From the NCBI GenBank assembly GCA_018806915.1, contig JAGKQI010000061.1, positions 434,001-498,000 on the forward strand: a stretch of 64,000 nt of DNA, in the 5' to 3' direction. The notes below the pieces were generated by a model. That model did not search any database and was not told the origin of the DNA. It was given only the letters and a program-made list of their open reading frames with translations. The DNA comes from Phytophthora colocasiae. Lineage: Eukaryota; Oomycota; Peronosporomycetes; Peronosporales; Peronosporaceae. Numbering within the stretch: the first letter of the stretch is position 1; each line of letters opens with the position of its first letter. The position numbers and the translations under genes are program-made. Positions 1 through 64,000 of the stretch are shown piece by piece.

Positions 1-252
1 GTCTTGGAGACTGACCATGGAGATGATTCCGAGGAACAGACGTTCTGAGTTGGCTCTCTTCCAAACAATCTTGGGAAACGTCTTGGAGACTGACCATGGA
101 GATAATTCCAAGGAACAGACGTTCTGAGCAGGCTCTCTTCCAAACAATCTTGGGAAACGTCTTGGAGACTGACCATGGAGATGATTCCGAGGAACAGACG
201 TTCTGAGCAGGCTCTCTTCCAAACAATCTTGGGAAACGTCTTGGAGACTGAC
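1..252. repeat. 79-bp tandem repeat array, left part
   Basis: Three full 79-bp units (1-79, 80-158, 159-237) and a 15-bp partial unit are followed by the LTR of element A1. The units differ by a few substitutions. The array resumes at 26025, so one array was split by the insertion. The period is not a multiple of three, so it is unlikely to be coding. It lies upstream of the gene at 26227 and may be promoter-proximal sequence. Confidence 0.93.
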
Positions 253-712
253 TGTAACGGGGTTACACGTACAAGTGGTTGTACCACTTGTAACTCTAAC
301 AGTTAGGATAACTGTTAGAGGTTGGAAATGGGCCTCAGACCTTGGTGTGCTGTACACACCAATGGATACATGGGCGAACCACATTATTGGATGGTTCGTG
401 TGCATTTGTGCATATTATTGGTAGAAAGTAACGGATTTCTACCAATCACTGAGCAGAGTTTCTGCCAACCACACGTTGGCAGACCCTTTAGAAATAGATA
501 ACAAACAGTTTTAGGAGGTCCATAATTGGCTTATGCCAAATTCAATAACAGTTCTCATTTTACGGTATTTTGCAGTTTAATTTAGTTATATTTGATTTAA
601 TTATACTTATTTAAATAAGTATACTTAAATTAAGTCTATTCTAATTGCACGCTTCCTCATATACCTAAGCGCGCGTGTACGCCACCTAATAGGTCTAGGT
701 AGACCCATTACA
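253..712 (+). repeat. 5' LTR of element A1
   Basis: 460 bp, TG...CA ends, near-identical to 25565-26024 and to the inverted copy at 56771-57230. It contains a perfect 22-bp AT palindrome (602-623) and an initiator-like CTCATTTTAC (554-563). Confidence 0.96.
554..563 (+). promoter_or_regulatory. Candidate sense initiator in the A LTR
   Basis: CTCATTTTAC fits the first part of the oomycete core promoter GCTCATTYYNCAWTTT (Inr), with a poor match to the FPR half. If used, transcription would start near 557, making 253-556 U3. Inference from a short motif only. Confidence 0.4.
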
Positions 713-714
713 CC

Positions 715-722
715 TGGTAGCA
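715..722 (+). other. Candidate primer binding site of A1
   Basis: TGGTAGCA starts 2 nt after the 5' LTR. These eight bases match the usual start of an initiator-Met tRNA complement, but the match does not continue convincingly. Confidence 0.4.
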
Positions 723-761
723 CTTTGTAGTCCGTCCCACGACCGACTGCTGTTCGTTCGT

Positions 762-1748
762 ATGGAGTCATACGAACGCGGGGTAGAGAACTCCCCAATG
801 GATGAGGGATCCACTAGGACCCCTCACATGTCCGTGACGCGCACGGACTGTGCCCACCTGTCAGATCCAGAGTGGGAAGCTCTCCAAAGACTTTCACAAG
901 TCATTGGAGAGGAAGCGGTAGCGACGATGCTTCGTACGCTATCGCCGACAGAGCAACACGGTGTTGCTCTGGGGTACATTGTTAAGGAGCAACGAGATGT
1001 TGCTGCCTCGGTGGCTTCCCCGAAGCCACGCGTGGAGTCGTTGACACTCCACGTGAGTACCTACACGGGGAAGGAGGACGAGACCCTCCTTCGGTGGCTT
1101 GTCGAACTCGACACAGCCGTTGCGGCTCGACGTATCGTCGATCCGATGTCGAAGGTCGCGTTCGCCATGTCATGTCTTGGCGGACGTGCGAGGAGTTGGG
1201 CCTATGGGCGCCGACTCTCGGATCCTACGTGCTTCAGCACGTACGAGGTGTTCAAAGAGGAGCTCAAGCTTGCGTTTGAGCCCCCAAAGAACGAGTTCAG
1301 ATCGAGAGCGGAGTTTCTCGATCTGCAGCAGGGCAAGGATGATGTTCACACCTTTGCCCAACGTGCTCGATACATGGTATCGAACATAGTGGCCAACCCG
1401 ATCGACGAGGCGACCAAGGTCGTCACGTTCATGAAGGGACTAAGAGATGGTCCCGTCAAGACGTATCTCTTCCGAGAGTATCCGAATACTCTCGAGGAGG
1501 CGATCAGCCTTGCAATGCAAGAGGAGTTTAGCCGGCGTCAAGCTAAACTCCATGCGAACGCGCCGAAGCCGGCGCGTCCTGCTGTGAAGACGGGAGGTCC
1601 GGAACCTATGGACCTCTCGAGTGCTACGACTGCTGGTCAACAGCAGCGTAGGAACAGCAAGGTTCGATGTTACAAGTGTAGTAACATCGGTCACTATGCA
1701 CGCGAGTGCACAGCGGGCGGGCGTTCAAAAAACGCCAAGGACCAGTAG
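762..1748 (+). CDS. Gag capsid/nucleocapsid protein of element A1
   Basis: 328 aa with ATG at 762, the first start after the LTR. The middle (about residues 100-260) has the tryptophan/aromatic pattern of the Retrotrans_gag domain. One CCHC zinc knuckle lies at C303-x2-C306-x4-H311-x4-C316, as expected for RNA-binding nucleocapsid. The start codon is buried in a perfect 10-bp hairpin (755-778). The reading frame ends at TAG 1746-1748, inside a stem that follows the heptamer A AAA AAC (1727-1733). Protease and RT lie in the -1 frame, so the product may be extended by frameshifting. Copy A2 has one more A in the run and reads through. Confidence 0.9.
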   Translation: MESYERGVENSPMDEGSTRTPHMSVTRTDCAHLSDPEWEALQRLSQVIGEEAVATMLRTLSPTEQHGVALGYIVKEQRDVAASVASPKPRVESLTLHVSTYTGKEDETLLRWLVELDTAVAARRIVDPMSKVAFAMSCLGGRARSWAYGRRLSDPTCFSTYEVFKEELKLAFEPPKNEFRSRAEFLDLQQGKDDVHTFAQRARYMVSNIVANPIDEATKVVTFMKGLRDGPVKTYLFREYPNTLEEAISLAMQEEFSRRQAKLHANAPKPARPAVKTGGPEPMDLSSATTAGQQQRRNSKVRCYKCSNIGHYARECTAGGRSKNAKDQ

Positions 1749-1768
1749 GCGCGGGGCGTCCTACTGGT
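1727..1768 (+). other. Probable -1 frameshift signal between gag and pol of A1
   Basis: Slippery heptamer A AAA AAC in the correct phase (gag codons TCA AAA AAC), a 7-nt spacer, then a stem 1741-1749/1760-1768 continued by 1750-1752/1756-1758 with loop GGG and one bulged T. The gag stop TAG is in the stem. The -1 frame gives the same residues as the fused gag-pol frame of copy A2. Alternative: A2's seven-A run is ancestral and A1 lost one base. Confidence 0.6.
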
Positions 1769-1872
1769 GATGCAGTCTCGCGTGTCGAGCTTGGACACGC
1801 GACGATGAGGACTGCTGCCCCCAGCGAGAAGGTTTCTCGCAAGATGACAAGCCAAACCTTGTCATCCTGAAC

Positions 1873-4203
1873 GTGATGTCGAAGAGAGCGAACTCTCTTC
1901 GTGCCCTAGTGGACTCGGGCGTGTCGAACAACTTTGTTCGACAGGGAAGTCTTCGAAGGCTTGACTTCGAAGAGGCCAACACGCCTCGCGGCGTGTTGGA
2001 GGTGCGGTTGGCAACAGGTGCCACCGTGAGGACTGAGAAGCGCGTAGTCCGTGTGCGCTTCTCTTACAAACGAAGGACGTTTGTAGAAGATCTTATCGTC
2101 TTGGATCTAGACGATAAGTTCGACTTGGTATTAGGCATGCCGTGGCTTGCACGGCATGACCCGGTGATCAACTGGGAGAAGCGTACGCTCGTACGCTTCA
2201 ACAACGCATGCGCGACAGAGAGCGATGGCCCTGTCAGTGCTGCACATGCACCAGGCGGTGCATGTGATTCCCCAGTTGAGGCAGCAGCGTCCGCCGCTGC
2301 CTCCGATCGCCGCCGGCGGCCGCCAGCGACTCAGGGAGTCGTTGGGAGAAAATGTGTGTCGACTCAGAAATCTGAGCCGAAGGGTCGCGGTCACGTGAGT
2401 GATGGTCAGGTGAATGTGAATCACCTGACGCGTAAACATCTGAATGATGTTTGTCACATGAGTGATGGTCAGGTGAATGCGATTCACCTGAGAGAAGGTA
2501 ATATTCCGGTATTACCGGTATCCTTGGAGGTACTTCAAGCCCCCAAGGGTCGCGCTGACGACGTCGCGTCAACTCTGGGAGTTGACGAAGCAAATAATAT
2601 TCGGGGAACCGAAAGGCGTGCGTCAGCTCTGGGAGCTGACGCCACTGGCGCGTCGCTGCTAGTTCCGGGAACTAGCGAACGTGCGTCAGCTCTGGGAGCT
2701 GACGATATGTGTACAAGCGAACACTCGCTAGCGCAGGAAGCTAGCGAGAGCACGTCGACTCCGGGAGTCGACGATGCGGTTGCTTCATCCGCTCCGGGAG
2801 CGGATGGAGGCGCAGCGGTTCAGGGAACCGACTGCGCGGCAGGAGGTGCTGGCGGTTGCAAACGCCCAGCACCCGAACAACCTGCGTGCTCACGTGCAGC
2901 AGCGCTGCACGCGATGAGCGGCACTCAAGCAGGGCTTGATAGTGCGAGTCAGCGGAAGGAATCCGCTGGTGATTGCGATAACGTCCCGTCCAAGGTGCGA
3001 TGCCTTGGACGTGGAGCACCTGGAGCCGGGCTCCATGGTAGACCTTCGCGGCGCAAGCTCAGGGAGCTGCGCGAGTCTCAGTCCGGGACTGAGACGGGTG
3101 TATCTGCAGTGCAGACACCAAGTGTCGAGACGTTGAATGTCTTGACACGTACTGGTACTGGGTTGCAGTACCAGAGGATGCGGTTGGAGAATCCGCCGAC
3201 GAGTGCGTCGGTGTTGACCGCACTTCCAACGATGAGTTGGAAGCGCTTCGCACGAGACTTGTACGATGGACGCATCGAACAAATTTGCATTCTCTCGGAT
3301 ATCGAGAGAGTGGATCGCGAAGCCGAAGAGCTGAAGCAGCTCGTCGTCGATGGGATCACTGAGGGTGATGACTCCCTCAGTGCGAAGACTAAGAAGCAGC
3401 GCTTCGAAGAGCAGAGTTGGGACTCGTTGAGGTCGAGTCCCTACTACGAAGTTCTGCGGGAGTACAAGGATGTACTCCCGGACGAGATTCCTTCGGAGCT
3501 TCCGAAGGACAAGGGCGTACAGCACGAGATTGATCTCGTGCCGGGCACGAAGTACTGTGTTACACGGCAGTGGCCACTGCCGCGTGAACAAGTTCAAGCG
3601 ATCGACGACTTCTTTGAAAGTCGTCGCCTTGCAGGTCAAGTGCGGGAATCAAAGTCCCCGCACAGTGCCCCAACGTTCTGTGTTAAGAAACCACAGGGCG
3701 GCTGGCGCATCGTTCATGCGTACAACAAGTTGAACGATGCGACGATACCGGCGCAGACGCCGATACCGCGAAAAGATGTTATCATCGATTCGATGGCCTT
3801 GAGCACTATCTTCAGTGCTCTAGATCTGCGTGATGGATTCTACCAAATCCTCATGCGTGAGAGAGACATCCCTCTCACAGCGGTAAGCACTCCAAGCGGT
3901 ATGCTTTGGGAGTGGCTCGTCAAGCCACAGGGGCTTAAGAACGCCCCTGCGACGTTCAATAGATGCGTGACACATCTATTGCGCTCGGTGCGCGACTTCG
4001 CACCGAGCTACTTCGACGACGTGTTCGTCCGCAGCCGGGCTGTGAACGGGAAGACGGACATTGAGATGCACAAGGTGCATCTCCGGAAGCTGCTAGAGCT
4101 TATGAGGAAACATAAGCTCTATGCGAACCTGAAGAAGTGTATCTTCGGGGCGAGCGAGATACCCGTGCTGGTGTCTCGTGGGGAAAGACGGCGTGCGCTC
4201 TGA
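1873..4203 (+). pseudogene. A1 pol, protease and reverse transcriptase part (frameshifted)
   Basis: Starts with a retropepsin-like aspartic protease whose active site reads VDSGVSN near residue 14 (copy A2 has the more usual DSGAS). A low-complexity linker with a hairpin array follows, then reverse transcriptase with LDLRDGFYQ and the catalytic SYFDDVFV box near 4010. The frame is shifted from gag by a 10-bp deletion near 1841: A2 has an extra TGTAAGCTGC there. It ends by a 2-nt deletion near 4172. Similar in style to Gypsy polyproteins of Phytophthora. Not functional as it stands. Confidence 0.88.
2567..2830 (+). repeat. Array of eight short hairpins in the protease-RT linker of A1
   Basis: Eight inverted repeats in 264 bp: 2567-2587, 2620-2642, 2658-2676, 2684-2704, 2724-2748, 2753-2773, 2786-2806 and 2816-2830. 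Stems are 6-10 bp; seven of eight have a 3-nt loop NGG (one has a 7-nt loop containing AGG). They encode a degenerate peptide repeat of the form S-x-x-G-x-D. The A2 copy has about ten units. Confidence 0.88.
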
Positions 4204-4522
4204 CCCAGAGAAGGTCAGAGTGATCAATGAATGGCCCACGCCATCCAATGTGAAGGAACTGAGGCAGTTCCTTGGGCTTGCCACGTACTTGTGCAAGTAC
4301 GTGGAGAACTATGCGGGCAAGATTCGCCCGTTGTCACAGCTTCTCAAGAAAGAAGCTGAGTGGATTTGGACGACCGAGTGCGAGGATGCATTCGGTGCAG
4401 TCAAACAGGGCTTGACTGAAGCGCCGATCTTCGGACCAAGATCGTCCATTCCACGTAGTGTGCGATGCATCCGACTTTGCAATCGGATGCGCATTGATGC
4501 AACACGATCCCGAAGGGCGTGA
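4178..4522 (+). pseudogene. A1 pol, RT thumb to RNase H junction (second frame)
   Basis: This frame continues the RT C-terminus (GKDGV...P.KVR.I..WP..., typical of the Gypsy RT thumb) after the 2-nt deletion near 4172. It ends after an 8-bp deletion near 4432 that, by comparison with copy A2, lies in the loop of a hairpin with 8-bp arms GATCTTGG/CCAAGATC. The polyprotein then continues in a third frame. Confidence 0.8.
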
Positions 4523-6288
4523 TCGTGTAGTCTACTATCAATCGCGTCAGCTGAAGCCAGCTGAGCGTAACTACCCCGTGCATGACAAGGAGCTCCTTGC
4601 TATGAAGTATGCACTCGCAAAGTTCCGAGCGTATCTACTTGGGAGTAGACCGTTCGTGGTCTATACAGACCACACATCATTGCGGACGGCGAATAAGTCG
4701 CCGCACATCTCGCAACGTATGGCGAGATGGTTGTCCTTCTTCACGGAGTACATCTTCCGGGTGGAGTACAAACCCGGAAGACTCAATGTAGTGGCCGACG
4801 CGTTATCGCGTCGACCTGACTATGCGGAGACGGTCGACGCCAACGCTGTTGGCGTCGTGAGGACAAGTGTGCCGTCGTCAACGTTGGTTGACGACGTGAA
4901 GAACGCGTATGCAAGGGATGCAGACGCGAAGGGGCTGCTGGAGTTCCTCGCAGCACCTTCCGACGTGCCACGTCGGAAGCTAACCCCTCATCTTCGAGCT
5001 CGTGTACACCGCTATCGTGTACACGAAGGCCTACTGTTGTACAGTGCAGTAGACGACAATGCGGATCGCATTGTCGTTCCGAATGATCATAACCTCCGGT
5101 TGAGGATCATGTTCGAGTATCACGATGCCCCCACGGCAGGGCATCCGGGTCGTGAGAAGACATACACTCTTCTCACGCGTGACTTCTACTGGCACCACCA
5201 GTACAAGTGGGTGCGCAAGTACGTACGTGCTTGCGAGGTTTGTCAACGCGTGAAGCCTGCGCAGTTCTCGCAGGCTCCTCTTCAATCACTACCGACTCCG
5301 TCGGAGTGTTGGCAGTCCATGTCCATGGACTTTGTCTTCGGTCTTCCGCCTGACAGCAAGCGGAAGACGGGCATCGTTGTCTTTGTGGACAGATTCAGCA
5401 AGATGGTTCATCTTGCTGCCGTCCCGGCTTCTGTTACAGCCGCGCAGACTGCGCGACTGATTGTTGACATGGTGTTCAAACACCATGGCATGCCGCTCAA
5501 CATTGTGTCGGACCGTGATCCACGCTTCACAGCGCGGTTCTGGCAAGAAGTGTTTACACTTCTTGGTTCACAATTATCAATGTCGACTGCGGATCATCCG
5601 CAGACGGACGGACAGACCGAACGTGTCAACCGCGTACTGGGTGACACGCTGAAGAGCTACGCTCACTCGTTCCCGCATTGGAGCGAGTGCTTGCCGATGG
5701 CAGAGTTTGCCATCAACAACTCGGTGCATGCCTCGACAGGGCATACACCGTTCTACGTGAACGCCATGAGGCATCCACGATTGCCGAGCATGCTCGGCGG
5801 GGTAGCTTCCTCCTTAAGTGGGGGAGGATCTACGGTTGCGTCTGAACAACCGCAGAATGCAACTGATAGCAGCACACTATCAGCTGCGGTGACGCGTGCG
5901 ACGTCTCGTTCGAGCAGGAACGAGCGCGCGATGTCTGTGCCGGGCACAGACATGAGAGATGATAGCGAGCAGGCAGGGCCTGCTGCTGACAAGGGCGACA
6001 AGCTGAAAGGATTCAGCTCGGGTGCGCTAGACTTTGCCCAGCGAAGACAAGCCGTCATACGGTTTGTCCAGGATGCTATCGCAGCTTCTGTCGATCGACA
6101 GAAGCTGAACGCTGATAATGTTGGTAGGGGCAACATAAATGAATTCAAAGTGGATTCATTAGTTTTGTTAGCTACACTAAACCTGCCTAAACATGCAGTG
6201 TCTGACTTTAGAGCAAGCTTGCTTGCTCCAAGATTCATTGGGCCATTCAAAGTACTTGAACGGCACGGCAACGCGTACCGGCTGGACA
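4458..6288 (+). pseudogene. A1 pol, RNase H and integrase part, interrupted by element D
   Basis: RNase H keeps catalytic-type residues: CDASDFAIG, the Glu of HDKELLAMKYAL, and YTDH. Integrase follows with an HHCC zinc finger (H..H, then CEVCQ) and the DDE core: MDF, VSDRDPRF and the Glu of DGQTERVNR. The frame is open to 6288, where D is inserted in the GPY/F-like C-terminal region. The continuation is at 23821. Coding sequence here is packed with perfect inverted repeats, including a 26-bp palindrome at 6082-6107. Confidence 0.9.
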
Positions 6289-7359
6289 TACCTGTCGCGA
6301 AGTCGGTGCAACTTTTACCGCGGTGCAGGGGCGTACAGTGAACCTGAAAGTGTGACTACCGGTAGTAATACCAGAGTCGCACAGCAAGGTGGGCGTGTGT
6401 TACCTTGTGCTGTCCTCGTAGGTTCGTTGTCTTGGTAATGAGACCCTCGCCGGGGTCGTGAGAGTGTTGATGAGAGTGAGGGTTCCTTGCGTAGGCCGTC
6501 GGATGTCCTTCTGGTCCTCACAGGAGCGCTTGAGAGTCGAACGTTTTCCGGTGAACACTTGTGTACACCAGAGATTTCTGAAAGCAAAAGAGAAATTAAT
6601 ACAATGGGAAGTCCAGTAATTAGACTTCCGAGATAACCGCAATATAGAGTTCCGATATACAAATATGTAGCTGCTCTTATTCTTTCCTGGCCCTTGAGCA
6701 GTGGGCTAGTTCTCCAGGTCAACTAGGAAATGTTCACCAGACACCTGGTCTGTCTGGTATTCCCGTAACTTTCATGCACCACCCTCTAATATATAGAGGG
6801 AAAATAAACCAATACACTATCAGTTATATAACAGTCTACCGAGCGTCTTGAGAGCGACTGTCTAGCTCCCAAAACCTGTCCAAACGTGCAATATGAAATG
6901 GGCTACCGCTAGAGACAAGACAAACGACCCAACTAGTAAATGGAATAGGTGGGTCCTCTCAGGTCTCTACGTTACGCTGATCTCCACCTAAAGGCGCTTG
7001 ATAGGTGAGAGATCACACGACTCAAAGCTTTGTCGTGGCCTTACACTTCCGAAGAACCGACGAATCGACCTTGGGGTTGTAACGCAAATTTAACTCGGGG
7101 GTACCGATCAAATTGAACTCTGGTTATCTATCTCGTATCTCTCTGTCTTCTGTCTTCCATATTCTCATATACACTTGGTCTCAGTATAACTCAGGGATTT
7201 TCACTCGGGCTCACTATGGTAGTCGATGCTGCAGATCTTGTCGAGTCGACACTTAATGATGTCATTACAGGGATGAGCGGGTTGCGTTTCACTTGATTGC
7301 GTGAGGTCGTGTTGGGTACACTTGGTTTCAGTATGGGGTGGACTTCAGAGTGTCAGAGT

Positions 7360-7660
7360 CTGGTATCCTGTTCATCAGGGTCTGGAATCATGTGTGTCGG
7401 AGACATGTTCATCGGAACCATGTACTCCGGAATCATGTACATCAGAGTCGTAATACCAGAGTCGTGACACTTGAGTCTGTTCATCGGAGTCTTGTACGTT
7501 GGAGTCTGTTCATCGGAAACTGGTAAATGTCTGGAATATTGCTTGTATAAGCCGGACACATCAGACTTGTTTACCAGAATCATGTTCATCAGACTCATGT
7601 ACGTCGGACTTCATGTACGTCGGACTTCATGTACGTCGGACTCATGTACGTCAGACTTCA
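7360..7660. repeat. Degenerate 10-mer array in the D LTR
   Basis: About eleven copies of a motif close to GTWCRYCRGA in 300 bp (for example GTTCATCGGA, GTACATCAGA, GTACGTCGGA), spaced roughly 15-30 bp. The same array is at about 23010-23295 in the other LTR. The motif also recurs through the D genes on both strands. Confidence 0.8.
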
Positions 7661-8031
7661 TGGTGTGATATCAGAGTTTCCATGCGTGATACCAGAAATC
7701 CATGAATTTTTTTAGGGTGCGGAGCACGTATGCTACAACGCACGAAGTCCAATTTGGGATATGCGCGGGGTGCGCTACGTCCGGTGCGCGATACTTGGTA
7801 TCTTGTGGGTATAACTGTATTCCTTGAACCATCATCGTCACACAGGACGGCAACGGGATGAGGTCTCTCAGAGATACATTCTTCTGAGAGACTTTCTGCC
7901 AACCTTTAGGCACTCATCGTCGGGGAAAGTCCGGTGATCAGACTGAGTGTTGTTGTCTCTCGGAGTTTGTGCACTTTTCCGAGGAACACTTCTGATCTCT
8001 TGGGCCCCTTTGCAGTACAGGTGAAGGTTAA

Positions 8032-8040
8032 TATATAAAG
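8032..8040 (+). promoter_or_regulatory. TATA box candidate for the D antisense ORF
   Basis: TATATAAAG on the plus strand, 200 bp before the antisense ATG at 8241 and inside the 3' LTR. The same box is at 23667-23675 in the other LTR. It points against the direction of gag-pol, so an antisense LTR promoter is plausible. TATA boxes are not the main oomycete promoter type, so this is tentative. Confidence 0.4.
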
Positions 8041-8240
8041 CAGTTTTCTTCCACAGATCCATTATTGTCGCACGGGACATAACCTCGTCCCACATCACCC
8101 TTTCTCCCACAATCCATTATATGTCCAATCACATCACAGCGAAACGTCCATATCCACTCGGAAAATCGTAATTAGCAACGTGTCAACCGCCCCTCCTGGT
8201 CATAATTCGTCAGTGCGGAACTTTCTCCAAACTGAGCATC

Positions 8241-11200
8241 ATGGCCAGGCCAGTACGTCAGAGGTCCCGTGAACATAGTGTAGCTGTGACGCTCTCAAAA
8301 CTTCCGGGATTTCAGAATCTCTGGTGTCCTGTCGCTCAGTCTGATTCCATCAGACTCAGAAATAGCCAACTGTCGTATCCCACAAACGGCCACATCCCGA
8401 TTTCCTTTCTGACACACAAGTCAGAAGAAGATCCTGCAACCATGGGTTCTCCATTGGCTCCTACTAGTGGCAACGACTCGGGCACTGGGCCCGCTTCGGC
8501 ATCCACGGCATCGCGAGGTGATGACGGCGGCAATGCCGCGTCATCTGGAGGCAGCTTTAGCGCCCCAGCCTCACAGTCGAGCGCGTCCGCCGCTCCGAAG
8601 CAGGGCGTTGATGCTGCTGACGGCGATGGGCACGTGAACGTGCCGGACACATCTATGGCTTCTGCTTCTGCGAGTCTCTCTTCTGGCGTCGCAGCTCCAC
8701 TCTCTAGAGGACCGCACATCCTTTCCACTACCGAGGTGGATGATCTATTTGGGCCTGGACAACAACCGCTAGACGAAGATAAGTCTGACGTCCCTTCCAA
8801 CTGGGTGGACCCTGAGCCACGACCTGAGGGACAGCCATTTCTGGTTGGTGTTCCGGCGCTCGCCGAGGACTTCCGTGTGGGCAACCACATCGCGAACATC
8901 TATGGCGGACCCGGTGTTCTGGTGGGCCTTGAAGAGTTCACGTCGGCGGACATCTCGGAGCTTGAGCGTGTTATCCCTGACTTCACTGAAAGTCAGATGC
9001 TCGTTCCTCACGTGGATAGCCGTGACCGCCAGAACCTTGAAGCGCATATGGGGTCCGTCGATGTCCATCGGGAGTTGGCGTCAATCCTCCTGCACCTCCC
9101 TCATCAGCGTCTCGCTGAGCGGGTGTACAAGACATCCGGCTATCTGAAGCAGATGGCCGGCGCTCACCGTCGGCTTCGACTTCAAGTTGAGTCCCAGGGC
9201 AACACATTGGTGGACACGGCCGCTATCCAGAACGAGTCTGAAGATCTCAAGCGTCAGTGGGTCTTCAATTGCCAGTATTGGCGTCATGAAGTGCTGGACG
9301 CCCGGCGTACTGCTGGTGAGATTGAAGATCGCGTGAATGCGGAGTCCAAGAGCCTCGCGTCGCACTATCAGGACCAGATAGATGCCCTGGAGACCGAGAA
9401 GTCGGCCTTGGAAGAACGCCTGGAAGACTCTCGAGCGGAGGTTCGACTGCTGAAGGCACGCCCCACGACCACAGCCACAGACTCCTGGGGTTTCCTGGAG
9501 TACTTGTTTGAACACGGGGAGTTGAATGGCAGTTGGGTGCGTCTTCGGGAGCTTCTGGTGAACTTCCAAGAGGGCAAGGCACCGCCTAAAGACTGGGACA
9601 CCATCATCAATGTGACGGCAATGGATCAGCGTAAGGCGGAAATTCCTGACTTTTCCAAGCGTCTGGCGAGAATTCGGTTCGATCAAGCTGCGGAGGCCAA
9701 GAAATCAGCCAAAGTGCTGGATCTGACAGGTGCTGGCAGTGGTGTGAAGGTCTCCGGTGAACATGCGGGTGGCCCCGAGAAATCAGGCACTCGCCCGGTG
9801 AACAAGTCTGGGTCGCCCACCAGGTCGCCCAAATCTTCCGGATCTCCACCACCCAAGCCTAACCGGCCGTCTGGGAAACATCGGGTTCGTGTTCCTCAGG
9901 ATCGCCCCAAGAATTACACGCCTGGTATCGATTCAGTGCGTCCGGCGAACGCCAAGTCTCCGGTGTCCAAGGACGCAGTTCACACCACGTTACCGGCTGG
10001 AGTCGTCTGGGAAGAAGTTCGTCCGGACTTGCGCTTGGCTCTGCTCGCCGGCATTTCTTACGAGACAGCGATGAAGTGGCTACGCACGGACAAGCCCGCC
10101 CACAGCCTGTTCACGGGGCGCCCCTTGGTAAAAATGCTAGTGAGCATGATGTACTGGCGCAAGCTGAATCAGACCCCGTGGACTTCGTACGTCCCAGAGA
10201 CGTATTACAAGATGTCTGAGGAGGAACTGCGCCGTCTTCAGAAGAACGATGTGGAGCCACCGGTCTGGGAGGCACTGGACGCTCACGTCCCGTATCCCAT
10301 CAGCGAACCTGAGTCCACAGAGGATGACCCTCAGAAGGACCCGGACTTCAAGGAGTCTGGTGAACAAGAATCTGCGTCTAGCGACAGTGGTTCTGACGAC
10401 GAAAAGTCGAGCGGCAACAGCGATGACTCTGACGACGATGAGTCTGATGATCATTCGCACGCCGGCAACAAGCGTCCACGGGACTACGAGTCCAGCGATT
10501 CAGACGACTCGGGTCCGATAATCCCCACCAAGAAATCCAAGCGGGGTAGTGTACACGAGGCATCTCGATCCAAGTCAGGCAGTCAGAAGTCCGGTGGCAC
10601 CTCCACGTCAAGTCCCAAGAGCAAGAAGTCCGGTGGTTCGCCCAAGTCAAGTTCCAAGGACAAGAAGTCTCAAGACTCCAAGTCGTCTAAGAGTTCTTCG
10701 GGCAAGCGACCTTCTGGTAAACTCCGGAAGTCAAGTCTGGTGTCCAAGTCGTACAAGTCGCTGACACCGAAGGAGCTGCTGACAATCGAGGCCCCGGACA
10801 CACATTGTTCTTCGTGGCTGTACTACGGCATTCCGGTCCAGCCGACGAGTGACACCAAGACATCCATCGGGCAGACTCCCGGGTTCCCAGACTTCGAGCC
10901 CCACAGACACAGTCTGGCACGCCTTAAGAAACGCTGGAACTCCAAGAAGTACCAAGATTTGCTGGACGAAGTGCCAGCTCCCTGGGAGGTCATGTACCAG
11001 AACCGCCGGACCGAGTTATATTTTCACCGGCGTGAAGACCTCTGTCCTTTGGTTCAGGCGGACATCGAAGAACTCGCGTCTCTCATGCGCAAGCACGCCC
11101 AAGCGCTGTGGGAACGCACTCACTGGGTGATCATGGACCCCGACGAGGACCTGCTGTCCGGTGAACAGCACAAGGAACGTGGGCTCCGACGTGCATCTTT

Positions 11201-11525
11201 ACTGCGCCAATATCGAGGGACAGTATCCAAGATTCTGAAGCACAAGGATTTCCCGGAGACGCTCATGTTCGAGCCCGGTATCTGGAAGGTCCCGGACAAA
11301 TATTGCCCATGGATCTGGCAGGACCCACGTGCACGTGACATCGGAGGTCCCAAGTGCCTGAGCTTGCGCAAGCAACTCGAAGCTATCGACTCAGCGGAAC
11401 CGGCGCGCACGCAGTGGGCCACAGCGTCTGCCGACAAGGACTGGATGCAATACGTGCCATCCGACCTCCGGAAAGAAGCTCTGACGCCCGCTGAACGCGC
11501 CGACAATCCTGTCTCTCTGAAGTAA
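8241..11525 (+). CDS. Antisense accessory ORF of element D (1094 aa, unknown function)
   Basis: Intact 1094-aa ORF, ATG 56 bp inside the 3' LTR, transcribed against gag-pol. Residues 1-180 are Ser/Ala/Gly-rich; about 310-405 are a charged coiled coil; about 590-690 a Trp-rich folded-looking stretch; about 694-766 an acidic Ser/Asp tract; about 766-843 a Lys/Ser-rich basic tract with NLS-like KKSKRG; 845-1094 a second compact part with many Trp/Arg. No enzyme motif recognised. The layout suggests a nuclear, nucleic-acid or chromatin-bound protein. Elements A and B have an ORF in the same place. Known parallels are antisense ORFs of plant Tat/Grande elements and antisense LTR genes of retroviruses; homology to either is not shown. 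Confidence 0.8.
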   Translation: MARPVRQRSREHSVAVTLSKLPGFQNLWCPVAQSDSIRLRNSQLSYPTNGHIPISFLTHKSEEDPATMGSPLAPTSGNDSGTGPASASTASRGDDGGNAASSGGSFSAPASQSSASAAPKQGVDAADGDGHVNVPDTSMASASASLSSGVAAPLSRGPHILSTTEVDDLFGPGQQPLDEDKSDVPSNWVDPEPRPEGQPFLVGVPALAEDFRVGNHIANIYGGPGVLVGLEEFTSADISELERVIPDFTESQMLVPHVDSRDRQNLEAHMGSVDVHRELASILLHLPHQRLAERVYKTSGYLKQMAGAHRRLRLQVESQGNTLVDTAAIQNESEDLKRQWVFNCQYWRHEVLDARRTAGEIEDRVNAESKSLASHYQDQIDALETEKSALEERLEDSRAEVRLLKARPTTTATDSWGFLEYLFEHGELNGSWVRLRELLVNFQEGKAPPKDWDTIINVTAMDQRKAEIPDFSKRLARIRFDQAAEAKKSAKVLDLTGAGSGVKVSGEHAGGPEKSGTRPVNKSGSPTRSPKSSGSPPPKPNRPSGKHRVRVPQDRPKNYTPGIDSVRPANAKSPVSKDAVHTTLPAGVVWEEVRPDLRLALLAGISYETAMKWLRTDKPAHSLFTGRPLVKMLVSMMYWRKLNQTPWTSYVPETYYKMSEEELRRLQKNDVEPPVWEALDAHVPYPISEPESTEDDPQKDPDFKESGEQESASSDSGSDDEKSSGNSDDSDDDESDDHSHAGNKRPRDYESSDSDDSGPIIPTKKSKRGSVHEASRSKSGSQKSGGTSTSSPKSKKSGGSPKSSSKDKKSQDSKSSKSSSGKRPSGKLRKSSLVSKSYKSLTPKELLTIEAPDTHCSSWLYYGIPVQPTSDTKTSIGQTPGFPDFEPHRHSLARLKKRWNSKKYQDLLDEVPAPWEVMYQNRRTELYFHRREDLCPLVQADIEELASLMRKHAQALWERTHWVIMDPDEDLLSGEQHKERGLRRASLLRQYRGTVSKILKHKDFPETLMFEPGIWKVPDKYCPWIWQDPRARDIGGPKCLSLRKQLEAIDSAEPARTQWATASADKDWMQYVPSDLRKEALTPAERADNPVSLK

Positions 11526-11911
11526 GTACGCCAGAGGTCTGGTGTACTCTTCGCGACATCTCCGGGGAACTACACTTCTTCTTCCAGAACAACTTAGTCG
11601 TCTGCATATCGTAGCGTAGTAACAATTCCAAATATAGTTCCCCGACGACCTTTCTCCTTTAACATCCTCACATGTCGTTCAGTAATCTTCTTCTCATAGC
11701 ATCATCATAATCCACTTCGTAAAATTCCATCATACACACACAACCACAAAATCATCTCCATACAAATTCACATAACAATCACCATCTCTGGGAGTCACGT
11801 ATCCCCGAAATCACATTTCCGAAAGACATGTCTCTCAGACACCTCATCTCTGAAATACATCGTCTGGTGAACAGTGATGTTCACCAGAGTTTTCAGAATA
11901 GGTTTTAGAGT
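11526..11911. other. Convergent spacer between antisense ORF and pol of D
   Basis: 386 bp without a gene. It contains a 10-bp inverted repeat, TCTGGTGAAC (11863-11872) and GTTCACCAGA (11879-11888), with a 6-nt loop, 24 bp from the pol stop codon. It may serve as a shared 3'-end signal for the two converging transcripts. Confidence 0.5.
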
Positions 11912-13219
11912 TTAAACTCTGGGGTGATCGTCTCCAGCTTGCATTGCCTGGAAACGAGCTCGCGCTCGTGCACTCTGATTGAACTCATATAGCAAAGCGC
12001 CACAGTTCAGCTTTGACAAGGGTAGCCACTCTGTCTCGTCGTACCCCTTCCACTTGACCAGGTATTCGCGAAGTCTCTTGGAGGTCCTGGTACGTTTGCT
12101 CCACCGAGTGTCTAGTATATTTTCCACTTCGTATTCATTGTTCTCGGTGTCGGGCTCCCAACTGTCTTCTGGTAGCAGTGCTGCATCAAAGTCATCATCC
12201 TCATGGACATCGAGTTCCACAGTCGGTCTTCTGGGAAACAAGGCTCTCGGCTTCAGGCGACTTATATGCACCCAAGGGTTCACCCGATACCCGGTGTCCT
12301 CGACCTTCAGTTTCACACGAAAATCATCCAACATCTCTTCAATCCGGAAAGGACCATGCCACATGTGTGCGAGCTTCCGACTCAACCCCGTTTGTACCTT
12401 GGGGATGTATAGCCACACGGCATCACCGACGGCAAATCCGGACTTCAGACGTTCCGACAACTCCTTCCAATTTCGGGTCTGTTCTTCAGAACGCTCCCGC
12501 TTGGCCTTCTTCTGAAGTTCTTCAGCACAGGCTTGAGCGTAGCTGTAATCTCGCTGCATCTTCCGACGCCACTCATAAGCAGTGCGCTCTTGTAAACCAG
12601 AAGGCTTTGGACCAAGCATCGCGGACACAGTCCCGTGAGCATCCCATCCGTGCACCAGAAAGAAAGGTGTTTCCAGACGGGTCGCATCAAAGGAAGTGTT
12701 CAACGCGAACATCAGACGTTCGGCGTGGTCATCCCAGTCACTTTGGTCAGCTTCAGCGATGTAGGCCTTGATGGCACGCACGACCGTCTGAACAGACCGT
12801 TCTTGTTGGCCGTTCGCCTGGGGACGGTATGCCAGAGTCGCCCGCTGTCTGCTTCCCAGGAGATCCCGGAAACACCTGAACACTTCACTCATGAACCGAG
12901 GGTCCTGATCATGGCGTATCAGTGAACTAGCTCCGAAGTTCCGGAAGACACGTTCCTCGTAGGCCTCAGCGACATCTTGAGCCGTAGTAATACTCATAGG
13001 CTTGCACATCACATATCCTGAGAACATGTCTTGGAACAACAACAGGAACGTGTTGCCTCTGGCGGACTTTGGCATGTGCGTCACGAAATCCATGGACACT
13101 ACTTCAAAAGGTCGACTGGGCTCGATGTTGCCGGGCGACGGTCCAGGATTCGGGGGACGCCCCTTGCCACTTGCACAGTCCATACACTCCTTGGCGAACC
13201 TCTCCACATCAGCGTACAA
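11912..13219 (-). CDS. D pol: integrase core and chromodomain
   Basis: 435-aa frame. It begins inside the zinc finger (CMDC). The catalytic triad is D44 (MDFV), D104 (RHDQDP) and E140 (GQQERS), with D-35-E spacing. A GPY/F-like region with LAHMWHGPFRI follows. Residues about 340-410 form a chromodomain (EYEVENILD ... EYLVKWKGYDETEW), expected to target insertion to marked chromatin. It is one frame off the upstream RNase H frame: a small indel near 13217 separates FYWI from LYADV. The frameshift may be real or a base-calling error, since the rest is intact. Confidence 0.9.
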   Translation of the reverse strand: MYADVERFAKECMDCASGKGRPPNPGPSPGNIEPSRPFEVVSMDFVTHMPKSARGNTFLLLFQDMFSGYVMCKPMSITTAQDVAEAYEERVFRNFGASSLIRHDQDPRFMSEVFRCFRDLLGSRQRATLAYRPQANGQQERSVQTVVRAIKAYIAEADQSDWDDHAERLMFALNTSFDATRLETPFFLVHGWDAHGTVSAMLGPKPSGLQERTAYEWRRKMQRDYSYAQACAEELQKKAKRERSEEQTRNWKELSERLKSGFAVGDAVWLYIPKVQTGLSRKLAHMWHGPFRIEEMLDDFRVKLKVEDTGYRVNPWVHISRLKPRALFPRRPTVELDVHEDDDFDAALLPEDSWEPDTENNEYEVENILDTRWSKRTRTSKRLREYLVKWKGYDETEWLPLSKLNCGALLYEFNQSARARARFQAMQAGDDHPRV

Positions 13220-14447
13220 TCCAGTAGAACTCGGAGCTCAGCTTCTCGAACGTACGTTTGATTCCCTGGTGAGCACCCTGGTAATCCCCATGAGCATAAT
13301 GCAACATATCAGCATGCAAGTCTCTGGGGACCACAAGTCGGAGCTCATCAACCATGTCTCTCGGACGTTCCCTGGTAGCACGGCTGAGGCGGTACAAACC
13401 GTCTCTGGAATCCAAGATAAAGTCATCGGCGATCCTGGCAAGCTTCCTTACTCGGGGTCGTGGTAGATCTCCCACGTCACCCTTAAGGAACTTGATGAGT
13501 TCTGCCAGATGAACATCTTGAGTCTGGTGAGCTTTGATCCTCCGCCAGCGTTCTTCCTGAAACTCCAGTGGGCCCATAGGTTCACGAGCCTCTACGTCAT
13601 CTGGTAGGTTTGCCTCTTCTTGATTGCGTGCACGAGTGATGGCAACAAGCACCTTGGCAGCATGAGGCAGGGGCGCAGACTCTGGCCCTGGGTCATCCAT
13701 CTCCGGTGTACAATCATGTTCACCAGAGGTCTGGTGAACATCGTCCGGGGCTTCAGAAGACACCCCTTCGGGAGGCTTCATCAACTTCTCTGGGATCTTG
13801 GACACCAGTTTCAGATGAGTCAGTTCGTCAGGGTCTTGGACCTGCCAGGACTCGCCAAGAACAAGAGTCTTGGACGTCAAATAGTCCGCTGCTTGATTGA
13901 ACTCACGCTTCACGTGCACTAGCTTCAGAGACTGGAACTTGATTTTCAGAGACTCAAACTCGGCCAATTTCCGCTGCAGGTTCGGCTGATTACAATTGAT
14001 CAGTCCTTGAGCTTGCTGTATAGCGATACTAGAGTCTCCGACAACCACCAAATCTCGGATGCCACGTTCCAAAGCTAACTTCAATCCATTGATCAGACCA
14101 CAGTACTCTGAGTCATTCACAGTGACATCTTTCAGAGCGAACCCTTGGGCTTCCAGGATATTCCACCCCGGGAGCTCCCAGAGCACACATCCGCAGCTTC
14201 CCAGGCGAGTGGATGTCTTGGCGGCACCATCAAAACTTAGAACACAACCTCGGTAATCAGCCTCTAGCATCTCCACGCTAATGGGTGCTGGAGGTTTGGC
14301 TCGCCCCTTGACGGGGATGAGGTTTTCAGAGACCTCATCGAGGTGTTCACGGGGTGTGATGCCCGCTCCAAGAATAGCCGGGAGACCATCTTCATCTCGC
14401 TGGATCCTGCGAATCTCCAAGTTCCATGTGACAACTTCAATCCCCAC
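13209..14447 (-). CDS. D pol: archaeal-type RNase H and integrase N-terminus
   Basis: 412-aa frame. Residues about 90-220 form a second RNase H of archaeal/plant-like type: SFDGAAK (D), NDSEYCGL (E), VVGDSSIAI (D) and VKREFNQAADYL (D), so the four-acid site is present. The integrase HHCC start (H...H before FYW) follows near the end. Joined to the RT frame by a 1-nt loss in a G run near 14450: four Gs where five keep the frame. This domain is presumably the working RNase H, because the older one upstream has lost catalytic residues. Confidence 0.88.
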   Translation of the reverse strand: MGIEVVTWNLEIRRIQRDEDGLPAILGAGITPREHLDEVSENLIPVKGRAKPPAPISVEMLEADYRGCVLSFDGAAKTSTRLGSCGCVLWELPGWNILEAQGFALKDVTVNDSEYCGLINGLKLALERGIRDLVVVGDSSIAIQQAQGLINCNQPNLQRKLAEFESLKIKFQSLKLVHVKREFNQAADYLTSKTLVLGESWQVQDPDELTHLKLVSKIPEKLMKPPEGVSSEAPDDVHQTSGEHDCTPEMDDPGPESAPLPHAAKVLVAITRARNQEEANLPDDVEAREPMGPLEFQEERWRRIKAHQTQDVHLAELIKFLKGDVGDLPRPRVRKLARIADDFILDSRDGLYRLSRATRERPRDMVDELRLVVPRDLHADMLHYAHGDYQGAHQGIKRTFEKLSSEFYWIVR

Positions 14448-17400
14448 TTCACATTCCGACCATCAGCCGAGCTGGATGACAGGAGCCATTTCAACACCGA
14501 ATGTCTGGTGTACACCGTGATCACGGGACTCGTGTTTATCAGAGCCCGAAAGTTCTCCAGAACTCTGAGAATCGCGATGACCTCCTTCTCTGCGATGTGA
14601 TACCGGAGTTCTGCCTCATTCAACACACGTCCAGTGAACCGTACGGGGTGTATCACTCCATCGTACTCCTGTCCCAAGACGGCTGAAGCAGCCCACGGGT
14701 TCGCATGAGGTATAATAACGAAAGGCCTGGTGCGATCTGGGTGTCTGAGGAGCGGTGTCGAGACAATCTTGCGCTTCACAATCTCAAAGGCTTCCTTAGC
14801 TCGAGCCAAATCTCGACCAGCACGAATCTGTTCATCAGACAACTCGTAGAGCACAGCAGCGATCACCGGTAAGTCTTCGATAAACTTGTTGTAATAATTC
14901 AGACTTCCCATGAAACTCTGTACTCCCTTGAGTGTCGACGGAAACGGCAATTCTTCCACTCCCTTGACGATCTTCGGCGTGGCTCTCAGTCCTTCAGCAC
15001 TGATCTCATGCGACAGATAAGGAATCGTCAGCTTCCCGAACTCGCTCTTGGGCAAGCTCACAGAAATGTTCCAGTATCTGAGTCTGAAAAGCAAGGCGTT
15101 CAGGTCTTCACAAAGTTGATCCCAGGTGGGCGCCCCATGAGCAATGTCGTCAATGTAGGAACTTCGACCGAGTACCGGTCCCATGAAGGACGGGACTGGG
15201 ATGTTCCTCTGAAAGACAGTCATTTGGTCGGTGAGCACCGGAACCTCTGGCATGTGTTCATCAGAGTTCTGAAGTTGTTCACCAGACATCAGACCATGTA
15301 CGTCAGAGTTCTGGGGTTCTAACTTCAGGAATTCCAGCACATCGGGGTCAACCTCAGCTTCCTCTTCAGGTGACAATCGCACGAACCCCCACAGGCAGTT
15401 ATCCAGCATAGCCTGGTACACCAGAGGGGCGTTCTTCAGACCGAAGGGCATTCTTACCCACTGGAAATGTCCAAATGGGCAGATGAACGCTGAGATCAGC
15501 CTTGCACGCTCCGTCATTCGAATAGCCCAAAAACCACTCGCCATATCCAGACTCATAAACCACAGTGCTGCCTCAAACCCAATCAACAGATCGTCTATCA
15601 GGGGCAACGGATAACGCGACAACTGGATAAAACCATTCACCACTCGATAATCAATACACATGCGTATGTCCACACCATTCTTCTTGAGGACAATCACAAT
15701 TGGTGATGCCCAAGGCGAAGTCGAGTACTCGATGAGTCCGGTCTCCAGGAGCTTCTTCAGTAGTTCGTACACTTTGATCATCAGGTGAGGGGCGACGGAC
15801 CTCGGACGTTGGGCAACAGGTTTAGCGTCTCCCACGTCCAAGTCACAGACCACGCCCCTTGCCGGGGCAGGTGCGGCGTTGCCGTCTCCCAGAAAGATTT
15901 TCCGATGATACTTCAGGATGTCCCTGAGTTTCTGCTCCATCTCCGGCGTCGTTTTCCCGGGTACTCCGACGTCAGCCTTGTCGATATCGCATTCGGGAGT
16001 CAGATCTTCCAATTCGGGTAGCATAACCAGTTGGTCACGTAATTGAGAGAGTAGCTCCGTTCCTTCCCGTATGTAGACACCGGGTTCCAGATCCAATTCC
16101 TCATTCGTGACTCGCATGCACCGCTCGTACTCGGCTCGGAGCTTTTCCACAGGGGTGCCTGGCATACTCTGGATTGGGATGTCCCATGAACAGTCTGTCG
16201 GATCCATATCTCCCATGAACAGTTCACCAGAAACACTCAGGGTGACTTCATCCTCGACCATGTTACTCGGAATTCCAGACGTGGTTCCGGAGTCTTTCGG
16301 AGTCGTTTCTTCTGATGGCAATTCCAGATCTCCGGTGTCCACAGCGGTATCTCGGGTCTCCTCTTCTCCGACACCCACCCAGTCATCTGTCTGCGTAGCC
16401 ACATCCAAAGCGAAACGAACTCGTTTTGTTCGTGGGACCGAAGTAGGCCTCACAAACTGTACTCGAGCATTGTCCAGCCTTGGGCGCTGTAAGATCTTAG
16501 TTGGCCACGGGTATACCGGGTGATCCACACACGGAGGTTGAGGCATCAGATCCTCCAAGTCAGCTTCGGCCTTCAGGCGTCTCTTCGTCTCTGGTGACGG
16601 AGTGTTCTCCAGAATCAAAACTTCCCAGTCACGATAGGCTGCAGAGCCTGGTCGTACAAAGCGACCATGTCGTGGGAAAAACCCATACTCCACAATCCTT
16701 GCAACGTCAGAAAATTCATTCACCCACGTATTCTTGTCAGAAATGTTCACCACGCGCACCACCACAGGCCATGACCGGGCTGCATAAATCAGCTGAGTCA
16801 CCCAACGGTCTCCACGTCCCGCCCACACGACTTCTCGTTGTGGGTTCGTCGGACCATAATCAATGCGAACAACAAATTCTTCACCAGGTCTCAGAAGTAC
16901 AGCTTCACTTGGTCTGATGGACCTGTTCCTGCCGATATGATCACCGGGCTCCCAGATGCACATCATCACCACGACTTCGTCTGGCATAGATACCAGTCCC
17001 TCACGGACGCTGATCCTCAGACCAGCAGCGAACATGAATCCCATTCCCAATAGCACGTTTATACCTTCGCCGATATTCGCAACCCAGACATCAATAATGT
17101 AAACCACTCTCGGTCCGAGAGTCAGCTTGATCTCAGCACTGGCACCAATGTACGTCGGAACACCTCCCATCCCAGACACCCTTGTTTGTTTGTGTGACTT
17201 GAGCCTGAGTCCGAGCTTACGCGCAAAGTCGTAACTCAGGATGTTGATAGTCGCACCGGTGTCCAGGAGAATCTTGGTCCGATGATCATTGACAGCGCCA
17301 TGCACCATGACCACATCACGCTTTGCAGGATCAGGGTAGTGATCCTCCCACCAGCCATAACATTCCCCGTCTTTCAGACGAAACTGGATTGTGTCGTCCG

Positions 17401-17634
17401 GAGGCGGTTCATTGTCTCTCGGAAAGTCCGGTGAACAGTCTCTCGGAAAGTCCGATGAACTGTCTCTCAGACGCGGAATTTCTGAAGACATGGCTGATTC
17501 TTGAGCTAAAGCGGTCATGCAATGTTGATTTTTAGGTTGGGTTGTTTTCAGCTCCGGTCCTACGTACACTAGAACACATAACTCTGGGGGTGTGCCTTGC
17601 CCGGCGCGTTTCGGATCCCCATCCGACGGGCTTG
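14264..17634 (-). CDS. D pol: protease, reverse transcriptase and degenerate first RNase H
   Basis: Frame is open from the gag frameshift site (no ATG needed) to 14264. Retropepsin active site is LLDTGATIN, near residue 102 counted from 17569. RT has MASGFWAIRM, the PFGLKNAP fingers/palm motif and catalytic YIDD near residue 803. The first RNase H keeps the fold pattern (AEKEVIAIL), but the first catalytic Asp is replaced (HAN instead of DAS) and TDH reads TRH, so it should be inactive, a connection-like domain. It ends out of frame after the single-base loss near 14450. Confidence 0.9.
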
Positions 17635-17644
17635 CTAGTTTAAC
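17599..17644 (-). other. -1 frameshift signal between gag and pol of D
   Basis: Slippery heptamer G TTA AAC (17644-17638) followed at once by the gag stop TAG (17637-17635). Downstream is a nested structure: outer stem GCCCG/CGGGC (17627-17631 with 17599-17603) enclosing a hairpin TCGGAT-gggg-ATCCGA (17611-17626). Pol is open in the -1 frame directly from here. GUUAAAC is an established viral slippery site. Element B has the same heptamer, stop and nested-stem plan. Confidence 0.82.
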
Positions 17645-20244
17645 TGTTTCCCAGAGTCAGCCTCGTCACCCAGGAGTTTCTCCAGTAGGTGATCCGGCAG
17701 GTCATTCAGTGTACCTTGACGGGCTAGTTTCTTGAGGGATTCCAGGGTCTTGATGTCCTCGCATGGTCTCCCAGAGTGCACCTTTCCGCAAACCTCACAC
17801 GGCGGTACTCGGCACATCCTGCTCGGGTGACCTTTCTCCTGACATCTGTCGCAGACAATGTCTCTCCAGCAGCTCTCCTCCGAATGACCTGAGCGGCGAC
17901 ACTTCTCGCAGAACTTGTTCCAGTAGTCAGGGTTATCGCGACGTGTCTGCTGGAAGTCTTGACCTGAGGATCCTCGGGGAGACTGGGGCGGCGGTCGCCA
18001 TCCCATGTTGCCCATGACCCGATAAACTTCGTTTGTCAGAGCCTGAGTCCAATCAGCACCGCCAGGCGCCTGAGAGGCAGATTGTACACCAGACGAAGAT
18101 TGTACGCCAGACATCTCGCGATCGTGCTCTGACGACGAAGCTCTGGCATCCTTCTCTTGAGTTCTGGTATCCACATCGACATCGTCAGAGGCATTCGGGT
18201 CTGCTTCTCGGGCGACGTAAGTCTTCCCCATACGCTTCGGCTTAAACTGTCCGCGTGGGAGATTGTCCGCTCGGAAATCCCGATGTCTGGTGGTCGTAGT
18301 GTCTTGATCAGCAGTTCGCCAGACATCTTCGTCCTGTTGCAGAGCATATTCCAAGTCCGAGATACTCCTGAACTTCCGGCCTTGTAACGCGATCTTCAGA
18401 CGCTCGTCCTTCAGCTTGGTGATGTACCTCAGGACATGTTTCTCCAGGCGTCTGGAGGATTTTCTGAAGTCCACCTCAGCTTTTCCGGCGGCCGAGTTCA
18501 GGCGATAGAAGAAGTCCAACGGAGTCTCGGAACTCTTCATTTCCATCGTGAAATATCTCTCGGAGTATGATGACCGGGCCTTGCAATAGCGCCTGCGAAA
18601 CTCCGATGATAATTCCTTCCAGTCACGGGAAACGCTCTTCGGAAGCTGGTTGAACCAATCTCTGGCAGACAACGGAAGCTTCAGCTTGAGTTCCTGTATG
18701 CGGGTCTTGTTCGTCCACGCTCCCTGAGATGCCATGTTCACGAAGCGCTCCCACCAGTGGACCCGTTCTCGTAATGTCGCTCGGGGATCAAATTCTCCGA
18801 TGATACTTGAGTTTATGAAGGGCCTCATGGTCAGCAAAGTCGCTCCAGCTTGTCCATGGGACGCAGAAGTCAGGTTAACAACCTCCGGAGGGTCTAAGTC
18901 ATCAGACGACGAATCACTTGAGTCCGAGCTTGAGTCACTTGAGCTTCCACCAGGATCGGGATCATTCCTGCGTCTTCCAGGCCTACGAGGAGCGTCCCGG
19001 CCATCTTCAGAGCGTCTTTCACTCGGTTTCCGGTGTCCATCGCGCCTGGGAGTCGCTGGGCGCCTTCCTTCAGTCTTGACCTCGGTCAGGGGAGCCGCTT
19101 GAGCCGTCTGGGTCGTCGTAGCGGCCGCGGTGGCCGCGCCATGCCTTCCAGCCTTCGCGCGCTTGGTGTCGGTCGATCTCCGTAAGGGAAGAGGCGTATG
19201 GAAGGCCTCCGTCGTTTTAATGGGTGTAACCCTACCCCTGCTGGCGACTCCTTCTGATCCCCTAACCCCAGGTGTGCAATCTCCCGTATCACGACTGTTC
19301 ACCAGAAGTCCGGTTGCCGGTTTAGGGTCATGTTCACCGGAAATCCGACTTGAAGTTGTTACTTCAGGGTGGGCGACCCCTTGAACTTGGGACAATGTTG
19401 CACGAAGGTTCCTCAATTCTGCGGCCTGGAAACGCTGCATGTTCTGGGAACTTTCTCGCTCCCTGTCGCGCTCCGACTCCACGTCGTGCACCCGCTGTCG
19501 TAAGGTCTCCATTTGCGAAATCCAGTCACGTTTCAGCTCGTCTGCCCAACGCGCACGTTCGGCTTCGGCCTCGGCTTCCCGTTGTTTCCAGCGATCTGCA
19601 AACTCGGTCTCCAGACGCTGTACGTCGGAAAACTGTTCACCAGAAACTTGTTCGTCGGACACCTGTCTCTCAGACGATTTCGAATGATATTTGAGCTTGG
19701 ACTCTGACGCTTGACTCCGACGTTCTTCCAAGTCATCCGCGCGTCTCTGGGCTTCCAGTCTGGCGCTCTCAGACTCGAGTAGTCGGTCGGTAAGTGTCTG
19801 GATCTGCTGGCGCGTATCAAGTTCTCGTTGTTCACGTCGACGTTCACGCTCCATGGATTCCAGACGTTCTCTGGCCAGAAATTCCTTCTGCTCCTGTTCC
19901 ATCCGACGCTGCCATTCCTGTTGCTGCCGCATAGCGTTCAGTTCGATCTGCGCTGGGCCTGATCTCTGGGAACTTCGCGTGTGGCTTGACGCAACGGAAC
20001 TCAGGCGTCTGGAAGACACTTTCTGGTGATCCTCGCTCTTCAGACTCTGGTGCCTGCTTTGGTGGCTTCTCCCACGACTCGAGACGGACGATGCTGGAGC
20101 TTCCGGCGTCCGGTGAACAGAATCTTGCACAGAATTTCTGGTAGACAACTGTGTCTCGGACTTCACTTCTGGAAACTCCGCCTTCTCTTCCAACATCTCG
20201 AAGTCTTCAGGCTCCGACTTCACCGGCATCAGCGTTCGTGTCAC
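17635..20244 (-). CDS. D gag with three zinc knuckles (up to 869 aa)
   Basis: Large Gag. The first ATG is at 20229; the frame opens at GTG 20244. Residues about 80-290 are charged coiled coil; about 480-680 hold the Retrotrans_gag capsid domain (WWERFVNMA, LPLSARDWFNQL, ERYFTMEMK). Near the C-terminus are three zinc knuckles, CEKC...H...C, CDRC...H...C and CEVC...H...C, about residues 780-825. It ends at the TAG of the frameshift site. The coiled coil contains SDEQ/SGEQ-type peptides encoded by the element's dispersed 10-mer. The 149-aa ORF upstream overlaps the opening GTG by four bases (GTGA), so reinitiation or a disrupted longer N-terminus is possible. Confidence 0.88.
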   Translation of the reverse strand: MTRTLMPVKSEPEDFEMLEEKAEFPEVKSETQLSTRNSVQDSVHRTPEAPASSVSSRGRSHQSRHQSLKSEDHQKVSSRRLSSVASSHTRSSQRSGPAQIELNAMRQQQEWQRRMEQEQKEFLARERLESMERERRREQRELDTRQQIQTLTDRLLESESARLEAQRRADDLEERRSQASESKLKYHSKSSERQVSDEQVSGEQFSDVQRLETEFADRWKQREAEAEAERARWADELKRDWISQMETLRQRVHDVESERDRERESSQNMQRFQAAELRNLRATLSQVQGVAHPEVTTSSRISGEHDPKPATGLLVNSRDTGDCTPGVRGSEGVASRGRVTPIKTTEAFHTPLPLRRSTDTKRAKAGRHGAATAAATTTQTAQAAPLTEVKTEGRRPATPRRDGHRKPSERRSEDGRDAPRRPGRRRNDPDPGGSSSDSSSDSSDSSSDDLDPPEVVNLTSASHGQAGATLLTMRPFINSSIIGEFDPRATLRERVHWWERFVNMASQGAWTNKTRIQELKLKLPLSARDWFNQLPKSVSRDWKELSSEFRRRYCKARSSYSERYFTMEMKSSETPLDFFYRLNSAAGKAEVDFRKSSRRLEKHVLRYITKLKDERLKIALQGRKFRSISDLEYALQQDEDVWRTADQDTTTTRHRDFRADNLPRGQFKPKRMGKTYVAREADPNASDDVDVDTRTQEKDARASSSEHDREMSGVQSSSGVQSASQAPGGADWTQALTNEVYRVMGNMGWRPPPQSPRGSSGQDFQQTRRDNPDYWNKFCEKCRRSGHSEESCWRDIVCDRCQEKGHPSRMCRVPPCEVCGKVHSGRPCEDIKTLESLKKLARQGTLNDLPDHLLEKLLGDEADSGKQLN

Positions 20245-20690
20245 GTGGACTCTCCGGCGAGCATTCCTCCGGCTTCAGCACCTTGGGCGATCATCGCCAG
20301 ACCTCCGACGGACAACGGCATATGTTCAGACGCCCCTCGACTCATAGACATCAGCGATGAGTCTGTGGAACTTCCACGAGAGGTCTGAAGTCCCGACGAG
20401 TGGTCATCAGACGTACGCGAGGTCCCGATGACACTTGGCACCGGCGCATCAGTCGTCAGGGAACTACCTCGATCTTCAGACATTGGCACACCAGACTCCA
20501 AGCGAGTGCTATCAGAGTGACTCTCGTATACCGGCAGTGAACTCAGCGACGGCGTCGACAGTGCAGATGGTGTCGACGAGACTTGCGGGCGTGGCGGACC
20601 ATGTTGCAGGCGCTTGGACTGCGGCGGTTCTCCACTGCTGGACCCGTCGGAACTATGTGTGACTCTGAGTCCGGTCACCCGGAGTCTCAT
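20241..20690 (-). CDS. D Ser/Thr-rich ORF just upstream of gag (149 aa)
   Basis: 149 aa from ATG at 20690; no recognised domain. Rich in Ser, Thr and Gly, probably disordered. It shares its frame with ORF1, separated by two TGA codons, and overlaps the opening of the gag frame by GTGA. It could be an independent small protein, the displaced N-terminus of Gag after a frameshift, or leftover ORF1 sequence. The close overlap argues against pure noncoding sequence. No sequence evidence selects among these. Confidence 0.5.
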   Translation of the reverse strand: MRLRVTGLRVTHSSDGSSSGEPPQSKRLQHGPPRPQVSSTPSALSTPSLSSLPVYESHSDSTRLESGVPMSEDRGSSLTTDAPVPSVIGTSRTSDDHSSGLQTSRGSSTDSSLMSMSRGASEHMPLSVGGLAMIAQGAEAGGMLAGEST

Positions 20691-20789
20691 AATCAGCTGT
20701 CGTCCTTGTACGTCAGCCTTCTCATCGCGTCATATACCATCGGCTTCGCCTTGACGTGCTTCGTTGCCTGCTTTTGTGTCTTTTGGGAG

Positions 20790-21851
20790 TCAATTAACTT
20801 GTGACCTGGCGGTCACAGTGGCCCACTCAACCAGTTCTTCAGCAAGTCGGCTCTGAAGCTCCGTCGCCACATTGCGCACTAGAGGTTCGAAGATAGCAGA
20901 CGCTTGGGTCTGAGACCACCTCGGTAGCAGGTTCTGGAACGCAAATCCTGCTTCATACAGCATCGTCTGAAGGACAGCGACGCATTCAGGTGCCGTCAGG
21001 GCATTCATCGAGATCTCGACGTACGACAAGTCTTGGATTAGGCCAAAACTATGGCGCCTCAAGCAGAACTCCGATATCCACATGTCTTCTGGAAATACTG
21101 AAGAACACCGCCACTTGATGTAGTCGCCCGTCGCTGCCGCAGCCTTCTGAAAGACATTTGCGTCAGGCTTCGCTGTTCGCCAGGCGTATTCGACGTTCGG
21201 CGGAACAATTCTTCCAGCGTCCATGTCCCTCCAGCGGCGGAACTCACGGCGTACGTACTTCAGGGCACGTTCTCCATCCAGCGAATCGGCCCTCCCAGAC
21301 TCATCAGACGGTGTCTTCAGAGAATCTTCGGACTTCATCGGCATGTCGTCAGACATCGTAGTGTCTTCGGACTTTGGAGTCTTCGAGACACGTTCATCAA
21401 CCAGTCCGGGTTCCGTCTTCACTTCCCCCACGGACTTCCCAGAAGCCGTCGACTCAGAACATAAGTCAATGACCTCCAGGGACTCAACCATGTCGGCGCC
21501 TCCCTCAGACGCCTCATCACCACCTTCACAGGCAGTGGCCACCTCGTCACCAGAAGCTTCAGCTTCGGACGGACCTTCCTCAGAACGTTGTTCGCCAGAC
21601 ACATCGGGTGTCTCTTGGGCTTCAGGCTCCGCAGCAGGCTGGTCTTCGACCGCCGGTTCCGTGACGTTCACCTCCTCGACTGCTTCCTTTTCACGTGCAG
21701 CCTTCCTCTTCTCGCGTGCCGCCTTCTGAACAGCATCCAAGTCGGGTTGTTCGTCAGGCGGAAGACCTTGAAGACGCTTCGACTGACGTGTCGCCATACT
21801 GCGACCACCGCGTCCCCGACGTCCTCCTCTTGTAGTTCCATGTGAAGCCAT
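20790..21851 (-). CDS. D ORF1, protein encoded before gag (353 aa)
   Basis: 353 aa, ATG at 21851, about 90 bp after the 5' LTR and its primer site. The N-terminus is basic and Gly/Arg-rich (GGRRGRGGRS, an RGG-like patch); residues 30-200 are acidic and disordered (Glu/Ser/Thr); the last 150 residues are compact, with aromatic and hydrophobic spacing (YAWRTAKPD, YIKWRC, MLYEAGFAFQ). Unknown family. An extra ORF before gag is known from plant Ogre-type elements; B has one too (338 codons) without obvious similarity. It may act in RNA binding or nuclear export. Function not shown. Confidence 0.72.
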   Translation of the reverse strand: MASHGTTRGGRRGRGGRSMATRQSKRLQGLPPDEQPDLDAVQKAAREKRKAAREKEAVEEVNVTEPAVEDQPAAEPEAQETPDVSGEQRSEEGPSEAEASGDEVATACEGGDEASEGGADMVESLEVIDLCSESTASGKSVGEVKTEPGLVDERVSKTPKSEDTTMSDDMPMKSEDSLKTPSDESGRADSLDGERALKYVRREFRRWRDMDAGRIVPPNVEYAWRTAKPDANVFQKAAAATGDYIKWRCSSVFPEDMWISEFCLRRHSFGLIQDLSYVEISMNALTAPECVAVLQTMLYEAGFAFQNLLPRWSQTQASAIFEPLVRNVATELQSRLAEELVEWATVTARSQVN

Positions 21852-21922
21852 CTTGAATATAGACGCTTGACAGAAACCCTCTTCTCAAACTCTCTTAGAT
21901 CCGGTGATATCACGATACCAAG

Positions 21923-21940
21923 ATCCGGGCACGCGCACCA
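21923..21940 (-). other. Primer binding site of D
   Basis: TGGTGCGCGTGCCCGGAT on the minus strand, 2 nt from the 5' LTR. The 18-nt length and TGG start fit a tRNA 3' end carrying CCA. The same 18 nt are present in both B copies (44629-44646 and 49228-49245). tRNA identity unknown. Confidence 0.82.
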
Positions 21941-21942
21941 GT

Positions 21943-23820
21943 TGTCGCGAAGTCGGTGCAACTTTTACCGCGGTGCAGGGGCGTACAGTGAACCTGAAAG
22001 TGTGACTACCGGTAGTAATACCAGAGTCGCACAGCAAGGTGGGCGTGTGTTACCTTGTGCTGTCCTCGTAGGTTCGTTGTCTTGGTAATGAGACCCTCGC
22101 CGGGGTCGTGAGAGTGTTGATGAGAGTGAGGGTTCCTTGCGTAGGCCGTCGGATGTCCTTCTGGTCCTCACAGGAGCGCTTGAGAGTCGAACGTTTTCCG
22201 GTGAACACTTGTGTACACCAGAGATTTCTGAAAGCAAAAGAGAAATTAATACAATGGGAAGTCCAGTAATTAGACTTCCGAGATAACCGCAATATAGAGT
22301 TCCGATATACAAATATGTAGCTGCTCTTATTCTTTCCTGGCCCTTGAGCAGTGGGCTAGTTCTCCAGGTCAACTAGGGAAATGTTCACCAGACACCTGGT
22401 CTGTCTGGTATTCCCGTAACTTTCGCGCACCACCCTCTAATATATAGAGGGAAAATAAACCAATACACTATCAGTTATATAACAGTCTACCGAGCGTCTT
22501 GAGAGCGACTGTCTAGCTCCCAAAACCTGTCCAAACGTGCAATATGAAATGGGCTACCGCTAGAGACAAGACAAACGACCCAACTAGTAAATGGAATAGG
22601 TGGGTCCTCTCAGGTCTCTACGTTACGCTGATCTCCACCTAAAGGCGCTTGATAGGTGAGAGATCACACGACTCAAAGCTTTGTCGTGGCCTTACACTTC
22701 CGAAGAACCGACGAATCGACCTTGGGGTTGTAACGCAAATTTAACTCGGGGGTACCGATCAAATTGAACTCTGGTTATCTATCTCGTATCTCTCTGTCTT
22801 CTGTCTTCCATATTCTCATATACACTTGGTCTCAGTATAACTCAGGGATTTTCACTCGGGCTCACTATGGTAGTCGATGCTGCAGATCTTGTCGAGTCGA
22901 CACTTAATGATGTCATTACAGGGATGAGCGGGTTGCGTTTCACTTGATTGCGTGAGGTCGTGTTGGGTACACTTGGTTTCAGTATGGGGTGGACTTCAGA
23001 GTGTCAGAGTCTGGTATCCTGTTCATCAGGGTCTGGAATCATGTGTGTCGGAGACATGTTCATCGGAACCATGTACTCCGGAATCATGTACATCAGAGTC
23101 GTAATACCAGAGTCGTGACACTTGAGTCTGTTCATCGGAGTCTTGTACGTTGGAGTCTGTTCATCGGAAACTGGTAAATGTCTGGAATATTGCTTGTATA
23201 AGCCGGACACATCAGACTTGTTTACCAGAATCATGTTCATCAGACTCATGTACGTCGGACTTCATGTACGTCGGACTCATGTACGTCAGACTTCATGGTG
23301 TGATATCAGAGTTTCCATGCGTGATACCAGAAATCCATGAATGTTTTTAGGGTGCGGAGCACGTATGCTACAACGCACGAAGTCCAATTTGGGATATGCG
23401 CGGGGTGCGCTACGTCCGGTGCGCGATACTTGGTATCTTGTGGGTATAACTGTATTCCTTGAACCATCATCGTCACACAGGACGGCAACGGGATGAGGTC
23501 TCTCAGAGATACATTCTTCTGAGAGACTTTCTGCCAACCTTTAGGCACTCATCGTCGGGGAAAGTCCGGTGATCAGACTGAGTGTTGTTGTCTCTCGGAG
23601 TTTGTGCACTTTTCCGAGGAACACTTCTGATCTCTTGGACCCCTTTGCAGTACAGGTGAAGGTTAATATATAAAGCAGTTTTCTTCCACAGATCCATTAT
23701 TGTCGCACGGGACATAACCTCGTCCCACATCTCCCTTTCTCCCACAATCCATTATATGTCCAATCACATCACAGCGAAACGTCCATATCCACTCGAAAAA
23801 TCGTAATTAGCAACGTGTCA
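21943..23820 (-). repeat. 5' LTR of element D
   Basis: 1878 bp, the partner of 6293-8185. Ends TGTCGCGA...GTGTCA on the plus strand; the flanking TACC at 23821 matches 6289-6292. Confidence 0.95.
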
Positions 23821-24387
23821 TACCGTCCAGCATGAGGCTCCACCCGACCTTCTACGTCGGGCGGTTAAAGCCGTACGTGCAGTACGGACTACCTAGGGTT
23901 GGTAGTCCGACTGAGGAGTGCGAGAGGCCTGGAATGCCTTCTCGAGACCGTCGACACGGTCGATCAACCGGCTCACTCTCGTCCCGAGACCGGACGAGAG
24001 GTTCGAGGCAGTCTGAGCTGCCTCGCAGACCTCAGCACGGAGGACACGAACCTCCTGCTTCAGAGCAGCTATCTCAGCGCTCTGTGTCTGCTCCAGCGCA
24101 GCAACTCGATCGTGCAGGGGCACGATCGTCATGGTCATAGCGTTGACCATGCGGAGGGAGTGTTCCCACCCCCTCCGCCGCCGTTGCGCGACGCGCGTGG
24201 AGCGATCCGCTGGATTGTGGAGCGGATTGTGGCTCATAAGAGAACGAACTCTCAAGGGGTTCGTTTTCGTATTCGTTGGAGAGGATTTCCTCCCCATCGA
24301 GATACATGGCAGCCGCGGAACGTCCTGATGGAGGACGTTCCGGAAATGGTGAGGGCGTACGAAGCCCACCATAACTTGCAGGGGTAA
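23821..24387 (+). pseudogene. A1 pol C-terminus with chromodomain (continuation after D)
   Basis: Resumes the integrase C-terminal region (HPTFYVGRLKPY) directly after the TACC duplication. A linker of about 110 residues leads to a chromodomain near the end: WIVERIVAHK, then RIRWRGFPPHRDTW and a VPEMVRAYEAHH helix. The frame changes inside the linker because A1 has four Gs at 24117-24120 where copy A2 has three. From 23893 onward the same DNA also encodes, on the minus strand, the C-terminal third of the antisense ORF, so two proteins share this stretch. Confidence 0.85.
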
Positions 24388-25463
24388 ACCCTGCACGAGG
24401 AGTGCTGCGGTCAGCCACAGCACTCGGAGTTTCGCGTGGCACAATACGACCACGGAGCTCCTTGATGTGATCGGGTACACGGACGACCGTGTACCCCAGG
24501 AGGTCACTTTCGGTGAGACGTGTTGCCAAGGGTTGGCAACACGGACAGGGTGTGCCAAAGGGAACGGCACATGGGATCCCCGCTTCCATGGACTGATCAT
24601 GGAGGCGTTCACACTTACCACGCGTAGTGTAAGTGTAGTAGCGATCGCGAGCCGCAGCAACGCGATCGCGATATGCCTTCGGGTCTTTGTTGAAGTTATC
24701 AACAAAGGCGTTCCACGACTGACAAAGTGCCTGCCACTCGGGCACTTTGCTCTTGCGCGAAGTCTTCTTCGCTGCATAGTATCGGAGCTCGTGGAAGAGC
24801 CCGATATAGTAGTCGCGTCTTTGAGTCTCGGACTCAAAGACAACCTTAGCGGCGACGTCGTCGTCGTTGATACTGTTGCATGAGTACAACAGTATCGGGT
24901 TCGGTGGTGAACTAGCACCGAACCGGTCATGGATTTCTGCCTCAGTAGGCATCCATGGTGTGCGCACTGGCGGATCAGTGCGCGGGGCAGTGAGCGCCCT
25001 CGACATGGGGGACGCTTCATCATCACTGCGCGGACGCTTCGAGCTTGAAGCGTCCGAGGCCTCATGACGAGGTCGTCGAGATCCCACGGGTGGGTCTGAC
25101 GTGTCTTCGGACGAAGACACGGGAGCGGGAGCCTTGATGTCAGGGCTCCCGCTCCCGTGTCGCGAGGAGGATGTCCTCCTCGACATCCTCCTCGTAGTCG
25201 AGGATGTCTTCGTAGTCCTCTCCAAAGAGTTCTTTGAGAGGGACAGCAGGATTCTTAATCTCTGCTAGAGAAGAAGACTTCTTCTTCTCGTGCTTCTCCT
25301 TATGGAGAGCATGGTACTTGGTGACAGAGAGCTTCTCTGTCGGACCGCTGGAAGCAGCAGTGCTAGTGGGCACTGCTGAGGTCGTTGTTCCTGCTGCAGA
25401 GGCAGCAGGTGAGGCTTGCGCGTCCGCAGAAGCGGACGGAGACGTGGGCGTTGGCGAGTCCAT
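23893..25463 (-). pseudogene. A1 antisense ORF (copy with two frameshifts)
   Basis: Corresponds to the 515-codon antisense ORF of copy A2 (57332-58879). ATG at 25463, 102 bp from the 3' LTR, preceded by a core-promoter-like match (25460-25475). The N-terminus is Ser/Thr/Ala-rich, then basic KEKHEKKK, an acidic EDYEDILDYEE tract, an NLS-like SSKRPRSDDE, a Tyr-rich segment and a C-terminal coiled coil. Broken by a small duplication near 25140-25160 and by the extra G at 24117-24120, which also breaks pol on the other strand. Confidence 0.8.
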
Positions 25464-25564
25464 TGCGAAATGAACTCGGATTTCTCTCGGGAACTTGACG
25501 GTCTTGTCAAGTTCTGTTGATTGACGTATCGGGACCGATACGTCGAATCTTAACGGGGGGATGG

Positions 25565-26024
25565 TGTAACGGGGTTACACGTACAAGTGGTTGTACCACT
25601 TGTAACTCTAACAGTTAGGATAACTGATAGAGGTTGGAAATGGGCCTCAGACCTTGGTGTGCTGTACACACCAATGGATACATGGGCGAACCACATTATT
25701 GGATGGTTCGTGTGCATTTGTGCATATTATTGGTAGAAAGTAACGGATTTCTACCAATCACTGAGCAGAGTTTCTGCCAACCACACGTTGGCAGACCCTT
25801 TAGAAATAGATAACAAACAGTTTTAGGAGGTCCATAATTGGCTTATGCCAAATTCAATAACAGTTCTCATTTTACGGTATATTGCAGTTTAATTTAGTTA
25901 TATTTGATTTAATTATACTTATTTAAATAAGTATACTTAAATTAAGTCTATTCTAATTGCACGCTTCCTCATACACGTAAGCGCACGTGTACACCATCTA
26001 ATAGGTCTAGGTAGACCCATTACA
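25565..26024 (+). repeat. 3' LTR of element A1, with polypurine tract at 25555-25564
   Basis: 460 bp ending CATTACA, followed by the CTGAC duplication. The purine-rich GGGGGGATGG just upstream (25555-25564) is the expected plus-strand primer tract. Confidence 0.95.
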
Positions 26025-26172
26025 CTGACCATGGAGATGATTCCGAGGAACAGACGTTCTGAGCAGGCTCTCTTCCAAACAATCTTGGGAAACGTCTTGG
26101 AGACTGACCATGAAGATGATTCCAAGGAACAGTCGTTCTGAGTTGACTTTTTCCCGAATCATCTTGGGAAAC
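26025..26172. repeat. 79-bp tandem repeat array, right part
   Basis: The unit broken at 252 continues here after the 5-bp duplication CTGAC (248-252 and 26025-26029). One further, more diverged unit follows (26094-26172), then unique sequence and a core promoter match. Before the A1 insertion the array had at least five units ending 54 bp before the start codon at 26227. Confidence 0.9.
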
Positions 26173-26193
26173 GTCCTCGCAAACGTACTCGCA

Positions 26194-26209
26194 TATCATT
26201 TTCCATTTC
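26194..26209 (+). promoter_or_regulatory. Oomycete-type core promoter (Inr + FPR)
   Basis: TATCATTTTCCATTTC matches GCTCATTYYNCAWTTT at 13 of 16 positions, with the initiator at 26198 and the start codon 29 nt downstream. The site lies 21 bp after the 79-bp repeats. This supports both a real gene here and an oomycete host. Confidence 0.65.
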
Positions 26210-26226
26210 TCCTCCGAGCCCGCAAG

Positions 26227-26766
26227 ATGCCTCACTTCAGCTCATTCCAGGACTACCTCAAGGCCCGCCAAGAGCTGACTGCGCTCCAGATTGCCCGTAT
26301 TATTGCTCGTGAGGAACGCCAGCGCTGCTGCGATCTGCTCATTGGATTGTTCGCTCAAGGTGCAAAGGACGAGGCGACAGAGTTCGAGGTCTACCTCGGC
26401 TTCGAGCATCTCTACAACCGCTGCTTGGATGACAAGGAGTTCTCGTTCGAGGACAAGCTGACAGCGGTGCACATCAGTTTCGACGCTCCGATCGACCCTC
26501 AGCGCGGGTGGCTTCTCCAGGCGCATCGCGACTTCTACTCGTCTCTGACGGATATTGTGGGCGACTCTGACACGGAGACTGAAGATGAAGCCGAGGACGA
26601 GTTCACCGCGCAGTGCGGCTGTCATGCATCTCAGCTCACTCGCCTCGGGCGCTGTCGGGAAAAAACTCCAGCAGTGAATGTACCTCTATTTTTTTCTGTC
26701 AAGTACGGTATTTGTTGTTACAGGACAAAAATTGCAATCCATCTCAAATTAGCTCTGTTATCATAA
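26227..26766 (+). CDS. Small host-like gene, unknown product (about 179 aa)
   Basis: ATG at 26227 sits right after the core promoter match, so it is preferred over the upstream start at 26110 in the repeats. Residues 1-130 look like a compact, mostly helical acidic protein (DYLKARQELTALQIARII, then VYLGFEHLYNRC), followed by an acidic tail (DTETEDEAEDE) near residues 118-128. GC and codon use are host-like to about 26650, then become AT-rich, so the last 40 residues may be wrong. A GT...TTACAG stretch at about 26677-26725 could be a short intron. Family not recognised; it could also belong to the virus-like island. Confidence 0.55.
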   Translation: MPHFSSFQDYLKARQELTALQIARIIAREERQRCCDLLIGLFAQGAKDEATEFEVYLGFEHLYNRCLDDKEFSFEDKLTAVHISFDAPIDPQRGWLLQAHRDFYSSLTDIVGDSDTETEDEAEDEFTAQCGCHASQLTRLGRCREKTPAVNVPLFFSVKYGICCYRTKIAIHLKLALLS

Positions 26767-27319
26767 AAAAAAAACGAGGGTCATCTAAAATCGACTGCAT
26801 AAAATCGCGTTTTTTGCCAATCACCAAATAACACAGTCCAAGTCAAAATCGACCCAAAAACGACTGCACTTATTTTGTCGCTCGCATTTTGCGAATTTGA
26901 CTTGTCAAGCTATTTTTGTCACTGGCAGTGAAAAAAATACTGGCGGGGAAATCTGGGATTTTTTTTACAAAACTTTATTTTTTTACGGAAATTTTTTTGG
27001 AAATGGAAAACATTTACCTGAGTTTGAAACCTACCTTGTGAGGCAAGTCCCAAAAATATCTGACTTGGGTGCTGTTTTTTCGACGAAAACAAGGGGTCGC
27101 AAATGTCAAGTGCAAAAATTCTATAGATAAGAGGATCGCTTGGGTGCAACGTTTTGACCCTTCAGTAAGATGACTTCTATTTTTTTGCAGATAACCGAAA
27201 TGGCCAATTTTATGCACTCCATGTTGCTGCACCCTTTATTTTCGGTCGCTAGCATTTTCGCAAAACAGATGAACGTTCATATTTGATATTTGGCAATTAT
27301 AGTATATAAAGGTGAAAAA
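26767..27319. other. AT-rich non-coding stretch with A/T runs
   Basis: 553 bp with many homopolymer runs (T7-T8, A10) and no supported gene. Composition changes sharply from the GC-rich retroelements. Probably decayed sequence at the edge of the virus-like island. Confidence 0.6.
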
Positions 27320-27592
27320 ATGGAAGTCAACTCTTTGTATCCGGCTGCAATGGCCAAAAGTTTCATGCTCCCGGTCTGTAAATACAAGGACAAAATCCTT
27401 CAGGACGTCATGGATGAAAACCCCCGCTACGTCATATGGCTCTTCAAGCAGAACTGGGTGAAGAACGAGTTCAAGGCTGCAATCGTGGAGAGCATTGATG
27501 ATATGAAGTTGAACTTCGGACGCTACGAAGGTTCAACAATGAAAAATATTAAGGAGAAAGATCATGAGTATTATGAATGGCTGTTGAGATAG
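27320..27592 (+). pseudogene. Relic of a viral-type family B DNA polymerase joined to ExoX-like C-terminal repeats
   Basis: 90 codons from ATG 27320. It opens with EVNSLYPAAM, which resembles motif A of protein-primed/viral family B polymerases (D-x-N-S-L-Y-P), but with Glu in place of the catalytic Asp; MLPV follows, as in MPVG. It then passes directly to two copies of a pattern K/RY-K/E-x3-L/M-x-V/I-x(3-5)-P/E-x-Y-x-x-W-L, like the small C-terminal domain seen in ExoX-type proteins. The region normally between these is missing, so this is an internally deleted remnant or a chimera. Assignment is by motif only. Confidence 0.5.
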
Positions 27593-27644
27593 ACACGATG
27601 ATAATTGTTTATATCAATCGCATCCAATCGAAATCGATTTGGAA

Positions 27645-27893
27645 TTACTCAGCGACGTAATCATAAATGTACCCGTCGACGTGGATCATAATTGTGTCTT
27701 GGTTCACACGTACAGAAGTCGAAAGATTCGAGTCCCAAGAAAATAATAGCTGACGGCGACGGTTAGTGTTGATTCGGAGAGTGAAGTTGAAGTTGCCGAC
27801 GCGACGGATAGTGCCTGGGTACGCATCGTGAATTTCAAAGCCGGAACAGTCGTAGGCGAAACTCTTTCCATTGCCAATGATGATGATCTTCAT
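27645..27893 (-). CDS. Small unknown protein in the virus-like island (82 aa)
   Basis: 82 aa with ATG at 27893 and TAA at 27645. Predicted beta-rich by alternation (IIIIGNG at the start; FNFTLRIN, RQLLFSWD, IMIHVDGYIYDYV later). No family recognised. It converges with the polymerase relic, leaving 52 bp between stops. AT-leaning codon use, compact spacing and an intact frame fit a small gene of a large DNA virus, but a host origin cannot be excluded. Confidence 0.5.
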   Translation of the reverse strand: MKIIIIGNGKSFAYDCSGFEIHDAYPGTIRRVGNFNFTLRINTNRRRQLLFSWDSNLSTSVRVNQDTIMIHVDGYIYDYVAE

Positions 27894-28016
27894 TGGTAAT
27901 GATTGATTGCCGATGGTTTGCCGATTTGATTGCCGATTCCGATTAAAAAGTACGATGGGTTGGTTTTTTTTTAGTAGTTTAAAAATAGAGCGGATTCAGA
28001 GGTCGGCAGCCATTGT

Positions 28017-28142
28017 GGCGTGAAAGGTGTATAGAGAAGTAACACGAATCGGCCCGTCGGTTCTAAGGGGAACGACGGACTCTCTCCATCGCCTACAGCG
28101 AACGGGCTGAACGGGGTTTCTTCTCTATACACCTTTCACGCC
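28017..28142. repeat. 23-bp perfect inverted repeat with an 80-nt structured loop
   Basis: Arms 28017-28039 and 28120-28142 are exact reverse complements (core GGTGTATAGAGAAG / CTTCTCTATACACC). The loop holds a further stem CCGTCG/CGACGG and a near-match CGGCCCGT/ACGGGCTG, so a branched RNA or cruciform could form. It lies between two minus-strand genes. It may be a structured RNA or a small inverted-repeat element. Confidence 0.8.
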
Positions 28143-28165
28143 GTAAAGGGTGACGCACCCTTTAC
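28143..28165. terminator. 10-bp hairpin after the 28195-28521 gene
   Basis: GTAAAGGGTG-ACG-CACCCTTTAC, perfect 10-bp stem and 3-nt loop, starting 29 nt beyond the stop codon of the minus-strand gene. Hairpins of this kind mark transcript ends in some giant viruses, which would fit the island; the assignment is inference. Confidence 0.6.
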
Positions 28166-28194
28166 AGCGCTTCGATGCGTCTTCGCAATCGGCT

Positions 28195-28521
28195 TTACAT
28201 TCGATGCGCTATTATGTTTCTCTCAACTCGCATCCTGTTATATTCTCTGTAAGGATTGGCACTACCAAACAACCGAGCCAAAGCGTGTGCTGTTTTCTTC
28301 TGAGTTAACTTCAAATGAGCATCCACTACGTATGGATTCGAGCTGCCGATAACATTAACAACACGTTGGCGTATTCTCTCAAACAATCTCAACTTCTCCA
28401 TGTCTTTCTTCAACTGAGCCATCTCTCTCTCAACTGCTTGAGCTTTGTGAATGTGACAGTATTCGTTTCGTGTACGTACTCCACAGGGTTTCCCATGCCG
28501 GTTCATTGATTGGCACGACAT
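28195..28521 (-). CDS. Small protein with N-terminal C-C-C-H zinc-finger-like motif (108 aa)
   Basis: 108 aa, ATG at 28521. The start has C3-x9-C13-x8-C22-x2-H25-like spacing (CQSMNRHGKPC, then YCHIH), a short zinc-ribbon-like pattern often seen at the start of small proteins of large DNA viruses. Residues 30-60 are a charged helix (EREMAQLKKDMEKLRLFER). The rest is basic, with two similar segments, GSSNPYVVDAHLKL and GSANPYREYNRMRV, an internal duplication. Divergent from the gene at 28557, with only 35 bp of very AT-rich DNA between starts as a shared promoter. Function unknown. Confidence 0.6.
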   Translation of the reverse strand: MSCQSMNRHGKPCGVRTRNEYCHIHKAQAVEREMAQLKKDMEKLRLFERIRQRVVNVIGSSNPYVVDAHLKLTQKKTAHALARLFGSANPYREYNRMRVERNIIAHRM

Positions 28522-28556
28522 TTATATATTATATTTAATTTCGATTATATAATATA

Positions 28557-29245
28557 ATGAGGTCCAATAACTTGCATACCGCTTACCGACAACGTCTCTA
28601 TGCCATCGCAAAGTCTCTAGGAACTCCATGGCGCTCAACTCTTCAGTTGATGGAAAATTCTGTGGTCAAATATAAACGATCTGCAGTTGCGACCAACCGT
28701 ATTCAAACTTTTGTCCGAGCAAACATCGTTCATTACAGAATGACTAGAAGCGCTGATCATGTGCTTCGTGAGCTCAACTTAGGGCACGAAATCACGACTA
28801 GTTTCCCCGTTCTTGACGATATTCTAACGCAAGTCAAGGTGCCTGCTGATCGCTACTTATGGTTAACGTTCTACGATGGCAAACATGACGTCAAATCTGT
28901 AAAATACACCCACACGATGAAGAGTCATAATCTTTTTGTTCATTCAGATTACACCTTTGGTTCAGATCCAGATCCTGAAATACATCTCATGTACACGACA
29001 AGAGTTCATGCCGAGTGGATCAATGAACCATCTTACCATAAACAAAAGCAGAGTGAATTTTTTAGATACCATACTGTTATCCCGGAGGAGCAGAGAAATA
29101 TGGAGGATGTTAGTGTCAACTACGGCCTTAAAGATTTTCAGGTTTTTGATAAGCAAACCAAAGAGATGGAAAATATTCAAAACATTCCTTGTTTTCAGTT
29201 CGCGTTAGAGCAGGCTGGTCTTGATCACGACGTAGCCTCTTCTGT
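28557..29245 (+). pseudogene. Truncated virus-like gene, possibly the N-terminal part of a family B DNA polymerase
   Basis: About 230 codons from ATG 28557, then cut by the LTR of element C between about 29243 and 29250; the ORF runs on into LTR to 29324. Residues 1-60 are basic. The middle is beta-rich (YLWLTFYDGKHDVKSV, LFVHSDYTF). The end has CFQFALEQAGL, a pattern found before the exonuclease/polymerase core in some viral-type PolB proteins. A PolB remnant lies 1 kb upstream on the same strand, but in the wrong order to be its own C-terminus. The polymerase assignment is tentative; a virus-like origin is more secure. Confidence 0.45.
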
Positions 29246-29650
29246 GATTTGTGATAACTCGACTACAGCTGCAGCGGGGCTGCGTAGGTGTGCACGGCAC
29301 AGAGGAAGTTTAGTTGACTCGTAGAGTCCTGCTTGCAAGGCACTAGCCTTCGGTTCTATACAAGAACCAAGTAGCCCACTAAATACGGGACTCACAGAGT
29401 CAGTGTCCCTATAATAAAGGAATAACACTAACTATGTAAAATGCAAACTGATTTTTATTGACTTTATTGCCCTAATCCTAAATGTAACGGATTTAGTATC
29501 TAACATACTAAATCCTAATCAAAATGCAACGTGAGGCTCTGAGGCCATCTACGTATCTACTTGTGTGTGCCACACCATTATGTACCCACATAAATGTATC
29601 CAAGTGTGTCACACACCAACGAGAAACATTCGTGTAACATCCCCGTTACA
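29243..29650 (-). repeat. 3' LTR of element C
   Basis: The right end is CCCCGTTACA at 29650 (TGTAACGG when read along the element), like the A LTR, with the polypurine complement CTCTCCCCCACC just beyond. The left end is uncertain: TG at 29243 or 29250. No second LTR is in the window. Confidence 0.7.
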
Positions 29651-30543
29651 CTCTCCCCCACCAAGATTCCGGATACCGTATCCGGAAAGTGTAAACACAC
29701 GACGCAATTATCGGCCGATGGCCACGGCACCTTGCCTTGCGCGGACGGCGCTGTCTCTCGCGCGTGTTACACGCCTCCGTACGCGATGCCACTTGGCACA
29801 CACTTGGGCCCAATGCTTACCAAGCATAGGAGCCTACTGGCTCGAGTCAAGGGACTCTACGGGCGTGGGGAGAAGGCCACAAGTGGCGTATCGACGATAT
29901 CACTGGATCAATGATCCATAGGGCAAGCCTTCCAGGCTACCAACGGTTCCACGAACCACACAGCAGTGGGGCCCACTCGCTTCACTGCTGCACTGTGTGC
30001 AGGGCTTGATGCCCAAGTTGTCCTTGAAGCAGGCGCAAGCACCACTATGTGTCACAGACACTGAGTCTTGTGAATACACGTGCTCAGCACAGTCGTAGAC
30101 ACGACAACGAGCACCAGACAGCTAAGCTGTCGCTCAGGAGGAGCTTACCTACTTCCTACTGCTATGCAGCATGCGGGGCCCAATGCATTGGCATCCCTGG
30201 CATCCACAGTGCCTCATGACATAGTCATACCCATTGAACGCTTCTAGCGTCAGGTGATCGGATAGAATCCGTTTCCATCACCACTTGTCGCTTAGACAGA
30301 ACGTCATTAAGACGGTTGTTCATCACGAACCATCTTCGCTTCATGATCGCGAAGCTCCGGGCCATAGGCCAGTGTTGTTAAAGGGTCATAGACCCTTGAA
30401 ACACGCGCGCAAGGCGCATGTAGCAATACTGCACTTGCAGTTTGAGCATTCGATGCCACATCGACGGCACCGACGTGCTCGCTGCAAGTATTGCAGCTAC
30501 GGGTCAGAGCCTGAGCTCAGCAACGACCCTGTGGACTCCCACC
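29651..30543. other. 3' internal region of element C, no intact gene seen
   Basis: 893 bp between the LTR and the integrase stop. In element A this position holds the antisense ORF. Here only short open stretches occur on the plus strand (for example from about 29717) and none resembles the A, B or D antisense proteins. Short inverted repeats are frequent, for example TTCCGGATAC-C-GTATCCGGAA near 29664-29684. Probably a decayed counterpart. Confidence 0.5.
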
Positions 30544-32079
30544 TTAGTGGGAGGTGCTTGGCACCCGGCGACTCCGTCGCACCCCCATCGGGTGGTCTGA
30601 CACCGGGTGTGCCCGATCATACGCGTCAACGACGTCGGGGCAATCCTGCCGTAGTGGCACCTCAAACTCCCACGAGTTCTGTGAGTGAGGGTAACCTCGC
30701 CACTTCACCAGATACTGGTTGTGACCTTGGCGACGACGCCGCGCCATCAGGCGATCCACATGATAGTGAAGCTCACCTTGCTCATCGAGCAGAGCAGGAG
30801 GAGGACGAGCGGTCGATGGGTTCTCGCGCTGCGAGTGTAGACGCACTGCATTGCTTGCAGACCCGCGTCGGCTCGATGAAGGAGCACGACCACAACGTTG
30901 GTCGTCCGACCCATCGCTTAGCGACTGATCTCGAGGAGACCTAGAGTCTCGGGCGGTCTGAGGCGCCTCTGGTGCTGCATCAGCGGGTCTATGACCTCGA
31001 ACATCACGTTGCTCCGGATCGACAAGACCTGTTGGTTCGGATGCAACCACCTGTGGCTCTGCCACCTGCTGCCACGCAGCCTTCGTCCGACTCGGCGCCA
31101 GCGCCTCAGAGCTCACAAGAGCAGGGTCCCGATATGGCTTAAGCAAGCCCACGTAGAACACAGGATGTGTTCGCATACGCTTTGGCAAGTCAAGCGTATA
31201 TGCCAGGCCCTTCTTGGCCACGACCGTGAACGGTCCGATGAAGCGCGGCCGCAACTTCGTCTTGAAGACGGCTGACACTGCGTGTGTAGGCAGGTTCTTA
31301 GCGTTTAATAAAACGTGATCACCGACCTTGAACTCCCACATGTTGCTTCTGCCTTTGGCATCAGCTTGTTCCTTTTGAACATCTTGGCTTTCAGCCATTG
31401 CGTCACGCACACGGCGTAAGACTCTAAGCCTCATCGAGAGGAAGTCGTCGACTTGCTTACGAACAGCAAGGGGGCTGACATCAGCTAGCTCGGAGTCGAG
31501 CGACGGCACAGCCTCTCCCCCACTAAGCCCGAGGCCACCGCGTGGCGGAGTGAAGCCTGTCGAGGCATGCACCGCATTGTTCATTGAGAACTCAACGAGA
31601 GGGAGCATAGCGCTCCAACGCTTCGGCGTTTCAGCGCATACGCTGCGGAGGATGTCCTCCAGGACGCGATTCACGCGTTCAGTCTGACCGTCGGTCTGCG
31701 GATGATCCGCCGTGGACATGTCCAGTCGAGTGCAAAGCACTTTGAAGACGGACGTCCAGAAGTGACCCGTGGAACGGGGGTCTCGATCCGAGACAATGGT
31801 CTCTGGCAGCCCATGCTGGCGGAAGACCCGATCGATAAAGATCGTCGCTGTACCAGCGCCATCGACGGTGTCCGGCACAGCCGCTAGATGAGCCATCTTG
31901 CTCAGACGGTCAACAAAGACCACCACGCCCGTGTTGCCTGCCGTATCCTTCGGCAGGCCAAACACAAAGTCCATACTTATGGACTGCCAACACCCAGAGG
32001 GTACAGGCAAGCTCGCCAAAGGCGCAGCCGTATGCGGCGAGGGTTTAACCCGCTGACACGTCTCGCACGTGCGCACATA
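30544..32079 (-). pseudogene. Element C integrase C-terminal part with chromodomain
   Basis: Reads from the zinc-finger cysteines (TYVRTCETCQ) through the DDE core (MDFVFG; VSDRDPRST; DGQTERVNRVLED) and a GPY/F-like region (LRPRFIGPFTVV) to a chromodomain (HYHVDRLMARR, then YLVKWRGYPHSQNSW). The frame is open but starts at 32079, where element B1 interrupts it; the codons above that come from the B LTR. The missing N-terminal half is at 46106-47769, in the opposite orientation, and the two join in frame across a 4-bp duplication. Confidence 0.9.
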
Positions 32080-33445
32080 TGTGGTGGAGCGGATCTGGCC
32101 AAAATCTGGTTGAGGCCGATCGCGATCGCCACTTGCGCCCAGACACCGACTAACGGAGGGGGTCCCCCGATGATCCGTGATCTTGCTGCGTGTAGTGTTC
32201 ACCTTGTGTACCCGTCGGTAGGCGGGTTACGCTCTTCCAGGTGACTTCTGAAGATGTCTTGGGACGAGAAGAAAGTCTTGGGTGACGCAGGGGTTTGAGG
32301 CGGCGTGGAAGTTCTTCACTCCACCTCGGGGTACTTGATCCCGGTCGTAGGCGAGTTCTCGATCCTTGATCCGGGCACCTGGTTCTTGATCCAGGTCTTC
32401 CAATGGTCCTATGTTCGGGATTCAGTCCCTTCCTTTCGTTGCTTGCCGCTTCCTTTAGCGGGAGTCTTGAGGGGGCGAGATTCGACGGGATCGTCAGGCT
32501 AAACAACCAATTCCTTCCGATCTGATGTATGCACTTAAAGGATAGTTCACTAGATAGGGCAAAGCTGGCCAATATATTATCCAGACTTAACCGCTATACT
32601 AGGTCACGTATCCTTACCTCCTTGACGCTTGTAGGGCCAATGTAGTTCCCGGTTCCAGGCGCAGCGAAGACACTTGAGTGGTTCAGGGCAAATTCGATTC
32701 TGTTTATGGTTATCCCTATGCCTACTAATCCCATCCTGATTTACTATCCTACGATCACATGACACTGGCTACATAGCTGATCCCTAGCTTGGTTCCCCTA
32801 ACCCTGATCGTGAGCCGATTCCGCACTTAACCGAAGCTTGATCTCGAACTTAACCGAAGCTTGATCTCGCACTTAACCGAAGCTTGATCTCGTACTTAAC
32901 CGAAGCTTGATCTCGTACTTAACCGGGACTTGATCTCGCACTTAATCGGGACTTGATCGCCGCCTGATCCCGCTTGATAATCCTTCAGAGAGTCCAGATC
33001 AGTCTATCAGAAGGGTCTGCGTCGCGCCTGGGGCTAAGCTTGATCCAGAGCTGATCTCGTACTTAAACGGGAGAAGATCACTGCGTGATCCTGCGTGATC
33101 CCGCTTCGTCGCCCCCCGGGGAAGTAGGATCATACTGTTAGAGGCTCCGGGGCGCCGGGGTAAGCCGATCGTGCTCACTTGGGACCCCGTAATCGTTGAT
33201 CGCGCGAGAACCTCCTTGATTCCCCCATTCTTCCTCCGGCAGGATTCGGATCACCCACGAACACCGCTCCACTTGCTCCTCCGCCGGTGTCTCTGTTGCC
33301 TGTTCCCCGGCGGGACCCATCGTACCTTCGTCTGATTCGACCCAGATCTGGGGATCACAGCTCCCCCCTGTCGCTCGTTCCGACTCTATTCGGGTTCGTG
33401 GCTGATATTGTCTCTCCGGGAAAAATTCTCGTCCGCTTCACCACA
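32080..33445 (-). repeat. 3' LTR of B1
   Basis: 1366 bp, starting TGTGGTGG and ending CACCACA on the plus strand. Contains a short version of the 23-bp tandem array (about 32826-32975; core ACTTAACCGAAGCTTGATCT). Other LTR copies have nine units, explaining their extra ~92 bp. Confidence 0.93.
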
Positions 33446-33548
33446 TTCGCCCTCAGCACATAAGCTGAGCTGCCGCAGCTCACTTCGGGTTTATTTCCAC
33501 ATTCACCACCTGGAAAACAAGTCGTTCAAGTACCACCACTCCCTTACG

Positions 33549-36386
33549 ATGTCCGATCCGCCTCCCTCGCCCCCTTTGACGCCGAGAACGCCCTCGAGCG
33601 AGCACTCGATCCGATCCGCTCGATCCACCGCCTCCCGCTTCTCAACCCCCGGGGTGAACCCTGAGCTGGTCACCTTGCAAGCGAGACTGGCCCATAGCCA
33701 ACGGATGCGCGAAACCTTGAGTCGCGATCGGGACCACCTGGACGACACCGTTCGCCGGTTGCGATCCGACATGGAGGATATGGAGCGCTTCCGGGACGAC
33801 CAGGCGGAGGAGATCTTGCGGCTGAACGCCGAAATCGCTCGCCTGCGGTCGGGAACCGGAGATGTTATCGACGGGGACGCGATCGCCGCCTTGCAGGATC
33901 AGCGGGCTCAGCACGACGCCGAACGGCGGGAGTCTGAGCAGCGAATGGCCCGGATCCAGGCGCGGCTAGACTCTGCGCTCGAGGATCTCGACTTCCGGCT
34001 GGCCGAACTTCGCGTAGCAGGGGAGACGGAGATTGAACTCCGGGATGAGCTTCAGGATCGCGAACGGGAGCTCGCCGCCGTGCGTCATGACTTGACCCTC
34101 ACTCAGCGTAGCCTTGATCGCTGGCAGAGGAACGATTCCTCCCAAGGTCCACAAGCGGCCATGGCCATGCCCGCTGATCAGACTCGCCCTACGGCAGAGG
34201 AGGCTCGGTTGAGGTTGGAGTTGACGCGGACCCAAGCGGAGTTGCTCGCCGCTCGAGCCGAAGTCGCGTACCTGGAACGCGAGGCCGAGGATCACCAGGC
34301 TGAACTGGCTCGGGCACACCTCGCCTTGGAGGACGTATCCGCGCCGGATTCTCGCGCCCCGCCTTTGGATGCAACAGCTGATGCCGCCGCCGTGTCCAGC
34401 CTGGAGCAAGATCTGGCAGACGCCTTGGGAAATCTGGAAATAATCCAGCACGACCGGGACCAGCTCTCCGTCCAGCATCGTGCCGCGATCGTCGAGCGGG
34501 ATCAGGCCGTCGCAGATCTGGATCAGGCCCGCCTCGACCGGGATCAGGCAATGCAAGATCTGAATCGAGTCACGGTGGATCGTGATCGAATCCAGGTCGA
34601 CCTGGACGACGCCACCCAAGATCGTTTATCGGTCCTCGCAGACCTTGACGTGGCCCGTTCCGCCCGGGATGCGGCGACACAGGAACTCGACCAACTCCAG
34701 CGACAGAACGCGTCGGCCCTCGCTGACCTCGACCAACTCCAGCGACAGAACGCAGAGCTTCGACAGGCTCATCAAGAGCTGGACGCTGATTATGCCGAAG
34801 CCGAACAACAGCTGCATCACGCCGAGGATTCCTCTGCTCGGTTGTCCTCGTGGATAGCGGATCGCCGGGCGGCTCGTGCCACCAAAAGATCTCGAAGCGC
34901 CTCCGCTTCCCCGGCCGTTCCTCCTTCCTCACGCAAGCGTCCAGCTCGGAGCTCCTCAGCACCCCGTGATCTAAAAACTGCGGCTACCGAAGCTCCCGGA
35001 TCAACCCAGCCTGTCACACCAACGGTGGTCCCGACCCCGGCAGGATCAACGGCGAGCCCGCTGGATCTGTTGGCGGACCAAGCTTCTGGGCAGGCCGGAG
35101 GGGAGGAAACCGACACTCCAGCCCCTGATCCGACCCCGGCATCGACGGATCAGCCCGGATCGCTCCCCGACGATGGTGATTCGCAGGACGAGGAAGAGGA
35201 AGACTCCGACTACGACCCCCAGCACCCATTTTCATCGCCGTCAGAAGAGGACGGGAGTCCAGAACCCAGCAATGGAACTAGTTCTGAGGCCGAATCGGAA
35301 CGTTCCAACGAGGCGGAGGACTCCGAGGACGACGATATTCTACACATGGGCCGCCAACGATCTATCTCGACGCACCGGCGCGAGTCCGGTCAGGTTCCGA
35401 GAGGCAGACCTTCTGGTGCTCATGGATCGGGGTCTCCGGACGGCTCAAGCCCATCTCCGGATGGATCAGGCCCGCCGTCTCCGGGATCACCTCCGGGTTC
35501 CCCGTCGCCGCCGTCACCTCCTCCCGGCGGTTCCCCGCCTCTCGGGCTCCGACCACCCCTGTTCCCGGTCGCCTCTTTCATTCCAGGGTACGATCGGCAG
35601 CGTACCTTCGCGGCCGCTGACATCGTACCGTGGGATCCGCAGGTGATCGGGCAGTATTCGATCGTGGGTCTGATTGCCAGTTCTCTGGGCAAACGGTTGT
35701 TGATCCCTTCGGGTTGGCTGTTCCCTTCTCAGATACAGGCCGGGCCTGCGCCGACTCCCGGCACCGAATACCTCAACGGGTTGATCACGGGCGTGAACGT
35801 GCTTGATCTGCTGGCTCTGGAGCCGTGGAACGACTTCGCGAACCCGGGTCCCCTTACGTTCGACCTTGATTTGCACGAGAGGGAGGGAACACCGCTCGCG
35901 GCCGTGGCTGCCACCTATCGCGTCCTGGAGGAACGGCACCGTCAGGCATTTTGGGAGGCCACCCATAACTTCGAGATCACCTCTGCCATGCAAGATGCGG
36001 ATCTCAAACTGCAGCGGTATTACGTTGCTCGCAAGGCCAGGCGGAGTCGGGCTGGGTCTGCTTGGCGCCAGTTCCTCGCCTCCTTCCCCGCCATAATGCG
36101 CGACCAGTGGTTCGATCTCAACATCCTGTTGGATCCGTTCTCCCTTCACCTCCCTATTCCGGGAGTGGATGTGGTTCGTTGGTATCCCGGCGTGGTCTCT
36201 CGGCGTGCCAACCGGGCGGATCCCAACGCGAACGTCCCAGAGCCGGCGAACCTGATCGAGGCTCTGGAGGAGTGTGACGAGGCGGATCCGTGGCGTAACC
36301 AGTATCGGCAGGACCCGGTCAACCATCCCGCTACCAGGATCCCCCGCCTTATCGGCAAGTTCAATCCTCCTCCCGCTTCTCCGTAA
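33549..36386 (+). CDS. Antisense accessory ORF of element B (945 aa, unknown function)
   Basis: Intact. ATG at 33549 is preferred over the open frame from 33408, which lies partly in the LTR. An initiator-like GCTCACTTC (33478-33486) is 63 bp upstream. Residues about 37-437 are a very long coiled coil with repeated D-L-D/R-D-Q heptads; about 439-470 a basic NLS-like patch (ATKRSRSAS, SSRKRPARSS); about 545-600 an acidic tract; about 627-670 Pro/Gly/Ser-rich; 670-945 a folded-looking, Trp- and Pro-containing domain. It converges on pol with a 353-bp gap. No enzyme motif. Layout parallels the D and A antisense proteins, suggesting a dimeric nuclear factor; that is inference. Confidence 0.8.
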   Translation: MSDPPPSPPLTPRTPSSEHSIRSARSTASRFSTPGVNPELVTLQARLAHSQRMRETLSRDRDHLDDTVRRLRSDMEDMERFRDDQAEEILRLNAEIARLRSGTGDVIDGDAIAALQDQRAQHDAERRESEQRMARIQARLDSALEDLDFRLAELRVAGETEIELRDELQDRERELAAVRHDLTLTQRSLDRWQRNDSSQGPQAAMAMPADQTRPTAEEARLRLELTRTQAELLAARAEVAYLEREAEDHQAELARAHLALEDVSAPDSRAPPLDATADAAAVSSLEQDLADALGNLEIIQHDRDQLSVQHRAAIVERDQAVADLDQARLDRDQAMQDLNRVTVDRDRIQVDLDDATQDRLSVLADLDVARSARDAATQELDQLQRQNASALADLDQLQRQNAELRQAHQELDADYAEAEQQLHHAEDSSARLSSWIADRRAARATKRSRSASASPAVPPSSRKRPARSSSAPRDLKTAATEAPGSTQPVTPTVVPTPAGSTASPLDLLADQASGQAGGEETDTPAPDPTPASTDQPGSLPDDGDSQDEEEEDSDYDPQHPFSSPSEEDGSPEPSNGTSSEAESERSNEAEDSEDDDILHMGRQRSISTHRRESGQVPRGRPSGAHGSGSPDGSSPSPDGSGPPSPGSPPGSPSPPSPPPGGSPPLGLRPPLFPVASFIPGYDRQRTFAAADIVPWDPQVIGQYSIVGLIASSLGKRLLIPSGWLFPSQIQAGPAPTPGTEYLNGLITGVNVLDLLALEPWNDFANPGPLTFDLDLHEREGTPLAAVAATYRVLEERHRQAFWEATHNFEITSAMQDADLKLQRYYVARKARRSRAGSAWRQFLASFPAIMRDQWFDLNILLDPFSLHLPIPGVDVVRWYPGVVSRRANRADPNANVPEPANLIEALEECDEADPWRNQYRQDPVNHPATRIPRLIGKFNPPPASP

Positions 36387-36739
36387 GTCGTGCTACTTCG
36401 ATCACCTGCAGCAAGGCTCGAGGCTTCTCCCCGAGCTCGGAATCGGAACCCCATCCAGGGCCGTTCTGCATTCTTCCATCTCCATTCGTAACTCCCATAA
36501 TCTCCACTCGTGATTTTCGTAATCTCCATTCCCACAGTCATTCCATCGTACTCCATCATTTTGAGAATGTGATCCCCTTTCATCTCCATCTCGACATCCC
36601 GGATCACCATCTTCCCACGTCAAATTCCCTACGCACATGCATATACACAAATATAAAACTCTCGCTCTGATCTGGATTCTCCTCCACATCAGCTTCCTCG
36701 ATCACGGCGAGGCAACCCTGTCACCTCGCCTGACTCTCC
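36387..36739. other. Convergent spacer between antisense ORF and pol of B1
   Basis: 353 bp with no gene. Plus-strand CAT/TCCAT-rich stretches (36470-36620) resemble a simple repeat built on CTCCAT/CATTC. Presumably holds both 3' ends. Confidence 0.5.
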
Positions 36740-39700
36740 TTACACTTCTTCATGCGACTGCATCACGCCGAACCGGTTCCGATTAGCGTGGTCACGTAGG
36801 AACGCGCTCAATATGGCCCCACAGTTAAGATCAGCTTCGTCGACCCACGTTGGCTCATCATAACCGACCCAGTGCACCAGGAATTCACGATAGATCCGGC
36901 CGTAGCGAGTTCGTTTCCCACTTCGCATGTCCGAGATCCGTTCGACTTCGTACTCATCGGCATCCAGATCTGGGACCCAACTGTCTTCCGGAAGGAGGAT
37001 CTCATCGAAATCGAGCCGATCTGCTTCATCTACCGTCAACTCGATCCGCGGTCGATCCGGGAAATTCCGTACCAGCTTTAGCTTAGAAACATGGACCACC
37101 GGGAAGATATGGTAATCAGATCCCGCGATCTCCAGCTTGATCGTGAATTCATTGAGCTTCTCTGCAACACGGAACGGGCCGTGCCAGAGGTGAGCGAGTT
37201 TACGTGCATACCCTTCCTTCACACGATCTAGGTATAGCCAAACTCGTGATCCAGCTTCGATCTGATGCGGATCGACATCCTCATTGTGCCGATCAGCTCG
37301 GTCCGCAATCGCCTCTCGCAGCCTAGCGTTGACCTGTTCTCTCGACTGCTGGTAGTATCTCTGAACGCGATATCTCCACCGTCTTGGATCGCGGTCATGG
37401 CGCCTGGTCGACCCGATCAGGATCGTCGCTTCCAACGTCGATCTCGGATCCCATCCGTGTACCAAATAGTGAGGGGTATCTCCCCGAACCCGATCGTGAG
37501 CCGTGTTAATAGCGAACGTCAATCTCTCTGCGTATTCATCCCAATCCTTTTGATCGAGATCTTGAACATACATCTTGATCGCCCTAGTCGCCGTTTGTAC
37601 CATCCGTTCCGCAGTCCCATTGGCCTGTGGTCCATAGGCCATCGTCGCCCGTTGTGGCTGCCCCAGGATCTTATTGAACGATCTGAAGAAGTCGGACATG
37701 AAACCCGGTTCTCGATCGTGCCTGATCATCTCGCTAGCACCAAATCTGCGGAACACGCATTCTTCATAAGATTCCGCGACGGTCTGGGCCGATCGGGAGG
37801 AACTAGCCTTCGCGATCACATATCCCGTGAACAGATCTACCCAGATCAGTAGTTCGGTGTTGCCTTTGTTGGATCTGGGCAGAGAGGGTATGTGATCCAT
37901 CGCTATGATCTGGAATGGGTATGTCGCTTGCAGATTCCCAGGCGATTCGCCCCGGATCGTGGGCCTCCCTTTTCCAGTCTCACAGTCTACACACTCGCCT
38001 ACGTATCGCTGCACGCTCCGATATAATCCCCTCCAATGGAAATGATCTCGGATCCGCTGATAAGTACGTCCGATCCCCTGATGTCCCCCTTCCAGAGTCG
38101 TATGGTAGTGGTGGAGGACATCCTGCTGTAGCGTTTCTGGAACTACAAGCCTCATCAGGCGGTCGCGATCACCGCTTGATCTCGGCCCTGGTGGGCAGTA
38201 AAACAGCAGATCTTGTTCGTCTACCTCGTACTCGGAGGCGATCTTGGCGTAGGATACAGATTCGGCTCGAGTAAGATCCGCGATCTGCCCAGCCAGGTAC
38301 CTCTTTAGTCCGGCGATCCAGACCTCCTCGTCCTGGGCTCGCCTGATCCGATCAATTCGCATCTCCCGGATCAGTTCCTCTCGCAGGACAGCGGCACCAG
38401 GTCGCGCTCGGGCTGCACGCGTGGCTACTGCCGACACTTGTGCAGTTCGATCTTCAACTCGAGGGGCCAACACCTCATCAAGCCGATTTAGGGTGATCAG
38501 ATCGTACCGATCTGCCTCATCGTAGACCTCGATCCCGCTTCCTCGCTGCAGTGCGGCACTCGCCAAGCTATCTGCGCTCCCATTCCAGTCTCTCTTCACA
38601 TGGACCAGCTCATGATCTCCCCAATTCCGCAAGTGATCTAGCACCTTCTGTTTCAGTAACGTCAATCCTGGCGCCTTGCAGTCGATCTCGCCCCGGACTT
38701 GTCGGATCACCAGATTCGAATCGCCACAAACGACCAAACGGCGGCGTTCTAACTGTGCGATCATGCCAAGACCTAGCAAGAGTCCACGGTATTCCGCTTC
38801 ATTGACAGTAAGGCTTTCAGCATAATCCGATCTAGCCTTGATCACTCTCCACTCTGGTAAACTCCACACGATCGCGCTGAAAGCGCCCCCTCCTCGTTTC
38901 ACGCGTGCCGATCCGTCGAAACTTATAACCCACAAATCCTCCTCTGGGTCTACGGTGGGGATCGGCATCTGGACCCGACGTTTTGGTTCCTTTCGTGGCG
39001 CGATCGCGATCAGAGCTTCGTCGATCTCCGATCTGGGCGTTATGTTAGCTGCGATCGCCCCCAGTATTTCATCCTCCCCCTTCGTACACTTCGTGATCTC
39101 GAGTGTCCACGGGGACAGAAGAGCAGACCATTGTCCCAGACGTCCTTGGAGGCCGGCAGACTTGAACAGCCAGGCAAGCGTGGAGTGTCGGGTTAGGACC
39201 TTGATCCGACGTCCCACCAACACGGTGTAGTGTAGATCCAAGATCCGAAGTAGAGCCAACACCTCCTTTTCGGCAACATTATAATTCAGCTCGTTGGTCT
39301 TCAAGGTTCGGCTGGCAAACGCGACCGGGTGGTAGATCTGGTCGTGTTCCTGCATTAGTGCGGCGGAAATCGCCCAGTCACTAGCGTACACGATCACCAC
39401 GGGTAACTTCGTCGTGTCGAAGTGACGAAGGATCGGGGTCGACGCGATCTTGGTCTTCAAGGCTGTAAACGCCCTGTATGCCCTACCCCACCTCTCGTCA
39501 CCAGTCTTTAGGCCCAGGTTGGCTCCGATCTCGCTTGAACAGGGTGAAGACATCGCCCCCAAGTCAGGATCCGGTGTACTATCGCTTCTTTGAGTCGGGA
39601 TATGTAGTGATCTATCCCGATCCAACTTAAGCTCGACGGGATCTTGAGTGATCAGGTCCATGCTATCCATGATCTTTCGTAGATCTGGTCGCTTCTTCAG

Positions 39701-40471
39701 TTCTGCGAACTCCACCTCACGTAGTTCATATAGGACCGATGCATAGATCGCATAATCCTCGATGAACCGACTATAGTAGTTCAAACTTCCCAGGAACGAT
39801 TGCATGGATCGGAGTGATCCAGGTAATGGTAGATCCGTCAGAGACTTCAGGTCCTTCGGGTTTGCCTCCAATCCATCGATCGACACTTTGTGTCCGAGAT
39901 ATTCCACTTTATCCATGCCCCAGAAGCTCTTTGCCACACTGATCGAGAGATTCCACTTATCACAGGCCTCCAATAGGTCTTCCACCCGATCGCACATTTG
40001 ATCCCATGATCCAGCCGTGATCAAGATATCGTCGATGTATGATCTCCGTCCTAGAACCGACGGGCGACCGGGATCTTCCGGGATTTATGACTCGAACACA
40101 TCCGCAGAGCCTTCCACATCTCCGGACTGGGAGATCTTCAAAAATCCATATAGTGCATTGTCCACAAGGCGTTGATAGATCTGAGGGGCGTTCTTCAGCC
40201 CGAACGGCATGCGATTCCACTCAAAAAGGCCAAATGGAGTGATGAAAGCCGAGATCGCGCGAGCTCGATCGGTCATTGATACGACCCAGAATCCACTCGC
40301 CATGTCTAATGAACAATACCAAAGAACCTTGTCAAGATCTTCTAGCAGGTCATTGATCAGGGGCATCGGGTAGATCATCAGCCTTGTGAGACGTTCACCA
40401 ACCGATAATCGATACATAGTCGGATGTCTACACCGTTCTTCTTGATGATCACCACGATCGGAGATGCCCAT
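36740..40471 (-). pseudogene. B1 pol: RT core, degenerate RNase H, archaeal-type RNase H, integrase, chromodomain
   Basis: One frame with a single TAA (40085-40087, after VFES). RT: SLDMASGFWVV, PFGLKNAP and YIDD near 40047. First RNase H is degenerate: VYAS for DAS and LTRH for TDH, while AEKEVLAL is kept. Second RNase H of archaeal type: FDGSARVKRGGG, NEAEYRGLLLGL, VCGDSNLVI and WNGSADSLA. Integrase: HHCC (HYHTT...CVDCE), AMDH, RHDREP and GTAERMVQ. The chromodomain at the end has EYEVERISD and EFLVHWVGYDEPTW. The frame is one base off the upstream RT frame. Both this shift and the TAA are also in B2. Confidence 0.9.
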
Positions 40472-42329
40472 GGCGATGTCGATGGCCGAATGATCTTGGC
40501 AGCTAGGAGTCCTTTGATAAGATCCGATACTTTCTCGCGAAACTGTGGCGCCACCTTTCGGACTCGTTGTGCGATCGGCTTTGCATCACCCACGTCGATA
40601 TCGCATAAAACACCCTTGGCCGCTGGAGGAAGTGCGTTTCCTTTTCCGATCAGGAGATGTCGCTTCTTCCAAATAATCTGTCGAAGTTTCTCGATCTCCT
40701 CCTGGGTAGCCGATCCCGGATTTCCTACTTGCAGATCTTCAATCCTGACTTCTTCGGTGGTGGAGATCTGGATCTCTGGTACTACTGCGAGATTATCGGC
40801 TAGATCTTCGGCCGAAAAATCGCCACTTTCGTGTAAGTGGGTCTGATCGGCGTTCTCGATCCCTTCAAGAGATGTCGGATCCGGTTCATCCGTTGATTGA
40901 TCACGCAGCCTATCGTCCTTGGCTGTCAAGATCGGGGTGTCTTTAACCATGGGGACGGCATCGGCGTCGGATTCATGTTTGATCTCGATTTGAAAATCTG
41001 GTTTTTCTGTTTTTACCTCGATCTCTTCTTCGCATGTCCGATCTGTCCGATCTGGGGCCTGATCTGGCAAGCTTTCATTCGTCTCAGTCTCACCGCCCCC
41101 AGCTTCGCCACTCGGGGTCTTGTCGGAACTGATCGTAATCGGTGGGGTATCCATGGGATCCGGTTGGGGATCGATGAATGCGACCTTGACTTCGACCGTA
41201 TCGGTTGGTGATCGAGGTTCTAATGTCGATATTGGCACAGGATCAGGATCGGTCTTGGTTGCCCCACCTCGGCGGAGTATGGATCGCGGCGTAACGTAGG
41301 TCGGCCGTTCGACCGACGGTAAGGGGATCTCTACGGATTCCTGAGGTTCTGGTCTTGCGTCCACTGTCGCTTCTAGAGCTAGATTCTGCCACTCCATGTA
41401 ACGTCGGGATCCGATCGACACAAACCCGGGGAATCGAGGCACTTTTTCCTGATCAAGTACCATTCCAACATGTAATCTGTGATCCAGTGGTAAAATCTTC
41501 TCGCTCAAATTCGTGATCGCTAAGTACCGAGTTCGGCCGGGTCCATTCACCACTGTAGGTACCCATTGGTCGCCTCTGGTCACCCACAGTTTCTCTGTCG
41601 CCGATAATTTCACTCTCGATGCGATCTCTTCAGATCCCCCAACTGGGATATGTAGATCTTCCTCCAATTTTACCGATCTTACCTTCTCCCCGTATAATCT
41701 CTTGCGACCACTAAGTAGGATCCCCACTTCATTAGGTAAGCACATCGATCCCTTCGCAAGATCCATCCGGACCCCAGCCGGGATCATGAAATCCATACCC
41801 AGGATCGCATCTTGCCCGGATAGATCCCCGATCCAAACATCGAAAAAGTAGACCAAGTATCCCGCAAGCGTGATCTTGATCCTCGTTCTTCCCTCGGTGG
41901 TGTACACATTATCACCGATCCCAACACACTCCTGTCTCTGACTAGTGTCAAAGTGGCACCCAACCTTACGAGCAAAGGTGGTATCCAAGATGGATACCTC
42001 GGCGCCAGTGTCCAGGAGCAAGATCGCTCTTTCGTGATTGATCTTGCCTGAGATCTTGGCTTGGCGGAACCATTTTCCGGGTGCGTGGTATTTCCAATAC
42101 CCCCTGGACTCTCCTTCCTTGAGATCCAGAGCCACTTCCGCACCAGATCGAGAGAACTCATCGATCCGGGGAAGACTCGCGATCTTAGCAGTATACGAAT
42201 GCAACTTACATGTATTACCGCGCAGATCCGAATTCTCCCTATCTTGATCTCTCGATTTCTTGTTCACATATGCATAGATGCAGTACTCAGAACGCTCGGC
42301 TCGTACCGGTTTCCAAACCGGCGAGCGTC
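40378..42329 (-). pseudogene. B1 pol: N-terminal region, protease and start of RT
   Basis: Opens in the -1 frame directly from the gag stop (LGRSPVWKP...). Retropepsin with LLLDTGAEVS near 42015, followed by ILGMDFMIPAG, the second conserved protease block. A long acidic linker (Glu/Asp/Thr/Pro) leads to the RT N-terminus (STSPWASPIVVIIKKNGVDIRLCIDYR). The frame ends at VNVSQG by a one-base shift; the RT continues in the frame of 36740-40471. Confidence 0.88.
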
Positions 42330-42339
42330 CTAGTTTAAC
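42292..42339 (-). other. -1 frameshift signal between gag and pol of B1
   Basis: G TTA AAC (42339-42333), stop TAG (42332-42330), then outer stem ACGCTCG/CGAGCGT (42322-42328 with 42292-42298) enclosing CCGGTTT-gg-AAACCGG (42306-42321). Same layout as D and B2, with pol in the -1 frame. Confidence 0.85.
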
Positions 42340-43615
42340 ATCTTTTCCACCTTCTCGGGGAACAATCCGGCATGTCGGGTCGGGTCGTACCACTTGCGGA
42401 TCTGGTTGTAGAATTCTTCCATGGGGCATTCTCCAGCTTCATGGATCTCCCCACAACCACGGCAGGTATACAGACAGCGATCCGTTGGGTGACCTCTCTT
42501 CCCGCACTTTTCACAGGTTAGACGTCTCCAGCAGTCCAGATCCGTATGCTTCCGCGATCCACAGTGTGAAAAGCGACCTCGATCGTGGTCTGACGTACCC
42601 CTGCGATCCGTGATCCGGCCTCGATCTTGCGCGTTCGTGTGCGATCGCGACTGATCCTGTTGGTGGGGAACGCCCCCAGTACCGATCTGCTTGTCTTCCG
42701 ACGCGGCAAGATATATCCTCCGGAGATCGCCTTCAGAATCGGATCGGATATTTCCTCTGATTCCGAGCTCGGATCTTGGGTTTGGATCGCCCGCACCACC
42801 GCTCGGGTGGGTGCCGCCGGGGCACTGGCCGGTGCCTTTTGTCTGTACTTCGATCCGAACGCAGATTTACGCTGTCTGCTTTTCGCCCGTTCCCGGGCCC
42901 GAAGTACTTCCTCCAGTTCATCGACGTCGCTCAGCCGGAGTAGGGTCAGCCGATCAGCTAACTCCGGATCTCCCAATGTCTCGATGTAGTGGTCTACATG
43001 CTCCCGGCGGGCCTTAGGGCTCCCATCCTTGATTTTCAGTCTAGCACGTAAAGCCGCCACGTTGAGCCGGTAGAGATAATCGAGACGAGTTTCTTCCGAT
43101 CGCTTGCGAGCGTGATAGTATTGCCACGCGACCGACATACCCAACCCACAATACTGGGTTTGGAAACTGTCCAACAGATCTGCCCACTTGGTTTTCGTCG
43201 TTCGACTGAGCTGCCTGTACCAGTTCTTTGCCGGTCCCACCATCAGATCAGCAAACGTGAGGCATTTCTCTTCTTCCGTAGCCTGATCGCGCTGAAATGC
43301 TGACTTGACCTTACCGATCCAGGCCCGAGCGCGATCTTCGTCCAGATCTTTACCCGCAAAATCTTTCAGATCCGAGATCGCTGAGATCCGAACCCGCTGG
43401 ATCATCGACGCTCCTTGACCGATCGCCGCGGATGCGATCGCTGCTCGGCTCGACATCTGTCCACCAGAACTTGGTATGCCCATATCGTCCGGATCGTATT
43501 CCCATGCATCCGGATCCGAGGCCGTAACGGACTCCATTTCAACATCCAGCTCCCCTTTGATCGGCGATCGGGGTGTCGCGAGATTCCGTTCTTTCAAGAA
43601 ACGATCCATCGCCAT
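42330..43615 (-). pseudogene. B1 gag (frameshifted)
   Basis: Counterpart of the intact 431-aa Gag at 50258-51553. ATG at 43615, 15 bp after the ORF1 stop. The capsid-like domain with RAWIGKVKSAF and NWYRQLSRTTKTKW is intact, but a deletion of about 10 bp near 42745 shifts the frame before the zinc knuckles. The knuckles and slippery end remain readable in the original frame downstream. Not functional as a full protein. Confidence 0.85.
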
Positions 43616-43630
43616 TTGAAAGTAGTCGTC

Positions 43631-44647
43631 CTACTTGTTGCTCGATCCAGTGGAATTAGTCGTCGGCGCGGTCTGGTCCGTCCGGATCCGGCGATTTTCT
43701 TGCTGATCGGGCATCTTGACCTCCAGCTTCGCAGCCACCGATCGCGTATCCTGTTTCTTCATACGCGATTTCAGGAACTTGGTGCCGGAGGGGCCCAGCG
43801 ACATGCGTTGCAGCCTTCTCGGGCTGTCGGAATCTGGTTCCGAAGTCGCTGACGCGTAGCATGACGATCCAGTCTGATAACCTAGATCGGGGGTCAGTAG
43901 GCGTTCGCCGACCAAGACTTTGAGAGAGTTGAATAGGTCATGGGTTGCAGACTGAATCGCTTGCAGTTCCAAGTCAAATAGAGAGTTTGGGTCGAATTCT
44001 CAATCCACTAAACCAGCCTCTTGGAGCAGATCAAGTAGAATCTTCACCGCGTTCAGGCGGTCCGAGCTAGTCCGGGGCTTCGACACCGGGCCGGTGAGGT
44101 TACCGATCTGGCGGACTTGTATGATAGTAAGAACGGGATCGTTAAGCAAGGTCTCACTTAGCATCTTCCTGTAGTAGGCCTGCTCGATCGCGTCCTTGGT
44201 GATCGTTGATCCTGGGTTGATCACATCTTCTGGCTCTGAGTCTGGAGCTTTCAATTTCGTCCGGGTGCTCTTGATCTTCTTTTTCTTGGTCGATCTTGAG
44301 GCAACAGTGGACTTGGTGAGCAGATTAGGTTTCAGCTTTGCTGATTCCTTATCGCTCGTGTGCGGATCTCGATTCTCATCGAGATCCGCAATGGCCCTCG
44401 AAGGGGCCTTGGGAGGAATTCGAGGTTTTTCTTCGAGATCTGGATTGCGATCCAGGTCTGCCTCGTGCCTGTCAGTAGAGATCCTCCCAGAACTCTGCTG
44501 ATCTGTGGATCTTTCCGTTTTAAGCGATGCCTCCGTCGATCCAACATTCGTAGGCACTTCTTCCCCTTGTTCTTCTTTAATCTTGACATCTTCTTGGGAC
44601 TCACGGTGATATCCGAAGTCACCAGAAGATCCGGGCACGCGCACCAT
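43631..44647 (-). pseudogene. B1 ORF1, protein before gag (one stop codon)
   Basis: About 338 codons. The ATG (44647-44645) is the second base step after the LTR, so the primer binding site TGGTGCGCGTGCCC forms codons 1-6 (MVRVPG). The product is basic and disordered in the first half (TKKKKIKSTRTK near residue 145), with a helical middle (DAIEQAYYRKM, LNAVKILLDLLQEAGL). One TGA at 44000-44002 replaces Gly of B2. It shares its frame with gag, separated by a single TAG. No family recognised. Confidence 0.65.
44629..44646 (-). other. Primer binding site of B1
   Basis: TGGTGCGCGTGCCCGGAT, 1 nt from the 5' LTR and identical to the site of D. It overlaps the ORF1 start codon. Confidence 0.82.
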
Positions 44648-46105
44648 TGTGGTGGAGCGGATCTGGCCAAAATCTGGTTGAGGCCGATCGCGATCGCCAC
44701 TTGCGCCCAGACACCGACTAACGGAGGGGGTCCCCCGATGATCCGTGATCTTGCTGCGTGTAGTGTTCACCTTGTGTACCCGTCGGTAGGCGGGTTACGC
44801 TCTTCCAGGTGACTTCTGAAGATGTCTTGGGACGAGAAGAAAGTCTTGGGTGACGCAGGGGTTTGAGGCGGCGTGGAAGTTCTTCACTCCACCTCGGGGT
44901 ACTTGATCCCGGTCGTAGGCGAGTTCTCGATCCTTGATCCGGGCACCTGGTTCTTGATCCAGGTCTTCCAATGGTCCTATGTTCGGGATTCAGTCCCTTC
45001 CTTTCGTTGCTTGCCGCTTCCTTTAGCGGGAGTCTTGAGGGGGCGAGATTCGACGGGATCGTCAGGCTAAACAACCAATTCCTTCCGATCTGATGTATGC
45101 ACTTAAAGGATAGTTCACTAGATAGGGCAAAGCTGGTCAATATATTATCCAGACTTAACCGCTATACTATGTCACGTATCCTTACCTCCTTGACGCTTGT
45201 AGGGCCAATGTAGTTCCCGGTTCCAGGCGCAGCGAAGACACTTGAGTGGTTCAGGGCCAATTCGATTCTGTTTATAGTTATCCCTATGCCTACTAATCCC
45301 ATCCTGATTTACTATCCTACGATCACATGACACTGGCTACATAGCTGATCCCTAGCTTGGTTCCCCTAACCCTGATCGTGAGCCGATTCCGCACTTAACC
45401 GAAGCTTGATCTCTCACTTAACCGAAGCTTGATCTCGCACTTAACCGAAGCTTGATCTCGAACTTAACCGAAGCTTGATCTCGCACTTAGCCGAAGCTTG
45501 ATCTCGAACTTAGCCGAAGCTTGATCTCGAACTTAACCGAAGCTTGATCTCGCACTTAACCGAAGCTTGATCTCGTACTTAATCGGGACTTGATCGCCGC
45601 CTGATCGGGACTTGATCGCTGCCTGATCCCGCTTGATAATCCTTCGGAGAGTCCAGATCAGTCCATCAGAAGGGTCTGCGTCGCGCCTGGGGCTGAGCTT
45701 GATCCAGAGCTGATCTCGTACTTAAACGGGAGAAGATCACTGCGTGATCCTGCGTGATTCCGGTTCGTTGCCGCCCGGGGAAGTAGGATCGTGCTGTTAG
45801 GGGCTTCGGGGCGCCGGGGTAAGCCGATCGTGCTCACTTGGGACCCTGTCATCGTTGATCGCGCAAGAACATCCTTGATTTCCCACTTCTTCCTCCGGCA
45901 GGATTCGGATCACCCACGAACACCGCTCCACTTGCTCCTCCGCCGGTGTCTCTGTTGCCTGTTCCCCGGCGGGACCCATCGTACCTTCGTCTGATTCGAC
46001 CCAGATCTGGGGATCACAGCTCCCCCCTGTCGCTCGTTCCGACTCTATTCGGGTTCGTGGCTGATATTGTCTCTCCGGGAAAAATTCTCGTCCGCTTCAC
46101 CACAG
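44648..46105 (-). repeat. 5' LTR of B1 (recombinant)
   Basis: 1458 bp with nine 23-bp units (about 45397-45580). The part nearest 46105 (from about 45757) differs at several sites from the B1 3' LTR, while the matching end of the B2 LTR (47770-48113) resembles the B1 3' LTR. This is expected if the two LTRs exchanged ends. Confidence 0.85.
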
Positions 46106-47769
46106 AACTAAATACTGCGTGACCCGGCAGTGGCCTCTTCCTAAAGAGCAATGCGACGTCATTGACGCCTTCTTCCGTGCGAAGCACGCGGCGGGTCTCG
46201 TGCGCGAGAGCAAGTCTCCGCACTCCGCGCCAACGTTCTGTGTCAGAAAGCCGAATGGCAAGTGGCGTATCGTTCACGCTTTTAACAAGCTCAACGCTGC
46301 CACGATTCCGGCGCAGACGCCGATTCCTAGGAAGGATGTTCTTCAGAACAACATGGTGGGTTGCACCATGTACAGTGCGCTCGACTTAGTCGATGGCTAC
46401 TATCAGCTGCTCATGCGATCCAGTGATATTCCGCTTACAGCGGTGAGCACCCCGAGCGGTATGCTCTGGGAGTGGCTCGTCATGCCCCAAGGGATGTCGA
46501 ATGTGCCTGCAACGTTCAATCGTCTAGAGACGCAGTTGTTCAGGCCCCTACGGGCATTCGCACAGACATACTTTGACGATGTGTTCGTCCACAGTCAGGC
46601 CTAACACGGCAAGACTGACGTCGAGGTGCACGTGGAACACGTGAGAGCTGTGCTCGGGTGCATGCGCACGAACAAGTTGTACGCCAACGCGGACAAGTGC
46701 GTCTTTGGCGCGGAAGAAATCCCCTTCCTAGGGTGCTTCATTGGGAAGCATGGCCTTCGTGCTGATCCAGCAAAGGTCAAGGCCATTGTGGACTGGCCGG
46801 TTCCCTTGAACCAGAAGGACTTGCGTAAGTGGCTGGGCTTGGCCAACTACTTGCACAAGTACAGCGAGAACTACGCTGAGTTGTCTCGGCCACTGACGGA
46901 TCTCCTTAAGAAGGATGCCGAATGGGTATGGCGTGCTGAGCACGAGAGTGCGTTCACCCGTATCAAGGATAGCCTGCTTCAGGCACCGATACTGGCGTTG
47001 CCAGACCCCGATCATCCGTTCATCGTCGTCTGTGACGCCTCGGACTTTGCCATTGGCAGTGCTTTGCTACAAGCGGACGCCGAAGGGCGCGAACGCGTCA
47101 TTGCATTTGAGTCTCGGCAGCTCAAGGCTGCTGAGAAGAACTATCCAGTTCATGACAAGGAGCTACTTGCAATGAAGTACGCTCTCGTCAAATTCAGGGT
47201 TTACCTGCTCGGCTCCAAGCCGTTTGTGATCTACACGGATCATGCGTCACTACGCACAGCGACGCAGTCGCCTCACCTCTCGCAGAGGATGGCCCGATGG
47301 CTCTCCTTCTTTGCGGAGTATAACTTCGAGGTGAAGTACAAGCCTGGCAGGCAGAACGTCCTCGCTGACGCGTTATCACGTCGCCCGGACTATGAGTTAT
47401 CTCATGTCACCTCGGTGACGTCGTCCGTGACGGACATGGTTCGAGCAGCGTACGCTCAGGACGACTCTTGTGTCGCGCTGCTTTAAACTCTAGGGAGCGA
47501 TGAGTTTAAGGACTCGAAGGTGACTCTGTCACGACGCCTAAAGGCGAGACTCCAACGCTATAGCCTGGAAGGCGGTCTGCTGTACTACAGCACGGGTCAG
47601 GATGACCCACCACGCGTGGTGGTCCCTCATGATGAGGATCTGAAGTACCGTATCCTCTATGAGGCACACGACACACCTACGAGCGGCCACCTCGGTCGCG
47701 AGAAGACCTACGGCTCGGTGAGCTCCATGTACTGGTGGCCGAAGATGTACAAGGGGGTCAGCACATATG
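46106..47769 (+). pseudogene. Element C pol: RT, RNase H and integrase N-terminus, inverted relative to the rest of C
   Basis: Open frame with two in-frame TAA codons (46602-46604 and 47484-47486). RT starts mid-domain at TKYCVTRQWP and includes SALDLVDGYYQ and the catalytic TYFDDVFV. The RNase H keeps CDASDFAIG, the Glu of HDKELLAMKYAL, and YTDHASL, so it is catalytic-type. The integrase N-terminus has HLGREKTYGSV and ends at YKGVSTYV, where B2 begins. Its continuation is at 32079 on the minus strand. Very similar in style to Phytophthora Gypsy polyproteins. Both TAA codons may be simple nonsense mutations. Confidence 0.9.
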
Positions 47770-49226
47770 TGTGGTGAAGCGGACGAGAATTTTTCCCGGA
47801 GAGACAATATCAGCCACGAACCCGAATAGAGTCGGAACGAGCGACAGGGGGGAGCTGTGATCCCCAGATCTGGGTCGAATCAGACGAAGGTACGATGGGT
47901 CCAGCCGGGGAACAGGCAACAGAGACACCGGCGGAGGAGCAAGTGGAGCGGTGTTCGTGGGTGATCCGAATCCTGCCGGAGGAAAAATGGGGGAATCAAG
48001 GAGGTTCTCGCGCGATCAACGATGACGGGGTCCCAAGTGAGCACGATCGGCTTACCCCGGCGCCCCGGAGCCTCTAACAGTATGATCCTACTTCCCCGGG
48101 CGGCGACGAAGCGGGATCACGCAGGATCACGCAGTGATCTTCTCCCGTTTAAGTACGAGATCAGCTCTGGATCAAGCTCAGCCCCAGGCGCGACGCAGAC
48201 CCTTCTGATGGACTGATCTGGACTCTCCGAAGGATTATCAAGCGGGATCAGGCAGCGATCAAGTCCCGATCAGGCGGCGATCAAGTCCCGATTAAGTACG
48301 AGATCAAGCTTCGGTTAAGTGCGAGATCAAGCTTCGGTTAAGTTCGAGATCAAGCTTCGGCTAAGTTCGAGATCAAGCTTCGGCTAAGTTCGAGATCAAG
48401 CTTCGGTTAAGTTCGAGATCAAGCTTCGGTTAAGTGCGAGATCAAGCTTCGGTTAAGTGAGAGATCAAGCTTCGGTTAAGTGCGGAATCGGCTCACGATC
48501 AGGGTTAGGGGAACCAAGCTAGGGATCAGCTATGTAGCCAGTGTCATGTGATCGTAGGATAGTAAATCAGGATGGGATTAGTAGGCATAGGGATAACTAT
48601 AAACAGAATCGAATTGGCCCTGAACCACTCAAGTGTCTTCGCTGCGCCTGGAACCGGGAACTACATTGGCCCTACAAGCGTCAAGGAGGTAAGGATACGT
48701 GACCTAGTATAGCGGTTAAGTCTGGATAATATATTGACCAGCTTTGCCCTATCTAGTGAACTATCCTTTAAGTGCATACATCAGATCGGAAGGAATTGGT
48801 TGTTTAGCCTGACGATCCCGTCGAATCTCGCCCCCTCAAGACTCCCGCTAAAGGAAGCGGCAAGCAACGAAAGGAAGGGACTGAATCCCGAACATAGGAC
48901 CATTGGAAGACCTGGATCAAGAACCAGGTGCCCGGATCAAGGATCGAGAACTCGCCTACGACCGGGATCAAGTACCCCGAGGTGGAGTGAAGAACTTCCA
49001 CGCCGCCTCAAACCCCTGCGTCACCCAAGACTTTCTTCTCGTCCCAAGACATCTTCAGAAGTCACCTGGAAGAGCGTAACCCGCCTACCGACGGGTACAC
49101 AAGGTGAACACTACACGCAGCAAGATCACGGATCATCGGGGGACCCCCTCCGTTAGTCGGTGTCTGGGCGCAAGTGGCGATCGCGATCGGCCTCAACCAG
49201 ATTTTGGCCAGATCCGCTCCACCACA
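47770..49226 (+). repeat. 5' LTR of B2 (recombinant)
   Basis: 1457 bp, nine 23-bp array units (about 48290-48485). Bases 47770-48113 follow the B1 3' LTR at nearly all informative sites, while the remainder follows the LTR at 44648-46105. The flank TATG (47766-47769) pairs with CATA at 32076-32079. Confidence 0.85.
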
Positions 49227-50242
49227 ATGGTGCGCGTGCCCGGATCTTCTGGTGACTTCGGATATCAGCGTGAGTTCAAGAAGATGTCAAGATTAAAGAA
49301 GAACAAGGGGAAGAAGTGCCTACGAATGTTGGATCGACGGAGGCATCGCTTAAAACGGAAAGATCCACAGATCAGCAGAGTTCTGGGAGGATCTCTACTG
49401 ACAGGCACGAGGCAGACCTGGATCGCAATCCAGATCTCGAAGAAAAACCTCGAATTCCTCCCAAGGCCCCTTCGAGGGCCATTGCGGATCTCGATGAGAA
49501 TCGAGATCCGCACACGAGCGATAAGGAATCAGCAAAGCTGAAACCTAATCTGCTCACCAAGTCCACTGTTGCCTCAAGATCGACCAAGAAAAAGAAGATC
49601 AAGAGCACCCGGACGAAATTGAAAGCTCCAGACTCAGAGCCAGAAGATGTGATCAACCCAGGATCAACGATCACCAAGGACGCGATCGAGCAGGCCTACT
49701 ACAGGAAGAGGCTAAGCGAGGCCTTGCTTAACGATCCTGTTCTTACGATCATACAAGTCCGCCAGATCGGTAACCTCACCGGCCCAGTGTCGAAGCCCCG
49801 GACTAGCTCTGACCGCCTGAACGCGGTGAAGATCCTACTTGATCTGCTCCAAGAAGCTGGTTTGGTGGCTGGAGAGTTCGACCCAAACTCTCTATTTGAC
49901 TTGGAACTGCAAGCGATTCAATCTGCGACCCATGATCTATTCGATTCCCTCAAGATCTTGGTCGGCGAGCGCCCACTGACGCCCGACCCAGGTTATCAGA
50001 CTGGGTCGTCATGCTACGCGTCAGCGACCTCGGAACCAGACTCATATAGCCCGAGAAGGCTGCAACGCTTGTCGTTAGGGCCCTCCGGCGCTAAGTTCCT
50101 GAAATCGCGTATGAAGAAACAGGATACGCGATCGGTGGCTGCGAAGCTGGAGGTCAAGATGCCCGATCAGCAAGAAAATCGCCGGATCCGGACGGACCAG
50201 ACCGCGCCGACGACTAATTCCACTGGATCGAGCAACAAGTAG
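49227..50242 (+). pseudogene. B2 ORF1 (early frameshift)
   Basis: ATG at 49227, one base after the LTR, overlapping the primer site. One base is missing near 49278 relative to B1, so the first codons and the rest (open from about 49316) are in different frames. From 49316 the 308-residue frame is uninterrupted to TAG 50240-50242 and matches B1 ORF1 without its nonsense codon. The product is basic/disordered then helical. The same frame continues into gag after the TAG. Confidence 0.65.
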
Positions 50243-50257
50243 GACGACTACTTTCAA

Positions 50258-51553
50258 ATGGCGATGGATCGTTTCTTGAAAGAACGGAATCTCGCGACAC
50301 CCCGATCGCCGATCAAAGGGGAGCTGGATGTTGAAATGGAGTCCGTTACGGCCTCGGATCCGGATGCATGGGAATACGATCCGGACGATATGGGCATACC
50401 AAGTTCTGGTGGACAGATGTCGAGCCGAGCAGCGATCGCATCCGCGGCGATCGGTCAAGGAGCGTCGATGATCCAGCGGGTTCGGATCTCAGCGATCTCG
50501 GATCTGAAAGATTTTGCGGGTAAAGATCTGGACGAAGATCGCGCTCGGGCCTGGATCGGTAAGGTCAAGTCAGCATTTCAGCGCGATCAGGCTACGGAAG
50601 AAGAGAAATGCCTCACGTTTGCTGATCTGATGGTGGGACCGGCAAAGAACTGGTACAGGCAGCTCAGTCGAACGACGAAAACCAAGTGGGCAGATCTGTT
50701 GGACAGTTTCCAAACCCAGTATTGTGGGTTGGGTATGTCGGTCGCGTGGCAATACTATCACGCTCGCAAGCGATCGGAAGAAACTCGTCTCGATTATCTC
50801 TACCGGCTCAACGTGGCGGCTTTACGTGCTAGACTGAAAATCAAGGATGGGAACCCCAAGGCCCGCCGGGAACATGTAGACCACTACATCGAGACATTGG
50901 GAGATCCGGAGTTAGCTGATCGGCTGACCCTACTCCGGCTGAGCGACGTCGATGAACTGGAGGAAGTACTTCGGGCCCGGGAACGGGCGAAAAGCAGACA
51001 GCGTAAATCTGCGTTCGGATCGAAGTACAGACAAAAGGCACCGGCCAGTACCCCGGCGGCACCCACCCGAGCGGTGGTGCGGGCGATCCAAACCCAAGAT
51101 CCGAGCTCGGAATCAGAGGAAATATCCGGATCGGACGGATCCGATTCTGAAGGCGATCTCCGGAGGATATATCTTGCCGCGTCGGAAGACAAGCAGATCG
51201 GTACTGGGGGCATTCCTCACCAACAGGATCAGTCGCGATCGCACACGAACGCGCAAGATCGAGGCCGGATCACGGATCGCAGGGGTACGTCAGACCACGA
51301 TCGAGGTCGCTTTTCACACTGTGGATCGCGGAAGCATACGGATCTGGACTGCTGGAGACGTCTAACCTGTGAAAAGTGCGGGAAGAGAGGTCACCCAACG
51401 GATCGCTGTCTGTATACCTGCCGTGGTTGTGGGGAGATCCATGAAGCGGGAGAATGCCCCATGGAAGAATTCTACAACCAGATCCGCAAGTGGTACGACC
51501 CGACCCGACATGCCGGATTGTTCCCCGAGAAGGTGGAAAAGATGTTAAACTAG
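50258..51553 (+). CDS. B2 gag (431 aa, intact)
   Basis: ATG at 50258, 15 bp after the ORF1 stop and in the same frame. Residues about 70-250 contain the capsid-type Retrotrans_gag domain (DEDRARAWIGKVKSAF, NWYRQLSR, YHARKRSEETRLDYLYRL). A Ser/Asp-rich linker follows. The C-terminus has three knuckle-like motifs: HCGSRKHTDLDC (atypical), CEKCGKRGHPTDRC and CRGCGEIHEAGEC. It ends at the slippery G TTA AAC TAG. Smaller than D Gag (869 aa) but with the same knuckle order, supporting a common origin. Confidence 0.9.
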   Translation: MAMDRFLKERNLATPRSPIKGELDVEMESVTASDPDAWEYDPDDMGIPSSGGQMSSRAAIASAAIGQGASMIQRVRISAISDLKDFAGKDLDEDRARAWIGKVKSAFQRDQATEEEKCLTFADLMVGPAKNWYRQLSRTTKTKWADLLDSFQTQYCGLGMSVAWQYYHARKRSEETRLDYLYRLNVAALRARLKIKDGNPKARREHVDHYIETLGDPELADRLTLLRLSDVDELEEVLRARERAKSRQRKSAFGSKYRQKAPASTPAAPTRAVVRAIQTQDPSSESEEISGSDGSDSEGDLRRIYLAASEDKQIGTGGIPHQQDQSRSHTNAQDRGRITDRRGTSDHDRGRFSHCGSRKHTDLDCWRRLTCEKCGKRGHPTDRCLYTCRGCGEIHEAGECPMEEFYNQIRKWYDPTRHAGLFPEKVEKMLN

Positions 51554-51591
51554 GACGCTCGCCGGTTTGGAAACCGGTACGAGCCGAGCGT
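51544..51591 (+). other. -1 frameshift signal between gag and pol of B2
   Basis: G TTA AAC (51544-51550), TAG (51551-51553), outer stem 51555-51561/51585-51591 and inner hairpin 51562-51577. Identical in layout to B1. Confidence 0.85.
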
Positions 51592-51998
51592 TCTGAGTAC
51601 TGCATCTATGCATATGTGAACAAGAAATCGAGAGATCAAGATAGGGGGAATTCGGATCTGCGCGGTAATACATGTAAGTTGCATTGGTATACTGCTAAGA
51701 TCGCGAGTCTTCCCCGGATCGATGAGTTCTCTCGATCTGGTGCGGAAGTGGCTCTGGATCTCAAGGAAGGAGAGTCCAGGGGGTATTGGAAATACCACGC
51801 ACCCGGAAACTAGGACGCTCGCCGGTTTGGAAACCGGTACGAGCCGAGCGTTCTGAGTACTGCATCTATGCATATGTGAACAAGAAATCGAGAGATCAAG
51901 ATAGGGAGAATTCGGATCTGCGCGGTAATACATGTAAGTTGCATTCGTATACTGCTAAGATCGCGAGTCTTCCCCGGATCGATAAGTTCTCTCGATGA
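51549..51998 (+). repeat. Tandem duplication replacing the protease core in B2
   Basis: The pol start from the gag stop (CTAGGACGCTCG...) to about 51809 is followed by a second copy starting at 51810. The copy then jumps to ATGATCCCGGCTGG (ATG 51995), which lies after the protease active site in B1. The DTG active site is absent, so B2 has no working protease. Confidence 0.85.
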
Positions 51999-54532
51999 TC
52001 CCGGCTGGGGTCCGGATGGATCTTGCGAAGGGATCGATGTGCTTACCTAATGAAGTGGGGATCCCACTTAGTGGTCGCAAGAGATTATACGGGGAGAAGG
52101 TAAGATCGGTAAAATTGGAGGAAGATCTACATATCCCAGTTGGGGGATCTGAAGAGATCGCATCGAGAGTGAAATTATCGGCGACAGAGAAACTGTGGGT
52201 GACCAGAGGCGACCAATGGGTACCTACAGTGGTGAATGGACCCGGCCGAACTCGGTACTTAGCGATCACGAATTTGAGCGAGAAGATTTTACGACTGGAT
52301 CACAGATTACATGTTGGAATGGTACTTGATCAGGAAAAAGTGCCTCGATTCCCCGGGTTTGTGTCGATCGGATCCCGACGTTACATGGAGTGGCAGAATC
52401 TAGCTCTAGAAGCGACAGTGGACGCAAGACCAGAACCTCAGGAATCCGTAGAGATCCCCTTACCGTCGGTCGAACGGCCGACCTACGTTACGCCGCAATC
52501 TATACTCCGTCGAGGTGGGACGGCCAAGACCGATCTTGATCCTGCACCGATATCGACATTGGAATCTCGATCATCAACCCGATCGACCGACGCAGCCGAA
52601 GTCAAGGTCACTTTCCTTGAACCCAAACAGGATCCCATGAATACCCCACCGATCGCGATCATTTCCGACAGGACCCCGAGTGGCGAAGCTGGGGGCGGTG
52701 AGACTGAGACGAATGAAAGCTTGCCAGATCAGGCCCCAGATCGGACAGACCGGACATGCGAAGAAGAGATCGAGGTAAAAACAGAAAAACCAGATTTTCA
52801 AATCGAGATCAAACATGAATCCGACGCCGATGCCGTCCCCATGGTTAAAGACACCCCGATCTTGACAGCCAAGGACGATAGGCTGCGTGATCAATCAACG
52901 GATGAACCGGATCCGACATCTCTTGAAGGGATCGAGAACGCCGATCAGACCCACTTACACGAAAGTGGCGATTTTTCGGCCGAAGATCTAGCCGATAATC
53001 TCGCAGTAGTACCAGAGATCCAGATCTCCACCACCGAAGAAGTCAGGATTGAAGATCTGCAAGTAGGAAATCCGGGATCGGCTACCCAGGAGGAGATCGA
53101 GAAACTTCGACAGATTATTTGGAAGAAGCGACATCTCCTGATCGGGAAGGGAACGCACTTCCTCCAGCGACCAAGGGTGTTATATGCGATATCGACGTGG
53201 GTGATGCAAAGCCGATCGCACAACGAGTCCGAAAGGTGGCGCCACAGTTCCGCGAGAAAGTATCGGATCTTATCAAAGGACTCCTAGCTGCCAAGATCAT
53301 TCGGCCATCGACATCGCCATGGGCATCTCCGATCGTGGTGATCATCAAGAAGAACGGTGTAGACATCCGACTATGTATCGATTATCGGTTGGTGAACGTC
53401 TCACAAGGCTGATGATCTACCCGATGCCCCTGATCAATGACCTGCTAGAAGATCTTGACAAGGTTCTTTGGTATTGTTCATTAGACATGGCGAGTGGATT
53501 CTGGGTCGTATCAATGACCGATCGAGCTCGCGCGATCTCGGCTTTCATCACTCCATTTGGCCTTTTCGAGTGGAATCGCATGCCGTTCGGGCTGAAGAAC
53601 GCCCCTCAGATCTATCAACGCCTTGTGGACAATGCACTATATGGATTTTTGAAGATCTCCCAGTCCGGAGATGTGGAAGGCTCTGCGGATGTGTTCGAGT
53701 CATAAATCCGGAAGATCCCGGTCGCCCGTCGGTTCTAGGACGGAGATCATACATCGACGATATCTTGATCACGGCTGGATCATGGGATCAAATGTGCGAT
53801 CGGGTGGAAGACCTATTGGAGGCCTGTGATAAGTGGAATCTCTCGATCAGTGTGGCAAAGAGCTTCTGGGGCATGGATAAAGTGGAATATCTCGGACACA
53901 AAGTGTCGATCGATGGATTGGAGGCAAACCCGAAGGACCTGAAGTCTCTGACGGATCTACCATTACCTGGATCACTCCGATCCATGCAATCGTTCCTGGG
54001 AAGTTTGAACTACTATAGTCGGTTCATCGAGGATTATGCGATCTATGCATCGGTCCTATATGAACTACGTGAGGTGGAGTTCGCAGAACTGAAGAAGCGA
54101 CCTGTTGCCGAAAAGGAGGTGTTGGCTCTACTTCGGATCTTGGATCTACACTACACCGTGTTGGTGGGACGTCGGATCAAGGTCCTAACCCGACACTCAA
54201 CGCTTGCCTGGCTGTTCAAGTCTGCCGGCCTCCAAGGACGTCTGGGACAATGGTCTGCTCTTCTGTCCCCGTGGACACTCGAGATCACGAAGTGTACGAA
54301 GGGGGAGGATGAAATACTGGGGGCGATCGCAGCTAACATAACGCCCAGATCGGAGATCGACGAAGCCCTGATCGCGATCGCGCCACGAAAGGAGCCAAAA
54401 CGTCGGATCCAGATGCCGATCCCCACCGTAGACCCAGATGAGGAGTTGTGGGTTATAAGTTTCGACGGATCGGCACGCGTGAAACGAGGAGGAGGCGCTT
54501 TCAGCGCGATCGTGTGGAGTTTACCAGAGTGA
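51995..54532 (+). pseudogene. B2 pol: protease end, linker, RT and truncated first RNase H
   Basis: Starts at MIPAGVRMDLAKG and carries the acidic linker and RT in at least four frames: a shift near 53150, the shared VNVSQG break near 53410, the shared TAA at 53703-53705, and a C lost just after it. RT motifs SLDMASGFWVV and YIDD are recognisable. A deletion of roughly 0.4 kb near 54105 joins ELKKRP to VAEKEVL and removes the start of the first RNase H. Ends at a TGA (54530-54532) replacing the Trp of B1. Confidence 0.85.
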
Positions 54533-54535
54533 AAA

Positions 54536-56640
54536 GTGATCAAGGCTAGATCGGATTATGCTGAAAGCCTTACTGTCAATGAAGCGGAATACCGTGGACT
54601 CTTGCTAGGTCTTGGCATGATCGCACAGTTAGAACGCCGCCGTTTGGTCGTTTGTGGCGATTCGAATCTGGTGATCCGACAAGTCCGGGGCGAGATCGAC
54701 TGCAAGGCGCCAGGATTGACGTTGCTGAAACAGAAGGTGCTAGATCACTTGCGGAATTGGGGAGATCATGAGCTGGTCCATGTGAAGAGAGACTGGAATG
54801 GGAGCGCAGATAGCTTGGCGAATGCCGCACTGCAGCGAGGAAGCGGGATCGAGGTCCACGATGAGGCAGATCGGTGCGATCTGATCACCCTAAATCGGCT
54901 TGATGAGGTGTTGGCCCCTCGAGTTGAAGATCGAACTGCACAAGTGTCGGCAGTAGCCACGCGTGCAGTCCGAGCGCGACCCGGTGCCGCTGTCCTGCGA
55001 GAGGAACTGATCCGGGAGATGCGGATTGATCGGATCAGGCGAGCCCAGGACGAGGAGGTCTGGATCGCCGGACTAAAGAGGTACCTGGCTGGGCAGATCG
55101 CGGATCTTACTCGAGCCGAATCTGTATCCTACGCCAAGATCGCCTCCGAGTACGAGGTAGACGAACAAGATCTGCTGTTTTACTGCCCACCAGGGCCGAG
55201 ATCAAGTGGTGATCGCGACCGCCTGATGAGACTTGTAGTTCCAGAAACGCTACAGCAGGATGTCCTCCACCACTACATACGACTCTGGAAGGGGGACATC
55301 AGGGGATCGGACGTACTTATCAGCGGATCCGAGATCATTTCCATTGGAGGGGATTATATCGGAGCGTGCAGCGATACGTAGGCGAGTGTGTAGACTGTGA
55401 GACTGGAAAAGGGAGGCCCACGATCCGGGGCGAGTCGCCGGGGAATCTGCAAGCAACATACCCGTTCCAGATCATAGCGATGGATCACATACCCTCCCTG
55501 CCCAGATCTAACAAAGGCAACACCGAACTACTGATCTGGGTCGATCTGTTCACGGGATATGTGATCGCGAAGGCCAGTTCCTCCCGGTCGGCCCAGACCG
55601 TCGCAGAATCCTATGAAGAATGCGTGTTCCGCAGATTTGGTGCTAGCGAGATGATCAGGCACGATCGAGAACCGGGTTTCATGTCCGACTTCTTCAGATC
55701 GTTCAATAAGATCCTGGGGCAGCGACAACGGGCGACGATGGCCTACCGGCCACAAGCCAACGGGACTGCGGAACGGATGGTGCAAACGGCGACTAGGGCG
55801 ATCAAAATGTATGTTCAAGATCTCGATCAGAAGGACTGGGATGAATACGCGGAGAGACTGACGTTCGCCATTAACACGGCTCACGATCGGGTTCGGGGAG
55901 ATACCCCTCACTACCTGGTACATGGATGGGATCCGAGATCGACGTTGGAGGCAACGATCCCGATCGGATCGACCAGACACCACGATCGCGATCCAAGACG
56001 GTGGAGATATCGGGTTCAGAGATACTACCAGCAGTCGCGAGAACAGGTCAACGCTAGACTACGAGAGGCGATTGCAGATCGAGCCGATCGGCACAATGAG
56101 GATGTCGATCCGCATCAGATCGAAGCTGGATCACGAGTTTGGCTATACCTAGATCGTGTGAAGGAAGGGTATGCACGTAAACTCGCTCACCTTTGGCACG
56201 GCCCGTTCCGTGTTGCAGAGAAGCTCAATGAATTCACGATCAAGCTGGAGATCGCGGGATCTGATTACCATATCTTCCCAGCGGTCCATGTTTCTAAGCT
56301 AAAGCTGGTGCGGAATTTCCCGGATCGACCGCGGATCAATTTGACGGTAGATGAAGCAGATCGGCTCGATTTCGATGAGATCCTCCTTCCGGAGGACAGT
56401 TGGGTTCCAGATCTGGATGCCGATGAGTACGAGGTCGAACGGATCTCGGACATGAGAAGTGGAAAACGAACTCGCTACGGCCGGATCTATCGTGAATTCC
56501 TGGTGCACTGGGTCGGTTATGACGAGCCGACTTGGGTTGATGAAGCTGATCTTAACTGTGGAGCCATACTGAGTGCGTTCCTACGTGATCATGCTAACCG
56601 AAATCGGTTTGGCGTGATGCAGTCGCACGAAGAGGTGTAG
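54536..56640 (+). pseudogene. B2 pol: archaeal-type RNase H, integrase and chromodomain
   Basis: Continues in the frame broken by TGA at 54530. RNase H motifs NEAEYRGLLLGL, VCGDSNLVI and WNGSADSLA are present. A one-base loss near 55272 shifts the frame before the integrase zinc finger; the frame from 55366 then runs intact to 56640 through CVDCETGKG, AMDH, RHDREP and GTAERMVQ to the chromodomain (EYEVERISD, EFLVHWVGYDEPTW). Confidence 0.87.
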
Positions 56641-56770
56641 ACGCGAAGAGGGCGGTGTGACCAGGTCACAACGCCGAGATCGCGGATGCAGATCTGGATG
56701 TCTATCTGGATCGGATGTGGAGATTTAATATTTTTCGTGGAGATTTTATACTTTTCTTGTATATGCATGT
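56641..56770. other. B2 sequence downstream of pol up to the A2 insertion
   Basis: Short 3' stretch, partly alike to the region after B1 pol (TTTTATA..., TATATGCATGT). A2 begins at 56771. Confidence 0.6.
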
Positions 56771-57230
56771 TGTAATGGGTCTACCTAGACCTATTAGGTG
56801 GCGTACACGTGCGCTTGCGTGTATGAGGAAGCGTGCAATTAGAATAGACTTAATTTAAGTATACTTATTTAAATAGGTATAATTAAATCAAATATAACTA
56901 AATTAAACTGCAAATTACCGTAAAATGAGAACTGTTATTGAATTTGGCATAAGCCTATTATGGACCTCCTAAAACTGTTTGTTATCTATTTCTAAAGGGT
57001 CTGCCAGCGTGTGGTTGGCAGAAACTCTGCTCAGTGATTGGTAGAAATCCGTTACTTTCTACCAATAATATGCACAAATGCACACGAACCACCCAATAAT
57101 GTGGTTCGCCCATGTATCCATTGGTGTGTACAGCACACCAAGGTCTGAGGCCAATTTCCAACCTCTAACAGTTATCCTAACTGTTAGAGTTACAAGTGGT
57201 ACAACCACTTGTACGTGTAACCCCGTTACA
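56771..57230 (-). repeat. 3' LTR of A2, with polypurine tract complement at 57231-57240
   Basis: 460 bp, reverse complement of the A1 LTR (starts TGTAATGGG, ends CCCCGTTACA), followed by CCATCCCCCC. Confidence 0.94.
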
Positions 57231-57319
57231 CCATCCCCCCGTTAAGATTCGACGTATCGGTCTCGATACGTCAATCAACAGAACTTGACAAGACCGTCAA
57301 GTTCCCGAGAGAAATCCGA

Positions 57320-57335
57320 GTTCATTTCGCAATGG
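57320..57335 (+). promoter_or_regulatory. Core-promoter-like match at the A antisense ORF
   Basis: GTTCATTTCGCAATGG matches GCTCATTYYNCAWTTT at 13 of 16 positions. The initiator A is at 57324 and the ORF starts at 57332, giving a leader of only about 8 nt. The equivalent site of A1 is 25460-25475 (minus). Suggestive; needs a mapped transcript start. Confidence 0.45.
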
Positions 57336-58879
57336 ACTCGCCAACACCCACGTCTCCGTCCGCTTCTGCGGACGCGCAAGCCTCACCTGCTGCCTCTGCA
57401 GCAGGAACAACGACCTCAGCAGTGCCCACTAGCACTGCTGCTTCCAGCGGTCCGACAGAGAAGCTCTCTGTCACCAAGTACCATGCTCTCCATAAGGAGA
57501 AGCATGAGAAGAAGAAGAAGTCTTCTTCTCTAGCAGAGATTAAAAATCCTGCTGTCCCTCTCAAAGAACTCTTTGGAGAGGACTACGAAGACATCCTCGA
57601 CTACGAGGAGGATGTCGAGGAGGGGGAGGTTGATGTCAAGGCTCCTGCTCCCGTGTCTTCGTCCGAAGACACGTCAGACCCACCCGTGGGATCTCGACGA
57701 CCTCGTGATGAGGCCTCGGACGCTTCAAGCTCGAAGCGTCCGCGCAGTGATGATGAAGCGTCCCCCATGTCGAGGGCGCTCACTGCCCCGCGCACTGATC
57801 CGCCAGTGCGCACGCCATGGATGCCTACTGAGGCAGAGATCCATGACCGGTTCGGTGCTAGTTCACCACCGAACCCGATACTGTTGTACTCATGCAACAG
57901 TATCAACGACGACGACGTCGCCGCTAAGGTTGTCTTTTAGTCCGAGACTCAAAGACGCGACTACTATATCGGGCTCTTCCATGAGCTCCGATACTATGCA
58001 GCGAAGAAGACTTCGCGCAAGAGCAAAGTGCCAGAGTGGCAGGCACTTTGTCAGTCGTGGAATGCCTTTGTTGATAACTTCAACAAAGACCCGAAGGCGT
58101 ATCGCGAGCGCGTTGCTGCGGCTCGCGATCGCTACTACACTTACACTACGCGTCGTAAGTGTGAACGCCTCCATGATCAGTCCATGGAAGCGGGGATCCC
58201 ATGTGCCGTTCCCTTTGGCACACCCTGTCCGTGTTGCCAACCTTTGGCAACACGTCTCACCGAAAGTGACCTCCTGGGGTACACGGTCGTCCGTGTACCC
58301 GATCACATCAAGGAGCTCCGTGGTCGTATTGTGCCACGCGAAGCTCCGAGTGCTGTGGCTAACCGCAGCACTCCTCGTGCAGGGCTTACCCCTGCAAGTT
58401 ATGGTGGGCTTCGTACGCCCTCACCATTTCCGGAACGTCCTCCATCAGGACGTTCCGCGGCTCCCATGTATCTCGATGGGGAGGAAATCCTCTCCAACAA
58501 ATACGAAAACGAACCCCTTGAGAGTTCGTTCTCTTATGAGCCACGATCCGCTCAACAATCCAGCGGATCGCTCCACGCGCGTCGCGCAACAGCGGCGGAG
58601 GGGGTGGGAACACTCCCTTCGCATGGTCAACGCTATGACCATGACGATCGTGCCCTGCACGATCGAGTTGCTGCGCTGGAGCAGACACAGAGCGCTGAGA
58701 TAGCGGCTCTGAAGCAGGAGGTTCGTGTCCTCCGTGCTGAGGTCTGCGAGGCAGCTCAGACTGCCTCGAACCTCTCGTCCGGTCTTGGGACGAGAGTGAA
58801 CCGGTTGATTGACCGTGTCAACGGTCTCGAGAAGGCCTTCCAGGCCTCTCGCACTCCTCAGTCGGACTACCAGCCCTAG
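57332..58879 (+). pseudogene. Antisense accessory ORF of element A (515 codons, one nonsense codon)
   Basis: ATG at 57332, 102 bp from the LTR, to TAG 58877-58879, in one frame with one TAG (57938-57940) that is GAG in A1. Residues 1-50 are Ser/Thr/Ala-rich; about 55-67 basic (HKEKHEKKKKSS); 78-98 acidic; about 133-144 NLS-like SSKRPRSDDE; 209-226 Tyr-rich (YYIGLFHELRYYAAKK); CPCC near 300; 441-503 coiled coil (RVAALEQTQSAEIAALKQEV). The last third overlaps the chromodomain end of pol on the opposite strand. Function unknown. Confidence 0.78.
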
Positions 58880-61208
58880 GTAGTCCGTGCCGCACGTACG
58901 GCTTCAACCGCCCGACGTAGAAGGTCGGGTGGAGCCTCATGCTGGACGGTATGTCCAGCCGGTACGCGTTGCCGTGCCGTTCAAGTACTTTGAACGGCCC
59001 AATGAATCTTGGAGCAAGCTTGCTTGCTCCAAAGTCAGACACTGCATGTTTAGGCAGGTTTAGTGTAGCTAACAAAACTAATGAACCCACTTTGAATTCA
59101 TTTATGTTGCCCCTACCAACATTATCAGCGTTCAGCTTCTGTCGATCGACAGAAGCTGCGATAGCATCCTGGACAAACCGTATAACGGCTTGTCTTCGCT
59201 GGACAAAGTCTAGCGCACCCGAGCTGAATTCATTCAGCTTGTCGCCCTTGTCAGCAGCAGGCCCTGCATGCTCGCTATCATCTCTCATGTCTGTGCCCGG
59301 AACAGTCATCGCGCGCTCGTTCCTGCTCGAACGAGACGTCGCACGCGTCACCGCAGCTGATAGTGTGCTGCTATCAGTTGCATTCTGCGGTTGTTCAGAC
59401 GCAACCGTAGATCCTCCCCCACTTAAGGAGGAAGCTACCCCGCCGAGCATGCTCGGCAATCGTGGATGCCTCATGGCGTTCACGTAGAACGGTGTATGCC
59501 CTGTCGAGGCATGCACCGAGTTGTTGATAGCAAACTCTGCCATCGGCAAGCACTCGCTCCAATGCGGGAACGAGTGAGCGTAGCTCTTCAGCGTGTCACC
59601 CAGTACGCGGTTGACACGTTCGGTCTGTCCGTCCGTCTGCGGATGATCCGCAGTCGACATTGATAATTGTGAACCAAGAAGTGTAAACACTTCTTGCCAG
59701 AACCGCGCTGTGAAGCGTGGATCACGGTCCGACACAATGTCGAGCGGCATGCCATGGTGTTTGAACACCATGTCAACAAACAGTCGCGCAGTCTGCGCGG
59801 CTGTAACAGTAGCCGGGACGGCAGCAAGATGAACCATCTTGCTGAATCGGTCCACAAAGACAACGATGCCCGTCCTCCGCTTGCTGTCAGGCGGAAGACC
59901 GAAGACAAAGTCCATGGACATGGACTGCCAACACTCCGACGGAGTCGGTAGTGATTGAAGAGGAGCCTGCGAGAATTGCGCAGGCTTCACGCGTTGACAA
60001 ACCTCGCAAGCACGGACGTACTTGCGCACCCACTTGTACTGGTGGTGCCAGTAGAAGTCACGCGTGAGAAGAGTGTATGTCTTCTCACGACCCGGATGCC
60101 CTGCCGTAGGGGCATCGTGATACTCGAACATGATCCTCAACCGGAGGTCATGATCATTCGGAACGACAATGCGATCCGCATTGTCGTCTACTGCACTGTA
60201 CAACAGTAGGCCTTCGTGTACACGATAGCGGTGTACACGAGCTCGAAGATGAGGGGTTAGCTTCCGACGTGCCACGTCGGAAGGTGCTACGAGGAACTGC
60301 AGCAGCCCCTTCGCGTCTGCATCCCTTGCATGCGCGTTCTTCACGTCGTCAATCAACGTTGACGACGGCACACTTGTCCTCACGACGCCAACAGCGTTGG
60401 CGTCGACCGTCTCTGCATAGTCAGGTCGACGCGATAACGCGTCGGCCACTACATTGAGTCTTCCGGGTTTGTACTCCACCCGGAAGTTGTACTCCGCGAA
60501 GAAGGACAACCATCTCGCCATACGTTGCGAGATGTGCGGCGACTTAATCGCCGTACGCAATGATGCGTGGTCTGTATAGACCACGAACGGTCTACTCCCA
60601 AGTAGATACACTCGGAACTTTGCGAGTGCATACTTCATGGCAAGGAGCTCCTTGTCATGTACGGGATAGTTACGCTCAGCTGGCTTCAGCTGACGCGATT
60701 GATAGTAGACTACACGATCACGCCCTTCGTGATCGTGTTGCATCAATGCACATCCGATTGCAAAGTCGGATGCATCGCACACTACGTGGAATGGACGATC
60801 TTGGTCCGCCACGGCCAAGATCGGCGCTTCAGTCAAGCCCTGCTTGACTGCACCGAATGCATCCTCGCACTCGGTCGTCCAAATCCACTCAGCTTCTTTC
60901 TTGAGAAGCTGTGACAACGGGCGAATCTTGCCCGCATAGTTCTCCACGTACTTGCACAAGTACGTGGCAAGCCCAAGGAACTGCCTCAGTTCCTTCACAT
61001 TGGATGGCGTGGGCCATTCATTGATCACTCTGACCTTCTCTGGGTCAGGGCGCACGCCGTCTTTCCCCACGAGACACCCCAGCACGGGTATCTCGCTCGC
61101 CCCGAAGATACACTTCTTCAGGTTCGCATAGAGCTTATGTTTCCTCATAAGCTCTAGCAGCTTCCGGAGATGCACCTTGTGCATCTCAATGTCCGTCTTC
61201 CCGTTCAT
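58386..61208 (-). pseudogene. A2 pol: RT thumb, RNase H, integrase and chromodomain (one stop)
   Basis: One frame with a single TGA at 58818-58820 (A1 has CGA there). Covers the RT end (GKDGVRPDPEKVR), RNase H with CDASDFAIG, the KELLAMKYAL Glu and YTDH, and integrase with HHCC, MDF, VSDRDPRF and DGQTERVNR. The GPY/F-like region continues as HPTFYVGRLKPY where A1 is interrupted by D. After the TGA the frame continues to a chromodomain (WIVERIVAHK, RICWRGFPPHRDTWE) ending at 58386. Bases 58386-58879 are shared with the antisense ORF. Confidence 0.9.
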
Positions 61209-62953
61209 GGACGAACACGTCGTCGAAGTAGCTCGGTGCGAAGTCGCGCACCGAGCGCAATAGATGTGTCACGCATCTATTGAACGTCGCAGGGGCGTTC
61301 TTAAGCCCCTGTGGCATGACGAGCCACTCCCAAAGCATACCGCTTGGAGTGCTTACCGCTGTGAGAGGGATGTCCCTCTCACGCATGAGGATTTGATAGA
61401 ATCCATCACGCAGATCTAGAGCACTGAAGATAGTGCTCAAGGCCATCGAATCGATGATAACATCTTTTCGCGGTATCGGCGTCTGCGCCGGTATCGTCGC
61501 ATCGTTCAGCTTGTTATACGCATGAACGATGCGCCAGCCGCCCTGTGGTTTCTTCACACAGAACGTTGGAGCACTGTGCGGGGACTTTGACTCCCGCACT
61601 TGACCTGCAAGACGACGACTTTCAAAGAAGTCGTCGATCGCTTGCACTTGTTCACGCGGCAGTGGCCACTGCCGTGTAACACAGTACTTCGTGCCCGGCA
61701 CGAGATCAATCTCGTGCTGTACGCCCTATCCTTCGGAAGTTCCGAAGGAATCTCGTCCGGGAGTACATCCTTGTACTCCCGCAGAACTTCGTAGTAGGGA
61801 CTCGACCTCAACGAGTCCCAACTCTGCTCTTCGAAGCGCTGCTTCTTAGTCTTCGCACTGAGGGAGTCATCACCCTCAGTGATCCCATCGACGACGAGCT
61901 GCTTCAGCTCTTCGGCCTCGCGCTCCACTCTCTCGATATCCGAGAGAATGCAAATTTGTTCGATGCGTCCATCGTACAAGTCTCGCGCGAAGCGCTTCCA
62001 ACTCATCGTTGGAAGTGCGGTCAACGCCGACGCACACGTCGGCGGATTCTCCAACCGCATCCTCTGGTACTGTAACCCAGTACCAGTACGTGTCAAGACG
62101 TTCAACGTCTCGACACTCGGTGTCTGCACTGCAGATACACCCGTCTCAGTCCCGGACTGAGACTCGCGCAGCTCCCTGAGCTTGCGCCGCGAAGATCTAC
62201 CGTGGAGCCCGGCTCCAGGCGCTCCACGTCCAAGGCATCGCACCTTGGACGGGACGTTATCGCAATCGTCAGCGGATTCCTTCCGCTGACTCGCACTATC
62301 AAGCCCTGCTTGAGTGCCGCTCATCGCGTGCAGCGCTGCCGCACGTGAGCACGCAGGTTGTTCGGGTGCTGGGCGTTTGCAACCGCCAGCACCTCCTGCC
62401 GCGCAGTCGGTTCCCTGAACCGCTGCGCCTCCATCCGCTCCCGGAGCGGATGAAGCAACCCCATCGTCGACTCCCGGAGTCGACGTGCTCTCGCTAGCTT
62501 CCTGCGCTAGCGAGTGTTCGCTTGTACACATATCATCCGTTCCCAGAGCGGATGTACGATCGCTAGTTCCCGGAACTAGTAGCGACTGTTCGCCTATACA
62601 CGTCTCATCAGCTCCCGGAGCTGATGACCGATCGCTAGTTCCCGGAACTAGCAGCGAAGCGCCAGTGGCGTCAGCTCCCAGAGCTGACGCACGCCTTTCG
62701 GTTCCCCGAATATTATTTGCTTCGTCAACTCCCAGAGTTGACGCGACGTCGTCGGCGCGACCCTTGGGGCTTGAAGTACCTCCAAGGATACCGGTAATAC
62801 CGGTATTTTACCTTCTCTCAGGTGAATGCGATTCACCTGACCATCACTCATGTGACAAACATCATTCAGATGTTTATGCGTCAGGTGATTCACATTCACC
62901 TGACCATCACTCATGTGACCGCGACCCTTCGGCTCAGATTTCTGAGTCGACAC
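61186..62953 (-). pseudogene. A2 pol: linker and RT, in several frames
   Basis: Three overlapping frames (62953-62648, 62531-61554, 61701-61186) carry the protease-RT linker and the RT to SYFDDVFVH. Breaks: near 62770, a one-base loss near 61735, and an 11-bp loss near 61205, where A1 has GCAGCCGGGCTG-type sequence. The catalytic box and QGLKNAPATF motif are intact. Confidence 0.85.
62430..62745 (-). repeat. Hairpin array in the A2 linker (about ten units)
   Basis: Same NGG-loop hairpins as A1 2567-2830, with two or more added units (for example ATCAGCTC-cgg-GAGCTGAT and an extra ACTAGTTC-type unit). One unit has diverged arms (CATCCGCTC with GAACGGATG). Confidence 0.82.
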
Positions 62954-64000
62954 ATTATTTTTCTCCCAACGTCGCTCGGAGTCGTTGATGGTCGCCGGCG
63001 GCGATCGGAGGCAGCGGCGGCCGCTGCTGCCTCAACTGGGGATCCGCATGCACCGGCCGGTGCATGTGTAGCACTGACAGGGCCATCGCTCTCTGTCGCG
63101 CATGTGTTGTTGAAGCGTACGAGCGTACGCTTCTCCCAGTTGATCACCGGGTCATGCCGTGCAAGCCACGGCATGCCTAATACCAAGTCGAACTTATCGT
63201 CTAGATCCAAGACGATAAGATCTTCTACAAACGTCCTTCGTTTGTAAGAGAAGCACACACGGACTACGCGCTTCTCAGTCCTCACGGTGGCACCTGTTGC
63301 CAACCGCACCTCCAACACGCCGCGAGGCGTGTCGGCCTCCTTGAAGTCAAACCTACGAAGACTTCCCTGCCGAACAAAGTTGTTCGACGCGCCCGAGTCC
63401 ACTAGGGCACGAAGAGAGTTCGCTCTCTTCGACATCACGTTCAGGATGACAAGGTTTGGCTTGTCATCTTGCAGCTTACAGCGAGAAACCTTCTCGCTGG
63501 GGGCAGCAGTCCTCATCGTCGCGTGTCCAAGCTCGACACGCGAGACTGCATCACCAGTAGGACGCCCCGCGCCTACTGGTCCTTGGCGTTTTTTTGAACG
63601 CCCGCCCGCTGTGCACTCGCGTGCATAGTGACCGATGTTACTACACTTGTAACATCGAACCTTGACGTTCTTACGCTGCTGTTGACCAGCAGTCGTAGCA
63701 CTCGAGAGGTCCATAGGTTCCGGACCTCCCGTCTTCGCAACGGGACGCGCCGGCTTTGGCGCGTTCGCATGGAGTTTAGCTTGACGCCGGCTAAACTCCT
63801 CTTGCATTGCAAGGCTGATCGCCTCTTCGAGAGTATTCGGATACTCTCGGAAGCGATACGTCTTGACGGGACCATCTCTTAGTCCCTTCATGAACGTGAC
63901 GACCTTGGTCGCCTCGTCGATCGGGTTGGCCACTATGTTCGATACCAAGTATCGAGCACGCTGGGCAAAGGTGTGAACATCATCCTTGCCCTGCTGCAGA
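62911..64000 (-). pseudogene. A2 gag C-terminal half fused to protease, cut by the window edge
   Basis: Open from the edge through the Retrotrans_gag region (KVVTFMKGLRDGPVKTY) and the zinc knuckle CYKCSNIGHYAREC. It then continues without a stop into the protease (LRALVDSGASNNFV), because the A run has seven bases here (63590-63596) against six in A1. Ends by a frameshift near 62950 in the linker. Shows that gag and protease are in one frame in this copy. Confidence 0.87.

Follow-up and report, generated by a model that had tools for sequence, protein, structure and literature searches.

Along 64,000 nt of Phytophthora colocasiae DNA (contig JAGKQI010000061.1, positions 434,001 to 498,000; here called the window), three Gypsy families, labelled D, B and A, carry a long open reading frame (ORF) that runs antisense to gag-pol in the region separating pol from the 3′ LTR. 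This is the arrangement of the 3′ antisense ORF ('aORF-3R') of the plant Tat lineage, found in maize Grande (gene23), rice RIRE2 and Silene Retand (PMC7264820). The locus raises the question of whether such frames encode proteins in an oomycete and, if so, what these proteins may do for the elements.

Layout of the antisense frames

Element D lies on the minus strand between its 5′ LTR (21943..23820) and its 3′ LTR (6293..8185, with TG...CA ends in the sequence), flanked by a 4 bp direct repeat, TACC, at 6289-6292 and 23821-23824; a polypurine tract, as read from the sequence, adjoins the 3′ LTR (8186..8197, minus strand). Its antisense ORF (8241..11525, plus strand) was predicted to be intact, and it indeed runs for 1094 codons without a stop. 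The remaining five frames across the same stretch hold 21 to 55 stops each, and in 300 base shuffles of the stretch, read in six frames, the longest open frame had a mean of 160 and a maximum of 288 codons. The ORF ends 386 bp from the end of the pol ORF, which encodes, on the minus strand, an integrase with a chromodomain (11912..13219; chromodomain at about 11975-12133), a second RNase H (RVT_3) with H2C2 (13209..14447), and protease, reverse transcriptase and RNase H (14264..17569).

The antisense ORF of element B (33549..36386, plus strand) is likewise intact, with all 945 codons open, and is separated by 353 bp from a pol that contains RNase H, RVT_3, H2C2, integrase and chromodomain (36740..40024, minus strand). 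The ORF-finding program starts the B frame earlier, at a TTG at 33408, and a minus-strand ORF of 270 codons lies inside B at 35514-36326. In family A, the frame is broken in both window copies, contrary to the original prediction: the A2 copy (57332..58879, plus strand) has a stop at its codon 203, and the A1 copy (23893..25463, minus strand) is out of frame, with its first stop at codon 108. Intact A antisense copies are present elsewhere in the genome. The A frame overlaps its pol (RNase H, H2C2 and integrase; 58818..61208, minus strand) by about 60 bp; RVT_3 and a chromodomain were searched for in this pol and neither was found.

The predicted geometry holds in all three families. The frames converge on pol, and their ATGs, placed by the original prediction 55-105 bp inside the 3′ LTR, are 55 bp from the LTR edge in D, 103 bp in B (LTR ending at 33445) and 101 bp in A2 (LTR 56771-57230). 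Moreover, in 31 of 42 D copies, 31 of 45 A copies and 26 of 46 B copies, pol is convergent and its distance from the ORF is nearly constant; the B figure comes from a search with B's own RVT_3 segment, as the 150 best RVT_3 matches gave a convergent arrangement for 0 of 46 B copies and another arrangement for 2. This organisation recurs in a fourth family, E, where at least 15 of 25 loci show it. Among the matches listed by best score, 22 of 42 (D), 34 of 51 (B) and 99 of 128 (A) are free of stops.

Purifying selection on the antisense frames

Across copies, dN/dS is well below 1, the value near which it would lie had the original prediction been wrong. In particular, the median is 0.147 for D (210 pairs from 21 copies) and 0.39 for A (120 pairs from 16 copies), and the single B pair (window copy and L050) gives 0.19, where all copies were drawn from protein-ranked lists that favour intact ones. 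In D, the N/S ratio relative to expectation is 0.21 for changes present in at least two copies and 0.50 for singletons, a difference that would follow if selection operated on the lineages that transpose, with drift setting in once a copy has inserted. Shared D variation is highest at the third position of the antisense codons from about 8741 to the end of the ORF, and weakly so before about 8741; all gaps in the D ORF alignment are multiples of three. Overall, the D, B and A antisense ORFs are protein-coding genes kept by purifying selection.

The constraint is unevenly distributed. The first 67 D codons are not clearly coding, because their changes (21 copies) are N13 S2 for singletons and N6 S5 for shared changes, and because the D relatives described below start later, near D residue 60 in four of five and near residue 49 in the fifth. 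Residues 68-150 of D are nearly without constraint (0.87). Singletons in A are close to neutrality (0.82), and only residues 161-330 show clear constraint on shared changes; residues 331-430 do not (N10 S2), while residues 1-160 and 431-495 are borderline.

These measurements bear directly on two explanations that need no antisense protein. The constraint could instead come from a gene on the sense strand, for example an env-like ORF that follows pol. The 270-codon minus-strand ORF in B (35514-36326) and the D control frames lend something to this idea: the shared ratio is 2.0-3.0 in four of the five, but 0.29 in the fifth, a minus frame. That low ratio arises because the degenerate positions of the two frames coincide, and the same frame holds 34 stops, with 21-34 stops across all three D minus frames. 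Further, the highest hydropathy in nine sense ORFs is 1.67 and falls within D pol, so that we practically dismiss this explanation. The antisense proteins are themselves not envelope-like third ORFs, having neither sense orientation nor a transmembrane segment: no membrane span was predicted in seven of them, with a top 19-residue hydropathy of 1.6. Alternatively, the antisense RNA alone could matter and the open frame be incidental, since non-coding antisense transcripts are known from other elements (PMC7264820). Against this stand the dN/dS values of 0.15-0.39, the codon-position pattern, the in-frame gaps and the protein relatives in other species, which make it highly unlikely.

Relatives and predicted features of the proteins

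The D antisense protein has five relatives, in P. palmivora and P. sojae, and the B protein has one, in P. citrophthora. The A protein has 485 matches; the 120 matches listed are all from Phytophthora, with 11 species named, or are without a name. The relatives in other Phytophthora are annotated as hypothetical proteins, P0003-P0007 of P. sojae and P. palmivora among them. Among viral contigs, 126 pattern matches included no relative of A.

The original prediction held that the proteins of the three families do not resemble each other, which is correct for A but not for D and B, whose C-termini are homologous: the D C-terminal domain (residues 851-1094; 10791..11522, plus strand) is common to E and partly to B (residues 752-922; 35802..36314, plus strand). 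Between the sister families D and E, the integrases are 92-94% identical and the antisense C-terminal domains 58-60% identical, with synonymous sites saturated in the latter. For A, hhalign comparisons to D or B returned E-values of 0.0083 (40 columns, 4.8% probability) and 0.1 (0.6%), which were taken as no homology.

Disorder is predicted over much of the antisense proteins, along with basic patches, acidic tracts and coiled coils. For example, D contains a KRPR patch (residues 744-747; 10470..10481, plus strand) inside an acidic, Ser- and Lys-rich tract, unchanged in all six aligned D-type proteins, and B contains a bipartite basic patch (residues 446-464; 34884..34940, plus strand). Short NLS-like patches of this kind are frequent in proteins that are basic and disordered. 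The features named by the original prediction were thus recovered by sequence-based prediction, with coiled coils modelled in D and A, and are consistent with the nuclear role it attached to them. Structure prediction, which it had also proposed, was run on D and A with a mixed outcome. The AlphaFold2 models yielded helices and coiled coils, including a long D helix that is likely a coiled coil (residues 326-405; 9216..9455, plus strand), and are poor enough to be of use for such features only: mean pLDDT is 36.4 in the D model, built from 6 sequences, and 50.5 in the A-family model, built from P0016 and 46 others. Block pLDDT in the D model reaches 73-86 only at residues 361-400, and the remainder is poor. 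The A model had no fold match, as a Foldseek search against the PDB gave 25 matches at E ≤ 10 and none at E ≤ 0.001; for A2 and A1, PDB sequence profiles yielded nothing at E ≤ 0.1. Pfam hmmscan, inspected up to E = 0.1 for D and B and up to E = 1 for one A copy, two D relatives and one B relative, found no family above its cut-off in the antisense proteins, TRP28 and bZIP included; the sub-threshold matches are to coiled-coil and zipper families only (e.g. HALZ at 0.07 in P0003).

Known systems and possible functions

By domain layout, D and B, but not A, have the architecture of Chronos, a lineage of Peronosporales and Pythiales whose published elements (Ustyantsev et al. 2017, PMC5348765) combine a pair of RNase H domains with an integrase-chromodomain. 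In D and B, a second RNase H follows the native one (RVT_3 at 1.6e-19 and 7.1e-13, a Pfam model that alone is no proof of the archaeal type) and a chromodomain follows the integrase. Family A carries neither, and the antisense gene is therefore not tied to Chronos. In the main text of the Chronos paper, the words 'antisense' and 'opposite' are absent, and the elements are described with an ORF1 and an ORF2 (PMC5348765). The original claim that no such oomycete gene had been described agrees with our search of open-licence PMC text, covering titles and the starts of abstracts for part of the matches.

The nearest parallels differ in host or in sequence. According to the literature, the Grande product is nuclear, with a promoter upstream of its gene (PMC7264820), plant Tat elements also have a second RNase H (PMC5348765), and Retand belongs to a non-chromovirus lineage (PMC11963269), whereas D and B carry a chromodomain and reside in an oomycete; TRP28 (PF04195), the plant Retand domain, had no Pfam hmmscan match in the oomycete antisense proteins. 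Outside plants, the Boty LTR element of Botrytis and Sclerotinia has a 3′ antisense ORF (PMC7264820), in a fungal host, and is likened to the present elements by its layout. According to the same literature, HTLV-1 HBZ and HTLV-2 APH-2 are nuclear products of antisense genes (PMC11963269), the deltaretroviral antisense promoter is in the 3′ LTR (PMC7264820), and retroviruses also have a dual RNase H (PMC5348765). The oomycete elements likewise have an antisense gene, with a nuclear product that is predicted. HBZ is a bZIP protein, and hmmscan matched bZIP in no oomycete antisense protein; the likeness is set by features, and no sequence relation was found. The oomycete genes are best read as a further form of the plant 3′ antisense ORF. 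An opposite-strand extra gene has been reported mainly from plant elements.

We tentatively favour, at somewhat less than an even chance, an accessory protein, coiled-coil and likely nuclear, whose target would be the LTR chromatin of the element itself and whose effect would be to favour element expression. The gene would be transcribed towards pol from a start at, or only slightly within, the edge of the 3′ LTR, and its product would enter the nucleus and self-associate. In B and A only, Initiator-like matches occur beyond the LTR, in the interval that separates its edge from the ATG: TCACTTC (33480..33486, plus strand), 69 bp before the B ATG and also in copy L010, and TCATTTC (57322..57328, plus strand), 10 bp before the A ATG and also in A1 and L012. 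No such motif occurs within 400 bp upstream of the D ORF in any of the 21 copies.

The same basic patches, helices and coiled coils would also suit a protein that aids integration, either bridging the integrase or pre-integration complex to chromatin or carrying the complex into the nucleus, and does not regulate transcription. An integrase with a chromodomain is present in D and B, and a plant review proposes that such ORFs help to regulate retrotransposition and mentions that the pre-integration complex enters the nucleus (PMC7264820); yet A lacks the chromodomain, and a separate antisense transcription unit would suggest expression independent of gag-pol, leaving this role rather doubtful. 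The convergent layout would make double-stranded RNA, against which the product might act as a suppressor of host RNA silencing. Although small RNAs from both strands have been reported along the P. infestans Gypsy elements Pi-1a and Albatross (PMC3522703), Pfam hmmscan recognised no RNA-binding domain in the proteins, and we consider this role improbable. That the elements carry a captured host gene would fit the hypothetical proteins annotated in other Phytophthora, but is very unlikely given that placeable copies are convergent with pol, that no Pfam family above cut-off or PDB relative was found, and that the 120 A matches listed are all Phytophthora or unnamed.

Beyond the favoured role of a nuclear accessory protein, a broader scheme seems unlikely but would be of interest: a nuclear antisense gene may be standard in oomycete Chronos and have arisen again in an unrelated Gypsy lineage, a second RNase H with a 3′ antisense nuclear regulator may be a package that recurs across unrelated lineages, plant Tat and deltaretroviruses included, and the gene may be a fast-diverging or exchanged module. 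Overall, these results extend 3′ antisense genes to oomycete elements, adding to the published convergence of Chronos and plant Tat in their second RNase H, and the measured selection indicates that the protein matters, not the RNA alone. Because each genome has many copies and other species have annotated relatives, the long-standing question of function becomes testable by comparison. Moreover, the findings suggest that many Phytophthora 'hypothetical proteins' are retrotransposon accessory proteins.

Antisense frames and the elements that carry them

The antisense frames of the Gypsy families D (8241-11525, 1094 aa) and B (33549-36386, 945 aa), lying between pol and the 3′ LTR, are present and unbroken where the original prediction placed them; the frame of family A, also predicted, is interrupted in both window copies (A1, 25463-23893; A2, 57332-58879). 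Across the 92.5 Mb, 105-contig genome searched, in which the window occupies G000:C34:434001-498000, 99 of the 128 matches listed for A residues 204-515 have no internal stop, and many of these lie within frames of about 552 codons. The D open frame is far longer than those of base shuffles. The D element is flanked by a 4-bp target-site repeat and carries a polypurine tract next to its 3′ LTR; the antisense ATG follows 55 bp further in, preceded by the same LTR-edge sequence at the same distance in all 21 copies examined.

The layout recurs across the genome. In particular, at least 31 of 42 D copies have a convergent pol within 6 kb, mostly with the second RNase H about 2351 bp away. Taking in only pol matches on contigs bearing antisense matches, and 46 of the 51 B and 45 of the 128 A antisense matches, the counts are at least 26 of 46 for B (mostly about 2095 bp) and at least 31 of 45 for A (mostly 653 bp to an integrase segment); the remaining copies of the three families have no partner among the best 150 pol matches. 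Non-convergent arrangements among the pol matches listed number 0 of 42 for D, 2 of 46 and, in a second comparison, 1 of 46 for B, and 2 of 45 for A.

D encodes protease, RT, RNase H, a second RNase H, integrase and chromodomain, and B encodes the same domains except that its RT, which spans a frame break, gave no domain match. This is the layout of Chronos, a published group of oomycete LTR elements (PMC5348765). The domain search found neither a second RNase H nor a chromodomain in A, and thus the antisense gene occurs in Chronos-type elements and in another Gypsy lineage, present there either independently or anciently.

Several other features of these elements were observed. In D, a 353-aa sense ORF without a Pfam match (20790-21851) precedes an 869-aa ORF with two zinc-knuckle motifs. 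D and B have an identical primer-binding-site sequence beside their 5′ LTRs (21920-21942, 44610-44650), and therefore likely use the same tRNA primer. D (6289-23824) is nested within A1, the second A copy (56771-64000) runs in the opposite orientation to A1, and two B copies (32071-46104, 47770-56639) are mutually inverted, at 95-98% identity; these are nested insertions. Elsewhere, matches to RVT_3, the Pfam model for the second RNase H, form arrays at about 7 kb or multiples on contigs C41, C79 and C83 of the assembly (G000); many of these matches lie in long open frames, and the arrays may be clusters of non-LTR elements. At G000:C4:56790-104102, nine matches, each with one TAG, form a short array in which neighbours are about 1.8 to 14 kb apart.

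Selection on the antisense frames

The dN/dS check proposed with the original prediction points to constraint in all three families. For D, the median is 0.147 (range 0.094-0.338, 210 pairs) across the window copy and 20 of 41 other scored copies from the top of a protein-ranked list, with one copy close to the end of contig C69 passed over. Because ranking by protein score favours intact copies, absolute dN/dS values may be slight underestimates; the codon-position pattern of variation is independent of that bias. The frame is open to its end in 14 of 21 copies and has an earlier stop in seven. Relative to a random placement of the same base changes, those shared by at least two copies number N123, S290 and stop 1 (expected N268, S134 and stop 13), and singletons N155, S153 and stop 7 (expected N202, S100 and stop 13). 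For residues 851-1094 the shared ratio is 0.10, close to that of the RVT_3 region of pol (0.17) and higher than that of the integrase-chromodomain region (0.03); in the RT region, shared changes number N18 and S109. Residues 68-150 are almost without constraint (ratio 0.87), and coding is doubtful for codons 1-67.

For B, the window copy differs from copy L050 by dN 0.077 and dS 0.407, and from L010 by dN 0.008 and dS 0.028; the divergent copy, which ranked 38th in its list, was chosen for that divergence. The A sample comprised 17 copies fetched from the 128 matches listed and the two window copies; A1, L047 and L048 proved to be out of frame and were set aside, and the other 16 copies, two of them with a stop, gave a median of 0.387. 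Shared A changes number N58, where 74.5 were expected and none of 500 simulations went as low; this constraint is greatest at residues 161-330 (1 of 500) and disappears at residues 331-430 (485 of 500). Singletons are close to neutrality (78 of 500).

Relationships among the proteins

The antisense proteins had been described as unlike in sequence, which is true of A, unrelated to D or B in profile comparison, and not of D and B, which share a C-terminal domain (BLASTP 1e-4; hhalign E 2e-4, 47% probability, 151 columns). Against the B domain, D and three D-type hypothetical proteins annotated in P. palmivora and P. sojae (P0003, P0005 and P0006) score above 500 of 500 shuffles (z 7.2-9.3); in a negative control with the N-terminal half of D, 385 of 500 shuffles scored as high. 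Among the matches listed, the closest relatives of the antisense proteins are in P. citrophthora, P. oleae and P. palmivora, which points to a Phytophthora genome.

Further, the P. sojae protein P0005 retrieved, besides D, 25 loci at 41-43% identity, forming family E. At least 15 of these are accompanied by a D-like integrase that shares 92-94% identity with that of D and is convergent at 764-971 bp, as matched by eye against the best 150 integrase matches. Their antisense C-terminal domains have 58-60% identity to D, with synonymous sites saturated (pS 0.78). In one copy this domain shares 87% identity with P. palmivora P0003 and 60% with D; the E gene thus resembles the gene of a different species more than that of the sister family with which it shares a genome. 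Judged from sequence, alike integrases with diverged antisense genes could reflect either strong integrase constraint or module exchange.

The predicted NLS-like basic patches have sequence counterparts in KRPR, unchanged across six D-type proteins, and in bipartite-like patches in B and A. In the antisense proteins scanned, Pfam gave no match above curated cut-offs, and the sub-threshold matches are mostly to coiled-coil families. AlphaFold2 models suggest coiled coils at D residues 326-405 and A residues 445-514, in line with the original prediction, and a helical core at A residues 194-339.

Promoter leads and the novelty of the gene

The pattern TCAYTYY, which we take to be a looser Initiator-like form, occurs in the window at 3.8e-4 per base per strand, and so about 0.04 matches are expected per 110 bp. 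B has one antisense-strand match 69 bp before the ATG, as does L010; A has one 10 bp before the ATG (A1, A2 and copy L012), which would mean a very short leader. Both lie outside the LTR, and the 400 bp upstream of the D ATG contain none in any of 21 copies. Oomycete start sites have an Initiator nearby, most commonly TCATTCT according to Roy et al. (2013, PMC3599244). Across 21 copies, variable sites per 500 bp number 48 at the D LTR end adjoining the antisense ORF (7741-8240), compared to 302-359 in the far part (6241-7240), where the outer bin also takes in gaps and some flanking sequence; this hints at conservation of a regulatory stretch beside the ORF. The B LTR contains a 23-bp tandem repeat (32771-33015, 45339-45652, 48233-48512) whose copy number varies.

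Among the open-access papers listed, titles and abstract openings yielded no report of an antisense ORF in oomycete or stramenopile LTR elements, which agrees with the earlier statement that no such gene was known to have been described in oomycetes. Overall, this is a genuine antisense accessory gene under selection, carried by at least four families of elements in a single oomycete genome. Its mechanism we infer; its kind is already known from plants and fungi, and its host, sequence and element type are, as far as searched, new.
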